This document shows positions 1-46,896 of a stretch of 46,896 nucleotides of DNA, in pieces. Position numbers and translations under genes: made by a program. This DNA comes from a virus: positions 1 through 46,896 of the IMG/VR virus record IMGVR_UViG_3300023175_001362. The stretch is one strand, 5' to 3'. Under the pieces are notes generated by a model. The model had not been told where the DNA came from and did not search any database. It worked only from the letters and a program-made list of their open reading frames with translations. Within the stretch, counting starts at the first letter, position 1, and the number at the start of each line of letters is the position of its first letter.

Positions 1-266
1 ACATGAAATTGTGCAATTTGACGAATTAGATCACTTAAAACTTCTGGATGTTCTATGTGACTTTTCCAACTGCTTTTCCATCCTGTTACGTTGCTGAGCC
101 TATCTTGTGTGCCTTGCTTCTTAAGATCTAAAAAGTAATCGATAATTTTTTTATCTTGTTCTTTTGTACGTGGTAGTACAGTATGTTTTATTGGTGCAGG
201 ATAGTCCATGTAAATGGTACTAACTGCTGGATGTCGAATAATGTTTTTATCCTTAAACGTTTCCAT
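1..266 (-). CDS. Partial 2OG-Fe(II) oxygenase-like protein (N-terminal 88 codons)
   Basis: An open frame starts at the ATG at 266 and runs off the left edge, so only the N-terminus is visible. The stop of the upstream 94-residue gene ends at 267, so the two genes abut. The readable part has a PAPIKHTVLP stretch and then a SNVTGWKSSWKSHI segment. That segment resembles the SN-x-GGWQS region near the N-terminus of the TIGR02466-type 2-oxoglutarate/Fe(II) oxygenases common in marine T4-like phages. The iron-binding His/Asp/His residues would lie beyond the edge and cannot be checked. The family assignment is by pattern only. A second, complete protein of this type lies at 19837-20472. Confidence 0.5.
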   Translation of the reverse strand, partial: METFKDKNIIRHPAVSTIYMDYPAPIKHTVLPRTKEQDKKIIDYFLDLKKQGTQDRLSNVTGWKSSWKSHIEHPEVLSDLIRQIAQFH

Positions 267-551
267 TTACCACCAACCTATTGCTACTCCAAAACCAAAT
301 ACATTAACAAAACCAAAGTATGTTGTTAGCAACATCGGCCATGCAAGTTTACGTCTATAGTAAGCATACACTGCTGTCCAAGAACCTATAAAGAATCCTG
401 GATACACATAACGCATATCGGGAGCATCTGCTGTAAGAGCAAGTGTTAAACTAGCACCTACAGTAAACACAAAACTTATAAGTTCAAATACAAATGCTAC
501 ACTATCAGTTTGATAACTGTGTAGCCAAAAGTTTTTAATTTTGTTTATCAC
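267..551 (-). CDS. Small phage membrane protein, three predicted helices
   Basis: This 94-residue protein is largely hydrophobic. Probable membrane segments are at about residues 17-39, 49-65 and 71-93, separated by a short acidic loop (ADAPD) and a basic YYRRK turn. The start codon is GTG at 551, overlapping the TGA stop of the preceding DsbA-like gene (GTGA), which indicates translational coupling. No signal peptide with a cleavage site, lipobox or catalytic motif is visible. I do not recognise a function. Its place in an operon behind an early-type promoter, away from the lysis genes, argues for an early role at the host membrane rather than a holin, but this is inference. Confidence 0.6.
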   Translation of the reverse strand: MINKIKNFWLHSYQTDSVAFVFELISFVFTVGASLTLALTADAPDMRYVYPGFFIGSWTAVYAYYRRKLAWPMLLTTYFGFVNVFGFGVAIGWW

Positions 552-808
552 TTATCATAACCGAGTGTAGTGATAAGTGTTTCTAAGTCGTCAAACTCAT
601 CATAATGCCGGTCCCAATCTCTATTCTTAGCAACCTTAATTGCTTTGTTAATAAGACTAGGTTTAATATCCATTTCTTCAGCGATTGCCTTAACTGTATC
701 TTTAAGACCGGCCTGTAAATCTTCTACTTCTTGTAGTACTGTTACACCTTCTCGAACGAGATTCTCTAGTTTTGCTTTTTCGTCAGCACCGTATACGCGG
801 TCACCCAT
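548..808 (-). CDS. dsbA: DsbA-like double-stranded DNA-binding protein
   Basis: This 86-residue, charged, helical protein has an N-terminal coiled-coil-like half (residues 8-35) and a compact C-terminal half with the segment KPSLINKAIKVAK. The pattern matches the small proteins annotated as DsbA in T4-like marine phages. In T4, DsbA binds double-stranded DNA near late promoters and assists late transcription. The gene is first behind a consensus sigma70-like promoter (836-864) and has a strong AGGAGG ribosome-binding site, so it should be made early and abundantly. The assignment rests on size, composition and remembered family resemblance. No diagnostic catalytic residue exists to confirm it. 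Confidence 0.55.
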   Translation of the reverse strand: MGDRVYGADEKAKLENLVREGVTVLQEVEDLQAGLKDTVKAIAEEMDIKPSLINKAIKVAKNRDWDRHYDEFDDLETLITTLGYDK

Positions 809-835
809 AGGTTCCTCCTGTTATTATTAAATTAT

Positions 836-864
836 ATTATATGATATATTTAGATCAAAGTCAA
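836..864 (-). promoter_or_regulatory. Consensus sigma70-like promoter for the dsbA-like operon
   Basis: On the minus strand TTGACT (864-859) is followed after exactly 17 bases by a perfect TATAAT (841-836). The ATG at 808 lies 28 bases beyond the -10 box, with AGGAGG in the leader. This is a strong host-type promoter. Confidence 0.85.
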
Positions 865-871
865 CTAAAAT

Positions 872-1831
872 CTAGTCTTTTTTGGCAACTTTATTAGGTA
901 AGCCTTTATGCTTGGTTGAAGCATAATCTTTGGCGTCTTTTTTAGACATTCCTTTAGCGGCTTTAGCGACTTCTTTAGATGCAGGCTTTTCGCCCTTCTT
1001 TGCGGCATGAACCATTCCCATGAATTTCTGCTGAGCTTTTGATTTTGCCTTTTCTGATACTTCGTGTTTTACACTTTCGGATCTAGTACGTTCTTCTTGT
1101 CCGCGAGCTTTTGATCTAATGTAGTCTGCTAGAGTAGTCATGCGATCAGCGGCATCGCCTGCTGGTGTTTTCTTTAATGGATTATCAAAAATACTAAATG
1201 TATTCTTAGTAAGTTGATTTGCTTTAAATTCAAGCATATCGGCAACTTTGTTCAATGGTGCATTATACCTGTTAAGCATGTCTACCATTTGTTGGGCTGC
1301 CTTGTCGTCGCCCATAACAAAGTCTTTAGTAAGGCCTTGCAGTAATTTTTCTACTACACCTATTCCGCCATCGTCGTAACGAGCTTCAAACTTTGCAACT
1401 GCTTGATTTAATTTATCTTCAATACTTTCTTTATACTTGTCTTTAGCAAGACCAGGCTTTTTCTTTGCCGTCATACGAGCATCTGAAACTTTGTTAACAG
1501 TGCCGTTTTTCTTTGGTTTTGCTACTGGTGCTTTTACATCCTTTACTGATGTTACTGTGCCTTTTTTATCTGCCTCACCTAACTGTACTGACTCAAATTT
1601 CATTTCGTAATCTAAGTGATGGTAAACAGAACCAATGTAATCTGCTGATTTAGTAATTTTAGATTGTACCCAACCATCTAAGCCTTCACGCTCAGATACA
1701 CCTTTTAGCATGTCGTGTAACTTAATAGCATATTTGGCAATCTTATACAACTCTGCTCTTGCCATTTGGACTTCGTGGTCCGATTCTGCTCTCATTGCTA
1801 AATCTGCTAAATCTTCATTTACCTTTTTCAT
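872..1831 (-). CDS. Lysine-rich modular protein, candidate internal head protein
   Basis: This 319-residue protein is strongly basic and Ala/Lys-rich. Residues about 20-80 form a helical module containing AELYKIAKYAIKLHDMLK and ending YHHLDYE. I recall it as recurrent in otherwise different proteins of marine T4-like phages. A low-complexity Lys/Ala linker (about 95-135) and a long helical middle (about 140-215) follow, and the C-terminal 70 residues are almost entirely Lys, Ala and Glu. Such composition is typical of DNA-condensing or scaffold-associated proteins. The start is supported by AGAGG upstream of the ATG. The gene sits just upstream of the dsbA promoter and within the block of basic modular proteins. 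Function is unknown; packaging into the head is an inference. Confidence 0.6.
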   Translation of the reverse strand: MKKVNEDLADLAMRAESDHEVQMARAELYKIAKYAIKLHDMLKGVSEREGLDGWVQSKITKSADYIGSVYHHLDYEMKFESVQLGEADKKGTVTSVKDVKAPVAKPKKNGTVNKVSDARMTAKKKPGLAKDKYKESIEDKLNQAVAKFEARYDDGGIGVVEKLLQGLTKDFVMGDDKAAQQMVDMLNRYNAPLNKVADMLEFKANQLTKNTFSIFDNPLKKTPAGDAADRMTTLADYIRSKARGQEERTRSESVKHEVSEKAKSKAQQKFMGMVHAAKKGEKPASKEVAKAAKGMSKKDAKDYASTKHKGLPNKVAKKD

Positions 1832-1834
1832 TGT

Positions 1835-2203
1835 TTACCTCTTGATGGCCTTCCCGCCCATTAAATTATTATTTACGTCTAGTGCATTTTTTGCTGTGCC
1901 GTCTGAGTTTTTCTTTTGTGGTGCTTGTGGTGCACCATAACGTCCACGCTTTTTAGGCTTATGTTTAGCAATTACTGGGTTAGCAACTGTAGCAATATTT
2001 CCTGCACTAGTAGCACCTGCTGTTGCAGTTTCGCCTAGCTCTGCTTTTTTTCGCATAAGCTCTTTACGTTTCTTATTGATCTCAGCGGCAGTTTCTTTAT
2101 CCATAGATTTTGACTTACGGATACTTCTTTCGAGATCATCAAGATCACGAATGTGTCTTAAAACTTTAGACAATGCTGATTCTGTTATATCTCTTATATG
2201 CAT
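1835..2203 (-). CDS. Basic modular protein with capsid-targeting-like leader
   Basis: The 122-residue product begins MHIRDITES. This resembles the MK-x-(aromatic/hydrophobic)-x-(L/I)xE leader of T4 internal proteins, with ITE|S (residues 6-8) as a possible prohead-protease site. Residues 10-55 are a charged helical stretch. Residues 60-75 are a flexible Ala/Thr/Gly segment (TAGATSAGNIATVANP), and the tail is rich in Lys, Arg and Asn and ends GGKAIKR. No enzyme motif is seen. The ATG lies 8 bases after the stop of the 67-residue gene, with only a distant AAGG as ribosome-binding site. Its role is unknown. Head-internal or scaffold-associated is my best guess from its leader and neighbours. Confidence 0.55.
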   Translation of the reverse strand: MHIRDITESALSKVLRHIRDLDDLERSIRKSKSMDKETAAEINKKRKELMRKKAELGETATAGATSAGNIATVANPVIAKHKPKKRGRYGAPQAPQKKNSDGTAKNALDVNNNLMGGKAIKR

Positions 2204-2211
2204 ACTACTAT

Positions 2212-2415
2212 TTAGCCTTTTTTACGTCCGCTCTTCATATTTGCACACCAGTGATACATTTTAGCCTTTTCACCACTTGCATTTTTTGCTTGCTTACGTA
2301 ACTTAGTTACACTTCCTTTACAACTTGCACCTGCTCTTTTGACACGCCCTGGTCTGCTTTTGCCTTTTTTCTTACCATCAGCAAAGTTTTCTATTACAAT
2401 CTCAGCGGCTCTCAT
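2212..2415 (-). CDS. Small basic protein with a Cys...Cys module
   Basis: This 67-residue protein consists of an N-terminal leader (MRAAEIVIENF) followed by a highly basic segment. It ends in a module that starts with GASCKGS, continues through a KLRKQAKNASGEKAK helix and finishes YHWCANMKSGRKKG. The two cysteines are 26 residues apart and could pair or bind metal. I recall similar C-termini at the ends of several marine T4-like phage proteins, where the module seems to be shuffled as a unit. The start overlaps the TGA of the 813-residue gene (ATGA), so the two are translationally coupled. Function is unknown; nucleic-acid binding is plausible from charge. Confidence 0.55.
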   Translation of the reverse strand: MRAAEIVIENFADGKKKGKSRPGRVKRAGASCKGSVTKLRKQAKNASGEKAKMYHWCANMKSGRKKG

Positions 2416-4853
2416 CTAGGGTGTCCAATTGCGTCCAGTGCCTGATCTACATACTCGTAATTCTTATAGTCTGGTATTTCTCCACGATATGGAGAGTTAT
2501 CACCGGCATTCAAGGTCTGGCCCCATGATCTTAACGTAGACTTTAAACTAGCATACTTACCTTTCATTGCGTTTGCCGCTTTAATATAAGCATTAAGAAT
2601 CTTTTTATCTAGTGGCTTACCTGCTTTTTCCCACTTTGCTCTGTTTTCTAGATTCTTTTTATGGGCTTTAAAAATTGTGCCTTTTTTATATGCGGGATCT
2701 TTTTGATCGTACTTAACGTCGCGTACTTTTTCGCCTTTGTAATACATAGACCAGTCTGGAACATCCTGACCATTACCAGCATAAATCTTTGCTATTTTAG
2801 ATTTACTATCCTTAATAAAGTTGTCTAGGCTGCCTGCCTTTTGTATATCATCCATACTAACTGGAACTGTTTTACCATCGGCTAGTTTGATTTCAATCTG
2901 ACTTTTAACTTGATCCACAGATATTTTTGACAAGTCTTGCTTGCCGCCAACGTCTTTTTGCACCATAGTGGATGTCTGCTTGTTAGGCAATGGATTAGTG
3001 TTTGCATCCTGACCAAATGCTTTTGATACAGGAGTCAGTGCCATTAGTCCTGCTAATGCTCCTGCCCCAATATCCTTAGCAGATATTTCATTTATATGTG
3101 AAGTTAAATCAATGCCTGTATTTTTCTTAATATCTTGAACAATCATTGGCCAATCTTCTTTTGACACTTTTCTGCCTAATTTTAAAAGTGTGCTTAAAAG
3201 TTTAGGATATTTTTTATACAAGTTCATGTTAAAAGTAATTTTAACTGCATCATAAAAATAAGGATCTATTTCATTAGTTTCATAAGCCTTTTTAGCAAGT
3301 CCTATAATCTTCTTATACGCAAGTAAGTCTTCTTTTGTTGATTTTATTACACCTTCTTTTAATGGAGCACCTGCTTCTTTAGCAATTTTAATAATGTCTT
3401 GTTTAGCACGATCAATCTCTGCTTGGTGCTTTCTAATTTTAGCATGAGGATTTCCGGGAACATATTCTACACGCATTTCTGCTTCTAGTTTATCAATTTG
3501 ATTTTTGTTCCAGTTGTACTTGTTGTGTATCTTTTCAATCTGTTTTACTTGATCATCCGTAAACTTAGCACCTTGACTTACAAACCATTTAATAAGGTTC
3601 GAAGTAAGTCCTTCGTTAATACTTTCGTTTTTGTCTTTATAAAAGTCAAAGTCAGGTGTTTGCATTACAACCTTGTCCTTCTTAAAGAACACTTCTTTAC
3701 CAAGTATTCTTGCAATCTTTGCAAGAGTTGCAGTATCAGTTCTCGAGTCTAAATCTTGTATAAGGCCAATAACATGATCTCTAAATGCACCTGCCGGCAC
3801 TGTTAAGGATCCTTCTTCCACTGGTTGTTTCATGTGTTGTTGGATTGCTTTTGCTGTACGTTCAAACTTATGATCTTTATGTTTAAAACCAACGCCGCCT
3901 GCATTTGTCCATTTTCTAATGTTTATGCCAAAGTCGTCGATTAGTATATTAGGTGTACCATCTTTGTTTTGAGCATAAGCGGCTTTATCATGTGTAATAA
4001 TAACATCACTTGGCGGAAACTCTTTTAGGTTGTTTTTAATCCATTCACGCTTGTGCGGTTCTGAATTAGGATCGTCTGCTAATGGACTACTTAAAATTTT
4101 GTAAGATCCTTTTACTTGTTTAATAATGTTTAGTAATTGATCCGCATTTGATGTTTTTGGTATTTTTAACCAAAAGTCATCTGTGTCTCTAATTTTTTGT
4201 AGTGCCGCAGGAACATCGTCAATATCTGTAAAGTGATCTTTGTTCATTAGTTTAGCCCACTCGCCGAAGAAGTCTACAAGTACTCCGTCCATATCTACAT
4301 AGATTTCGCTAGTGCTTGCTAGTTCTTTACCTTCGGATGCATAGTAATCTTCAATACTGTGACCACCCTCCATTAATGCCCATTCCATTGGAGTAAATTT
4401 ACTTTCTTTTTTCTTACGGCCAGCACAGTGAGCTTTTTGTGAAAATCCTTTTGGATTATTACAGTTAATAGAGCGTTTATATTTTGCTGACCATTTTTCT
4501 TCTACATCTACGAACTTCATATGATCGTAGTATAACGGATCTTCCTTAACATGGTCAATGGCTATTTTAAGAGCTTCTGATGGATTGTTAGTATGTTCCA
4601 TCTCTTGTCTTATACCCATCTTAAGTTGATTAAGTGTTTCTTTGGATATTTTGCTTTCAGCAAGTCCTAAATTAAACAATACATTAGTTGACTTGCCTTT
4701 TACTTTTTTGCTTAGTGTAGGCGGACGTCCGTCTTTATCTACTTTGTTTCCAAACTTACTTGCTTCGATAGGAATTTGATTGGTGCCGACATCAGGAGTT
4801 GTGTTAACACCTTTTACAATACGACCGTCTTCTGTTAATTCCCATACTTTCAT
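2412..4853 (-). CDS. Large modular protein with HAD-type nucleotidase domain and candidate protease sites
   Basis: This 813-residue protein is mosaic. It opens MKVWELTED, a capsid-targeting-like leader with LTE at residues 6-8. Residues 129-148 form a Cys module (C131, C143, then GRKKK). Residues about 184-340 look like a HAD-superfamily 5'(3')-deoxyribonucleotidase: motif I is DMDGVLVDF (nucleophile D187, D189), K290 sits in HDKAAYA, and ILIDDFG supplies D306/D307. The remaining 470 residues are helical, Lys-rich modules separated by VEE|G (345-347), INE|G (412-414), LKE|G (498-500) and INE|I (587-589), all resembling T4 gp21 cleavage sites. A Gly/Ala hydrophobic stretch follows at about 592-608. 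The HAD call is fairly firm from motifs. Polyprotein processing is inference. Confidence 0.65.
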   Translation of the reverse strand: MKVWELTEDGRIVKGVNTTPDVGTNQIPIEASKFGNKVDKDGRPPTLSKKVKGKSTNVLFNLGLAESKISKETLNQLKMGIRQEMEHTNNPSEALKIAIDHVKEDPLYYDHMKFVDVEEKWSAKYKRSINCNNPKGFSQKAHCAGRKKKESKFTPMEWALMEGGHSIEDYYASEGKELASTSEIYVDMDGVLVDFFGEWAKLMNKDHFTDIDDVPAALQKIRDTDDFWLKIPKTSNADQLLNIIKQVKGSYKILSSPLADDPNSEPHKREWIKNNLKEFPPSDVIITHDKAAYAQNKDGTPNILIDDFGINIRKWTNAGGVGFKHKDHKFERTAKAIQQHMKQPVEEGSLTVPAGAFRDHVIGLIQDLDSRTDTATLAKIARILGKEVFFKKDKVVMQTPDFDFYKDKNESINEGLTSNLIKWFVSQGAKFTDDQVKQIEKIHNKYNWNKNQIDKLEAEMRVEYVPGNPHAKIRKHQAEIDRAKQDIIKIAKEAGAPLKEGVIKSTKEDLLAYKKIIGLAKKAYETNEIDPYFYDAVKITFNMNLYKKYPKLLSTLLKLGRKVSKEDWPMIVQDIKKNTGIDLTSHINEISAKDIGAGALAGLMALTPVSKAFGQDANTNPLPNKQTSTMVQKDVGGKQDLSKISVDQVKSQIEIKLADGKTVPVSMDDIQKAGSLDNFIKDSKSKIAKIYAGNGQDVPDWSMYYKGEKVRDVKYDQKDPAYKKGTIFKAHKKNLENRAKWEKAGKPLDKKILNAYIKAANAMKGKYASLKSTLRSWGQTLNAGDNSPYRGEIPDYKNYEYVDQALDAIGHPR

Positions 4854-5150
4854 TTACAAACTTTTTAAAAACCCTTGTTTTATTCCTACAGCAATTAAGT
4901 CATCTAATCTTTTTTGCATGTCTGGATCTAACACATCTAAACTTTTAAGCATATTAGCAGTATCTTGCATCATCTTTAATTGCTTGCCAAATTGTTTCAT
5001 AGCCTGTTTGTGTTTATCACCGCCTATTCGGTTGACCCATTGTGGATCTGTTTCTGGAGACTGATGTTTAAAATCTTGTTTGTCATCAGGAGATGCCGGC
5101 TGTGTAAATATACTTGGAGCATCATCCTTTATTAAGTCACGAACCTTCAT
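4854..5150 (-). CDS. Small protein with leader-like N-terminus, unknown function
   Basis: This 98-residue protein begins MKVRDLIKDDAP, close to the leaders of its neighbours (MKLRNLYEAS, MHIRDITES) but without an obvious L/I-x-E site. The middle (residues 18-45) is polar and Pro/Asp-rich. The C-terminal half is a Met/Leu-rich helix (about 48-85) suited to a coiled coil. Its stop abuts the ATG of the 813-residue gene (TAA|ATG), and its start overlaps the stop of the 72-residue gene, so all are in one operon. No catalytic motif is visible. It probably belongs functionally with the surrounding block of candidate head-internal proteins. Confidence 0.5.
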   Translation of the reverse strand: MKVRDLIKDDAPSIFTQPASPDDKQDFKHQSPETDPQWVNRIGGDKHKQAMKQFGKQLKMMQDTANMLKSLDVLDPDMQKRLDDLIAVGIKQGFLKSL

Positions 5151-5365
5151 TTTTTGGTGCGTCCTCTAAAATTTACAGGTCCTGTCATAAATGGTTTTGA
5201 AAACCAAAGTTTAAACCATTCATCGTCGCCAGGCTTAATACCACGTTCTCTTTCTTGTTGTTTACGTTGAGTTGCTGTGATGCTAGGATTTTCGTCAATC
5301 TTGTATTCCGAGTAACCTTTGAATTCGTTAATGCCCGCTAATTTTTTAAGTGTATCCAGGTCCAT
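5147..5365 (-). CDS. Small conserved phage protein with WFKLWFSKPFMTGP motif
   Basis: This 72-residue protein has the N-terminus MDLDTLKKLAGINEFKG, in which INE|F (residues 12-14) could be a prohead-protease site. A charged Gln/Arg stretch follows, and then a conserved C-terminal segment PGDDEWFKLWFSKPFMTGP ending in basic FRGRTKK. I recall that aromatic C-terminal segment as a repeated module in marine T4-like phage proteins of unknown role. The ATG at 5365 directly follows the TAA of the 432-residue nucleotidyltransferase-like gene, and its stop overlaps the next start by ATGA. No function can be assigned beyond membership in this modular block. Confidence 0.55.
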   Translation of the reverse strand: MDLDTLKKLAGINEFKGYSEYKIDENPSITATQRKQQERERGIKPGDDEWFKLWFSKPFMTGPVNFRGRTKK

Positions 5366-6664
5366 TTATTTCCCCAGAGCTTTTTTAATATTATCTACAG
5401 CGGCTTTTTCTGCTTTATCTTTGCTATAACCTTTGGGCTTTTTACCTTTGCCTATTGATGTTCTGCGAGGCTTACCACTTACAGCATCTGCATCACGCTG
5501 TGTATCATATTCTTCTTCTCCTATGTCTACACTTTCATCTTTTTTCTTCTTTATAAAAGAAAGCTCTTCTTGATGCAGTTTGGTGATTGCTTGATCTAAG
5601 GAATCAGCATCTTCAATATCTTCTCCTGCAAAATAGTCATAGATGTCTTTCCCCTTCATAAGTAAGAATAGAACAACCGCAGCCGGAATGCCATATTTTG
5701 CAATTTTATCAATGAGTGCTTTGTGATCTAAATAAAATTTTCCTAAGAAACCTAATCCAATTGAAGAAAGTGGTCTTTTGACAACTTCTTTGCCTATTAC
5801 CTTGCCAGTGCCAAGAGCACCTTGACCTACAAGTTTACCAAGTTGTCCTATTATCCAACCGCCGCCTTTAATTGCATTGCCGACAAATTCGTCAAGCTGA
5901 GCCTCGTCTAGTTCAATGCCTTCTTTTTTGGCTTGATCTTTACGTATTTGTTTAAGTCTATCCTGTACTTTTTGACTTAGTGCTTTATCGTCAATTTTTA
6001 GAGTTTTAACTTTTCTAGTAGCACGGGGTTGCCTTCTTGTAGTAAACCCAAGTATTTCGTCTAAATCTGTTTCTGTACTTTCGTCCCTTTGACCCATAAT
6101 TTGTCTTAGTTTCATAAACATCTCCTCAGCATGTGGCTGTGCTAATTTAGTTACGCCGCTCTTGAATCCTTCAAGATCGTTGTTCTCTACATAACCTCTT
6201 AGTTTAGTGCCACTCATGCCGGTAGCATCTGCGGCTTGTGCATCTCTTTCTAATTGCACATAGTTGATTTTGTCAAACTTGTATGGAAATTCAATAGGAC
6301 CTCTTTTGCCTTCTGTCTTACCATTGTAGTCAACAAGAATTTGATAGAGCTTACGCTCTCCTTCTAAAAATGTTACTTCTGTGTAACCTAGTTTATATAA
6401 TCTGTGTGCGGCAAGTGAGATGTTTTTAGCAAGAGCAATGCTAATGCCGTCAAAACTTTTTCTTGCCCAGTCTAGTTTTTCTTGTGACGAAAGCGGGTCT
6501 GTTGGAAGTTTTGCCGCTCTGTCTGTTAAAAATAAAAATGAATCACCTGGTTGTGCTTTTACAGCATTTACGAGAAGCTCGTGACCATTTGTAGCAGGAT
6601 TCATTCTACCTAATGCAAATGACGCAGTTTTACCTGACGCTTCGTATAAGTTTCTCAGCTTCAT
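5366..6664 (-). CDS. Nucleotidyltransferase-like protein with leader and C-terminal membrane-like segment
   Basis: The 432-residue product starts MKLRNLYEAS, with LYE|A at residues 6-9 strikingly like the T4 internal-protein leader ending IAE|A. Residues about 13-190 resemble the cytidylyltransferase/nicotinamide-nucleotide adenylyltransferase superfamily. GRMNPATNGH (19-28) supplies the (H/T)xGH nucleotide-binding signature, and MSGTKLR (150-156) matches the ISGTxxR motif. Further LxE sites occur at LDE 201-203, 252-254 and 257-259. They are followed by a Gly-rich hydrophobic region (about 262-310) and a likely membrane or membrane-active helix (about 325-337, IPAAVVLFLLM). The tail is charged. 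The substrate is unknown; NAD or CDP-alcohol chemistry are options. Head packaging is an inference. Confidence 0.65.
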   Translation of the reverse strand: MKLRNLYEASGKTASFALGRMNPATNGHELLVNAVKAQPGDSFLFLTDRAAKLPTDPLSSQEKLDWARKSFDGISIALAKNISLAAHRLYKLGYTEVTFLEGERKLYQILVDYNGKTEGKRGPIEFPYKFDKINYVQLERDAQAADATGMSGTKLRGYVENNDLEGFKSGVTKLAQPHAEEMFMKLRQIMGQRDESTETDLDEILGFTTRRQPRATRKVKTLKIDDKALSQKVQDRLKQIRKDQAKKEGIELDEAQLDEFVGNAIKGGGWIIGQLGKLVGQGALGTGKVIGKEVVKRPLSSIGLGFLGKFYLDHKALIDKIAKYGIPAAVVLFLLMKGKDIYDYFAGEDIEDADSLDQAITKLHQEELSFIKKKKDESVDIGEEEYDTQRDADAVSGKPRRTSIGKGKKPKGYSKDKAEKAAVDNIKKALGK

Positions 6665-6993
6665 TACAACTCGCCCTTTTTAACTAACTTAGCATCCTGT
6701 CGTACACGTTGTTTAATATCCTCTTTGATATCATTACCTAGTAAAACATCTTTTTCTACATCAATCTTGTACTTTTGACAATAGTGTTCGTAGCAACTAT
6801 CTAATAAATCTTGTAAACCATTTTCAATTTGTTCTTCATCATTTTCTGATTTAGCAATAGTATCTAAAAAAGGTAGATATTTTTTTCTATAAAACATTGC
6901 ATCGTTCTTCATGTGAAAATGCATGTCGTCTGCAACATCAAAGTTTACACTTTGTTCTTGAGGATTTAAATCTGTAAATTCTACTAGTTTCAT
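6664..6993 (-). CDS. Conserved small phage protein (MKLVEFTDLN start)
   Basis: I place the start at the ATG at 6993, giving 109 residues, because it follows the stop of the upstream gene by one base. The frame stays open 24 codons further, but only inside that gene. The protein is acidic, with a conserved-looking core (FHMKNDAMFYRKKYLPFLD) followed by helices containing CYEHYCQKYKI. I recall this MKNDxxFYRKxYxP pattern from hypothetical proteins adjacent to structural genes in T4-like marine phages. Its stop overlaps the start of the nucleotidyltransferase-like gene (TAATG). Function is unknown. Unlike its neighbours it is not Lys-rich, and it may be an assembly or chaperone partner. Confidence 0.55.
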   Translation of the reverse strand: MKLVEFTDLNPQEQSVNFDVADDMHFHMKNDAMFYRKKYLPFLDTIAKSENDEEQIENGLQDLLDSCYEHYCQKYKIDVEKDVLLGNDIKEDIKQRVRQDAKLVKKGEL

Positions 6994-6994
6994 T

Positions 6995-7873
6995 TTACCA
7001 CTTCCTACATGACCAGTAACGTGCCTTTGTTCTTGGTCCTGGATTATCACAGTTATGTCTAGCACGGAATGAACGTCTACGTGCTGGATTAGACTTTTTA
7101 ATTTTCATGTCAGGATCACCAAAGTTAACTTTCTTTACATTGCCAGTCTTTGGATCCTTAACGTATACTTTAAACTTCTTAACATCGCCACGCATTGGCT
7201 TGCCTAGTTTAACTTTACGTCCTTGGTATTCTGCTTCGTCAAGGTCAGTTGCTAAAGGAGCCATTTCGTGGCATGAACTGCATCTTCCGTGTCCGCCATA
7301 TACTTCGTCTTCAAATGGAGCATGACAACACGCACTTAATTCTTCTTCATCTTCGTTGTACCACATAACACCATAGGTTTCAAAAAAGTCATCACCATCG
7401 TATGTTTCTTCTGCAACCTTAAATGGATTTTTAGCGTGTTGGGCTGAAGAAAATTTAAGTCCTAAGCTGGCTATAAATTTATCAATGGCAGTTTTAATAA
7501 GTGGCTTACTGCCTGGAAGAATTCTTGTAGTTCCTGGAATAAGACCGGGCTTTGTTTTCCACCCCATCTGTTGAGCCACTGTTGGTAGTTTAACATTATT
7601 ACCTTTAACATCTACATACTCAAAGTCACCACCTTGTTCGTCCATGGTAATTTCAATATCAAAATCTTCGTGTCCTTCAGCAAACAACATATTTGCTAAA
7701 CGGTTAGCATATTCGTCTGCTTCACTCTCGCTTAATTCTCTAGCAAGTGGAATCTCAATACAAGTTATGTCTTGTTCAGTTTCAAAAATTTCCATGCCTG
7801 GGAAGATACTTTCATTCAAACTTTCTGCAAGTTTAGTTGTTGCTTCCATTGTTACTCTTACAAAGTGTTCCAT
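6995..7873 (-). CDS. Zinc-ribbon protein with basic Cys-containing C-terminal domain
   Basis: This 292-residue protein has three parts. An acidic N-terminal half (1-175) contains LAE|S at 15-17. A zinc-ribbon-like segment has C182/C183 and C198-x2-C201. After LDE|A at 211-214 comes a strongly basic C-terminal domain (EYQGRKVKLGKPM) ending in a C275...C289 motif and a final KW. The last domain recurs, to my recollection, in many marine T4-like phage proteins. Its position directly after an LxE|A site suggests it could be released by the prohead protease. The gene has AAGGA upstream of its ATG. Binding of DNA or of another head component is plausible from charge. No enzymatic activity is evident. 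Confidence 0.55.
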   Translation of the reverse strand: MEHFVRVTMEATTKLAESLNESIFPGMEIFETEQDITCIEIPLARELSESEADEYANRLANMLFAEGHEDFDIEITMDEQGGDFEYVDVKGNNVKLPTVAQQMGWKTKPGLIPGTTRILPGSKPLIKTAIDKFIASLGLKFSSAQHAKNPFKVAEETYDGDDFFETYGVMWYNEDEEELSACCHAPFEDEVYGGHGRCSSCHEMAPLATDLDEAEYQGRKVKLGKPMRGDVKKFKVYVKDPKTGNVKKVNFGDPDMKIKKSNPARRRSFRARHNCDNPGPRTKARYWSCRKW

Positions 7874-7883
7874 GTTTTAATCC

Positions 7884-8138
7884 TTAGTGTAAATCTGCCC
7901 AACCTGCTGTGCTATCGTTGTTTGCATCTGCGGCATAGCCTTGAAACTTACCAGTTGTAGTGTTATATACTAACATTCCAAATGACGGAGTTAATGCATC
8001 AATTTCTGCCTGAGTTAACTGCTTAGGGCCTATGTACAGTTCGTCAAAATTATCGTTTACTTTATCAAAGGCACTACGAATGCTTTCACCGTCACCTGTT
8101 AATTCGCCTGTTCCTAAATTAATAGTTTTCTGTGCCAT
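7884..8138 (-). CDS. Short tail-fibre-type structural protein
   Basis: This 84-residue protein is a minimal version of the fibre proteins encoded at 23749-38057. Residues 3-35 carry the anchor pattern GTGELTGDGESIRSAFDKVN followed by a DNFDELY-type segment. The C-terminus has YNTTTGKFQGYA and ends WADLH, as in the 627-residue fibre at 29606-31489. No long beta-rich shaft lies between them. It is probably a small baseplate or fibre-associated subunit, or a remnant built from the two end modules. AAGGAACG upstream of the ATG is a suitable ribosome-binding site. I am confident about the family and not about its position in the virion. Confidence 0.7.
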   Translation of the reverse strand: MAQKTINLGTGELTGDGESIRSAFDKVNDNFDELYIGPKQLTQAEIDALTPSFGMLVYNTTTGKFQGYAADANNDSTAGWADLH

Positions 8139-8147
8139 TGTCGTTCC

Positions 8148-8552
8148 TTAATGATTTAGCATAATGCTATTAATCGTTCCTGCTGTGTAACTAACGTATG
8201 CTCTAACCCACACATAGTTACCTGTAAAGTTATAAACTTTATTATTTGTTGTTGCATCGGTATATTCAATTTCTGTAATATTTTCCTCTGCAATTAATCC
8301 TGTAGTATCAACACTTTGACTGCCTGTACCTAGTTCTACTGTAAACCAATCTGAACTAGTAGGGTCTGCTGAAAGTGTTGCTTGAATGTTTATAGTTCCA
8401 ACGAAGTCGTTGAGGTTTATTTGGACAGTGTGCAAACCGTCTGAACGGCCGTAATATCCATCACCTTTGTATTTGTCACCCGTTACTGTTTCTACTGTAG
8501 AATCATTTGGGTGTGTAGTTTCGTCTAATATTGTTATACTATTGCTCGGCAT
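8148..8552 (-). CDS. Putative virion structural protein, beta-rich
   Basis: This 134-residue, Thr/Ser/Asn-rich protein has alternating hydrophobic residues typical of a beta-sandwich, with VQINLNDFVGTINIQATLS and a WVRAYVSYT strand near the end. There is no signal peptide and there are no catalytic residues. It lies between a fibre-type gene and an unassigned gene, in the same direction. A TAAATA-type octamer (CATAAATA at 8565-8558) lies just 5 bases upstream of the ATG, and no Shine-Dalgarno is visible. The composition and neighbourhood suggest a small decoration, baseplate or fibre-associated protein. The exact role cannot be read from the sequence. Confidence 0.55.
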   Translation of the reverse strand: MPSNSITILDETTHPNDSTVETVTGDKYKGDGYYGRSDGLHTVQINLNDFVGTINIQATLSADPTSSDWFTVELGTGSQSVDTTGLIAEENITEIEYTDATTNNKVYNFTGNYVWVRAYVSYTAGTINSIMLNH

Positions 8553-8560
8553 GCAAGTAT

Positions 8561-9214
8561 TTATGCAATTTCTGAAGTAGACACATATTTTATTATACGG
8601 TCAATACTGGCACCTGCAAGCACGGCTAAGTCTATATATTTTTTGTTATTAGTCCAAAAATAGTAGCCTTTGCCTCCGTATCCTCTTGAAATAGAGTCTG
8701 CGGCTTTTTCCCCTATGCGTATATTAGCATTATTTTGTGCAAACTTTGCAAATTCGCTAAGTGTTTTTTCGTTAAGCCAAATCTTATATCGCCAAGCAGG
8801 GTTGTCTTCTATAACAATATTAGGATTTTCGGATAAGAACTTTTGTTCTTTTTCATTGGGCAAGTGTATAGCATATGCTTCTATTTCATAAGCTAAAAAT
8901 TTAAGCCAATCTATATCATTGCTATATATGTTTATAAAAATGCCTTCTGCTCTAATTGTTGTATCACGAACACGACCTTTTAGGTTTTCATAAAGAATAC
9001 AGGCTCTGTTAAAATCTTTTAAATTAACACTTTGTTGGAAGGGACTTGGATGGGGAATAGTTTCCCCATCATCAGCAAACCGTTGCATATAGTCTAACTG
9101 TTCTTTTACATACTGTAAATTGCCGTTGCGAAAGATAGAAGCAATGGATAAATTAGCATCTATCTTAGCAAGGTATTTTTTATAAAACAGTGATTTTGTT
9201 TTATACAGTTGCAA
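8561..9214 (-). CDS. Conserved hypothetical protein, 217 residues
   Basis: No ATG exists near the start. The best start is the TTG at 9214, because GGAG lies nine bases upstream; the TTG at 9229 is also in frame. The gene begins inside the last codons of the clpA-like gene, so translation is probably coupled. The protein opens LQLYKTKSLFYKKYL and is mixed alpha/beta and mildly basic. A Gly-rich patch (SRGYGGKGYYFWTN) precedes the end. I see no known catalytic motif or membrane segment. It sits between the unfoldase gene and structural genes. Function is unknown. Confidence 0.5.
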   Translation of the reverse strand: MQLYKTKSLFYKKYLAKIDANLSIASIFRNGNLQYVKEQLDYMQRFADDGETIPHPSPFQQSVNLKDFNRACILYENLKGRVRDTTIRAEGIFINIYSNDIDWLKFLAYEIEAYAIHLPNEKEQKFLSENPNIVIEDNPAWRYKIWLNEKTLSEFAKFAQNNANIRIGEKAADSISRGYGGKGYYFWTNNKKYIDLAVLAGASIDRIIKYVSTSEIA

Positions 9215-11429
9215 GTTCTTTTTCTCCAACTAATAACTTTAATTCTTCGTCAAAATCAATAGTTAGGTGTCCGCCGTCTTTTAGATCGCCAAACAGTAGA
9301 ACTTTACTTAGTGGAGTTTTAATATCCTTGTCGATTACACGCTGTAAAGGTCTCGCCCCCATCTTTCGATTAAAGCCTTTATCTACCAAGTGATCAATTG
9401 CTTCGTCAGTAACTGACACTTTAACGTTTTTGTCTTTAAGTTTTGTTTTTAGTTCTAGCAAGAACTTGCCAACAATTTTAATCATTGTGTTCTTATCAAG
9501 ACTTCCAAATGTAATTACACCATCAAGTCTATTGCGGAACTCTGGCTTGAAGAACTTGTTAAATTCTTCATCTTCGTAAACATCTTCCTCTTCAGGATCA
9601 AAACCAATTGATGCTTTTTCACTTTGCTCTGCACCTAGGTTAGTTGTCATTACAAGGATAACGTTACGCATGTCTGCTTCTTTGCCATCACTGCCTGTAA
9701 TCTTACCGTTGTCCATCACCTGCAATAGGATTTGCGAAACATCTGGATGTGCTTTTTCAATCTCGTCAAGTAGTAATACACAATTAGGATGTTCCTGGAC
9801 TCTATCAATAAGTTGTCCACTACCTTCGTCGTGTCCTACATAGCCTGGAGGAGAACCAATCAGTTTACTTACACTGTGCTTCTCTTGATATTCTGACATA
9901 TCAAAACGTACAAGTTTAACACCTAGTTGTTCTGCAAGTTGTTTTGACAATTCAGTTTTACCAACACCTGTCGGACCCATAAACACAAAACTACCAATCG
10001 GCTTATTATCACTTTGTAAGCCTGCTTGTGCTACAAGAATCTTATCTACAAGCGAATCAATTGCTTCGTTTTGACCAAACACTGTAAGTTTTAGATTGTG
10101 ATCGAGTTTAGCAAGATTGCTTGTTTCTTTTTGTGCAATATTCTCTGGCGGCAAGTTAACAAACTTAGCAAGTTCAAACTGTACTTGTTCTGCACCTACT
10201 ACTTTTTCGTCAATGTTTCTTACTTTAAATCTACTACACGCAAGGTCAATTAAATCAATTGCCTTGTCAGGTAATTTACGATCTGTCATATATTTGATAG
10301 ATAGTTTTACTGCTTCGTCAATTGCTTCATCTGTAATTGTAGCAACGTGATGATCTTCGTAATACTTTTTAATGCCACGCAAAATATCTTTTGTCACTTC
10401 TGCACTAGGCTCTTCAACAGTAACACGTTGGAATCGACGCATCAACGCACGATCCTTTTCAAAGAACTTGCGATACTCTTCCCAAGTAGTCGAAGCAACA
10501 ACTTTGATGTTGCCTTTTCCTAGTGCTGGTTTCAACATATTAGCAAGATCGCCTGCACTGTCTTTGCCGCCTGCACCTGCACCATTCATCATGTGTGCTT
10601 CGTCAATGAATACAACTACTTTACCTTTTTTCTTAATGCCTGCCATTACAAGTTTAAAACGTTCTTCAAAGTCACCACGGTATTTACTACCAGCAATCAT
10701 TGCACCAATATCTAGATTATAAACTGTATATTCTTTTAAGAAGTTAGGAACGTTATCGTTTACAATGTTATATGCTAGTCCTTCTGCAATAGCAGTTTTA
10801 CCAACACCCGGATCACCTACAAGAAGAACGTTAGACTTGTTTCGTCTGCCTAAACTTAATGCTAAAGATTCTAGCACATCTTCTCGACCAATTACCGGAT
10901 CTACTTTATTCTTTTTAACTTCACTGTTGAGATCAGTACCAAACTGGCGTAGTGCTTTTTGTCCAGCACTTGCTAGTTCAGGATCATCAATTTCTTCATC
11001 AAACGTTTCTAAATCTAATGCGTCTTTATCAACGCCTGCTTTTGTAAGTTCGTAAACAGACCAACTTTTCTTTTCTGTTAACAAACTCATGAATACATCT
11101 ACGATTTCAATAGTATTACGACCACCAAACAATACTTGTGCAAATGCTCTATTTAATACACGCTCAACAGCTTGTGTTTTCTTAGGCTTAAACTTAGTAA
11201 TCTCAGCAGGTAGTGTAATATCCTCTAGTTTTGTTTTTAGATAATGCTCAAGATTCTTTTTAATTAGTTCGTGATCAATATCTCTTTTTTCTAAAAATGA
11301 AACAAGATCGTTATGGCAAAGCATAGCAAAGAGCATATGTTCTAGAGTAATATACTCGTGTCGTAGTTTTTTCGCATCTTCAATTGATTTATCGAAAACG
11401 TCTTGCAAGTTTTTAGATGGTTCTACCAT
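9201..11429 (-). CDS. clpA: ClpA-type AAA+ unfoldase
   Basis: This 742-residue protein has close to the usual ClpA length, with an N-domain (about 1-140) and two AAA+ modules. D1 has Walker A GDPGVGKT (205-212) and Walker B VVVFIDEAH (271-279). D2 has Walker A GPTGVGKT (485-492), Walker B LLLDEIEKAH (552-561) and the sensor-2 region MGARPLQR. An IGF tripeptide (608-610) sits where ClpA and ClpX carry the IGF/IGL loop that docks on ClpP. The long middle coiled coil of ClpB is absent, so a protease partner is expected. No clpP lies in the window, so the host ClpP is the likely partner. It is expressed from its own sigma70-like promoter, next to dnaJ. Confidence 0.9.
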   Translation of the reverse strand: MVEPSKNLQDVFDKSIEDAKKLRHEYITLEHMLFAMLCHNDLVSFLEKRDIDHELIKKNLEHYLKTKLEDITLPAEITKFKPKKTQAVERVLNRAFAQVLFGGRNTIEIVDVFMSLLTEKKSWSVYELTKAGVDKDALDLETFDEEIDDPELASAGQKALRQFGTDLNSEVKKNKVDPVIGREDVLESLALSLGRRNKSNVLLVGDPGVGKTAIAEGLAYNIVNDNVPNFLKEYTVYNLDIGAMIAGSKYRGDFEERFKLVMAGIKKKGKVVVFIDEAHMMNGAGAGGKDSAGDLANMLKPALGKGNIKVVASTTWEEYRKFFEKDRALMRRFQRVTVEEPSAEVTKDILRGIKKYYEDHHVATITDEAIDEAVKLSIKYMTDRKLPDKAIDLIDLACSRFKVRNIDEKVVGAEQVQFELAKFVNLPPENIAQKETSNLAKLDHNLKLTVFGQNEAIDSLVDKILVAQAGLQSDNKPIGSFVFMGPTGVGKTELSKQLAEQLGVKLVRFDMSEYQEKHSVSKLIGSPPGYVGHDEGSGQLIDRVQEHPNCVLLLDEIEKAHPDVSQILLQVMDNGKITGSDGKEADMRNVILVMTTNLGAEQSEKASIGFDPEEEDVYEDEEFNKFFKPEFRNRLDGVITFGSLDKNTMIKIVGKFLLELKTKLKDKNVKVSVTDEAIDHLVDKGFNRKMGARPLQRVIDKDIKTPLSKVLLFGDLKDGGHLTIDFDEELKLLVGEKELATV

Positions 11430-11458
11430 TAATGTTTCCTCTTATTAATATTGTTTGT

Positions 11459-11487
11459 ATAATAGCATATATTGTATTTAAAGTCAA
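11459..11487 (-). promoter_or_regulatory. Sigma70-like promoter for clpA
   Basis: TTGACT (11487-11482) is followed after 17 bases by TATTAT (11464-11459), one mismatch from consensus. The clpA ATG is 30 bases further, with AAGAGG in the leader. Confidence 0.8.
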
Positions 11488-11495
11488 ATTAAAGT

Positions 11496-12272
11496 TTACC
11501 AATAGTTATCGATTACATTTGTTATAGCCTTAGGTATGTCTTTAGGAATAACACCTTTAATTTGTACGAAAAAGTCTCCATTTTTACGTTGTCTTCTACT
11601 AGGTAATCCATGCCCTTTTATTTTTAACTTTGTGCCTGGTTGTGTGCCTGGCGGTACATGTAATTTAATTCTGCGTCCATCTGGTATTTCTATTTCTAAA
11701 TCTATGCCTTTAATCAAATCAAAAACTGCTACTTGTTTAGTACATTCTACATTAAAGCCGTCCGAGGAATATCTAGGATGCTTTAAAATTTGTACTTGAA
11801 CATGCAAGTCTCCAGGTGGCAGTCCTCTAATACTGTTGTCGCCCATTCCTACAAATCTAATAACATCTCCGTGACTTACACCTTGTGGAATATCAATACT
11901 AACTGTTTGTTGTTGTCCAGAAGGTAACTGATAGTTTGCAACTAAACTTTTACCTTTATACACATCTTCTAACATAATATCCACACCAATAGTTATAGTT
12001 CTATTTTGTGGTCTTCTGTTGCCGAACATATTTCCAAATATATCTTCGAATCCGCCCATGCCTGAATGGAATTGAAATTGTGTCTGTGGATTATCGTATT
12101 CTGCTCTTTTTTGAGGATTGCTTAGATGCTGGTATGCTTCATTTATTCGCTTAAATTCTTCTTCGTCACCGCCCCTGTCAGGATGGTGCTTCATACTTTT
12201 TGCTTTGTATGCTTTTTTAATTTCTGTGTCTGAAGCGTTTTTACTAACACCTAAAATAGAATAATAGTCCAT
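11496..12272 (-). CDS. dnaJ: DnaJ/CbpA-type co-chaperone
   Basis: The 258-residue product has an N-terminal J domain (residues 2-63) with HPD at 30-32, the signature that activates DnaK. A Phe/Gly-containing linker (FHSGMGGFEDIFGNMFG) follows, then a DnaJ C-terminal substrate-binding region (about 92-250) with PPGDLHVQVQ and a PPGTQPGTKLKIKGHGLP segment. The Cys-rich zinc finger is absent, so it is a type II (CbpA-like) protein, and it is shorter than the usual 300 or more residues. No phage DnaK is present, so it would act with host DnaK. The start codon is inside a perfect hairpin (12263-12297). The gene lies just downstream of the lysis cassette and upstream of clpA. Confidence 0.92.
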   Translation of the reverse strand: MDYYSILGVSKNASDTEIKKAYKAKSMKHHPDRGGDEEEFKRINEAYQHLSNPQKRAEYDNPQTQFQFHSGMGGFEDIFGNMFGNRRPQNRTITIGVDIMLEDVYKGKSLVANYQLPSGQQQTVSIDIPQGVSHGDVIRFVGMGDNSIRGLPPGDLHVQVQILKHPRYSSDGFNVECTKQVAVFDLIKGIDLEIEIPDGRRIKLHVPPGTQPGTKLKIKGHGLPSRRQRKNGDFFVQIKGVIPKDIPKAITNVIDNYW

Positions 12273-12297
12273 ACAACTACTTATCGTATGGACTATT
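12263..12297 (-). promoter_or_regulatory. Hairpin that sequesters the dnaJ start codon
   Basis: In the minus-strand RNA, AATAGTCCATAC (12297-12286), an 11-base loop and GTATGGACTATT (12274-12263) form a perfect 12-bp stem. The dnaJ ATG (12272-12270) lies inside the second arm, and no good Shine-Dalgarno is visible outside. The loop holds GATAAGTA, one base from the late-promoter-like octamer GATAAATA seen elsewhere here. Read-through RNA should be poorly translated unless the stem melts or transcription starts inside it. Confidence 0.6.
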
Positions 12298-12315
12298 GTG
12301 TTTAGCTAGTAGTGA

Positions 12316-12648
12316 TTACTTCTTTTTAGCACTAAATGCCTGACCACCAAAGAATGCCGCTACGATTGCCGCAACTGACACAAAGTATGTGGCTGCCATA
12401 TCACCTAAGATATTAGCCGCACTATCTAGTGTTAGTAACACTGCTAGTACAACAGCAAATGGATATAGTAGCATACCGAATAGAGCAAACCAAGCCATAT
12501 TGCGTTGTGCATCACGCATTGCATCTGCATCTTCTAGTTCTTTGCGTTTGAACTCGAGATACATCTTTTCTTCTGCTTCGCTTACTTTACCGTCACCATT
12601 TGTATCTGCTGGATGATGACCTGATGCTTTGATATCTTCTTCTGACAT
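12316..12648 (-). CDS. EF-hand-bearing two-helix membrane protein, holin candidate
   Basis: This 110-residue protein starts with a perfect canonical EF-hand calcium loop, DTNGDGKVSEAE (residues 15-26). A charged helix (27-46) and two hydrophobic segments (about 49-69 and 83-104) follow, and it ends AKKK. Two membrane helices in a small protein beside lysis genes fit a holin or antiholin. A lone EF-hand loop could let calcium affect it. Its ATG overlaps the stop of the lipase gene (TAATG), tying it to the lysis operon. There is no sequence signature that proves holin function. A general phage membrane protein is the alternative. Confidence 0.55.
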   Translation of the reverse strand: MSEEDIKASGHHPADTNGDGKVSEAEEKMYLEFKRKELEDADAMRDAQRNMAWFALFGMLLYPFAVVLAVLLTLDSAANILGDMAATYFVSVAAIVAAFFGGQAFSAKKK

Positions 12649-13406
12649 TATTCTTTCCCCTCTTTAATGCATTTTACATAACCACCTATACTGTGATCAG
12701 AAAAACTGTCAATTTTGCCCTGCTTTAAACCAAACCATATACCACGGAATCTATCTTTGACTCTTTGCCATCCTGTTGGTTGTCTTAGTTTGCCATAAGC
12801 ATTAATATAGTGTTCTTCGCCGTCGTGTACATATCCCATAATTTTAAGTGGAACACGAGTTACAATATCATTATTATTTACCCAACGATGATGTGTTACA
12901 CCTAGGCTGTTGCAATAGCCTCTCCAGCCTACTCTTGGAGAACCGTATGTATAAAGTTCTTCTACAGGAGCAATACCTTCGTATAAATGACAGCGACTTG
13001 CCATAATAGTTGCCATAGCCGCCCCTAGTGAATGTCCACAAAACCAAATCTTTTTATTTTGATTGCGTGTTCTTTGTAAATCTTCTAACACCATTGGCCA
13101 TAGTTCATCTACTTCTGCCTTAAAGCCTCTGTGTACCCTGCTAACAGTTTCAGCCATTACAGGTAGTGCTTTAAGGTCTGCACTGATGTCGTTAAATTGT
13201 GTAGGTTGTGTTCCCCTACACGCAATTACTAAATCGTTTTTGTTCATAAAGCGGTATGCTTGAGCACCATCTTTATCATAAAATTCTGTTGTTGTAAATC
13301 CTAACTTTTTTGCTTCCTTGGCTGCCTCTTTCTCGCCCATATAAGCAATTTCTGATAACTGTGCAAACAACACACTCTTATCTAAAAAACTTAGTTCGCT
13401 AATCAT
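12648..13406 (-). CDS. Class-3 lipase (alpha/beta hydrolase)
   Basis: This 252-residue protein matches the class-3 (fungal-type) lipase fold. It has an oxyanion region at LVIACRGTQ (59-67), the nucleophile elbow GHSLGAAM with S126, the acid D180 in NNNDIVTRVP, and H238 in SDHSIGG. All three triad positions are present, so an active esterase or phospholipase is likely. There is no signal peptide, so it would be cytoplasmic until holin action. It overlaps its neighbours on both sides by 1-4 bases within the lysis cassette, which suggests that it attacks host membrane lipids at lysis. The lipid substrate cannot be told from the sequence. Confidence 0.8.
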   Translation of the reverse strand: MISELSFLDKSVLFAQLSEIAYMGEKEAAKEAKKLGFTTTEFYDKDGAQAYRFMNKNDLVIACRGTQPTQFNDISADLKALPVMAETVSRVHRGFKAEVDELWPMVLEDLQRTRNQNKKIWFCGHSLGAAMATIMASRCHLYEGIAPVEELYTYGSPRVGWRGYCNSLGVTHHRWVNNNDIVTRVPLKIMGYVHDGEEHYINAYGKLRQPTGWQRVKDRFRGIWFGLKQGKIDSFSDHSIGGYVKCIKEGKE

Positions 13407-13681
13407 TTTTTGCCCTCCAGCTTTTTAATACGTTCCTCTAATTCATCAATTTTTTTAGTTACATACGGATACTTTTTACGCCATGCATCCGTGGGCTGTT
13501 CAAACCATGTCCAGCCATAACGTTCAACTAAAAAATCTAAAAATTGGTCTAGTTTAGCATAGCACCAAAGTCCTGCTCTTGTGTCTTTAAAATATGCTAA
13601 AAATGCGGCTCCAAGAAGTGAGCCAAGAATTGCTGTGTATATCCACAGTGTGTCGTCCAACAGACGGTCGAATAAATCCAT
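13403..13681 (-). CDS. Small membrane protein in the lysis cassette, holin candidate
   Basis: This 92-residue protein has one clear hydrophobic segment (about residues 11-30, DTLWIYTAILGSLLGAAFLA). A Trp/Tyr-rich amphipathic region (37-66) follows, with a charged coiled-coil tail (74-92, ending LEGKK). A single N-terminal membrane helix with a soluble charged tail fits a class III-type holin, and the location between the spanin genes and the lipase supports this. An AATAAATA octamer (13719-13712) lies about 30 bases upstream. Its stop overlaps the lipase start (ATGA). The holin assignment is from context. The EF-hand protein downstream is the other candidate. Confidence 0.5.
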   Translation of the reverse strand: MDLFDRLLDDTLWIYTAILGSLLGAAFLAYFKDTRAGLWCYAKLDQFLDFLVERYGWTWFEQPTDAWRKKYPYVTKKIDELEERIKKLEGKK

Positions 13682-13711
13682 AGTTAGCCCTCACGCTTTA
13701 TTAACTATGTG

Positions 13712-13719
13712 TATTTATT
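13712..13719 (-). promoter_or_regulatory. Late-promoter-like octamer AATAAATA
   Basis: Resembles the T4 late -10 element TATAAATA. It overlaps the tandem stops of the o-spanin gene and lies about 30 bases upstream of the holin candidate at 13681. Confidence 0.45.
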
Positions 13720-14104
13720 ATTTTTCGGTAGGAGTTTCTTCTTGAGGCTTTACTGCTTCTTCATAGTATACAATGATTTCTTTTTGTTGTTCAATGTATC
13801 TACGGAGTTCAGCAAAGTTTAAGGATAGGTTTTCGTAGTCTTTAACACTAATTGCAATCCAAGCAGTTTTACCATTCTTTGCTTGAAACTCTTTAACAAA
13901 TTCTTCGTAGTTCTCTTCTGTAACCACATAGATTTTAACATCGTTCAACTGTGCCTTTTTAGGGTGTGGAACGATTGGTACAACAGTTCGTTGTACGTCA
14001 GTTACTGTTACTATCTGTGGTTCCGGAGTCAGTAGACTGCACCCTGTTGTTAGTGTTAGGGTCAGTAATAGACTCAAGATCATCCCAAAGTTCGTTAGTC
14101 GCAC
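13718..14104 (-). CDS. Putative outer-membrane spanin lipoprotein (Rz1-like)
   Basis: This 128-residue protein has a short basic N-terminus, a hydrophobic core (MILSLLLTLTLTT) and a lipobox-like end with the modifiable Cys at residue 22 (TTGCS). After lipidation the rest would lie in the periplasm. It includes a Pro-containing stretch (TPEPQ, VVPIVPHPKK) and a globular region with KIYVVTEENYEEF. Its first 107 bases lie within the upstream coiled-coil gene in another frame, the classical arrangement of spanin gene pairs. It is longer than lambda Rz1 but similar in logic. The lipoprotein call is good. The spanin role is inferred from overlap and context. Confidence 0.65.
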   Translation of the reverse strand: MRLTNFGMILSLLLTLTLTTGCSLLTPEPQIVTVTDVQRTVVPIVPHPKKAQLNDVKIYVVTEENYEEFVKEFQAKNGKTAWIAISVKDYENLSLNFAELRRYIEQQKEIIVYYEEAVKPQEETPTEK

Positions 14105-14429
14105 CTTGCATCCTCTGTTCTATTAAACCTGGTTTTTTAGTAGCCAAGTGTGTTAAATTGTGACGTTGCAAAGTAGCACGGAGCTCATCACCGTACTGCT
14201 CTGCTTTTTGTAAGTCACTCTGTAGTTGTCCGTTTAGTTCACCAATACGAACATTTTCTTCCTGCAATGTTTTTACACTGGCTTCTGCTGTTTGTACAGC
14301 AACTTCCATTTTAGCAACATTTGCACGAGCTGTTTCTAAATCGCTTTGTAGTTTTTGTACATACATATAACCGCCGCCGGCTATACCTAATGCTACAAGA
14401 ACAAATGCAATTTTTAGTGAAGTAAACAT
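13998..14429 (-). CDS. Putative inner-membrane spanin (Rz-like)
   Basis: This 143-residue protein has a single N-terminal membrane anchor (residues about 5-25, IAFVLVALGIAGGGYMYV). A long coiled coil (26-92) follows, then the segment KKPGLIEQRMQGATNELWDD and a polar Ser/Thr/Asn tail. This N-in anchor plus periplasmic coiled coil is the i-spanin architecture. Its 3' end overlaps the lipoprotein gene by 107 bases. It follows the endolysin by ten bases. Together they would fuse inner and outer membranes in the last step of Gram-negative lysis. The ribosome-binding site is weak, which suggests coupling to the endolysin. Confidence 0.7.
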   Translation of the reverse strand: MFTSLKIAFVLVALGIAGGGYMYVQKLQSDLETARANVAKMEVAVQTAEASVKTLQEENVRIGELNGQLQSDLQKAEQYGDELRATLQRHNLTHLATKKPGLIEQRMQGATNELWDDLESITDPNTNNRVQSTDSGTTDSNSN

Positions 14430-14439
14430 AGTATATTAT

Positions 14440-15300
14440 TTAGCCTAATAATTCACCTAGTGTTGCAGGTCCGGCAATACCGTCTGCTACTAAATCGTTA
14501 GCGGCTTGCCATTCTTTAAGAGCACGTTCTGTACCTGGGCCAAACACACCGTCTGCACCAATACCTAGTGCTTCTTGCATTAGTTTAACACCTTCGCCTC
14601 TAGCACCTTTGCGTAGAACACCAATCTCATCTAAATCAAATGAATCATCTTCGTCGTCATCTTCTTGATGATTTTCTACTTCTGCACCCATTGCTTTCAA
14701 TGCTTCTTCCCAGTGATGAATACGATCTTCAAGACCGATGTAACCACCGTTGATTCGTTTTGTTAGAGTTTTAATATCTCCGCTATCTGCGTATTTGTTT
14801 AATCCGTTTGTGTCCCAATAGAACAATGCAGACTTAAGAGCTACTTCTTTATCTTCTGCAACAACGTCTGGATTCTCTAATACTTCAGGCAAGTCTGCCC
14901 ACTCGGAGAATTTAGTGTAGTTAGCACGACCAGTTAATTGAATTGGTCCTCTTCCTCTAAATCTCCAACCATCGCCAGAATCAGTATCGCCATTATCCAT
15001 GCGATTCGCATATACCACGTTTGCGATTTTTTCCGGCTGTCTGTGATATTCTTCTGCATCTCTTCCTGCCCTTACAAAATATTTCCCAAACACTGCATCA
15101 AGTGCTTTTGCACTATAGTTAAGATTTTCACTAAACACTCTCCATCCACCTGATTCGTGTCCACATTGTGCTAAGAAAGCGGCAATGCGTTGAGGTGTAT
15201 CAATCTCGTATTCTGGAAATACTTCATTCATTGCATCAACCCAGCCTTCAGGGTCTTTGCATCGCGGGAACAGTTCTGAGAACTGGTCAGATGTTAACAT
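14440..15300 (-). CDS. Endolysin: GH19 muramidase/chitinase-type domain plus peptidoglycan-binding domain
   Basis: This 286-residue protein has a glycoside hydrolase family 19 domain (about 1-205). The catalytic-Glu motif is AQCGHESGG (H48, E49), and the conserved NGDTDSGDGWRFRGRG is followed by IQLTGRANY (103-128). GH19 enzymes in phages cleave peptidoglycan glycan strands. After an acidic linker (about 207-222, EDDDEDDSFD) comes a PG_binding_1 repeat (about 225-286), with GARGEGVKLMQEALG and DGVFGPGTERALKEWQ. There is no signal peptide, so export needs a holin. It heads the lysis operon; AAGGA precedes the ATG. This is a confident assignment. Confidence 0.93.
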   Translation of the reverse strand: MLTSDQFSELFPRCKDPEGWVDAMNEVFPEYEIDTPQRIAAFLAQCGHESGGWRVFSENLNYSAKALDAVFGKYFVRAGRDAEEYHRQPEKIANVVYANRMDNGDTDSGDGWRFRGRGPIQLTGRANYTKFSEWADLPEVLENPDVVAEDKEVALKSALFYWDTNGLNKYADSGDIKTLTKRINGGYIGLEDRIHHWEEALKAMGAEVENHQEDDDEDDSFDLDEIGVLRKGARGEGVKLMQEALGIGADGVFGPGTERALKEWQAANDLVADGIAGPATLGELLG

Positions 15301-15333
15301 AAGTCATTTTCCTTATCTGCCAAAAAATTGGTC

Positions 15334-15525
15334 TTATTCGTTAGGGTTTACCCAATCTGGTCTAGACGCAAGTACTTCAGGTCTAAACAAGATTTTGTCG
15401 CATTTAGAACAAGTATAAACGGTTTTAATTCCGCCTTCCTTTGCACTAAAAGTTTGGCGAGCCTTTTTTGGCTCATTGCAAGATGCAAAATCTTCGCATT
15501 CTTCTGTTTCACGTATTAAGCTCAT
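15334..15525 (-). CDS. Small zinc-ribbon-like protein
   Basis: This 63-residue protein has two Cys pairs: C9 and C16 near the N-terminus and C39-x2-C42 in YTCSKCDKILF. This could form a small zinc ribbon, though the first pair has unusual spacing. The C-terminus is SRPDWVNPNE. A good AGGAG precedes the ATG, and the gene sits neatly between the endolysin and the 237-residue gene on the same strand, so I take it as real rather than the antisense frame over the same bases. Function is unknown. Confidence 0.6.
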   Translation of the reverse strand: MSLIRETEECEDFASCNEPKKARQTFSAKEGGIKTVYTCSKCDKILFRPEVLASRPDWVNPNE

Positions 15526-15534
15526 TTGCTACTC

Positions 15535-16248
15535 CTATATTCTTTCCACTACAAGCATGTGATCGTTCTGTTCTAAAGTAATTTTTTTACCATATTTTGT
15601 AGGATTATAATCTCCTATAAATTTAGTAAGATAAATTACTTCGCCAAAGTCTTTAACGTTTAACTGCTCAGTTAACGTATTTATCACTTCATCCTTTTTA
15701 CCAAAGTCTACGAACTTAAATCTTAAATTTTCAGCATACTTTTTTCTAAGTGTTAAAACATCGTCTAACATATCTACGTCTTCTACGTAACTGGTTGCAA
15801 AGAAATTTTTATAGTTTTCTGTTTGTACTTTAGAAGAAACCATTTCGTATTCTTCTTTAGTTTCAGGTACTTGTGCTTGTAAATTTTCGATTGTCGCTTC
15901 TTGACTTCTAAAGTTTTTATAATATCTAAATCTAAATGTATCTACTTTTGCAAGTTTACTTACACCGTCTAGCAGTTCTACAATGTTTTCACTGACGCCT
16001 TTTTCTCTTTGTAGTTCTACAAATACTTTATAGGTACCATCGCTTTGTTCGCCTGTAGTTTTATCGGCATCTAGTACAAATGGATATCCTTTTTCAATAA
16101 AGTTCATTAAGTCATCTGCTACATTGCCATCTAGGCAACTAAAACTAATAACAACTATATCTTGATCAGTTCCCATCTTACTTTTGAAACCGTCAATTTC
16201 GAAAAATTTACTAACTGTGTTTTTTAAATCATCTGCTTGAAGAGGCAT
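15535..16248 (-). CDS. Conserved hypothetical protein, 237 residues
   Basis: This acidic mixed alpha/beta protein begins MPLQADDLKNTVSKFFEIDG and has a central coiled segment (about 115-140, QEATIENLQAQVPETKEEYE). It has no Cys clusters, P-loop, membrane segment or signal peptide. GGAG lies seven bases before the ATG, and the upstream 175-residue gene ends four bases earlier, so the two form a pair. I do not recognise the family beyond a general impression that such proteins accompany structural genes in marine T4-like phages. No function is proposed. Confidence 0.5.
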   Translation of the reverse strand: MPLQADDLKNTVSKFFEIDGFKSKMGTDQDIVVISFSCLDGNVADDLMNFIEKGYPFVLDADKTTGEQSDGTYKVFVELQREKGVSENIVELLDGVSKLAKVDTFRFRYYKNFRSQEATIENLQAQVPETKEEYEMVSSKVQTENYKNFFATSYVEDVDMLDDVLTLRKKYAENLRFKFVDFGKKDEVINTLTEQLNVKDFGEVIYLTKFIGDYNPTKYGKKITLEQNDHMLVVERI

Positions 16249-16251
16249 CGT

Positions 16252-16779
16252 TTACTCCAAACCTAAATCTAAATCTGAATCTGGTGTTGCTTCGCTGGCT
16301 TGTGTTTCGGCTGTTTGTGCTTCTGCTTCAACATTGGGCTCAGCAGTTGTATCTGTAACTTGTTCTTTATAACCTGAATAGATGTCCATAATTAATTTTT
16401 TAGGCATTTGAATTTCAACAATCCAAATAGGGTTTCTATCTAGTTTGCCTTTTTTAGTACCAGGACGAATATCATCTGGCTTTTTAATTTTACGTGGTAC
16501 AATAATAGAATCTTTTTTGTATGAAACTTTACAATCGTAATCTAGCAAACGCTTGCCTCCCATAGGGTCGGGCATTTTTTCTTTAGGCCACATAAAAGAG
16601 CATGTTACCCAGTGTCTACCAAGTTCTGGACCGGCTACTAACTCACCGTCTTTCCAGTTATCATAAACATATAAGTCAAGTTCATCTAGCACACGCTCAA
16701 AGTCTTTTAGCACTTGGAACTGTGTATCGCTATCATAAATGTTTTCAATGTTTTTTACGATGTCAATTGTGTCTATCAT
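16252..16779 (-). CDS. Conserved hypothetical protein, 175 residues
   Basis: The N-terminal 145 residues look globular, with HWVTCSFMWPKEKMPDPMGG followed by a basic segment and WIVEIQMPKKLIMDIYSG. The last 30 residues are a low-complexity acidic tail of Glu, Ala, Thr and Asp ending DLDLGLE. AAAAGG precedes the ATG. A GATAAATA octamer (16809-16802) about 20 bases upstream suggests late transcription. It pairs with the 237-residue gene downstream. No catalytic motif is seen. A virion-assembly role is possible from expression class only. Confidence 0.5.
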   Translation of the reverse strand: MIDTIDIVKNIENIYDSDTQFQVLKDFERVLDELDLYVYDNWKDGELVAGPELGRHWVTCSFMWPKEKMPDPMGGKRLLDYDCKVSYKKDSIIVPRKIKKPDDIRPGTKKGKLDRNPIWIVEIQMPKKLIMDIYSGYKEQVTDTTAEPNVEAEAQTAETQASEATPDSDLDLGLE

Positions 16780-16801
16780 TCAAGGTACCTTTTGTTTAAT
16801 A

Positions 16802-16809
16802 TATTTATC
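16802..16809 (-). promoter_or_regulatory. Late-promoter-like octamer GATAAATA
   Basis: One base from the T4 late element TATAAATA, about 23 bases upstream of the ATG at 16779. It lies in the divergent region facing phoH. Confidence 0.5.
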
Positions 16810-16865
16810 TATTTGACAAGACAACGCAAAATTTTAAGTTGTAGTATTATATTGCTGTAACCTCG

Positions 16866-16900
16866 GTAAATACTTTAGTAATCCGCTAGAGAGATTACTA
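16866..16900 (+). promoter_or_regulatory. phoH leader: GTAAATAC element and 8-bp hairpin
   Basis: GTAAATAC (16866-16873) resembles the octamers upstream of late genes. It is followed by TAGTAATC (16876-16883), a 9-base loop and GATTACTA (16893-16900), a perfect 8-bp stem. The hairpin ends 11 bases before AAGGAG, so it should shape the 5' end of the mRNA without covering the ribosome-binding site. Confidence 0.4.
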
Positions 16901-16919
16901 TCCATAAAAGGAGAACTTA

Positions 16920-17654
16920 ATGGGTGCAAAACGAGCTCGCAAGAGTAATAAAAATCAAAACTTTTATCAAAACGTAGTACAAATTAACAATTACCTTCCA
17001 CAGAAAAAACAAGATGTAAAAATTATTCCAAGAAACAGACACCAAGAGGAATACACACTAAAACTTCTAGACAATTCTAAAAACATAGTGTTTGGTATCG
17101 GCCCTGCTGGTACTGGTAAAACTCTTATTGCTGTTCTTGCGGCAATTAAAGCATTTAAAGAAGGTGATGTAGATCGAATCGTAGTGACACGGCCAGCAGT
17201 ATCTGTTGACGAGGATCTAGGATTTTTACCAGGAACGCTAGAACAGAAAATGGCTCCTTGGACAAGACCTATTTTTGATGTGTTAAGAGAGTACTTTTCT
17301 GCTAACGAGATAGAAGGTATGATTGCAGAAGGAGTGGTAGAAATTGCTCCACTTGCATACATGAGAGGAAGAACTTTCAAAAGGTCATTTATTATTGCAG
17401 ATGAAATGCAAAATGCTACACCTAATCAAATGAAAATGCTTTTAACTAGATTAGGCGAAGAAAGTAAAATGGCCGTCACAGGAGACCTTGCTCAAGCAGA
17501 TAGACTAAAAGACAATGGACTTATTGACTTTGTAAATCAACTGCAAGAAAAGGCTCACGAAACATCTCACTTAGATATTGTGGAATTTTATCATAAGGAT
17601 ATTGAACGCCACGAAGCAGTAAGTGAAGTATTAAAAATTTACGGGGATTATTAA
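16920..17654 (+). CDS. phoH: PhoH-like P-loop ATPase
   Basis: This 244-residue protein contains a PhoH domain, with Walker A GPAGTGKT (61-68) and Walker B IIADEMQNATP (158-168). The LTRLGEESKMAVTGDLAQ segment is the sensor-like part typical of PhoH. The N-terminal 40 residues are basic and Asn-rich. PhoH proteins are ATPases of poorly defined role, linked to phosphate starvation in bacteria and very common in marine phages. It is one of only two plus-strand genes in the window. The AAAAGGAG site supports the ATG. A hairpin follows the stop as a terminator. Confidence 0.93.
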   Translation: MGAKRARKSNKNQNFYQNVVQINNYLPQKKQDVKIIPRNRHQEEYTLKLLDNSKNIVFGIGPAGTGKTLIAVLAAIKAFKEGDVDRIVVTRPAVSVDEDLGFLPGTLEQKMAPWTRPIFDVLREYFSANEIEGMIAEGVVEIAPLAYMRGRTFKRSFIIADEMQNATPNQMKMLLTRLGEESKMAVTGDLAQADRLKDNGLIDFVNQLQEKAHETSHLDIVEFYHKDIERHEAVSEVLKIYGDY

Positions 17655-17659
17655 AAAAT

Positions 17660-17690
17660 AAGGAGTAGTTTTTGCTACTCCTTTTATTTT
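17660..17690. terminator. Bidirectional terminator between phoH and thyX
   Basis: AAGGAGTAG (17660-17668), a six-base loop and CTACTCCTT (17675-17683) form a 9-bp stem. It is followed by TTATTTTA on the plus strand and by TTATTTTTTAA on the minus strand, so it can end both converging transcripts. Confidence 0.8.
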
Positions 17691-18351
17691 ACAGCTCGTC
17701 TGCGAGCGGAAAGATCTCTGCGATAACCTTAGCACAGGCATGAGCAATTTCCATATGCTCTTTTTGTGTGCCGTTAGCACCACGTAGTTCGATGTAGTGA
17801 ACCCAACTGCGTAGTGTACCATTCATGTATAGTCGTGTTTTAGTAAGTCCTTCTGGAAGTACTTTACGTGCTTGCTCTTTAGCAATGCCATTTGCTAATG
17901 CCCAGTCATAAACTTCCTTAGACATCCATAACACTCTACGTTGGTGCCTTTCCCATTCACGTTGTAATTCTACATTGTCTACTTCGATCGAGTTTTGTCT
18001 GTTCTTTTCGTCTTGTAGTCGTGCTTCTGAAATTTCAAACATATCGCCCATGTCTTCGGGGTTAGCATAACGTTGTGAAAATTCTTGGAAAGAGAACGAG
18101 CGGTGACGCACAATTTGATGAGCAATGTCACGAGTAGTATCAATTTCTAAACAAGCACTGACCATTTCTAATGGTGACCAGTGAGCGTGTTTAATTAGAT
18201 ACTTAATAAGTTTTTCACTAGTTTCTTTATTCATTTGATTGCTTGGGTTAGAGACCCTAGCACAGAACGCAATTAGCTCTTGTGCATTATGTAGTCCTTC
18301 TGCTTTAAACTCTTCTGAAGGTTGCGAGTAAGATACTAGTTTTACGTTCAT
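17689..18351 (-). CDS. thyX: Flavin-dependent thymidylate synthase ThyX
   Basis: I place the start at the ATG at 18351 (220 residues). GGAG lies six bases upstream, and the ATG overlaps the stop of the halogenase gene (ATGA). The in-frame ATG at 18363 would put that Shine-Dalgarno inside the coding region. The signature RHRSFSFQEFSQRY (82-95) matches the ThyX RHRxxSxxxxSxR motif that binds FAD and dUMP. Length is normal. ThyX converts dUMP to dTMP using methylenetetrahydrofolate and reduced FAD, here supplying dTTP for an AT-rich genome. It is the last gene of the gp44-ferredoxin-2OG-halogenase operon and ends at the shared terminator. Confidence 0.95.
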   Translation of the reverse strand: MNVKLVSYSQPSEEFKAEGLHNAQELIAFCARVSNPSNQMNKETSEKLIKYLIKHAHWSPLEMVSACLEIDTTRDIAHQIVRHRSFSFQEFSQRYANPEDMGDMFEISEARLQDEKNRQNSIEVDNVELQREWERHQRRVLWMSKEVYDWALANGIAKEQARKVLPEGLTKTRLYMNGTLRSWVHYIELRGANGTQKEHMEIAHACAKVIAEIFPLADEL

Positions 18352-19844
18352 ATTTTTCTCCATTCTAATTCACGTTCATCCATACTTAAATTTAGATATA
18401 ATGCAAAGTTTTCTATTGCTTCGTCGTGGCTGATAGTTGCAGGTTTTTCATATCCTATTTTTACAACATCCTTCCAATCATCTAAAATTTTCTTTGCTGT
18501 TTCTTTATCAATGTGCTTGTTAGCACCAATTGTTTTTTCAATTTGCATTAACCAGCATAACCAGTTTGCACCGCCAAAAAAGAATCCTTTTCCATCATTT
18601 GGTAATTTTTCTCCACGTTCGATTAATCCTTTATACCATTTATGTGCTTCGCACATTACATGATTTTCTTTTACATAATTCCAAAATGGAGTATCAAAGT
18701 CTGTGTATGCATAATGCATATTGATAAAGTCAATAGCATCTTCATATACTGCCATCATAATAGCATTAAACATATTCACGTCTGCTTGATTGTACCACTT
18801 CTGCCTAATACGTGCGGCCAATTCGTAAATTGATGTTGTAATGCCTGCAAGGCCTGTACTTTCTAACGGTTCAATAAATCCTGCACTTAGTCCGATAGCA
18901 ACTACATTGCCTTCCCACATATTTTTATTGTAGTAAGGAGTCCAATCAATTAGTTTACAATCTTCTGGACTAATTCTGTTATCCCAATATTCGCAAAAAT
19001 AACGTTTTGCTTCTTCGGGATCTGTTACACTGCGATTAAAAACTAAGCCAGAACCAATACGCTCTTGAACAGGAATATTCCAAACCCAGCCGTGATCAAC
19101 TGCTTCGCTTACAACGTAAGGATGTCTTTCTCTATTAATATCTTTATAAGGAACACGGCCAGCTACTGCTGTGTCGCAGAATAATCTTCCTTTTAAATCT
19201 ACACGATCTGGATTCTGTTGTAGTAGTTGTCTAAATCCTGTACAGTCTACAAACAAATCTCCTGAAATATTTCGTCCGTTTTTCAAGTCAATACTTGTAA
19301 TAAACCCGTCGTTGGAACGATTAATATTAATCATTTCGCTTTTAATAATAGTAATTTTACCTTCTAGTTGCTTTTGCATCCAAACAACAAGTTTACTAGC
19401 ATCAACATGCTGTGCATAAGATTGCAAGTTTTGTGTATCAACTCTATTTTCTACACTAATATTAAAAAATGCACCCAGCTCTTGAAAACCTTCGTCCTGA
19501 TAATGAGTCCATGCTTCATACATTGAACTATCGTATTCTGGATATTCTTTGTTTAGTAAAAAAGGATGCCAAACTAGATTATCCTTTTTACCCCAGTTTG
19601 GAAAAAGTATGCCTGATTTATGTGTAGCACCTACTTCGTTAAACCACTCATCTGTTTTAAAGCCGCAACGTTTTAAAAACTTATCAAAAAACAATAATGT
19701 GCCTTCGCCGACGCCTACTGGACTTCCGACTTCTTTATCTACAAGTGTAACATTAACATCTAAGTTACGTGCTAAAAACGCCGCACTAAACCATGCACTT
19801 GTGCCACCTCCTACAATTACTATATCATTTACTTCTCTAAACAT
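18348..19844 (-). CDS. prnA: Flavin-dependent tryptophan halogenase family protein
   Basis: This 498-residue protein has the usual length for PrnA/RebH-type halogenases. The N-terminal FAD-binding motif is GGGTSAW (12-18). K76 in GATHKSG aligns with the catalytic lysine of PrnA, WVWNIP (253-258) is the WxWxIP signature that blocks monooxygenase activity, and EPLESTG (325-331) holds the conserved Glu-Ser pair. All the residues expected for HOCl-dependent chlorination or bromination appear intact. The substrate need not be free tryptophan. Reduced FAD must be supplied by a reductase, and none is in the window. The gene overlaps the 2OG oxygenase upstream by 8 bases and thyX downstream by 4. Confidence 0.9.
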   Translation of the reverse strand: MFREVNDIVIVGGGTSAWFSAAFLARNLDVNVTLVDKEVGSPVGVGEGTLLFFDKFLKRCGFKTDEWFNEVGATHKSGILFPNWGKKDNLVWHPFLLNKEYPEYDSSMYEAWTHYQDEGFQELGAFFNISVENRVDTQNLQSYAQHVDASKLVVWMQKQLEGKITIIKSEMININRSNDGFITSIDLKNGRNISGDLFVDCTGFRQLLQQNPDRVDLKGRLFCDTAVAGRVPYKDINRERHPYVVSEAVDHGWVWNIPVQERIGSGLVFNRSVTDPEEAKRYFCEYWDNRISPEDCKLIDWTPYYNKNMWEGNVVAIGLSAGFIEPLESTGLAGITTSIYELAARIRQKWYNQADVNMFNAIMMAVYEDAIDFINMHYAYTDFDTPFWNYVKENHVMCEAHKWYKGLIERGEKLPNDGKGFFFGGANWLCWLMQIEKTIGANKHIDKETAKKILDDWKDVVKIGYEKPATISHDEAIENFALYLNLSMDERELEWRKI

Positions 19845-20472
19845 TATTATCTCTCAAAATAGGGTGATCAAAAACAGTTAAATTAACTGCTACTGTACAT
19901 CTTAATTTATCGCTTTCTTGTTGTTTCACATAGTGATTTAAGTAAGGAGGGAACCAAATAATTTCTCCTTCTTTTGCTCTTAGAGCAACATCTAAATCAT
20001 TACAATAACTAGGTAGGTCAGCGTGGTTCATTGTAGGCCAAGTAGATCTAATGAGGGCCGCCTGTGGGTTTGTAAAATTAGTTGTTTGGTGTTCGTCGTC
20101 TAGCAGTACATAATGCACTCCGCTCCATGTAATTTGTAAAGGACCGCCTACATGATCGTGCATATGTTGCCAACCGCCTTTGCGACTAAAATTGTACCAT
20201 GTATCTAAGTTAACATGCCAATTAACATTTTCACTAAACCCAAGATCTTGTAACAGTTCTAATATGTTATCTTGATACAACGGATTGACAAAACTAGGAT
20301 CTAACGAGTTAGATTTATCTTCATAGTCTGTATATACTTCTGTACCAATTAGATTTGTTTCAAAGTCATCACCTGGATAAACTTCATCCATTAGATACTT
20401 TTTAATTTTATCGTGGTTCTTTACTGTTTGTTTAACAATAGGAACTTGAAACAATCCTATTTTTTCGCCCAT
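19837..20472 (-). CDS. 2-oxoglutarate/Fe(II)-dependent oxygenase-like protein
   Basis: This 211-residue protein resembles the TIGR02466-type oxygenases common in marine phages. A likely iron-binding cluster is QHMHDHVGG (H103, H105, H107), with the distal His at 180 in PPYLNHYV. R191 in DKLRCTVAVN could bind 2-oxoglutarate. The WSGVHYVLL strand fits the double-stranded beta-helix fold. The substrate is unknown; such enzymes hydroxylate proteins, nucleic acids or small molecules. It lies between ferredoxin and halogenase genes, sharing a base with the former (TAATG) and eight with the latter. The fold call is good, but the exact ligands need structural modelling. Confidence 0.75.
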   Translation of the reverse strand: MGEKIGLFQVPIVKQTVKNHDKIKKYLMDEVYPGDDFETNLIGTEVYTDYEDKSNSLDPSFVNPLYQDNILELLQDLGFSENVNWHVNLDTWYNFSRKGGWQHMHDHVGGPLQITWSGVHYVLLDDEHQTTNFTNPQAALIRSTWPTMNHADLPSYCNDLDVALRAKEGEIIWFPPYLNHYVKQQESDKLRCTVAVNLTVFDHPILRDNNV

Positions 20473-20816
20473 TAATCTTCTCCGGGCTTATCACTGAAGT
20501 AGTTTTCTAATTTGTCAGGTACTCCGTCAAATTCTTCCCACTCTGGCAATGGGTCTTTTTTAATTGTAATGTTTGGCCATTCGTTTGAATATTTTAAATT
20601 TAGTAGTTCCCACTTTTCTCTTTCACCGTCTTCCAATGCATTGTCTGGAAGGATAGCATCGGCAGGACATTCGGGCTCGCATACGCCACAATCAATACAT
20701 TCGTCTGGATTGATTACAAGCATATTTTCGCCTTCGTAAAAACAGTCTACTGGGCAAACTTCAACACAGTCTGTATGCTTACATTTAATACAGTTGTCTG
20801 TAACATAATATGGCAT
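20472..20816 (-). CDS. fdxA: FdxA-type 7Fe-8S ferredoxin
   Basis: This 114-residue protein is very close in pattern to bacterial FdxA/Azotobacter ferredoxin I. C9, C17 and C50 would bind a [3Fe-4S] cluster, and C21, C40, C43 and C46 a [4Fe-4S] cluster. The extra C12 and C25 match the family's additional cysteines. The C-terminal extension includes the [21 protein letters not shown] segment typical of the proteobacterial proteins. It is full length, so it is probably functional and acquired from a bacterium. Within the gp44-to-thyX operon it could supply electrons to a flavin- or iron-dependent enzyme. That partner is inferred only from position. Confidence 0.93.
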
Positions 20817-21721
20817 TATAACCTCGCTAATCTAATTAGTACTGCGGCTAAGTTAATCTCCGGATCTACAACTAGTGTGTGATCAACTAGGCCTTGTTTA
20901 ATAATTAGCACCGCTTGGTCTGGATCCGGAAACAATTCGATATTGTCATACAACCAACGATACACTTCTTCCATTTCTTCTGGACGAATAGCACCACAAA
21001 GTAATTTACGTGCTTCTTGAATCTTACCTGCTTTGAACAGTTCAACCATGTCCAGCTTCCAGTCACTCTCGCCTGTATCACCTTCGTTAGGCTTATTCAA
21101 CACACCATCAACACTATTCATTTGTACGGTGTTGATACACTTACGCAAATCTGGGTAGGTTGCTTTTACATAAGTGTCTAACGTGTCCAAGTCCGGCGTA
21201 ACACCTTCCGTAATGAGGATCTCTGCGACTCGAGCTGTAAACTCAGTTTGGTCAATCTTAGCAATATGGAAGCCTTGACAACGACTGTGAATAGCAGGAA
21301 TAATCCTATTTGGATAGTTACAAGTAAGAATGAACCTAGCAGTAGTATGGTATTCTTCCATAACTCCGCGGAGTGCCGCTTGTGCGTTAGGTGAAAGATA
21401 GTCCGCCTCATCTAATAATACAACCTTGAAATCCCCAAATGGGATCATCTGTACGAAGTTTACAATCTTATCACGAACATCATCTACTGAGTTTGTTCGC
21501 GATGCGTTAATTTCTAATATGTCTAAATCGTTGACGTCTAACTCGTTGAATAACAGTTTTGCCAACGTTGTTTTTCCGATGCCAGCATTGCCTGAAAACA
21601 GTAAGTGCGGGATTGTTTTGTCTTTGATCCAAGTTTTTACCTGTGCTTTTTGTGCTTCATCACGAAATACGTAGCCGTCTACTGTTTTCGGACGATATTT
21701 TTCTACCCATAATTCTTTCAT
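20816..21721 (-). CDS. 44: Sliding-clamp loader large subunit (T4 gp44-like)
   Basis: This 301-residue AAA+ protein has Walker A GNAGIGKT (44-51) and Walker B VVLLDEAD (100-107). SRCQG (146-150) is the SRC arginine-finger motif of clamp loaders, and the [16 protein letters not shown]-terminus is typical of RFC small subunits and gp44. T4 gp44 has 319 residues. With gp62 it opens the gp45 clamp and loads it at primer ends. Neither gp62 nor gp45 is in the window. The gene heads an operon with its own sigma70-like promoter inside a long dyad. AAGGAG lies 11 bases before the ATG, inside the dyad. Confidence 0.93.
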
Positions 21722-21731
21722 ATCAAGAGAA

Positions 21732-21780
21732 ACTCCTTATTATCATTATGTATTTTAACATAGTAACAATAAGGAGTCAA
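21732..21780 (-). promoter_or_regulatory. Promoter of the gp44 operon embedded in a 20-bp dyad
   Basis: TTGACT (21780-21775), 17 bases, then TAAAAT (21757-21752). The arms 21777-21758 and 21751-21732 form a near-perfect 20-bp inverted repeat (two G-U pairs and one mismatch as RNA). The -10 hexamer is exactly the loop, and the gp44 Shine-Dalgarno AAGGAG lies in the distal arm. RNA started here lacks the first arm; read-through RNA from mazG would contain the whole hairpin. Confidence 0.75.
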
Positions 21781-21784
21781 GTGT

Positions 21785-22141
21785 TTATTTAATAAATTGT
21801 GCCAATTCAGGTGCTTTCCAGCCTTCTGGCTTTAGTACCTTGCCGTCTTCGCGTTTGCGTACTTTGCCTGTGGTAGGATCAATCTTAGCAAAGTTGGTTT
21901 TCATAACTTCATTCCAGGCACCTTCTCCGTCCCATCCTGCTGTACGGATAGCACCCATAGTTACAACAAGAATATCAACAAGTGCATCAAGTTGCTCTAC
22001 TTTGTCGCCTGCTTCTACTGCTTCTTGTAGTTCTTCGTATTCTTCTTTGATTAGATCAAGATACATTGTGTAGTTTGCACAATTAACTTCCTGATCACAT
22101 GCTTCTTGAAATTTATTAATGTCTGAAAATGGATTTGTCAT
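21785..22141 (-). CDS. mazG: MazG-like nucleotide pyrophosphohydrolase
   Basis: This 118-residue, all-alpha protein has the metal-binding EExxE motif (E33, E34, E37 in KEEYEELQE) and a later ExxD-type pair (D52, D56 in EQLDALVD), as in MazG-type NTP pyrophosphohydrolases. The C-terminus contains RKREDGKVLKPEGW, a feature I recall in marine phage MazG proteins. It is a single-domain form, about half the length of E. coli MazG. Phage MazG hydrolyses dNTPs or related nucleotides and was proposed to modulate host stress responses. Its ATG overlaps the stop of the groES-like gene (ATGA). Confidence 0.85.
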   Translation of the reverse strand: MTNPFSDINKFQEACDQEVNCANYTMYLDLIKEEYEELQEAVEAGDKVEQLDALVDILVVTMGAIRTAGWDGEGAWNEVMKTNFAKIDPTTGKVRKREDGKVLKPEGWKAPELAQFIK

Positions 22142-22587
22142 CTTGCTCCGAAGTCCTCCGGTTTTGCTTGTCCAGTATCGCCGGCACCTTCTTTATTACC
22201 CCAAAGCATATCTTCGGGTTTTTCATTATCCCATAAAAGAACACTTTCTGCTTCTACAAGACGCATAGTTACATACTCGCCGTTACCTTCTGTATCTACT
22301 TCAAAGCCTCGAGACCAACGCCCGTGTTCTACAAGAATCCAATCGCCAATATCGTACGGGTCATCATTATCTTTTCCTTTAGCAACTACTCGACCCCAGC
22401 GTGGTTTGATACCTCTATCCTTGCCGTCATCTGAAGTAATAATAATACCTCCACTAGTAGTTCGTTCACCAAAGTGCATGTCCGAACAAATAACTCTATT
22501 ACCTAGTGGTGTTATTTTTTTTGCGGTAACTTTGGTAGGCAATCCTCCGCCACCTTGATTTGCCGCTATTGCATCATAGTTTAACAT
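22138..22587 (-). CDS. GroES/gp31-like co-chaperonin
   Basis: This 149-residue protein contains a Cpn10-like core (about residues 22-118). ITPLGNRVICSD begins the fold, and a flexible stretch FGERTTSGGIIITSDD occupies the place of the GroEL-binding mobile loop with its hydrophobic III tripeptide. RWGRVVAKGKDNDDPYDIGD and WILVEHGRW match later strands. N- and C-terminal extensions are additional to the usual 95 residues. T4 gp31 replaces GroES to fold the major capsid protein with host GroEL, and this is the likely role. It overlaps the mazG start, and its start shares a base with the stop of the gene upstream. Confidence 0.8.
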   Translation of the reverse strand: MLNYDAIAANQGGGGLPTKVTAKKITPLGNRVICSDMHFGERTTSGGIIITSDDGKDRGIKPRWGRVVAKGKDNDDPYDIGDWILVEHGRWSRGFEVDTEGNGEYVTMRLVEAESVLLWDNEKPEDMLWGNKEGAGDTGQAKPEDFGAR

Positions 22588-22961
22588 TAACTATCCTTCT
22601 GTACAAAATTTCCGTCTTCGTCCTCTACCCATTCTGGTTCTGCTTGGGCCTTTTCAACTGCTTCAACTTTTTTCTGAGCTCTTGTTTTAGGAACTTCGTC
22701 AACTACTGGTTCTTGAACAGGCTCTTTTTTTGTTGGAACTTGATCAGGAACAGTTTCGACTTGATCAGCGTAGTATTCTTTCATTACATCTTCACGCTTT
22801 TTAATAATCTTACCGCCTGGTCCTAATTCGTCACCACGTGCATTTACACGAGCATTACCAACCGCAGGAGTAAGTTCGTTTCTTTGTCTAAGCAAATCCA
22901 TGTCAATTGCTTTGCCTTGCATGGTTTTATATTGCTTTCGACCTACTTGTTTCATTGGCAT
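22587..22961 (-). CDS. Conserved T4-like phage protein (MPMKQVGRKQYKTMQGK start)
   Basis: I choose the ATG at 22961 (124 residues). AGGAG lies seven bases upstream, and a GATAAATA octamer lies at 22991-22984. The frame is open further upstream but only over the DnaE-like gene. Residues 1-65 carry a conserved block with DMDLLRQRNELTPAVGN, NARGDELGPGGKI and IKKREDVMKEYY. The remainder is an acidic Pro/Val/Glu/Lys linker ending EDGNFVQKDS. I recall this block from marine T4-like phages, where it is a conserved protein of unknown role. The late-type promoter suggests a virion or assembly function. Confidence 0.65.
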   Translation of the reverse strand: MPMKQVGRKQYKTMQGKAIDMDLLRQRNELTPAVGNARVNARGDELGPGGKIIKKREDVMKEYYADQVETVPDQVPTKKEPVQEPVVDEVPKTRAQKKVEAVEKAQAEPEWVEDEDGNFVQKDS

Positions 22962-22983
22962 AATTTTTCTCCTATTATATACG

Positions 22984-22991
22984 TATTTATC
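22984..22991 (-). promoter_or_regulatory. Late-promoter-like octamer GATAAATA
   Basis: It lies 22 bases upstream of the ATG at 22961, with a TATAATAGGAG leader, inside the 3' end of the DnaE-like gene. Confidence 0.55.
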
Positions 22992-23508
22992 GAAGGAACT
23001 CTCGCCAATCCAGGTCATATTGGATTGAATCAATACGATGTACACCTATCAAATACAGCACATAACTTGCTACACTTGATCCACGTCCTACACCCCATAC
23101 AATGTTGTTCTCACGCATAAAGTCCACAAGATATATCATATACTGTAAGAGCGGCATCATACCTCTACCTTCAAACTCTGCAAGTTCTTCCGCACATCTA
23201 GCAGTTTCTTCTTGCGTAGTGCATTTTGTTAGAATATAGTTGTGTACGTTTAGTGTTTTATATTCTTCAGGCATAAACCATTCACTTTGGCATACACCGT
23301 CAAAAGTCTTTTGATCTACATCTAGCGGAATATATTTTTGTAGTTTGTCAAAGCCTTGTTCTTCCATAGCGGCATTGAACTTGTCTACATCATCACTTGG
23401 GTTACACAACACCACATGAACTTTATCCGCATGACCACTATAGATCATATCGATAAGGTCTCGATTAGAGAATCGTGGAATACCTAGTTCGTCTGTTTTC
23501 ATAATCAT
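22987..23508 (-). CDS. DNA polymerase III alpha (DnaE) fragment-like protein
   Basis: This 173-residue protein resembles the stretch of bacterial DnaE at the junction of the PHP domain and polymerase palm. FDGVCQSEWFMPEEY and the helical region lead to VDFMRENNIVWGVGRGSSVA (GRGSS, 141-145). YLIGVHRIDSIQYDL and WREFLR follow, where DnaE continues into the catalytic Asp motif. The stop follows FLR directly, so the PDxD catalytic aspartates are absent and it cannot polymerise alone. The GRGSS loop that contacts the incoming nucleotide's phosphates is kept. Expression is from its own sigma70-like promoter. It could be a decoy, a host-replisome interactor or a nucleotide-binding module. Confidence 0.75.
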   Translation of the reverse strand: MIMKTDELGIPRFSNRDLIDMIYSGHADKVHVVLCNPSDDVDKFNAAMEEQGFDKLQKYIPLDVDQKTFDGVCQSEWFMPEEYKTLNVHNYILTKCTTQEETARCAEELAEFEGRGMMPLLQYMIYLVDFMRENNIVWGVGRGSSVASYVLYLIGVHRIDSIQYDLDWREFLR

Positions 23509-23514
23509 ACATGT

Positions 23515-23543
23515 ATTTTAACTGATATTGATCAGATTGTCAA
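23515..23543 (-). promoter_or_regulatory. Sigma70-like promoter for the DnaE-like gene
   Basis: TTGACA (23543-23538), 17 bases, then TAAAAT (23520-23515). The ATG at 23508 is only six bases beyond the -10 box, so the transcript would be leaderless or nearly so. The promoter lies in the 3' end of the 76-residue gene. Confidence 0.7.
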
Positions 23544-23748
23544 GCTCTGAATTAGGATCTTGGTTAATTTTTTGTTTGGCTAGTTGTGCTTCTAGTTCAG
23601 ATTTGTAAATTTCAATGAAAGTAGAGATTTGTTCTTGAACTTGTGGATTGTGTGACATCCAGAATTTTTTAGTTAGGTCGTGTATTTTTTCTTCAAGTTG
23701 AGGAACAGTAAGTTCCTCGTCCATTTTATGTAACGGATGAATGGCCAT
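23518..23748 (-). CDS. Conserved small phage protein, 76 residues
   Basis: The protein opens MAIHPLHKMDEELTVPQLEE and is predicted to be nearly all helix, with a conserved-looking NPQVQEQISTFIEIYKSELE segment. There are no Cys, membrane or catalytic features. I recall similar short proteins beside fibre genes in marine T4-like phages. The ATG directly follows the stop of the 192-residue structural gene. It is probably a small virion assembly factor or chaperone, but that is inference from context. Its last codons host the promoter of the DnaE-like gene. Confidence 0.6.
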   Translation of the reverse strand: MAIHPLHKMDEELTVPQLEEKIHDLTKKFWMSHNPQVQEQISTFIEIYKSELEAQLAKQKINQDPNSELDNLINIS

Positions 23749-24327
23749 TTATTCGTACACACCCTTATATTCTGCAAATACTGTAGACCCGTCAATTGTA
23801 AAGAAATCAATAACTGTGTAGTTTGTATCTGAAGCAATAACAGTTGTTTCATCTTGAGATGGCCAAGCACTGTCTTTTTTAATTGCACCACCGCCTGATA
23901 CTGCCCAAGTAATAGTTCTTGAACTGCCGTCGTTTAAAATCATAACACGAATCTTTTGATACTTTCCTGATGTTGAAGGAAGATCACTTAGTGTTAGTGT
24001 CATCGCCGCGGCAACAGTAAATGTTTGAACGTGTCCATTTTCAAAACTTACGTTTTGCCCTGAAGTAATAGTACCTCCTGGAAATACTGTTTCAACATTG
24101 TTAATAAAGTCTGCTCCAGAAATTTGGTTTCCTAAGAAGTTGTTGTCAACATCTAGCCTTGCAGTGTTGTCCATGAGATCTTCAATCTCTGCTTTTGCTT
24201 CTACAAAGTTAGTTTTAATTGTACCAAAGTTATCTCTAAAGCCTTGCGAATCGTTATCCTGTCCTGCAACAGGAAAATCTGAATCAATGCTTGTAGTATT
24301 AATATCGCTGTTTTGTGGTCTTGCCAT
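23749..24327 (-). CDS. Putative fibre/baseplate-associated structural protein
   Basis: This 192-residue protein opens with DSDFPVAGQDNDSQGFRDNF and continues IKTNFVEAKAEIEDL. This looks like a variant of the anchor module (GDSIREAF...NFxELY) found at the N-terminus of neighbouring fibres. The rest is beta-rich, with Thr/Ser-dense strands (HVQTFTVAAAMTLTLSDLPS) and the ending VFAEYKGVYE. GGAGAT precedes the ATG, and GATAAATA (24350-24343) lies 15 bases upstream, so late expression is likely. It is probably a minor tail or fibre component. Confidence 0.7.
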   Translation of the reverse strand: MARPQNSDINTTSIDSDFPVAGQDNDSQGFRDNFGTIKTNFVEAKAEIEDLMDNTARLDVDNNFLGNQISGADFINNVETVFPGGTITSGQNVSFENGHVQTFTVAAAMTLTLSDLPSTSGKYQKIRVMILNDGSSRTITWAVSGGGAIKKDSAWPSQDETTVIASDTNYTVIDFFTIDGSTVFAEYKGVYE

Positions 24328-24342
24328 TTTTTATCTCCATTG

Positions 24343-24350
24343 TATTTATC
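24343..24350 (-). promoter_or_regulatory. Late-promoter-like octamer GATAAATA
   Basis: It is followed by CAATGGAGATAAAAA and the ATG at 24327, so the ribosome-binding site is inside the predicted short leader. Confidence 0.55.
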
Positions 24351-24354
24351 GGCA

Positions 24355-27351
24355 TTAAACGTTGTACTGATAGTTTGCGAACAACAAATACTGCTCGTTA
24401 CTGTTTCCTTTAGTACTATCTATTACATATCTATCTATATCAAAGTGTAGATCTTTAAAATCAAAACTGTTATTTTTAATATTTAATAATACAGTATCTG
24501 ATGTACCTGGTTTACAATATGCAAGAGGAACACCTGTTACATATCCTAATTGTCCTTGCCCTAATGACTGCTGTGTTAACATCCACAAAGGTAAAAACTC
24601 GTTTTCAGTTTGGCCAACACCTTTTATACGCTTTCTCATGTTAGTAATGTTTGATATATATCTTGAAATATCATTGCTGTCACTAACTTTGATCCCGGAG
24701 CTATCTGCTTTAATAGTATTGCCGTCGGGTCTAAATCTATAACTATCAGCATCGCCCTTGGTTATTGTTGCTGATGAAAGAACTGTGCTTCCGTCTGCAC
24801 TGGTTATACTGATAGATCCAGGCGTCTGAACAAGTATAGGTCCGTTACGAGTAAACACATATAAGTCGTTATTTGTACTAAATGAATCTTTATCACCTGC
24901 TCTAGTAGAAATAGTAAATGTTCCTCTACCTGTACCTAGTCCTGAGTTATCGTCGATTTCTTCTAGTTGTATACTGTTAACTTTAATTTTTTTATCGTTA
25001 TTAATAGTAAATGATGTCCTAGTTTTAGCATCGCTAGGATCTATAATTTCAACATATACTACTTCATAAACAATGTCATTAGATCCAGGTTGTTTTGCTA
25101 TTGCTGTTTTAACTTCTCCAAATCTGTATGTTTTGCGTTTATGATTTAGACCAATAGCACCTACGTAGTTTTCAATTTCTTTAGTTTCAATACCTGCATA
25201 TAATAACATATTCAATTCTGTTTGCACACCAAACTTCGGATCATTTGGCCTATAAATTAAACTTGGAGTGAATATGTTAGGGTTACTAATAAACGATCTA
25301 AATGAATTTCTTTGAGTTTGTGATAGCAACGGACGCATATTAATGTTACTATAAAGAACATCGTCTGGATCTATCGTACTTAAACTAAACTCTCTACTAA
25401 TTGCACTATAACCAAATTGATCTTGAGCTAAAATAGTAAACTTGTATGTTCTATCAACAGTAGTATTTCCGCCGTCGAACGTTGTAGTCTTATTATCAAA
25501 TACTGTTAAGCCGGGATTTTCGGCAGTACCAAACTGATTGATCTTACCAATAATTTCTCCGTCTGGACTTAAACGTAGTCCAGGAGCAAGTTTGCCGCCT
25601 GTTAAACTATAAAACAGTTTTCCATTAGGTACAGTTGTTGACGCATTAACAACTAATGTACTTGTAAAGTTTGCTCTTAGTGTTCCTAGGTTAGCAGGAG
25701 TGTTCCAACTAATCGTGCTATCTACTTCACCTAATAGTTTAACTGTGAATTGCTTTTTAGTGCTTGCAATATCAAAATCGTCTGCTGTTAACTGCAATGT
25801 AAAATGTGTGTTTTTAGGAATTGCAGTACCGTAATAAATTTTAGTACCTTGGGTAATGCTGTTGGCAATAGTTCCATTTAATTGAATATCACCATATACT
25901 TCGCCATCTACTGTTACAATAGTCATTCCTGTCATTTTATGCTCAGTAATACCATCGTACCATATGCCTTCTATTGTAGTAGTAACCGGATCTTTAACCC
26001 TAATAGTGTTAGACCCTGCGGCAGTTGCTTCTGCTACAAAGAATTGATTGCTAATTAATGGCTCAGCCATTGTTAGTGTATCGTATTCTTCGCTTTGTGT
26101 AAATTCTGTTACAGCACCGTAGTTTGTGTTTAATGTGCTTAGTCTTGTAATTTTTTGTAGTGTGTCAATATTACGAATTTTTAACTTAATATCAACAAAC
26201 TTAGTACCTGCAAGAATTGCCGTATCTTCTTCCCATAGATCAAACTCAATGACTTCATAGTCTGTGTCTGCTATTTGTCTAACAGCATTAATAGTAAAGT
26301 TGTACTCTCTAGTAACTGCTGGCTGATAAGGTACACGACCTGTAATTTCGCCTGTGATTGTATCTAGTTCTAGTCCTGGTGGCAATTCGCTCTTAGACCC
26401 GTCAATGTTTTCATCTTCTAGCACATAACTAATAACACCCACTAGCGTTGAAGGATCATACACATCAAGAAACAATGTTACATAGTTATCTGCTCTGCGG
26501 TAACCTAAATCCCCAGGAGTTAACCATACTGGATTTCTCAAGTATGTATTATCAGCAGTAAACAAGCCTGTACCAACCTGCATGATTGTGTTGTCAGTAC
26601 GTAGGAAGTCATCACCGACTAAGAATATTCTAAATTTACGTTTGCTAATAGTTGTGCCATCACTAACACTTACAGTAAACTCATAGTATCTGTTTAACTT
26701 TTTAGGTGATCTAGTAGGAATAGCATAATCATAGAATGTAGTATCATAGAAGAAACTGTCATAACCACTATTACTTTTTACACCAAAGTCATATGGGAAT
26801 TCGCCTAGTGGATTAGTATCGTAAAATCCTGTGTCTGCTCGTTTTTCTAGTGCTAGGATAGGATCTACAATTCCTTTAATATATCCGTCTTTGGTTAATG
26901 TTAGTCCTGGAGGTAGTTGTCCATCTCCGCTGGCAATCCAGAATTCTAAATTGCCTCCTGCAATAATATCTGGATCAATTACATCTAGTTTAAAGTCAAT
27001 AATAGAACTGTCTAATATATAAAATGAATTGTTAGGACCGATTCCTAAAGGTCCTTCAGGTGTTGACCATCTCGGCTCGTCTTCGCCGCTGATTGTCATT
27101 GTAAATGTAATGTCTTTTTTAATAACACCTTTTTTTGCTCTTAGTACAAAGGTGCTTGTTGTTTCTCTTTCTACTTCAAACGGTGTTCCTACTACTGAAT
27201 TATTTTCTAGTCTAAGTCCGCTTGGTAGTTTTCCTGATAGCAATGTTACGCTATCAACAGTAGGATCTACAGGTAATGAAACAGTTAACGTACGACCTTC
27301 GTCATAGGTTCCTAGGTTATGTCCTGTATTTACTGTCCATAAATTTGCCAT
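24355..27351 (-). CDS. Large structural protein with putative Ig-like (He_PIG) repeats
   Basis: This 998-residue, beta-rich protein has at least four segments matching the putative Ig (He_PIG) signature LPxGLxLxxxGxIxG: GKLPSGLRLENNSVVGTPFE near residue 40, LPPGLTLTKDGYIKGIV near 155, LPPGLELDTITGEITGRV near 325 and LAPGLRLSPDGEIIGKI near 580. Such cadherin-like repeats are common in phage tail and surface-binding proteins. The N-terminus opens MANLWTVNTGHNLGTYDEGR. The last 300 residues lack repeats and may form a tip. The start has GGAAG. Likely a fibre or tail-sheath-decorating adhesin that contacts the host surface. Confidence 0.75.
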   Translation of the reverse strand: MANLWTVNTGHNLGTYDEGRTLTVSLPVDPTVDSVTLLSGKLPSGLRLENNSVVGTPFEVERETTSTFVLRAKKGVIKKDITFTMTISGEDEPRWSTPEGPLGIGPNNSFYILDSSIIDFKLDVIDPDIIAGGNLEFWIASGDGQLPPGLTLTKDGYIKGIVDPILALEKRADTGFYDTNPLGEFPYDFGVKSNSGYDSFFYDTTFYDYAIPTRSPKKLNRYYEFTVSVSDGTTISKRKFRIFLVGDDFLRTDNTIMQVGTGLFTADNTYLRNPVWLTPGDLGYRRADNYVTLFLDVYDPSTLVGVISYVLEDENIDGSKSELPPGLELDTITGEITGRVPYQPAVTREYNFTINAVRQIADTDYEVIEFDLWEEDTAILAGTKFVDIKLKIRNIDTLQKITRLSTLNTNYGAVTEFTQSEEYDTLTMAEPLISNQFFVAEATAAGSNTIRVKDPVTTTIEGIWYDGITEHKMTGMTIVTVDGEVYGDIQLNGTIANSITQGTKIYYGTAIPKNTHFTLQLTADDFDIASTKKQFTVKLLGEVDSTISWNTPANLGTLRANFTSTLVVNASTTVPNGKLFYSLTGGKLAPGLRLSPDGEIIGKINQFGTAENPGLTVFDNKTTTFDGGNTTVDRTYKFTILAQDQFGYSAISREFSLSTIDPDDVLYSNINMRPLLSQTQRNSFRSFISNPNIFTPSLIYRPNDPKFGVQTELNMLLYAGIETKEIENYVGAIGLNHKRKTYRFGEVKTAIAKQPGSNDIVYEVVYVEIIDPSDAKTRTSFTINNDKKIKVNSIQLEEIDDNSGLGTGRGTFTISTRAGDKDSFSTNNDLYVFTRNGPILVQTPGSISITSADGSTVLSSATITKGDADSYRFRPDGNTIKADSSGIKVSDSNDISRYISNITNMRKRIKGVGQTENEFLPLWMLTQQSLGQGQLGYVTGVPLAYCKPGTSDTVLLNIKNNSFDFKDLHFDIDRYVIDSTKGNSNEQYLLFANYQYNV

Positions 27352-28028
27352 TAAATGCTTCCAAAGTCAACTTCTGTAGTTTCTGGAGCAGTAACAGTTC
27401 CAAAATCAACATCCTGAGATAAAGCAAAGAATTCAAAAAAGTTTTCAGCAACTCCATCTAGTCTACCAAATTCAAATCCACTTGCAAAGTCTTGTAAGCC
27501 GTCAAAGTCTCTAATATCAATATTATGTACTGTTGTTTTAACATCGCCATTGCCTACAATATTAAATCCATTAGTATCTAAGTTAGCACCTAGTCTAGGA
27601 TTAGCATCAGTGTTTAACACTGTATCAGCCGCGATTGTAACAACATTATTATTTACTGTTACAGTAGTGTTTGCACCACCGTTAATTGTTAGTGAATTGT
27701 TAGTTTGATTTAGATTACTATTTCCGCTATCGCCAAATAAACTAATTTCATTTAGTCCAGTTGCTGAACTTGTAATAGTAATAGCGTTGTTATCTGCATT
27801 TAGTGTTATACCTGCACCTGCCGCAATCTTCTTAAATTGCAGTTCAGTACCTACTAAACTTGAAAACACTCCTTCGCCCGAAGAGCCTAAGTTTGCCGCT
27901 GTTGTCGACTCTGTGCTTCTTACGTCTAGATCACTAAAGTTTGCATTTACCTTTAAAAACGCTTCTCTTAAATCATCACCAGTACCGTCGTTTGCAACAT
28001 TACCTAAATTGATTAATTGTATAGCCAT
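27351..28028 (-). CDS. Tail-fibre-type structural protein with anchor module
   Basis: This 225-residue protein starts with the module INLGNVANDGTGDDLREAF followed by LKVNANFSDLD (residues 4-35). It is also found at the N-termini of the 84- and 2185-residue proteins. The remainder is repetitive Asn/Thr beta structure (NTTVTVNNNVVTIAADTVL) with a Phe-rich end. The anchor suggests attachment to a common baseplate or fibre socket. AGGAGTAAATA is absent here and GGAAG precedes the next gene; this start is preceded by AGGAG-AAATA-type sequence. Late expression with the neighbours is likely. The precise place in the virion is unknown. Confidence 0.72.
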   Translation of the reverse strand: MAIQLINLGNVANDGTGDDLREAFLKVNANFSDLDVRSTESTTAANLGSSGEGVFSSLVGTELQFKKIAAGAGITLNADNNAITITSSATGLNEISLFGDSGNSNLNQTNNSLTINGGANTTVTVNNNVVTIAADTVLNTDANPRLGANLDTNGFNIVGNGDVKTTVHNIDIRDFDGLQDFASGFEFGRLDGVAENFFEFFALSQDVDFGTVTAPETTEVDFGSI

Positions 28029-29596
28029 TATTTACTCCTGATATTGTATTTACCTGAAGCAGTATTTGTATAAGGTGTTGCTTTATTATATCTTGAAACT
28101 GCTACTCGTCTTGGACCGCCCATTGCGTCATTGGTATCGCCGTACCCTGTTAACGATCCTGCCTCCATCGTTTCCGAACTATCATTGTGTATCATTTTTC
28201 TTAGTTCTGCGGGGGTTAGCATTGGGTTAGCCTGTAAGTACAATGCTCCTATTCCGCACATTTGCGGACTAGCCATTGATGTACCTGAAATATTACATTG
28301 CCTAAAACTACTATTACCCCAATATGCCGCATCAGTAAATTTATTGCTTGTACTAGTGGCACTCATTATATTATGTCCAGCGGCATAAATGTCTACGCCT
28401 GGTCCTGTTGAACTAAAACTTACCTTGTTATCATTTGGACTAGTCTGTGCATTTAAACTTCCTACCATAAATGCCTGTTCGCTGTACGGAGAACTTCCTC
28501 TATGATAATAAAAACTTCCTCCGCTGTAGAATAAAAGATTGTTGTAATCATCACCGCCAGGAACATCTATTTTAAAACTATTATTTCCAGCGGCAATACA
28601 AACATGTACACCTTCGTCAATGAGTTCTTCAAGGTCAGTGTCTACTGAAGTTACTCTTACAGGTGCTCTATATGTAAAGCTGGAGTAATAAGGATACAAT
28701 CCATAAGTATCTCTTAGATGTGCTCTATCTCCAAAACTAGCATCATTGCCACTATTATATGTTACACCTCTATAAATAAGATCAGTTGCTGTTCCATAGC
28801 CGGCACTATAACCCCAACTCATATTTACGATGGTAGGACGCTTTTTACCGGTAACTGGATCGAGCGGTTTGTTTCTATGCCAAAGTTTTATTACATCAAA
28901 GCAACTACTTATAGGAATACCAGTTCCGCTATCTCCTGAACCTTCTAAGCCTCCAACTTTTACACTGTATACTCTTGCGTTTTTTGCCCAGCCGAACCAT
29001 TTACCTGCGGCTGTTCCTGCACAATGGGTTCCGTGTCCGTCTAGGTCTCTATAATGGTTAACACTTTGTGTTCCGCTTAGTCCACTAGCATCGTACCAGT
29101 CAATTAATTGTACTCGGCTGTTTCCATTTGCATCTGTGAATTCAGGATGATCAACTTGTAAGCCGCTATCCTGAATTACAACATCTACTCCTGTGCCGTC
29201 AAGGTTATAAGAATATCTTTCTACTAATTGTGTAATATAACTCTCAGTTTCGGTGGTTATGCTATGTCGCCTTTTGCCCCAATCTAACCATTTGCCACTT
29301 TCAGAAGTTCCTTTATAAAAAGGATGATTAAAAGCAGTATTAAATCCAATTTCTAAATTATCATCTTGATCTGGTGGAATAGCAACGTCTAATACTCTGT
29401 TATCATTTTTTAGAGCATCTGCTTCTGCATCTGTTAATGCATAGTGAGTATTACGTGCAGACCCTGGACGAGCATCTGCTACATCAACCGAACGTCCTGG
29501 AATATCTCCAGCACCTGTTGTAGCAATCATTTCCTGATTAAACGCATCGTAGTCTACACCTTTTTTAAGTGTTACAATATATTCACGTTCGCTCAT
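28028..29596 (-). CDS. Subtilisin-like serine protease (peptidase S8), virion-associated candidate
   Basis: This 522-residue protein has the complete subtilase triad: D143 in VDVVIQDSGLQVDH, H188 in LDGHGTHCAG and S439 in SGTSMASP. The oxyanion Asn is N337 in AAGNN. The first 80 residues (YIVTLKKGVDYDAFN, DADALKNDNRV-like region) resemble an I9-type propeptide that would be removed on activation. No signal peptide is seen, so it is not exported by Sec. It lies in the middle of the tail-fibre genes, which suggests a virion-borne protease acting on host surface proteins or on fibre precursors. AAGGAG precedes the ATG. Confidence 0.9.
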   Translation of the reverse strand: MSEREYIVTLKKGVDYDAFNQEMIATTGAGDIPGRSVDVADARPGSARNTHYALTDAEADALKNDNRVLDVAIPPDQDDNLEIGFNTAFNHPFYKGTSESGKWLDWGKRRHSITTETESYITQLVERYSYNLDGTGVDVVIQDSGLQVDHPEFTDANGNSRVQLIDWYDASGLSGTQSVNHYRDLDGHGTHCAGTAAGKWFGWAKNARVYSVKVGGLEGSGDSGTGIPISSCFDVIKLWHRNKPLDPVTGKKRPTIVNMSWGYSAGYGTATDLIYRGVTYNSGNDASFGDRAHLRDTYGLYPYYSSFTYRAPVRVTSVDTDLEELIDEGVHVCIAAGNNSFKIDVPGGDDYNNLLFYSGGSFYYHRGSSPYSEQAFMVGSLNAQTSPNDNKVSFSSTGPGVDIYAAGHNIMSATSTSNKFTDAAYWGNSSFRQCNISGTSMASPQMCGIGALYLQANPMLTPAELRKMIHNDSSETMEAGSLTGYGDTNDAMGGPRRVAVSRYNKATPYTNTASGKYNIRSK

Positions 29597-29605
29597 AAAC
29601 GCTCC

Positions 29606-31489
29606 TTAGTGTAGGTCAACCCAAGCACCATTTGCATAGCCTTGGAATTTGTTTGTAGTTGTGTTGTAAATCACATCTCCGTTTGTTGCACTTAATGCAT
29701 CTCTATCTGTACTTGTAAAACTTGCAAGGTTTAGAGGACTCTTGTTAATTGTAACTCTGTCAGTTGCACTTAGGTTAATGCTTGAGTTACTTTCAATAGT
29801 CGGTGTACCTGTTGCAGTTGTTACTATGTTTTCAGCATAGAGTGTATTGTTAACTGTTAGATTGTTTTCAACAGTTAAATCACTGCTTGTTGTAACTGCT
29901 GGAGTAATTGTAATGCCACTTGAATCATCTGTGTCAATAGTACCACTACTAAATGTAAAGTTACCAATGCTGTCCCCGCCATCTGCAAATGTAAAGTTGC
30001 CTGCTCCGTCAGTTGTTAACACTTGTCCGTTTGTGCCATCACTGATGCCTAGGTCGGTTAATGCACTTGGAATAGTAGGAGTTCCTGTTAAGTCTCCATA
30101 TGCACCTGATGTTGCTACTGTTGCAAATGTAGGTTTACCTGTAATATCTGCCCATGCCGCTGTAGCACTTACGTTTGTTAAATTAGATCCATCGCCATGG
30201 AAGTTGTTAGCATATACATTGTTCCATTTGTTAGAAGTAGATCCTAAATCACTTGTATTAGCAGTTGCACTTGTTAGTGTGCCTGTGCTAAATGGTTGTG
30301 TAGTTGAGCTACCTGCTGTAATAACTTGATCTAAATCAATGTTTGTTAAGTTGCTACCATCACCGTAAAGTGTAGTTGCTTTAAATGTCCCGTCAATGTC
30401 TAAATTGTATTGTGGTGCAGTTTTAAAAATACCCACTCTGCTTGTGCTAATGTCTACGTAAATTGCTGGTTGCACACCGTTTGAATTACGAGCATATAAT
30501 GCAAGGTCGTTGTTTAATGTATCGCTGATAATTTTAGCAATACCTGCTTCTATTTTAAATACTGCATCGTCATCTTGGCCAATGGTTACTCCGCCGTCGT
30601 TGGTTACACTTAATGCACCAGTTAGTGTTACACTTCCTAGTCTGCTTACTGCATCAGTAATACCGTAACCTGCAAGTGTAGTAGGTGTTCCTGTTAAACT
30701 TCCCCAGTCGCCATCAAAGATTGTAGGACGATTTGATAAGTTGTTATAGTTAAGATAATATGCACTGTCTTGGCCATCAAGTGTATCAGCATCAAGCCCA
30801 GCACCGCCTTCTGTAATATCAGCGGCCGGTGCCCAGTTTGTTCCGTTCCATTTTAAAACTTGTCCAGTTGTTGGTGGAGTGCTTGTAGTATCTACGTCTG
30901 CTAAATCATCAATGTCTACTACTAAGTTAGGTCTGTCTGTAAGACTAGTGTAACTACCTGTAGTAGCAACACTTGCTAGATTAGGAGTTCCTACTACTTC
31001 TGTATAATTAATAAATCCGTTAACAAAGCTCTGTGTGTTGCCCTGCCATTTTAGTGTTTGATTGGTGCTAGGAGTTGTAAGTGTAACATCGCTAAGGTCT
31101 TCAATTTCGCCTGCTTGGCCGCCACCTCCGCCTGTATTAGTAATTGATAATGTGCCTGCATCATCGTCGTATACTAAATCAATACCTACTCCTTCTGTAA
31201 GCATTGCCGCAACAACATCTTGCACTCTTTCTGCTGTGTGATATAAATTTGTAGTGCCTTCCGGCAACTCGTCAGTATCCTGTGCAACTACACTAGGCTT
31301 GTCAGTTAAGTCATTCCAACTTCCGCTAAACGGATTGTAAGTAACTCCTGCAAGTGTTAATCCAGTTGCTTGAATAGTTCCTGCATTAACTATTCCAGAA
31401 CCTTGTAAATTTAAGTTATCACCAACGGGCAACTCTTTAAGTTTATTACCGTCATCAATATCAAGTATTAGCGGAAATCTATTAGCCAT
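29606..31489 (-). CDS. Tail fibre protein with repeated WxDLTxxP motifs
   Basis: This 627-residue fibre contains repeated units of the type WNDLTDKPS, YTSLTDRPN, YNNLSNRPT, WGSLTGTPT, WADITGKPT and YGDLTGTPT. They are spaced through a beta-rich shaft, a pattern widespread in phage fibres. Two copies of YGDGSNLTNI/HGDGSNLTNV-type segments lie in the middle. The C-terminus (YNTTTNKFQGYANGAWVDLH) is shared with the 84-residue protein at 7884. The N-terminus (MANRFPLILDIDDGNKLKEL) differs from the anchor module of its neighbours. AAGGACA precedes the ATG. Probably a long shaft or distal fibre protein. Confidence 0.85.
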   Translation of the reverse strand: MANRFPLILDIDDGNKLKELPVGDNLNLQGSGIVNAGTIQATGLTLAGVTYNPFSGSWNDLTDKPSVVAQDTDELPEGTTNLYHTAERVQDVVAAMLTEGVGIDLVYDDDAGTLSITNTGGGGGQAGEIEDLSDVTLTTPSTNQTLKWQGNTQSFVNGFINYTEVVGTPNLASVATTGSYTSLTDRPNLVVDIDDLADVDTTSTPPTTGQVLKWNGTNWAPAADITEGGAGLDADTLDGQDSAYYLNYNNLSNRPTIFDGDWGSLTGTPTTLAGYGITDAVSRLGSVTLTGALSVTNDGGVTIGQDDDAVFKIEAGIAKIISDTLNNDLALYARNSNGVQPAIYVDISTSRVGIFKTAPQYNLDIDGTFKATTLYGDGSNLTNIDLDQVITAGSSTTQPFSTGTLTSATANTSDLGSTSNKWNNVYANNFHGDGSNLTNVSATAAWADITGKPTFATVATSGAYGDLTGTPTIPSALTDLGISDGTNGQVLTTDGAGNFTFADGGDSIGNFTFSSGTIDTDDSSGITITPAVTTSSDLTVENNLTVNNTLYAENIVTTATGTPTIESNSSINLSATDRVTINKSPLNLASFTSTDRDALSATNGDVIYNTTTNKFQGYANGAWVDLH

Positions 31490-31499
31490 AATTATGTCC

Positions 31500-34400
31500 T
31501 TACACTCTTCCTACCACAACTTCAATTACGCCATGGCCTAAATCATCTTTGTTTTCTAAAGCCTTACCAATAACAGTACCAACTGCCGGGTTATTGTCTA
31601 CCATACCGTGCCCCGGAATAGCACTTGTTACAATTAAGTCTCCCTTATTAACTTTACCAATTACTTTAACTGGTACCCTACCTTGTAATGCTAATGCAAC
31701 AACATTATCGCCTTGCAAGTGCGAGTTCATTAAGTGTGCTGGATTAGTTGAAACTACTCCTGCTACCCTTCTATCACCTTTTGCAGTTCCTTGTGTTACT
31801 TCTGCATCACCGCCAAATACTAGTACAGTGCCTGCTTCATAAGATTCATCTGCAAGATAGTTCTCCGCCAAGTCAGCGTATCTAGCACTTGTTGATTCAC
31901 CGTATAGTACACCAAAACTATTTGTGCTTGAACCAATGTCATATGATCCGTCACCATATGGAACCATCTTGTTTTGTTCAAATGTTACTGCTGGTTCGTT
32001 GTTGTTTGCAACAATAGCAACTTCACCTGCATTACTAAAACCAGTACCTGCACCAATAGCAATACCTGTACCGTTAGCATCTTTCTCACCTGGTGCTTCA
32101 ATGAATGATGCATAAATCCAGTCAACACCTAGTCTTGATTGGTTAAGAGTGCTGTCACTGTTACTACCAAAACTTGAGTTCTTTTGGTGTGTTGAAGGTG
32201 TAACGCCTACACTGCCAATATCAATTGAACCTGCAAATGTTGTAGTTGTGTTACTTGGAATAGTACCAACTGATGTAAACACACTTGCACCACCTGGAGT
32301 ATTCATTGTTAGTGTGTTTGCTGATTGGTCTAAAATATCATAACCATCAATCTTAAGTTTTTGTGCGTCAATTGCACCATTTGCATCTGTCTTAACAATG
32401 CTGTTAGCAATACCAGATGTAGTAAATGTACCTCCTGTATCAACAACAGTTGAGAACGGAATAGCCGCAGTATCTCCAGCACCGGCTTGTGTTCTACCAA
32501 TTACATAGTTTTGTGGAATATCATACAGTTCACTAGGAGTAACACCTCTTGGTTTGATTCCAACAAATCCGCTAGTAGCATCAAAGTGTAAACTATTAAA
32601 TGCCGCAACACCCAGGTCACTTTGTGAAATGCCTACTGCATCTGCTCTAGTAGTTGCCGCATTCATTGCGAGTTTACTTTGTGCAATACCTGCACTTGCA
32701 CTTACATCACCGTTTTCGATAGCACCTGATGTGATACTGAATGTAGCAACATTTCCTGAAACACTAATTCCAATATCACCTGCTGGTGTAGCATTGTCGT
32801 ATGTTGTACCGTCAAATACTAATATGTCATTAGTTGCTCTATTAGTTTTATTAATACCAATTGCTTCTGTACCAAATGGTGTACGAGTATCTACATAGCT
32901 CTTGGTTGCCGCATCTTGTCCTTGTCCGTCTCTAGGATCACTTAGATTATAAATTACGTTACTGCCGGCATTAAGGTTACCCTTCATACTAGTTGAACCA
33001 TCACGAGCAAGAGCACCTGGACCTAACTGTCTATCAAGTCCTACAACAGTACCATCACGTTGGAAGTGTAAGCGTCTGTTAAGGAATTCGTCAACTGCAT
33101 ATTCTGTTGGTACTGCTTGTGGATCAGCATCACTTAATAAGTCATCGTTTGAGAATTCTGAAATTCTAACGCCTCGTCTAAATCCTAAACCGTCTAAGTT
33201 TGAAATAGCAATACTTGCCGCAAATGTAACAGTACCTGTACCTTGGTCAACTTCAAAGAACTTACCTACTCTAAAGTAACCGTCTTGGTCAGTTGACACC
33301 CAGAACACACGACCCTTACCACGTTCCTCAACTTCAGCAGCCTGCGAAGGTGTTTTAGTCGGTGGTCCGTAAATAACGCCTGGATAGTTAGATTGGTTAA
33401 ACCCGCCTGAACCGATATCATTAAAGTCGTGGCCATTTGCTCTTAGTGTTGAAATACTAACAGTAATACTTGCAGTTTCGTTATCTTGCAAGCCTAGTGA
33501 AATAGTTCTTTGATTTCCGCCTGCAAGTCTCATTGAACTTACAAGACCTAGTCCAGTTGCTGGAACGTTAATATCACTGTTTGGATGGTCAGCAATAACA
33601 ACAGTAGCATACTCATAGTCGCCGTTGCCAGCATCTGTTCTTTCAGTATAGTTTGTTACACGATGCGATTTACCATCATGTGTAAAGATCATATCTTCGT
33701 TGTTAATACGATCAATATCATCCTGACTTTGAATTCTGCTAATAGCAAGCACTCTGTCTCCAGCAGTTCCGCCCATTGTTGTACCACTACCTGCAAAGTC
33801 ACTTCTTGCCGCATAAGTATCATCTAACAAAATATTCAAGAAATCAAATCCGGAATCAAATACAATCTGTGCCTGATCCGCAGGAAGTGCGGATAAATCC
33901 GAGTCTTGGTTGTTAAACGAAATAGTTCTGTAAACTTGTCCTTCTTGTTCATTAAAGATAATAGCAGTCGAAGGTCTAATTGTTGTTGCAGGTTCAACAC
34001 TGTCAAACAAGAAGTTCTTGTTCATTCTAATTGATGCAATATCACCGTCTGCTAGGTTTTCTGCAATACCGTCATCGCCGCCTATTGTTAATCTGTATAC
34101 AGGTAATCCTGTACCTTTTGCTCCACTACCGGTAATACCGCTTACAACACTTACGTTAGTAATTTCATAAGTAACAACGCTATCTGCGTTAAGAACATCT
34201 AGTAAACTATTATTGTATGGAGGATATGCACAGTCTGTTACATATATTGATGTTGCACCTGCATTTGCATAGTATTGTCCATCTTCATAGATTTTAACAG
34301 GTTGTGTCATATCACGAAGCAATGTAACTGTATCTACTTCTTCGTTAGGATCTGATCCTGCTGACACAAGTCCGTAGTTACCATTTGAGTTGGAGCAGTT

Positions 34401-37400
34401 TAATGCTCTAATAATACTACCGTTATTTGCAACAAACGCCGCATGACAATAGTATGTAAATGTTGATACTTGTTCACTTAATGCACCATTGTTTACAAAC
34501 AAGCCATAACCTAGGTCGTTTACCTGTGTATAGTCATTCGCAAGCATTGATCTGTTACCAGCCGTTTGTGTGAAAATATCTACTGGTGTTGTAATAGTAT
34601 CGCTGTATCCGTTGCCTTCGTTGCTTAGTGTATTAAGCAATAGTTTTGCTGTACCTGTTTCTCCGTCATATTCTGAAATAGCATCAACTTGATAGCGTGT
34701 TCCGTTAATAAAGAACGGACATGGAGTTTGTGGTTTTCTAATACGCAAACCTTGACCAACTGGAGAACTAACATTAAGAATAAAGTTGTTGTCTTTGCTA
34801 TCAATTTGCATACGCAAGTTGCCGCTAAATGCATCAATATACATACCACCTCTAAATGCTTGCTTGTTCGCTGATTGAGAGAATGAACCACAAACCTGCA
34901 TGTATGGTGATTTAATAAGAATCTGCCCATCTGGGTCTAATACTTGTGCAAAGCCGCCGTGTCCTTGGAAAGTCATATTTGCTAAACGTGTAGCATCATT
35001 CATTAAGAATACATCAATGTCTTTGTTGTTAAGAGGTGTACTATCTTCGTCTGTAGGATCAGTTAGATAGTGATAACCATAATTTACAGTGTCGTAGATG
35101 TGCCAACTTCCTGCTGGAATATCATTAAAGTTATCCAATGTATCTGTAGTAAGGGTCATTTTAAATGATGTGCCATTTACATCTGATTCTGTAATGTAGC
35201 CTTTAGCACCTGTATCCGAAACAAACCATTTGTTTGCCCAACTTTCTGCGGAAAGATTATCTGCTGGAGTACAAATAATTTCCTCGCCAGGTGAACTGGT
35301 TCCAGATAAACTTAGAATTTGATTTGATGCTAGATCGCTGCCAATTTCTGTCGTACATGCTAGATTGTCAATAAGTGAATCTCTATAGAAATAGGTTTTT
35401 ATCCATCTTGACTGAGAAATTCTGTCTGCTGGTCTAATAATACAGCGTCTAAAGTCTGAGCCTTTAATACTTACGTTAGCAGGAACTTTAATTGGATAGT
35501 CTTCGTAGTAAATACCTGTTTCTACATGAATACAAACTTGTGCAGTTCTTGTAAAGTTACCATATTCTAATTCTTCACCAAGTATAAATTCTCTCGGTTC
35601 TTGTAGCACAACAGTTACTCTATCAAAACTTGCACCGCCATTATCAGCACCACTGGTATATGTTACAATGCGTCCCATTGCACCGGATATTTTACCTCTA
35701 ATAATCTTACCAGGTAAAATGTCAACGTTTGTATTAATACCTTGGTCTACACTATCTTCACTTCCGTTTGTAAATTCGACAGTATAAGTTGAACCTTCAA
35801 CAAGTTTTGGTTTACTGTTAATGCCGTTTTCAATAATAGTTTTTGTAATATCAAATTTAGCACTAATACTGTTTCTTACAGTTAATGAAGGCTGTGCAAC
35901 ACTTGCTGGAATTTGCTGTTGTATAAGTGTTTGCCTTGCTGTTATGCTATTCTTTAATACAATTTGAGATACAAGTGTTTGTGTATATGAAATACTGTCA
36001 AGTGTTTGTGTACCTTGTGTAATTCTAGCCTTAGCCGCACTAGGTGATTGATAATATCTTACACCTGATTGTATTGCGTGGAAGTTTGCGTTTGTTCCGT
36101 TTTTAATGTCAATTACTAGTCCATCTAGAATTAAGCCAATATCTCTTTCACAAGTTTTATTAGACTTATCAGGATGCTCTGGCTCTGGCATAGCATTTAA
36201 GCCTTGCTGTAACACATCTGTTAGTATTGCAAATAATTCTGTAACTCTTGCTGAAACTCCGCTTTCTACAGTTTCAGTAAAAATTCTTTGTGTTGTAACA
36301 ATAGGATCTTGTATTGGTGTTAGAGCAACGTTTGCTAAGATATAATTTCTAATAGTATCTCTAGCATAGTTTAATGATGCAACAGTTTGATCTACTTGTC
36401 CATAAACTCTGTTAGCACCGTTTGACCAATAAGACTTAGCATGGCGTCTTGTTTCAAGGTTGCCACCTTTGCCTAAGTCGTTAATCATTGCATCTACAAT
36501 TTTAACTGTATCACGTCTACACTTAGCATTGTCATAACTAAATGCATTCCAAATACCACTGCCTCCTGCGTTTGCAATTTGATCGTTAATCCAAGCAATT
36601 ACTTCGTCAGCAATAAATTCTTTGTTTTCGTGTAGCATTGCTTCAGCATTAGGATTAATAACGCTTGTATCGGCATATTCGAGATCTGGATAAGTTTCGT
36701 TAATGTACTCTAATACTTCTTTCTGGATAAACTTTTTGTTAAGATTAATAAGTTCTACTGCTGTGTTAGCATCAGTATTAGGTGTTGTAACTTCAATAGT
36801 GCTTGTTATTGAATTACTACTTCCTTGGTCGTATGTAATTGTTTGAATGTATGCACCTGGCTCTAAAGGACTTGATTCAACAAGCTCTTCTGCTCTTGCC
36901 GCGGCTGCACCTAGTGTTGCATACGCATAGTTTAGGCTTCTACCTTCCTTGCCAACTGGTGAATTAACCTGTGTATCATCGCCGCTGGTGCTTACATATA
37001 AGTCAACATCCGATGCAAAACTTGTGTTATCTACATAGAACTTTGTAGCCGCTTGTAAATCTTCTGTAATACCTGTTATTGTTCCTGCAAGGTCACCTGG
37101 ATGATCGTGCAAATACAATGCACCTTCCATTCTATCGCCTTGTCTACGCACAATGCTTTCACGTGGCATTGCCTCATTTTTTCTATAGTAGCCAAACAGA
37201 GTGTTGTCGTAACTTTGGTCATCGATAGTATCTGTACCGTCAGGAACAACAGTTTCGCCAACACCAATATTAATTTTTACTCGTGTTGCATCGTCATTGT
37301 TTTGTGCTTCGTCTTTAGTAGAGTGGAAACTAATAGTATTAGCATCAATAAACCTTAAATAATAAGTTGTGTTATTTGTAAGATTAGTTGGCACTGTGCC

Positions 37401-38057
37401 AGTTGATGTGTATTTCCATTCAGTGCCGTTAGCACCACTATTAAGCCCGTGACCTACTACTCTTGCATTACCGTTTCTGTATTCCGAAATAGTTTTAGTA
37501 TATTCAGTAGCATCTGCAGGCTCACTTCTTACAAAGTCACTTCTATTTTCGTATAAACCATTTACACCATAGTGTTGATCTGCAAACTTTTTATCAATAA
37601 CTAAGTCATCTTGTGTGATAGTTGTTCCGTGAGTGGTGTTAAACGCCGAAACTGCATCTTCATCTGTTGCAATTTGTCCAATACCATATACAATATTGCC
37701 GCTTAAATGTCCGCCAAGTACTGGAGAAGTATCAGCACTTACGTTCGCACCAACGTTTGTAATTAAAATTCTATCTTCTATACTATTGTCAATAGTAATA
37801 CCTGTTCCTGCAACAATTTGTTTTTCAACTAGTTCAGAACCTGCTTGATTACTACCAATAACAAATGGCGATCCTGGCACACTTGGTGTTAATTCGTCTG
37901 GGGTATCGCTTAATGCTCTAAATGTAATTGTACCGCCTTGCCCGAAAACAGCATACAATTCTTGAAAATTATTGTTAGTTTTGCGGAAGGCTTCTCTTAT
38001 ACTATCACCTGTGCCGTCATTACCTTCGACACCTAAGTAAATATCTTCTCTTGCCAT
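31500..38057 (-). CDS. Giant tail fibre protein, 2185 residues
   Basis: The longest gene in the window. Residues 6-37 carry the anchor GVEGNDGTGDSIREAFRKTN then NNFQELY. The middle contains DVDLYVSTSGDDTQ and long helical and beta regions. Around residues 870-960 is a pectin-lyase-like stretch (NVSIKGSDFRRCIIRP). Toward the end are FRVGKFFEVDQGTGTVTF and a C-terminal domain with SARYADLAENYLADESYEAG, then RRVAGVVSTNPAHLMN. I recall that last domain from the ends of many marine phage fibres, where it may be an autoproteolytic or trimerisation domain. GGAG precedes the ATG, and GATAAATA lies 43 bases upstream. Likely the principal adsorption fibre. Confidence 0.87.
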   Translation of the reverse strand: MAREDIYLGVEGNDGTGDSIREAFRKTNNNFQELYAVFGQGGTITFRALSDTPDELTPSVPGSPFVIGSNQAGSELVEKQIVAGTGITIDNSIEDRILITNVGANVSADTSPVLGGHLSGNIVYGIGQIATDEDAVSAFNTTHGTTITQDDLVIDKKFADQHYGVNGLYENRSDFVRSEPADATEYTKTISEYRNGNARVVGHGLNSGANGTEWKYTSTGTVPTNLTNNTTYYLRFIDANTISFHSTKDEAQNNDDATRVKINIGVGETVVPDGTDTIDDQSYDNTLFGYYRKNEAMPRESIVRRQGDRMEGALYLHDHPGDLAGTITGITEDLQAATKFYVDNTSFASDVDLYVSTSGDDTQVNSPVGKEGRSLNYAYATLGAAAARAEELVESSPLEPGAYIQTITYDQGSSNSITSTIEVTTPNTDANTAVELINLNKKFIQKEVLEYINETYPDLEYADTSVINPNAEAMLHENKEFIADEVIAWINDQIANAGGSGIWNAFSYDNAKCRRDTVKIVDAMINDLGKGGNLETRRHAKSYWSNGANRVYGQVDQTVASLNYARDTIRNYILANVALTPIQDPIVTTQRIFTETVESGVSARVTELFAILTDVLQQGLNAMPEPEHPDKSNKTCERDIGLILDGLVIDIKNGTNANFHAIQSGVRYYQSPSAAKARITQGTQTLDSISYTQTLVSQIVLKNSITARQTLIQQQIPASVAQPSLTVRNSISAKFDITKTIIENGINSKPKLVEGSTYTVEFTNGSEDSVDQGINTNVDILPGKIIRGKISGAMGRIVTYTSGADNGGASFDRVTVVLQEPREFILGEELEYGNFTRTAQVCIHVETGIYYEDYPIKVPANVSIKGSDFRRCIIRPADRISQSRWIKTYFYRDSLIDNLACTTEIGSDLASNQILSLSGTSSPGEEIICTPADNLSAESWANKWFVSDTGAKGYITESDVNGTSFKMTLTTDTLDNFNDIPAGSWHIYDTVNYGYHYLTDPTDEDSTPLNNKDIDVFLMNDATRLANMTFQGHGGFAQVLDPDGQILIKSPYMQVCGSFSQSANKQAFRGGMYIDAFSGNLRMQIDSKDNNFILNVSSPVGQGLRIRKPQTPCPFFINGTRYQVDAISEYDGETGTAKLLLNTLSNEGNGYSDTITTPVDIFTQTAGNRSMLANDYTQVNDLGYGLFVNNGALSEQVSTFTYYCHAAFVANNGSIIRALNCSNSNGNYGLVSAGSDPNEEVDTVTLLRDMTQPVKIYEDGQYYANAGATSIYVTDCAYPPYNNSLLDVLNADSVVTYEITNVSVVSGITGSGAKGTGLPVYRLTIGGDDGIAENLADGDIASIRMNKNFLFDSVEPATTIRPSTAIIFNEQEGQVYRTISFNNQDSDLSALPADQAQIVFDSGFDFLNILLDDTYAARSDFAGSGTTMGGTAGDRVLAISRIQSQDDIDRINNEDMIFTHDGKSHRVTNYTERTDAGNGDYEYATVVIADHPNSDINVPATGLGLVSSMRLAGGNQRTISLGLQDNETASITVSISTLRANGHDFNDIGSGGFNQSNYPGVIYGPPTKTPSQAAEVEERGKGRVFWVSTDQDGYFRVGKFFEVDQGTGTVTFAASIAISNLDGLGFRRGVRISEFSNDDLLSDADPQAVPTEYAVDEFLNRRLHFQRDGTVVGLDRQLGPGALARDGSTSMKGNLNAGSNVIYNLSDPRDGQGQDAATKSYVDTRTPFGTEAIGINKTNRATNDILVFDGTTYDNATPAGDIGISVSGNVATFSITSGAIENGDVSASAGIAQSKLAMNAATTRADAVGISQSDLGVAAFNSLHFDATSGFVGIKPRGVTPSELYDIPQNYVIGRTQAGAGDTAAIPFSTVVDTGGTFTTSGIANSIVKTDANGAIDAQKLKIDGYDILDQSANTLTMNTPGGASVFTSVGTIPSNTTTTFAGSIDIGSVGVTPSTHQKNSSFGSNSDSTLNQSRLGVDWIYASFIEAPGEKDANGTGIAIGAGTGFSNAGEVAIVANNNEPAVTFEQNKMVPYGDGSYDIGSSTNSFGVLYGESTSARYADLAENYLADESYEAGTVLVFGGDAEVTQGTAKGDRRVAGVVSTNPAHLMNSHLQGDNVVALALQGRVPVKVIGKVNKGDLIVTSAIPGHGMVDNNPAVGTVIGKALENKDDLGHGVIEVVVGRV

Positions 38058-38100
38058 TAGTGTTTGCTCCGTTTATACATCTAAAATGCTTTAACACAGT

Positions 38101-38108
38101 TATTTATC
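38101..38108 (-). promoter_or_regulatory. Late-promoter-like octamer GATAAATA for the fibre region
   Basis: It lies 43 bases upstream of the giant fibre ATG (38057), in the intergenic region shared with the divergent gene at 38142. Confidence 0.55.
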
Positions 38109-38141
38109 GTTAAGTTTTATAATCTTAATGTAAATACATTT

Positions 38142-38429
38142 ATGTTCATTAAACAATATACATTGAAAAAATTGTACGAACGTGCAAGTAAATTAGGCAA
38201 AATCCACAAATACTATAGAAATATGACTATGGTTGTGCTTCGTTGCGATAATTGTGGTGCGGAATTTGAAAGATCTAGAGGAAGTATGGATCCAAAAAGA
38301 CTAAGCAATAACTTTTTTCATGTCTGTGGAGACTGCGATGCTAAGACGTTTGCACAAAAGAAAGGAATAGAACGCAAGCAAATTTGGGATATGCCTGCGT
38401 CTAGTGATTTAGATATTAGTAAAATTTAA
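38142..38429 (+). CDS. Zinc-ribbon protein, possible DNA-binding factor
   Basis: This 95-residue, plus-strand protein has two CxxC pairs: RCDNCGAEFERSRG (C48-x2-C51 in outline) and FHVCGDCDAKTFAQKK. They are separated by SMDPKRLSNNF, and a WDMPASSDLD tail follows. I recall this arrangement from small zinc-finger proteins of marine phages. The frame starts at the ATG at 38142 without a clear ribosome-binding site; the ATG codons at 38223 and 38229, just before the zinc ribbon, are alternatives. A TATAAT (38118-38123) and a GTAAATAC within a small dyad (38127-38140) lie upstream. It may be a regulator or endonuclease-like accessory protein. Confidence 0.6.
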   Translation: MFIKQYTLKKLYERASKLGKIHKYYRNMTMVVLRCDNCGAEFERSRGSMDPKRLSNNFFHVCGDCDAKTFAQKKGIERKQIWDMPASSDLDISKI

Positions 38430-38707
38430 ACTGCGAAACTTTCGCCACAGCCACATTGTGCTGTAGCATTAGGATTGATAACTTTTAGATAAGATCCGCC
38501 AAGTTCCTGCACATAATCAACAGTGCATCCAAATAAAAACATTTCAGCAATAGGATCAACCCATATGTTTCCTACTGTTGGCTCTTTATCAGTTGTACCC
38601 CACTCGTACTGAAATCCTGTACATCCGCCGCCTTTTACAGTTAAAGACACGTTAGGCTTGCCTACTTTAGCAAGATATTTTTCTGCACTTTCAGTAAGGG
38701 TAAGCAT
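38426..38707 (-). CDS. iscA: A-type iron-sulfur carrier (IscA/ErpA-like)
   Basis: This 93-residue protein has the three conserved cysteines of A-type carriers: C29 in KGGGCTGFQYEW, and C85 and C87 in QCGCGESFAV. Length is slightly below the usual 105-110. A-type carriers pass Fe-S clusters to apo-proteins. In this window the FdxA-type ferredoxin is a possible client. Its stop codon overlaps that of the converging plus-strand gene within a TTTAAA palindrome. The next gene upstream (54-residue membrane protein) ends one base before its ATG. Confidence 0.92.
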   Translation of the reverse strand: MLTLTESAEKYLAKVGKPNVSLTVKGGGCTGFQYEWGTTDKEPTVGNIWVDPIAEMFLFGCTVDYVQELGGSYLKVINPNATAQCGCGESFAV

Positions 38708-38872
38708 TTACTCGCTTTTCCAAATAGTCCAAGCACCGTACGCAATAGCACCATAAGCCATTAGTGCCGCAATTGGCTTGAAGATTAAAAATGAAACGCC
38801 TGCTACTACTAGAATAACACCGTCTAATGTTGTACGCTCTTTGATACGAGCATTAATCCACTTTTGAATCAT
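38708..38872 (-). CDS. 54-residue single-pass membrane protein
   Basis: A short open frame from the ATG at 38872 to the TAA at 38708 encodes 54 residues. A basic N-terminus (MIQKWINARIKERT) is followed by one or two closely spaced hydrophobic segments (about residues 18-31 and 34-50, with FKP between) and the end WKSE. The ATG overlaps the stop of the 98-residue gene (ATGA), and the stop abuts the iscA-like ATG. This tight fit supports it being real. Positive N-terminus and helical hairpin suggest insertion in the inner membrane. Function is unknown. Confidence 0.65.
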   Translation of the reverse strand: MIQKWINARIKERTTLDGVILVVAGVSFLIFKPIAALMAYGAIAYGAWTIWKSE

Positions 38873-39165
38873 TTATCTCTCCTATTGTAATTCTGCACTG
38901 CCAGATTTCCTACATCTGTAGAAAGGCGTGTAAGTTTTCTTTCTAAGGTCTGAATTACAGCTCTTTGTTTTCTTAGTTGTTCTTCTAAAGATTGTACATA
39001 TTTGTGTGTAGCCACAGTTTGTTCTGAACCATCTTCAGCCATCATAACAATCCTATCTACACCTTGTGCTTTTAGTCCTCCGCTGACCCTATTAGGATTT
39101 TTATCAGATGATGATTGGGTCTGGCTCGGCGACTTGTTGCCGTACATTTGATTTAGGTAGCTCAT
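38869..39165 (-). CDS. Small coiled-coil protein, late expressed
   Basis: This 98-residue protein has a disordered Ser/Gln/Asn-rich N-terminus (1-30). A short beta segment (VDRIVMMAEDGSEQTV) and a coiled coil (about 55-85, SLEEQLRKQRAVIQTLERKL) follow. It has a strong late set-up: TATAAATA (39190-39183), GGAGAAG and the ATG at 39165, all inside the 3' end of uvsE. The 62-base overlap with uvsE is unusually long here. A coiled coil of this size under a late promoter suggests a minor virion or assembly protein. Confidence 0.65.
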   Translation of the reverse strand: MSYLNQMYGNKSPSQTQSSSDKNPNRVSGGLKAQGVDRIVMMAEDGSEQTVATHKYVQSLEEQLRKQRAVIQTLERKLTRLSTDVGNLAVQNYNRRDK

Positions 39166-40195
39166 AATTCTTCTCCATACTGTATTTATATAGCTGAATG
39201 CTTGCTAAGTTCTTACATTTGGACTCGACCATAATATCTGCATAATCTAAAAACTCTAATGCCCAGTCATTCACTTCACTGTTCCACATGTAATCTGAAT
39301 GTGCTCTAAGTTTTTGTTTCTTAAAGCCATTCATTAGTAGCATCTGTAGATCAGGTTTAGCATCTTCAGGCCATACTGGTTGTAGTAGTTCTTCACGTGA
39401 TACAGAATAATGTATAACAGGACGCACACCACGCCACGAATCAATTACGCGATCAAATCTACGGTCGGTGGGACGTATGTATTCACCTGTACGCACCCAG
39501 TGATGGTGTACGTCAAGAACCAGTGCGACATGTTTTCGGAGTTCGAGGCTTGCGTCAAGTCCCCACGACATTTCGTCGTTTTCGATCGTGATGGTGTTTC
39601 GTGCTTCGGGCGATAGTCTTGGTAGGACGTCGATGATGCCTTGTGGACCTTTTCGACCCGATATGTGTACATTGCACTTGAAGTCTTGGAATGATTGTCC
39701 ATAGCCCATCCAGCGGATGACATCGGTGTGATATTCAAATTCTTCTATACTCCTATCTACTATATCAGGGTTGTCAGATGCAAGCACAGTAAACTGACCA
39801 GGATGCATAGACAACCGTACATCCAACTGCCTTGCAAGCTCGCCGACCCTTGCGAAATGCTTCTCGCAATATGCGACCACAGCAGGTAGTTTCCAATAAT
39901 AGCACCAGTCAGACTGAGTGTATACAGGAAGGACATCACTGCCAAGTCGAACCATTCGTAATTCATGTGGTAAACTCCCTACGTATTCAATCAAGTTGTA
40001 GTACGATTGAATGTTATGTACCATGATGTCCCATAGTCGTTGTTCTGCAACATCACGTGTCTGTCTATTTAACCACTGAACTGTTGTACTACGAGTATTC
40101 AATGGACGTTGAATTTCTTCTAGTAGTTTCTTCTTCTGCGTTTGATCTGGATGCATGTACTTACATGCAAAGCCTATACGTTTAATATCATTCAT
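39104..40195 (-). CDS. uvsE: UV damage endonuclease UvsE/UVDE
   Basis: This 363-residue protein matches the UVDE family of TIM-barrel endonucleases that nick 5' of UV photoproducts. Visible features are IGFACKYM at the N-terminus, the barrel strand RLSMHPGQFTVLAS, ITIENDEMSWG and LVLDVHHHW with metal-binding His/Asp/Glu, and VIHYSVSREE. It provides light-independent repair, replacing T4 DenV in many marine phages. The sigma70-like promoter at 40202-40230 is so close that the mRNA would start at or just before the ATG. Its 3' end overlaps the next gene by 62 bases. Confidence 0.93.
   Translation of the reverse strand: MNDIKRIGFACKYMHPDQTQKKKLLEEIQRPLNTRSTTVQWLNRQTRDVAEQRLWDIMVHNIQSYYNLIEYVGSLPHELRMVRLGSDVLPVYTQSDWCYYWKLPAVVAYCEKHFARVGELARQLDVRLSMHPGQFTVLASDNPDIVDRSIEEFEYHTDVIRWMGYGQSFQDFKCNVHISGRKGPQGIIDVLPRLSPEARNTITIENDEMSWGLDASLELRKHVALVLDVHHHWVRTGEYIRPTDRRFDRVIDSWRGVRPVIHYSVSREELLQPVWPEDAKPDLQMLLMNGFKKQKLRAHSDYMWNSEVNDWALEFLDYADIMVESKCKNLASIQLYKYSMEKNYELPKSNVRQQVAEPDPIII
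39183..39190 (-). promoter_or_regulatory. Perfect T4-type late promoter TATAAATA
   Basis: It matches the T4 late consensus exactly, with GGAGAAG and the ATG at 39165 following. It lies within the uvsE coding sequence. Confidence 0.7.
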
Positions 40196-40201
40196 GCCTT
40201 T

Positions 40202-40230
40202 ATTATACTACCTATGCTTTTATTAGTCAA
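40202..40230 (-). promoter_or_regulatory. Consensus sigma70-like promoter for uvsE
   Basis: TTGACT (40230-40225), 17 bases, then a perfect TATAAT (40207-40202). The uvsE ATG at 40195 is six bases beyond, so the transcript is expected to be leaderless. The -35 box overlaps the 3' end of the gene upstream. Confidence 0.85.
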
Positions 40231-40654
40231 GTTTATATTCAAAGTTTTGGCAATCAAAATGTTTGTTTAAAAATTTTGCTCCATTTCGTGTGTGAAAGTT
40301 TTTCGCCATATCAGTTAGAGGACTAAGTGTTACGTATCGTTTAACATATGGATTAGAGCGTTTAATTTTTTCTGCAACACCATTTACAATTTCTCGTCCT
40401 GCTCCTCGATCGTAACTCCATACAGTATAAAATACTGCAATATCCGTTCCAACCCATCCTAAATCACGTTCACAAGTAGGAACTTCGTCTGTATATGCTA
40501 CACAAATTACTGCTCTTAAGTTTATGCCATCTTCATCAAATAATCCGTATACTTCGCGTCCTGGGGTTGTTCTCCAGCCTGCTTTGATATGAGGACGGAC
40601 AGGATCATCTTTAATGATAGACTCCACCATCTGTCTCTCTAGTTTTACTAACAT
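40223..40654 (-). CDS. GNAT-like acetyltransferase domain protein
   Basis: This 143-residue protein has the alternating alpha/beta layout of GNAT acetyltransferases. A strand LRAVICVAYTDEVP is followed by TDIAVFYTVWSYDRGAGREI, where R-x-x-G-x-G-like DRGAGREI would be the acetyl-CoA pyrophosphate loop. VKRYVTLSPLTDMAKNFHTRNGAKFL ends with the NGA-type terminal motif seen in GNATs. The substrate is unknown. AAAGG precedes the ATG. It is next to a glycosyltransferase gene, so sugar or protein acetylation are options. Confidence is moderate because GNAT sequence motifs are weak. Confidence 0.55.
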   Translation of the reverse strand: MLVKLERQMVESIIKDDPVRPHIKAGWRTTPGREVYGLFDEDGINLRAVICVAYTDEVPTCERDLGWVGTDIAVFYTVWSYDRGAGREIVNGVAEKIKRSNPYVKRYVTLSPLTDMAKNFHTRNGAKFLNKHFDCQNFEYKLD

Positions 40655-40666
40655 TTTATTGCCTTT

Positions 40667-41512
40667 CTATTTCCAGTTGTTTTTACACCATTGATCAATA
40701 CAGTCATGCGGGAAAGGTTGTCCGTGAAATACTGCTATTGATGTTTCGGGTTTAATTTTAGGATCTCCACTTTCAGCAAAGTTCCTAGTGCCATCTTTTT
40801 GTCTTACGAGTCTATTTCTATCTCGCATTTCCCATTTGTAACTCTGTATCCATTCGTCTGGCCAGAAAAGATACGTTTTAGGCATTTTAGAAATGTAATG
40901 ATATATTACATCTTGATCTCCGTGGAATCGACTAATCATGCTTTTGCTGTTTTCAGTAAAGTCTTTCCATACACTAGGAAACTGTCCTGTTTTCAGTCTA
41001 AACACACTGCTGTTAAATTTTTTCCAGTCTGGTCTTAAACTTCTATTAAAGTCTCTAATGATGCAAAACTTTTCAGGATTAAAAGTAAACAGTTTGTCTA
41101 TATTTTTAAATATAATAACATCTAAATCAATAAACAGTATATTGCCTTTTAGCGGTAAGTTAGGATTGAACATAGACATCTTATACCACCAGCCGTGTGC
41201 ATTGCTGATGTTAGGCAATCCTTCTACTCTTATTTCTGGATTTAAATCTGCAGGGTCTTCTGTAAAGCAAACAAACTCAAACGGCAAAGTAAGATTACGT
41301 TTTACCATGCTGTACAAAGTGTTTACATAGTTTGCTCCATACTTAGTGCCATGCTTGAGGCAAACTACATAATTTTTATCAGAATCAGTTACTTCTTGTA
41401 CATCTTGTTTAGAGAGCTCACGTTGCTTTTCAATTTGTTTTTCGCGTCGCCTTTGCTCTCTGATTTTGTGCCATTCTTCTTTAGTGTATTGTGATTTGTC
41501 AACTTTCGCCAA
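40667..41512 (-). CDS. Glycosyltransferase with DxD motif
   Basis: This 281-residue protein starts at a TTG (41512), preceded by AAGG. An N-terminal basic coiled stretch (10-40) comes before a GT-A-like fold. YVVCLKHGTKYG starts the nucleotide-sugar domain, NILFIDLDVIIF carries the DxD (D129-x-D131) that binds the metal and sugar nucleotide, and HGDQDVIYHYI and a later IAVFHGQPFPHD fit the acceptor side and final His-Gly motif. It probably adds a sugar to DNA, a virion protein or a host surface. The target is unknown. It is downstream of queD. Confidence 0.7.
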   Translation of the reverse strand: MAKVDKSQYTKEEWHKIREQRRREKQIEKQRELSKQDVQEVTDSDKNYVVCLKHGTKYGANYVNTLYSMVKRNLTLPFEFVCFTEDPADLNPEIRVEGLPNISNAHGWWYKMSMFNPNLPLKGNILFIDLDVIIFKNIDKLFTFNPEKFCIIRDFNRSLRPDWKKFNSSVFRLKTGQFPSVWKDFTENSKSMISRFHGDQDVIYHYISKMPKTYLFWPDEWIQSYKWEMRDRNRLVRQKDGTRNFAESGDPKIKPETSIAVFHGQPFPHDCIDQWCKNNWK

Positions 41513-41518
41513 AACGGT

Positions 41519-41983
41519 TTAACCTTCATAGATTGCTGAGTTTGCTCCGTGTTCAAATACTTCAACACTTTTTACTCTTACTGTAGGATTAAGTGCTGTA
41601 CCGTCGTCCTTAGATTTTTGAATAACTTCCGCCATTTTGTAATATGCCATTTCAGCAAAACGTTCACAGCCCACTGCTGGAACAATTCTAACTTCCGCTG
41701 TTTCTTTAGGCATTGCTTCAAACATTTCTCTATGTGGGTCATCTTCAGCAATAAGCAAAGTATGATCAAACATATGCTCTGCCCAGTTCTTAAATTCTTT
41801 TAATCCGCCGAAATCCATTACCCAATTACGTTCATCTAGTGTATCACATTCGAAGATTAATTTAATACCAATCGAATAACCATGTACTAGTGAACAGTGT
41901 GAATGTGTAGAACGCCATTGTCTAAATGCACATGACAAACCTCTGTCATTGCCGTATGTTTTAGTTGAATAAAATTTTCCCAT
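41519..41983 (-). CDS. queD: QueD / 6-pyruvoyl-tetrahydropterin synthase family protein
   Basis: This 154-residue protein has the family's T-fold landmarks: C30 in HSHCSLVHGY (nucleophile plus His cluster), MDFGGLKEF, the catalytic-type H74 in MFDHTLL, CERFAEM (E107) and VFEHGANSA (E145). However, the usual zinc triad is altered. HGH reads HGY (34-36), and the first His position is within AFRQ, while extra H27 and H29 are present. QueD makes 6-carboxytetrahydropterin in 7-deazaguanine synthesis, which some phages use to modify DNA. QueC, QueE and FolE are not in this window. AGGAG precedes the ATG. Confidence 0.82.
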   Translation of the reverse strand: MGKFYSTKTYGNDRGLSCAFRQWRSTHSHCSLVHGYSIGIKLIFECDTLDERNWVMDFGGLKEFKNWAEHMFDHTLLIAEDDPHREMFEAMPKETAEVRIVPAVGCERFAEMAYYKMAEVIQKSKDDGTALNPTVRVKSVEVFEHGANSAIYEG

Positions 41984-42051
41984 TATTATCTCCTATATTA
42001 ATAACGGCGGCAGAATTAGAAGGGTTGACGCCAAGTCCTATTATTTTGTAT

Positions 42052-42080
42052 ATATTACAGTATTTCTGGAAGTTTGTCAA
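42052..42080 (-). promoter_or_regulatory. Candidate sigma70-like promoter for queD
   Basis: TTGACA (42080-42075), 17 bases, then TAATAT (42057-42052), four of six matches. The leader to the ATG at 41983 is about 65 bases and contains AGGAG. Weaker than the other promoters listed. Confidence 0.5.
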
Positions 42081-42633
42081 GCAAAACATTATCAAAATAC
42101 CAACTATTCGGTAAAGTCCATCCATCATTATTTAACACTGTAAAATTAATATGCGGAAAGTATTGAAATACCATAGCTATTTGATGTATCCAATATCTTG
42201 GATCGATAGCGTGTTTATCGCTTGTTGCATAGTTTGCTGTATTTTTATATATGTTGTTTACTTTTTTATCTTCGCTATATAAGTCGAAGCCAGCCATAAT
42301 AACATCTTGCCCATACATTGCGGCCATCAGCACTGCATACGGTCCGCTCCCCCAATGAAAGGGGTCGTCTTCTCGTAACTTACCTTTATAAGGAAGATCA
42401 GGAAAGGGCAGAACATCCTTGTGCTGAAAATCCTTGTACCATCTAGCTCTAGTGTATATAGGAAACGAATTACAAGACATGGCTTCTTTGACCATTCTTT
42501 TGTCACAGCAAATTAAGTAATCTACTTTTAAGTCTCTATGGATTGCGTTACAGCCAAAGATAGTGTAATCATTTACTATCTTTAGATGTTTTCTCGACTG
42601 TCCGTTTCCGAGCACTAACGTCTTTTTTAACAT
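42055..42633 (-). CDS. Rossmann-like protein, possible GT42/MptE-like enzyme
   Basis: This 192-residue protein begins LKKTLVLGNGQSRKHL, a nucleotide-binding-like loop after the first strand. IFGCNAIHRDLKVDYLICCD and HWGSGPYAVLMAAMYGQ lead to DVIMAGFDLYSED. The order (GNG-S at the start, a D near 43, GFDLY late) resembles family 42 sialyltransferases and the DUF115/MptE-like group. I cannot decide between them. It overlaps the 111-residue membrane protein gene by 65 bases and lies upstream of the QueD and DxD glycosyltransferase genes, so a role in glycan or base modification is conceivable. Confidence 0.45.
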   Translation of the reverse strand: MLKKTLVLGNGQSRKHLKIVNDYTIFGCNAIHRDLKVDYLICCDKRMVKEAMSCNSFPIYTRARWYKDFQHKDVLPFPDLPYKGKLREDDPFHWGSGPYAVLMAAMYGQDVIMAGFDLYSEDKKVNNIYKNTANYATSDKHAIDPRYWIHQIAMVFQYFPHINFTVLNNDGWTLPNSWYFDNVLLDKLPEIL

Positions 42634-42904
42634 TTTTAATTTCTTTTAATACTTCGTCAAATTTGTTATTAGTACTTATAATAAAGTTAGTCACCTGTGA
42701 AAAACGGAACATTGCCCACCACCACCAAGTGGTTGCCGCTACTGCGAATACAGATAAGATAACAAGGGCGTAAAGATGCCTAGTGCTTTCTGTGCCTAAA
42801 TAGTGTACACCCAACCAGATGAGAACTGTTGCCGCTGGCAGTGCCAACGCCGAGATCATCCATATGTTAGATTCTTTGATAATTTGTTTTAATTTTTCCT
42901 TCAT
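42569..42904 (-). CDS. Two-helix membrane protein with coiled-coil tail
   Basis: This 111-residue protein has two hydrophobic segments (about residues 13-35 and 43-66, the second with a WWWW run) separated by YLGTESTRHLY. A Lys/Glu-rich coiled tail (about 75-111) ends TSKDSK. GAGAGG precedes the ATG, and a perfect TATAAATA (42940-42933) lies 28 bases upstream, so it is late expressed. The last 65 bases overlap the next gene. Two helices and late timing would also suit a holin-type protein, but it is far from the lysis cassette. Function is unknown. Confidence 0.6.
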   Translation of the reverse strand: MKEKLKQIIKESNIWMISALALPAATVLIWLGVHYLGTESTRHLYALVILSVFAVAATTWWWWAMFRFSQVTNFIISTNNKFDEVLKEIKNVKKDVSARKRTVEKTSKDSK

Positions 42905-42932
42905 AATTGCCTCTCTAATAAATTAGCAAAAC

Positions 42933-42940
42933 TATTTATA
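42933..42940 (-). promoter_or_regulatory. Perfect T4-type late promoter TATAAATA
   Basis: It matches the T4 late consensus exactly; the ATG at 42904 follows after a 28-base stretch containing GAGAGG. Confidence 0.7.
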
Positions 42941-42968
42941 GGTCAATTTGAAAGTATTATACTCAGGC

Positions 42969-43397
42969 TTAATAGATTTTGCCGAAGGATTTCCACATAC
43001 CCGGAGTGCCTGTTCTTACACAAACCCACCCAACTTCGCTGTCCACTTCGGGTTCAGTATTCCAAACTATATCGCCTTTAGTATATGTTCCTGTAATAGG
43101 AACACCTGTGCCGTTTTCCATTTTCTTACCCTGAAAACGTATAGGGTTTTGAGTCATAATATCAACGTCTGCAGGAATGTTGTTTACGTTAACACCTAGT
43201 TTACCGTAGACTCTTAGTTTACCATCTTGTGTTTCTTGCTCGCCAATTGTAATAGTTCCATTTGATGAAACTTTAAGTTTTGCTGAACTATCGTCATCAT
43301 TGATGTTAGTTAAGATATAACTAACACTTTCGCCTAACAAGTTTAGACTGCTTTTTATAGTTTGTAAGGCATTTGTGTCAATGGTATTAATTTGCAT
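42969..43397 (-). CDS. Short fibre-type structural protein, paralogue of the next gene
   Basis: This 142-residue protein shares its C-terminal half with the 354-residue protein just upstream. KLGVNVNNIPADVDIMTQNP parallels KLGINAETVTSDVDLQVNGP, and TKGDIVWNTEP with GWVCVRTGTPGMWKSFGKI parallels GKGDIVYNTNP with GWICIEAGAPGTWKPFGRI. The N-terminal part is short and helical. It appears to be a tandem duplicate reduced to the end modules, or a partner that caps the longer protein. It starts inside the last codons of its paralogue, with AGGA six bases upstream. Likely a small fibre or baseplate subunit. Confidence 0.72.
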   Translation of the reverse strand: MQINTIDTNALQTIKSSLNLLGESVSYILTNINDDDSSAKLKVSSNGTITIGEQETQDGKLRVYGKLGVNVNNIPADVDIMTQNPIRFQGKKMENGTGVPITGTYTKGDIVWNTEPEVDSEVGWVCVRTGTPGMWKSFGKIY

Positions 43398-44451
43398 CTT
43401 CTATCCTACCGAACGGTTTCCATGTTCCTGGTGCACCTGCTTCTATGCATATCCATCCTACAAATCCTCCCACAACAGGGTTTGTGTTATAAACAATATC
43501 TCCCTTGCCGTGACTTCCGTTTTCTGGATATTCGGTGCCATATTCTATCTTTTTGTTTTGAATTCTTACAGGACCGTTAACTTGTAGATCAACATCGCTT
43601 GTAACTGTTTCTGCATTTATACCTAGTTTTCCAATAACATTAATATTACCAGTATCTTTGATGCTGATTCTTGTTGTATCGTCTGTTATAATATCTAGGT
43701 TGCTTGTGGTGTATGTTCCAACTTTTACAGTATCAAACCACGGATCAACAACAAACTCTGCTTCATTACTGCTAACGCTAAACTGTCCATTTGGTAATTC
43801 GTTACCAATGCTGAAACGCATAGTACCGCTATCCCAGCGAACAAATCCTTCATCTATAATAAGATCGCCTACCGTTGTTAGATTTTCTAATACACCTACA
43901 GTTCTTAACTCACTGTGTTGTACAGTAGATCCTAGTCTGTCTGAAGATAAAACACTAATGTTGTCAATGCTAAAATTAGCGTCTCTGTGTAAATCAATAG
44001 TATTACTTGCATAAAAGCCTTGATTCTTTTCACGCCATACAAACTGCTTTGTTCTATCGTCATTTGTACGCCATTGCAAGCCTACCATATCAAGTTCACT
44101 GCCTGGAGCATGGAAATCAATACTACCAACATGACGTTGTTCAGTAACTACTGCATTGGCTCTAACTTCACCTTCTACGGTTAAGTTTCCTGTTACAGTT
44201 GTATCTCCGACAAGTGTGTCAGTATCTACAGCATCAATAGTAATACCACTATCTTCAACTAGTAAAACTAGTTTAGTAGCATTATCTGCAATACCTGTGC
44301 TTCTAAATAAAGTTACTTTTCCGCCATGAATAGCATTACCACTAATGCTATTAGTGCCAGGCGTTGGTAGTTCAATAGTAGTATTAGAAATACTTTCTAT
44401 GGTTTGTCCAAGAGTAACTAACCCTTCTCGTATTTGATTTTCTCTGCTCAT
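43387..44451 (-). CDS. Fibre-type structural protein, 354 residues
   Basis: I use the ATG at 44451 (MSRENQIREG). A TTG at 44466 overlaps the preceding stop (TTGA) and is a possible coupled start five codons earlier. The N-terminus has a helical segment (IREGLVTLGQTIESISNTTI), followed by beta-rich repeats with GDTTVTGNLTVEGEV, LTTVGDLIIDEG-type turns and KLGINAETV. The C-terminus is the GKGDIVYNTNPVVGGFVGWI module shared with its paralogue. TTTGS-like turns and periodic Gly indicate a trimeric fibre. GATAAATA lies only six bases before the ATG. Confidence 0.72.
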   Translation of the reverse strand: MSRENQIREGLVTLGQTIESISNTTIELPTPGTNSISGNAIHGGKVTLFRSTGIADNATKLVLLVEDSGITIDAVDTDTLVGDTTVTGNLTVEGEVRANAVVTEQRHVGSIDFHAPGSELDMVGLQWRTNDDRTKQFVWREKNQGFYASNTIDLHRDANFSIDNISVLSSDRLGSTVQHSELRTVGVLENLTTVGDLIIDEGFVRWDSGTMRFSIGNELPNGQFSVSSNEAEFVVDPWFDTVKVGTYTTSNLDIITDDTTRISIKDTGNINVIGKLGINAETVTSDVDLQVNGPVRIQNKKIEYGTEYPENGSHGKGDIVYNTNPVVGGFVGWICIEAGAPGTWKPFGRIEDAN

Positions 44452-44456
44452 GCATA

Positions 44457-44464
44457 TATTTATC
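44457..44464 (-). promoter_or_regulatory. Late-promoter-like octamer GATAAATA at a gene junction
   Basis: It overlaps the TGA stop of the upstream gene and lies six bases before the ATG at 44451; a transcript from it would be leaderless. It may be chance in AT-rich DNA. Confidence 0.35.
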
Positions 44465-45755
44465 AAGATACCTTGAGCAATATGGTTTCGGGGTTACATC
44501 TACCATTAAGTTTTGTTTCTGTAGTTTTAATTTCATCTAAGAATTTACGCAATTTAACCTTGCCTGCATCCTTAAATTCTTTAAGTTGCTCTGGGGGCTT
44601 ACGAAGTGTCTTTTGAACACTAAGATTCTCGTCATACCCTTGAATGGTTGTGCCTTTCACTGATAAGCCGGAACCTTCACGTGCCATTCCTTTTGGATCG
44701 ATGTTTTTAGCAACGTATTTTCCTATCTTACGTGTCTTAACATTAAACACCCAAAGTTCATTTGCTCCAATAATTTGATCTGGAGAAATACTTGTAAGTT
44801 GATACTTAGCATCAATCTTAAGATACTTGAGCTTCTCTACTAGTTTTGTAGCACTCTTAGGCTTAGCCTTGCGTGGCTTGCGTGTTGCTTTTGCTTGATC
44901 AATAATAAAGTCAAGTTCTGTATTCAGTGCTTCAATTGCTTCTCTGTATCTTTTAATATCTGGTTTATTAAGGTGTGAGTAGCCTTCTTTAAGTTGCTCC
45001 CACTGATCTGCTTCTAGTTCGCCCATCTTAGCCAACTGTCCTTTTGTTGGAATACGTTCTAGTTCGTCAAAATCAACAAGTTCCATTTCCCAGAACTGTT
45101 TCATTTTACGAGCGTGTGCTTGACTTGGTTGTACTTCTTTAAAATGCTTTTTAAAATCAAACCCTTTAGGGTCAAATGACTTTGGGTCTGATATCCAGCC
45201 TTCTAGCCATTCATCAATCTCTTCAGCCATTTTGAAAGATTGATCACGAATACGTTCTTGAATAGTAGGAACATAATACTGTGCTTTTTCTTTTTCTTCT
45301 TCTTGCTTTACTTCAACAATTTTACTACCTGCGGCGATTGCTTCTTCAATACGTTGTTTGATAAACTCACTTATAGGACGTTTACTACCCATTGTTCCAG
45401 GTAGGCTTTCCCAGTATTCGTTTTCTTTTTCTACAAAGTCAGGAGCACCATCTAACAATGTCTTTGAGCTAATACCAGCAGTAATGCTTAAAATATAACT
45501 AGGTGCGGCTTTTGCTTGTTTGATTTGTTCTTTGGTATAATTGCCAGACTCTTTCATCCATTGGAATGTAAAAGCATGTAAGTCAGCAGGTTTAAAATTT
45601 TCGTAATAAAATTGACGACATACTTCTCTATGACGATGAATTTCCTGCCCGGTCCATTCTTCCCAACCTTCCCAGCCAGGTGATGCTAGTTTACCTCCTC
45701 GTTTTACACGGGGTGCCGCTCTGGGTGCTTTCTTTTTTGTCTTTGGTATAGCCAC
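44463..45755 (-). CDS. Conserved phage protein, 430 residues
   Basis: The start is a GTG (45755) nine bases after AGGAG; the nearby ATG is out of frame. The protein has a basic N-terminus (KTKKKAPRAAPRVKRGGK), then a helical, Trp-rich domain with WEGWEEWTGQEIHRHREVCR. A Glu/Lys helical middle comes next (including the linker KATRKPRKAKPKSATK). The C-terminal domain contains ANELWVFNVKTRKIGKYVAK and GLSVKGTTIQGYDE. No Walker, nuclease or polymerase motif is evident. It is first behind a consensus sigma70-like promoter, so it should be early. I recall homologues in marine T4-like phages as hypothetical proteins. Nucleic-acid binding is plausible from charge. Confidence 0.6.
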   Translation of the reverse strand: MAIPKTKKKAPRAAPRVKRGGKLASPGWEGWEEWTGQEIHRHREVCRQFYYENFKPADLHAFTFQWMKESGNYTKEQIKQAKAAPSYILSITAGISSKTLLDGAPDFVEKENEYWESLPGTMGSKRPISEFIKQRIEEAIAAGSKIVEVKQEEEKEKAQYYVPTIQERIRDQSFKMAEEIDEWLEGWISDPKSFDPKGFDFKKHFKEVQPSQAHARKMKQFWEMELVDFDELERIPTKGQLAKMGELEADQWEQLKEGYSHLNKPDIKRYREAIEALNTELDFIIDQAKATRKPRKAKPKSATKLVEKLKYLKIDAKYQLTSISPDQIIGANELWVFNVKTRKIGKYVAKNIDPKGMAREGSGLSVKGTTIQGYDENLSVQKTLRKPPEQLKEFKDAGKVKLRKFLDEIKTTETKLNGRCNPETILLKVS

Positions 45756-45786
45756 GTCATAAATCTCCTAACTGTTAAGTTTTGCA

Positions 45787-45815
45787 ATTATATATGTCTT
45801 TTTCACTAAAGTCAA
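45787..45815 (-). promoter_or_regulatory. Consensus sigma70-like promoter
   Basis: TTGACT (45815-45810), 17 bases, then a perfect TATAAT (45792-45787). The GTG start of the 430-residue gene lies 31 bases beyond, with AGGAG in the leader. Confidence 0.85.
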
Positions 45816-45825
45816 GTCTTTTTGA

Positions 45826-46521
45826 CTAATCAAACTTTTTCTTAGAATGAAAAAATCTTTTATATACATTATGTAAAAGGAATTTAAGTGCGGAGTTTTC
45901 TGAAATACTAGTATCTACAGAACGTTGTAATTTCCATTCTTCTCGTTTAAAAGGAATGATTTGTGCTAGAGGTTCGCCTGCTGAAATAGTTACTTTTTCG
46001 TCTAGTAGTACGCCGACAAAATTAAAGTATGCCGCATCATACGTGTCACTATCAATTACCGCAGGCAATATACTGTATCCTTTTGGGAAATGATAAAATG
46101 GCGGAACTATCATCGAACTATATCCTGGAGGTGTTTCAAGTTTCCAAGGCAATTCAATTTTAAAATAATTCTTTTTCTTGCCGTCAATTTCGACAGGACA
46201 CTGTTCGTGATGATGTCCGTTATTTGGATCCATGCCTGAACGAAAGTTAATATCACGCTGATATTCTTCGTAGCCTTCCTCGTTGATTGACGTGGTAAAT
46301 TCTTGCTCGTATGCGTTTGGAACAATATATCCCATGCTCATCATATCTAGTGCTGGCATACATTTTTTAGCAGTAGGCAAACCTTCGTATCCTGCTGGAC
46401 ATCTTCCTGGAGTCCTATTTGGTTCTAGATCTTTGTACCATTCTGGTAACATTCGTTTAGCCGGAACAACAGGAAAGTGCTTCTCAACTAACGGATCTGT
46501 GCAAGTAAATTTTATTTGCAT
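45826..46521 (-). CDS. Conserved phage protein, 231 residues
   Basis: The protein opens MQIKFTCTDPLVEKHFPVVP and contains LPEWYKDLEP, KKCMPALDMMSMGYIVPN, FYHFPKGYSILPAVIDS and EPLAQIIPFKREEW. The final segment is basic (YKRFFHSKKKFD). The PEW-K, KxCxPxxDxxxxGY and PLxQIIPFKR blocks are a pattern I recall in phages and some bacteria without an assigned role. His and Cys (HHHEQC) are clustered near residue 103 and might bind metal. It overlaps the ligase stop by one base (TAATG), so they are co-translated. Function is unknown. Confidence 0.55.
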   Translation of the reverse strand: MQIKFTCTDPLVEKHFPVVPAKRMLPEWYKDLEPNRTPGRCPAGYEGLPTAKKCMPALDMMSMGYIVPNAYEQEFTTSINEEGYEEYQRDINFRSGMDPNNGHHHEQCPVEIDGKKKNYFKIELPWKLETPPGYSSMIVPPFYHFPKGYSILPAVIDSDTYDAAYFNFVGVLLDEKVTISAGEPLAQIIPFKREEWKLQRSVDTSISENSALKFLLHNVYKRFFHSKKKFD

Positions 46522-46896
46522 TATAACTTTTCTCCAACCTCAAAACCTCTAAATGTTTTAAACCTTGGGAAACGCAAACTGTATGTTCCGTCCTGATTTT
46601 GCGTAATAGCATCTGCTCTTACTTCTACCAATTGCCCAATAAGTGAGCTACGACTATTCCAAAAACTATCGCGATCGCTGTCACTAAACCCGCTCCCGCA
46701 ATTGACTTGGACCATTCTTCCATCGTCTTCTCCAGAGCATACCAATGCTCCAAGGCGTCCTTCGTTTCTTCCTGTTCCTTCTTCGACATCCTTAACCTCC
46801 AATGTTACTTCAATAAATGGCTTTGCTTTTAGCCATGCATGAGTACGTTTGCATTCATAAGGAGCATCAACGTCCTTAATCATAACACCTTCATAT
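46521..46896 (-). CDS. 30: ATP-dependent DNA ligase, C-terminal part (5' end beyond window)
   Basis: The frame stays open to the right edge, so the true start lies outside. The ATG at 46883 is only an internal Met inside YEGVMIKD, the ligase motif IV. It is followed by YECKRTHAWLKAKP, motif V (WLKxK). The rest is the OB-fold domain: IEVTLEVKDVEEGTG, LGALVCSGEDDG and GQLVEVRADAITQNQDG, ending FRGFEVGEKL. This matches the C-terminal quarter of T4 gp30-like ligases that seal nicks between Okazaki fragments. The N-terminal adenylation lysine (motif I) cannot be seen here. Confidence 0.9.
   Translation of the reverse strand, partial: YEGVMIKDVDAPYECKRTHAWLKAKPFIEVTLEVKDVEEGTGRNEGRLGALVCSGEDDGRMVQVNCGSGFSDSDRDSFWNSRSSLIGQLVEVRADAITQNQDGTYSLRFPRFKTFRGFEVGEKL

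Follow-up and report, generated by a model that had tools for sequence, protein, structure and literature searches.

We analyzed a 46,896-nt stretch of viral DNA, hereafter the window, in which a block of minus-strand genes (positions 872 to 7873) likely encodes head-packaged mosaic polyproteins of a marine T4-like myovirus, predicted to be cut by the prohead protease gp21 and including one protein with a copy of the N-terminal arm of the capsid protein gp23. If this is true, an arm acting in trans together with gp21-cut polyproteins would constitute a way of loading the head that T4 is not known to use. The combination of a leader with (L/I/V)xE at module borders would then provide a sequence rule for reading off packaged, injected cargo in marine viruses that rank among the most abundant in the ocean and whose genes mostly lack an assigned role.

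The internal proteins IPI-IPIII and Alt of T4 begin with a capsid-targeting sequence (CTS), MKTYQEFIAE|A, and are cut by gp21 after (L/I)xE. The original prediction had called five similar N-termini in the block, all five of which were found at the corresponding minus-strand ORFs, and had placed (L/I)xE within the first 14 residues of several of them. This was the case for four of the five, with sites LYE8|A (5366-6664), ITE8|S (1835-2203), LTE8|D (2412-4853) and INE14|F (5147-5365); the fifth, the 98-aa protein MKVRDLIKDD (4854..5150, minus strand), has no gp21-type site. No relatives of this last product were found in the loci fetched, and it is probably either a variable cargo slot or unrelated. 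With the motif widened to [LIVM]xE, and using the likely start of 6664-6993, seven of the nine block proteins (again not 4854-5150) have a site within 14 residues, including two absent from the prediction, MRAAEIVIE|N (2212-2415) and MKKVNE|D (872-1831).

Similar leaders are common to unrelated neighbouring genes of the block and mostly absent from the flanking genes. Counted by gene family, they occur in 13/23 families of the block vs. 7/50 in the flanks (p=4e-4); among families with at least 10 members, six block families have the leader in 57-91% of cases, while no flanking family exceeds 36%. The block leaders are genuine and above chance. A comparison across homologues bore out the leader of the 432-aa protein (5366-6664), with M1, L3, R4, L6 and E8 invariant in 24 homologues of a family whose mean column identity is 27%. 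A whole-genome test in S-SCSM1 was weakly positive (11/47 virion proteins vs. 26/228 other proteins, p=0.036), because most virion proteins are tail proteins. As with the T4 internal proteins and Alt, a short N-terminal leader ending in (L/I)xE| is combined with basic cargo and a packaged enzyme (Alt, in T4); unlike in T4, the leader is M(K/R)xRxLxE, with a nucleotidyltransferase and a HAD nucleotidase as the enzymes. The leader of the cyanophage homologues, MKxFxxFLxE|A, is very close to MKTYQEFIAE|A. We propose that M[KR]xRxLxE| would direct each protein to the prohead core, like the T4 capsid-targeting sequence. Neither Peptidase_S77 (gp21) nor gp23 was found within the 47-kb fragment; both are present in one relative (G001), and Peptidase_S77 also in four isolates. 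Searches for the two proteins in partial contigs gave no match in most, because these contigs are fragments. A DNA-level similarity search with the block returned just short matches in isolates.

Both enzyme domains that had been anticipated in the block were recovered. The 432-aa protein (5366..6664, minus strand) has the leader MKLRNLYE|A followed, at residues 12-190, by a NadD/PPAT/NMNAT-like nucleotidyltransferase with the motifs NPATNGH and SGTKLR, and a C-terminal part predicted to be helical and partly hydrophobic. It matches a cytidylyl/adenylyltransferase family (PHROG 3041, E 9e-24), and a model of the domain gave NadD/PPAT/NMNAT matches with Foldseek. Along with this fold, the protein has the (T/H)xGH motif and a second motif of the S-x-x-K-x-R type; G27, H28, S151 and K154 are invariant in the homologues and T25 nearly so. 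The 813-aa modular protein (2412..4853, minus strand) consists of the leader MKVWELTE|D, a RIVKGVNTT/DUF5661 module, a second module (VEE119|KWS..CNNPKGFSQKAHC) and, at about residues 184-345, a HAD domain resembling 5'(3')-deoxyribonucleotidases (PHROG 2643, E 4e-21). The top Foldseek matches of its model were human cdN/mdN; the DxDxV and DD motifs that go with an NT5C-like fold are present, DMDGV and DD being invariant across 28 aligned homologues. Fold comparison was used for both enzymes because PDB sequence searches with the two domains gave no match at E<=1. The models point to an NMNAT/NadD-type nucleotidyltransferase fold and a 5'(3')-deoxyribonucleotidase-like (NT5C-like) fold, respectively, each with a putative activity.

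Packaging of the block proteins is well supported by cyanophage homologues in virion proteomes. S-SCSM1 ORFs 89-93, 95 and 97, all of them annotated as virion proteins, include an NMNAT homologue with the leader MKSFLQFLKE|A; S-CREM2 gp154 (MKNFSSFLTE|A), gp155, gp156 and gp160 were detected in virions by mass spectrometry, and T4-GC190 was detected in S-SM1 virions. The proposal of a packaged enzyme set is partly supported, in that homologues, including that of the NMNAT, occur in virions of these three phages, and fails for 4854-5150, which does not fit the motif. The accompanying view that no such set had been described was mistaken for the NMNAT/cytidylyltransferase, whose packaging in cyanophages was already on record, the homologue having been found in purified particles of S-SCSM1, S-CREM2 and S-SM1. 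These virion proteins (S-SM1 T4-GC190, S-SCSM1 ORF91 and S-CREM2 gp154) share with the window a homologous enzyme, a similar neighbourhood and a similar leader. The available portions of the accounts of them do not describe leaders, junction sites, mosaicism or a capsid-arm copy.

The authors of both proteomics papers caution that detected enzymes might be carry-over, and the block proteins could similarly be non-virion early-infection enzymes, abundant enough to contaminate particles. We consider this very unlikely: the virion-flagged homologues in S-SCSM1 are contiguous and include proteins of 61 and 69 aa with no evident enzymatic function, whereas primase, nrdA and nrdB, the replication enzymes next to them, carry no such flag, and the leaders resemble the T4 capsid-targeting sequence. 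As packaged cargo, the released proteins would be ejected with the DNA, and we infer that they may act on host nucleotides at once.

The block proteins are mosaics of exchangeable modules, with several unrelated domains per polypeptide; this mosaicism, the internal candidate sites and the capsid-arm copy in 1835-2203 are additions to the original prediction. Junctions were scored by a k-mer boundary scan and a test of P3, the position two before the junction Glu; the Glu profile at BLAST boundaries is blurred by HSP edges. Of about 16 module boundaries, 11 start with Glu (p=6e-10). At P3, L/I/V/M occurs in 61/99 non-homologous upstream contexts, vs. a background of 20% (p=2.5e-19), with no enrichment at P2 (11/99) or P4 (15/99). 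This logo fits the gp21 rule (L/I)xE, which implies polyproteins that would be cut inside the head. Candidate internal sites include VEE347|G, INE414|G, LKE500|G and INE589|I in the 813-aa protein, and LDE203|ILGF, LDE254|A and LDE259|F in the 432-aa protein. A T4 cargo protein is essentially a single unit, whereas the block proteins string modules together, with a site predicted at every junction.

Leaders and Glu junctions might instead be targeting or recombination signatures only, with shuffling at short homologies and no proteolysis between modules. The mosaicism is indeed extensive, and many modules have Glu as their first conserved residue, as expected if it were module-owned. This explanation is nonetheless quite improbable, given that the hydrophobicity of P3 lies in non-homologous upstream sequence, that P2 and P4 are not enriched, and that one junction equals the gp23 maturation junction. 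We favor cleavage by gp21 after (L/I/V)xE at leaders and module junctions, a prediction supported by the logo statistics and as yet unproven. The products freed in the maturing head would be the NMNAT/NadD-like nucleotidyltransferase, the deoxyribonucleotidase-like HAD domain and several small basic modules.

The 67-aa protein (2212..2415, minus strand) is a stand-alone, basic, Cys-containing module with the leader MRAAEIVIE|NFADGKKKGKSRPGRVK; elsewhere this module (NFADG) is fused to the C-termini of unrelated proteins, and Glu precedes it in 46/46 contexts. The 319-aa protein (872..1831, minus strand) has a VNE6|DLADLAMRAE module, LGE86|A and VSE260|K, then a C-terminal DUF3008 basic domain, and the stand-alone DUF3008 protein SSCSM1_93 is annotated as a virion protein. 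In the 292-aa protein (6995..7873, minus strand), LAE17|S/LNE21|S is followed by the junctions VAE155|ETYDGDDF and LDE213|AEYQGRKV, and the C-terminal module is conserved and basic (CDNPGPRTKARYWSCRKW). The leader of the conserved 72-aa protein (5147..5365, minus strand), MDLDTLKKLAGINE|F, is weaker, because its Glu is not kept in all relatives (IGQF, RNKF). The small conserved protein 6664..6993 (minus strand) probably starts at the ATG at 6993 (MKLVEFTDLN...) and not at the GTG at 7065.

The 122-aa protein (1835..2203, minus strand) comprises the leader MHIRDITE|S, a Lys-rich segment, LGE58|TATAGATSAGNIATVANP and a Lys/Arg-rich tail. LGE58|TATAGATSAGNIATVANP reproduces the maturation junction of gp23 together with its N-terminal arm: E|TATAGATSAGNIAT exactly matches the junction and arm predicted for gp23 of the clade, where the junction is conserved as YLxE|(S/T)ATAGATSAGN(V/I)AT and, in the alignment, the predicted site falls about 12 residues farther downstream than that of T4. 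The copied segment of 15 residues, ETATAGATSAGNIAT (1988..2032, minus strand; residues 58-72), is identical at the protein level to gp23 of clade contigs L136, L143, L156, L168 and L176, with 4-6 of the 15 codons identical. A search with this segment found gp23 in 12/12 contigs and a separate copy also in three; one 210-kb genome has the leader MKIKEILE|SATAGATSAGSIAT vs. YLSE|SATAGATSAGNVAT in its own gp23. Significance was measured as a similarity score against shuffled controls (z) in 12 isolates and the window. The window phage's own gp23 lies outside the fragment, and its copy gave z 16.6 against clade gp23. In 9/12 isolates another protein carries a copy of the phage's own gp23 arm (z 9-26); the copies in S-SM2, HTVC008M and Melnitz were not significant (z 1.3-2.0) and are supported by position only. 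Judged by this similarity, at least nine further marine viruses have an arm copy, in each case matched to the capsid of the phage itself. Identical residues share the same codon in 62/135 cases; these codon differences indicate no recent DNA copying and rule out recent gene conversion as the origin.

A functionless relic of a partial gp23 duplication would accord with the restriction of the similarity to the gp23 N-terminus and its weakness in three isolates. It is highly improbable, in that similarity to the phage's own gp23 persists although the codons mostly differ, and exceeds that to other phages' regions (108 vs. at most 54 for S-T4; 100 vs. at most 43 for P-HM2). Moreover, every cyanophage examined has the copy upstream of gp61, and SSCSM1_97 and S-CREM2 gp160, which carry such copies, were detected in virions. 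The copy in the window's clade includes the P1 Glu and P1' residues, and instead of binding the capsid as an arm it might compete for gp21 as a substrate or act as its timer. We regard this as unlikely: a pure protease-decoy role is less likely because the copy in S-SCSM1, S-T4 and others occupies the protein N-terminus and lacks a Glu site, and the similarity runs about 25 residues past the site, much beyond protease need, reaching the conserved arm helix but not entering it.

A further reading, to which we give slightly less than an even chance, is that marine T4-like phages have a distinct small virion protein whose copy of the mature arm, or N-fist, of their own capsid protein evolves in step with it, is released or exposed as a free N-terminus, plugs into the lattice in trans and tethers a polybasic tail or other cargo to the shell. 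The 1835-2203 product would release (or expose) its copy of the mature capsid N-terminus, with a polybasic tail behind it, and the copied arm would most likely sit where the gp23* N-arms/N-fists bind, tethering cargo or DNA to the shell. T4 gp23* has a 25-residue N-terminal N-fist that contacts four subunits (PMC9958956), and the copied segment corresponds to the same stretch, from the maturation site to the conserved arm helix. In T4 the N-fist belongs to gp23 only, whereas in these phages a free copy is found on a distinct protein. A query with the T4 arm revealed no arm copies in T4-type coliphages, the few matches listed being capsid proteins; in this the marine phages here differ from T4.

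In their exchange of unrelated domains, the block proteins resemble the polyvalent proteins of Iyer et al. (2017, PMC5512222), multidomain mosaics that accompany the phage DNA on delivery and are thought to be split into separate units, and the clade's NGHHRY ParB-like module resembles members of that theme. A polyvalent protein typically has a metallopeptidase domain of its own, whereas Pfam and PHROG scans found no zincin-like metallopeptidase or other hub domain in the block proteins, and the predicted cutter here is the head protease. The text of PMC5512222 mentions neither cyanophage nor DUF3008. P1 Dar (the DarB CTS) and phiKZ/SPN3US, which are different phage groups, are alike in their N-terminal packaging signals and in the Glu-specific head proteases that process packaged proteins. 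We know of no repeated inter-module sites or capsid-arm copies in P1 Dar or phiKZ/SPN3US. In the open-licence papers searched, we found no description of arm copies or junction sites for these phages. The copying of a capsid arm by a cargo protein is relevant to the loading, anchoring and release of internal proteins by phage heads, and it probably explains the 'major head protein' annotation of several small cyanophage proteins.

The 46.9-kb viral window covers part of the genome of a T4-like marine myovirus, with genes for a clamp loader, PhoH, ThyX, ClpA-like and DnaJ-like proteins, structural proteins and a partial DNA ligase; its nearest isolates at the protein level are Kyanoviridae (cyanophages, Pelagibacter phage HTVC008M and Methylophilales phage Melnitz). 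No prohead protease was found within the window, nor was gp23, the major capsid protein, recognised among its ORFs. What was noticed in the minus-strand gene block at 872-7873 is real, and richer than first described: its products are probably head-packaged, modular proteins with T4-like leaders, plus a copy of the capsid arm. Their sequences predict polyproteins that the prohead protease, gp21, would cut. The ORFs and N-termini quoted in the original prediction are present as stated, and (L/I)xE occurs in four of the five quoted leaders, being absent from that of 4854-5150. Relatives of the 813-aa protein (2412-4853) occur at 204 places in viral contigs; 80 of these were retrieved for comparison, and the block is syntenic in most of the retrieved loci. 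Among 24 homologues of the 432-aa protein (5366-6664; mean identity 27%), the invariant columns include M1, L3, R4, L6 and E8. Near-identical leaders (MRLRQLFEAP, MRLRQLYEDG, MKLRELT) stand on unrelated genes of the same loci and, counted by gene family, leaders were present in 13/23 inside the block vs. 7/50 outside (p = 4e-4). Divergent HAD homologues bear leaders too, as in Melnitz (MKSIVEVTSINE↓E, the arrow marking the predicted gp21 cut). The ORF 6664-7065 (minus strand) is out of frame with the overlapping 6995-7873, and its real start is probably the ATG at 6993; the apparent conservation of its extra N-terminal part arises because this stretch overlaps the codons of the conserved RARHNCDNPGPRTKARYWSCRKW, read in another frame. 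Immediately upstream of the block, a ClpA/HSP100-like ATPase (9201-12272, minus strand) adjoins a DnaJ-like protein; the ATPase also occurs in many relatives.

In the model of the 432-aa protein, residues 12-200 form a confidently predicted nucleotidyltransferase domain resembling NadD, PPAT and NMNAT structures. In the piece of the 813-aa protein that was modelled, the HAD domain is predicted with confidence at residues 64-230 (numbered within that piece), and its top structural matches are human cytosolic and mitochondrial deoxyribonucleotidases. Catalytic motifs are conserved in homologues of both predicted enzyme domains. The original prediction took such an enzyme set to be undescribed for this type of phage; for the nucleotidyltransferase, packaging is already known from cyanophages. 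In the proteomic reports, NMNAT is among 45 virion proteins detected by mass spectrometry in Synechococcus phage S-SCSM1 (PMC9602691), Table 3 for S-CREM2 lists cytidylyltransferase gp154 with gp155, gp156 and gp160 (PMC10665884), and S-SM1 virions contained a protein of the cytidylyltransferase cluster T4-GC190 (PMC3037559). The authors of the virion proteomics warn that enzymes detected in this way might be carry-over. The S-SCSM1 record marks ORFs 89-93, 95 and 97 as virion proteins; one of them is a stand-alone DUF3008 protein, and another is NMNAT, whose leader reads MKSFLQFLKE↓A. The leader of S-CREM2 gp154 is MKNFSSFLTE↓A. The T4 precedent (CTS, Alt and gp21 removal of propeptides) is reviewed in PMC9026906.

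The basic module beginning NFADGKKKGKSRPGRVKR has its own 67-aa gene in the window (2212-2415) and is elsewhere the C-terminal domain of very different proteins, with Glu immediately ahead of it in 46/46 distinct contexts. Scanning for sites where a conserved right side joins a diverse left side gave 42 k-mers, hand-merged into about 16 modules, 11 of which have Glu as first residue (p = 6e-10 vs. 7% Glu). Since the conserved Glu might merely be the module's first residue, we tested P3, two residues before it, where the sequence differs among contexts. Among 99 non-redundant contexts, 61 had one of L, I, V and M at P3, vs. a 20% background (p = 2.5e-19), and the same contexts showed no such enrichment at P2 (11/99) or P4 (15/99). 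T4 gp21 recognises L or I at P3 and Glu at P1, and the junction pattern read from the block's module sequences matches this rule. Candidate junction sites are LAE66, VEE119, INE414, LKE500 and INE589 in the 813-aa protein, LDE203, LDE254 and LDE259 in the 432-aa protein, LGE58 in the 122-aa protein (1835-2203), VSE260, ahead of DUF3008, in the 319-aa protein (872-1831), and VAE155 and LDE213 in the 292-aa protein (6995-7873). Further cargo modules occur in the C-terminal parts of 813-aa homologues (loci L007, L015, L036, L044 and others): ParB/sulfiredoxin-like NGHHRY domains, peptidoglycan-binding-like modules and Cys-rich MCPxxCCGxPxxECxCGPxCxHC modules.

The gp23 of the related contig G001 reads ...RYLAE↓NATAGATSAGNVATLNRVILPVIRRVMP, and the dominant form in 74 gp23 sequences of the window's clade is YLxE↓(S/T)ATAGATSAGN(V/I)AT. 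The window's 122-aa protein has LGE↓TATAGATSAGNIATVANP. Over 15 residues it matches the gp23 protein of five contigs exactly, and just 4-6 of the 15 codons are the same. A search with this segment found gp23 in 12/12 contigs, and a separate second copy in three. A similar arm segment lies within the block in 44 of the 83 sequences compared, nearly always directly after Glu. In one 210-kb genome the copy directly follows the leader (MKIKEILE↓SATAGATSAGSIAT; own gp23 YLSE↓SATAGATSAGNVAT); the G001 copy is more divergent (GE↓NSSAPIVAANVASVANP).

Isolates with gp23 arms quite unlike those of the window's clade also have their own copies, among them S-T4 (arm GGGAYYRGSGQTDSGAPTGGFDPVL, copy GGGAMYRGSGREDSGSPTAGYDPAL) and P-HM2 (arm TNVGPINTQTTSAGAVDGFDPIL, copy TNVGPINTQTTGKGAIMGFDPIL), and likewise P-SSM4, S-CREM2, S-ShM2, S-SCSM1, S-CAM9, S-SSM7 and DSL-LC02. 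In nine isolates the copy scored 9-26 standard deviations above shuffled arms against its own gp23 arm; S-SM2, HTVC008M and Melnitz gave no score at that level, though a candidate lies where synteny would place the copy in each of them. Where arms diverge most (S-T4, P-HM2, P-SSM4, S-CREM2, S-ShM2 and the window's clade), the best match is the own copy; among closely similar arms (S-CAM9, S-SSM7, DSL-LC02) it is not always so. Recent copying of the arm at the DNA level is ruled out, because only 62 of 135 residues identical between copy and gp23 use the same codon. The copy stops short of the conserved SLIRRxMP helix, and a Lys-rich stretch often comes next. Two arm copies, SSCSM1_97 and S-CREM2 gp160, were seen in virions. 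The small non-capsid proteins P-SSM4_163 (L096:9937-10476) and S-ShM2_188 (L184:5993-6853) are labelled 'major head protein' in public annotation, presumably due to the arm copy.

In T4 gp23*, the 25 N-terminal residues form an N-fist that touches four subunits (PMC9958956); the copied segment matches the stretch from the maturation site to the arm helix. Because some copies (S-SCSM1, S-T4) are without the Glu site and have the arm at the protein's own N-terminus, the common property of the copies seems to be a free arm rather than protease recognition. For this reason we favour, with moderate confidence, a trans-acting arm that would dock to the shell and tether a basic tail; whatever goes beyond the sequence features themselves is inferred. 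In a search of open-licence papers, the junction rule and the arm copy were nowhere described.

Elsewhere in the window, a subtilase-like serine protease (28028-29596, minus strand; motifs GHGTHCAGT and GTSMASP) lies amid structural-type genes and is possibly a virion or tail-associated protease. A tryptophan-halogenase-like gene (18348-19844, minus strand) adjoins one resembling 2OG-Fe oxygenases (19837-20472), with a ferredoxin alongside (20472-20816), and the PhoH-like gene (16920-17654, plus strand) is on the strand opposite to nearly all other genes.
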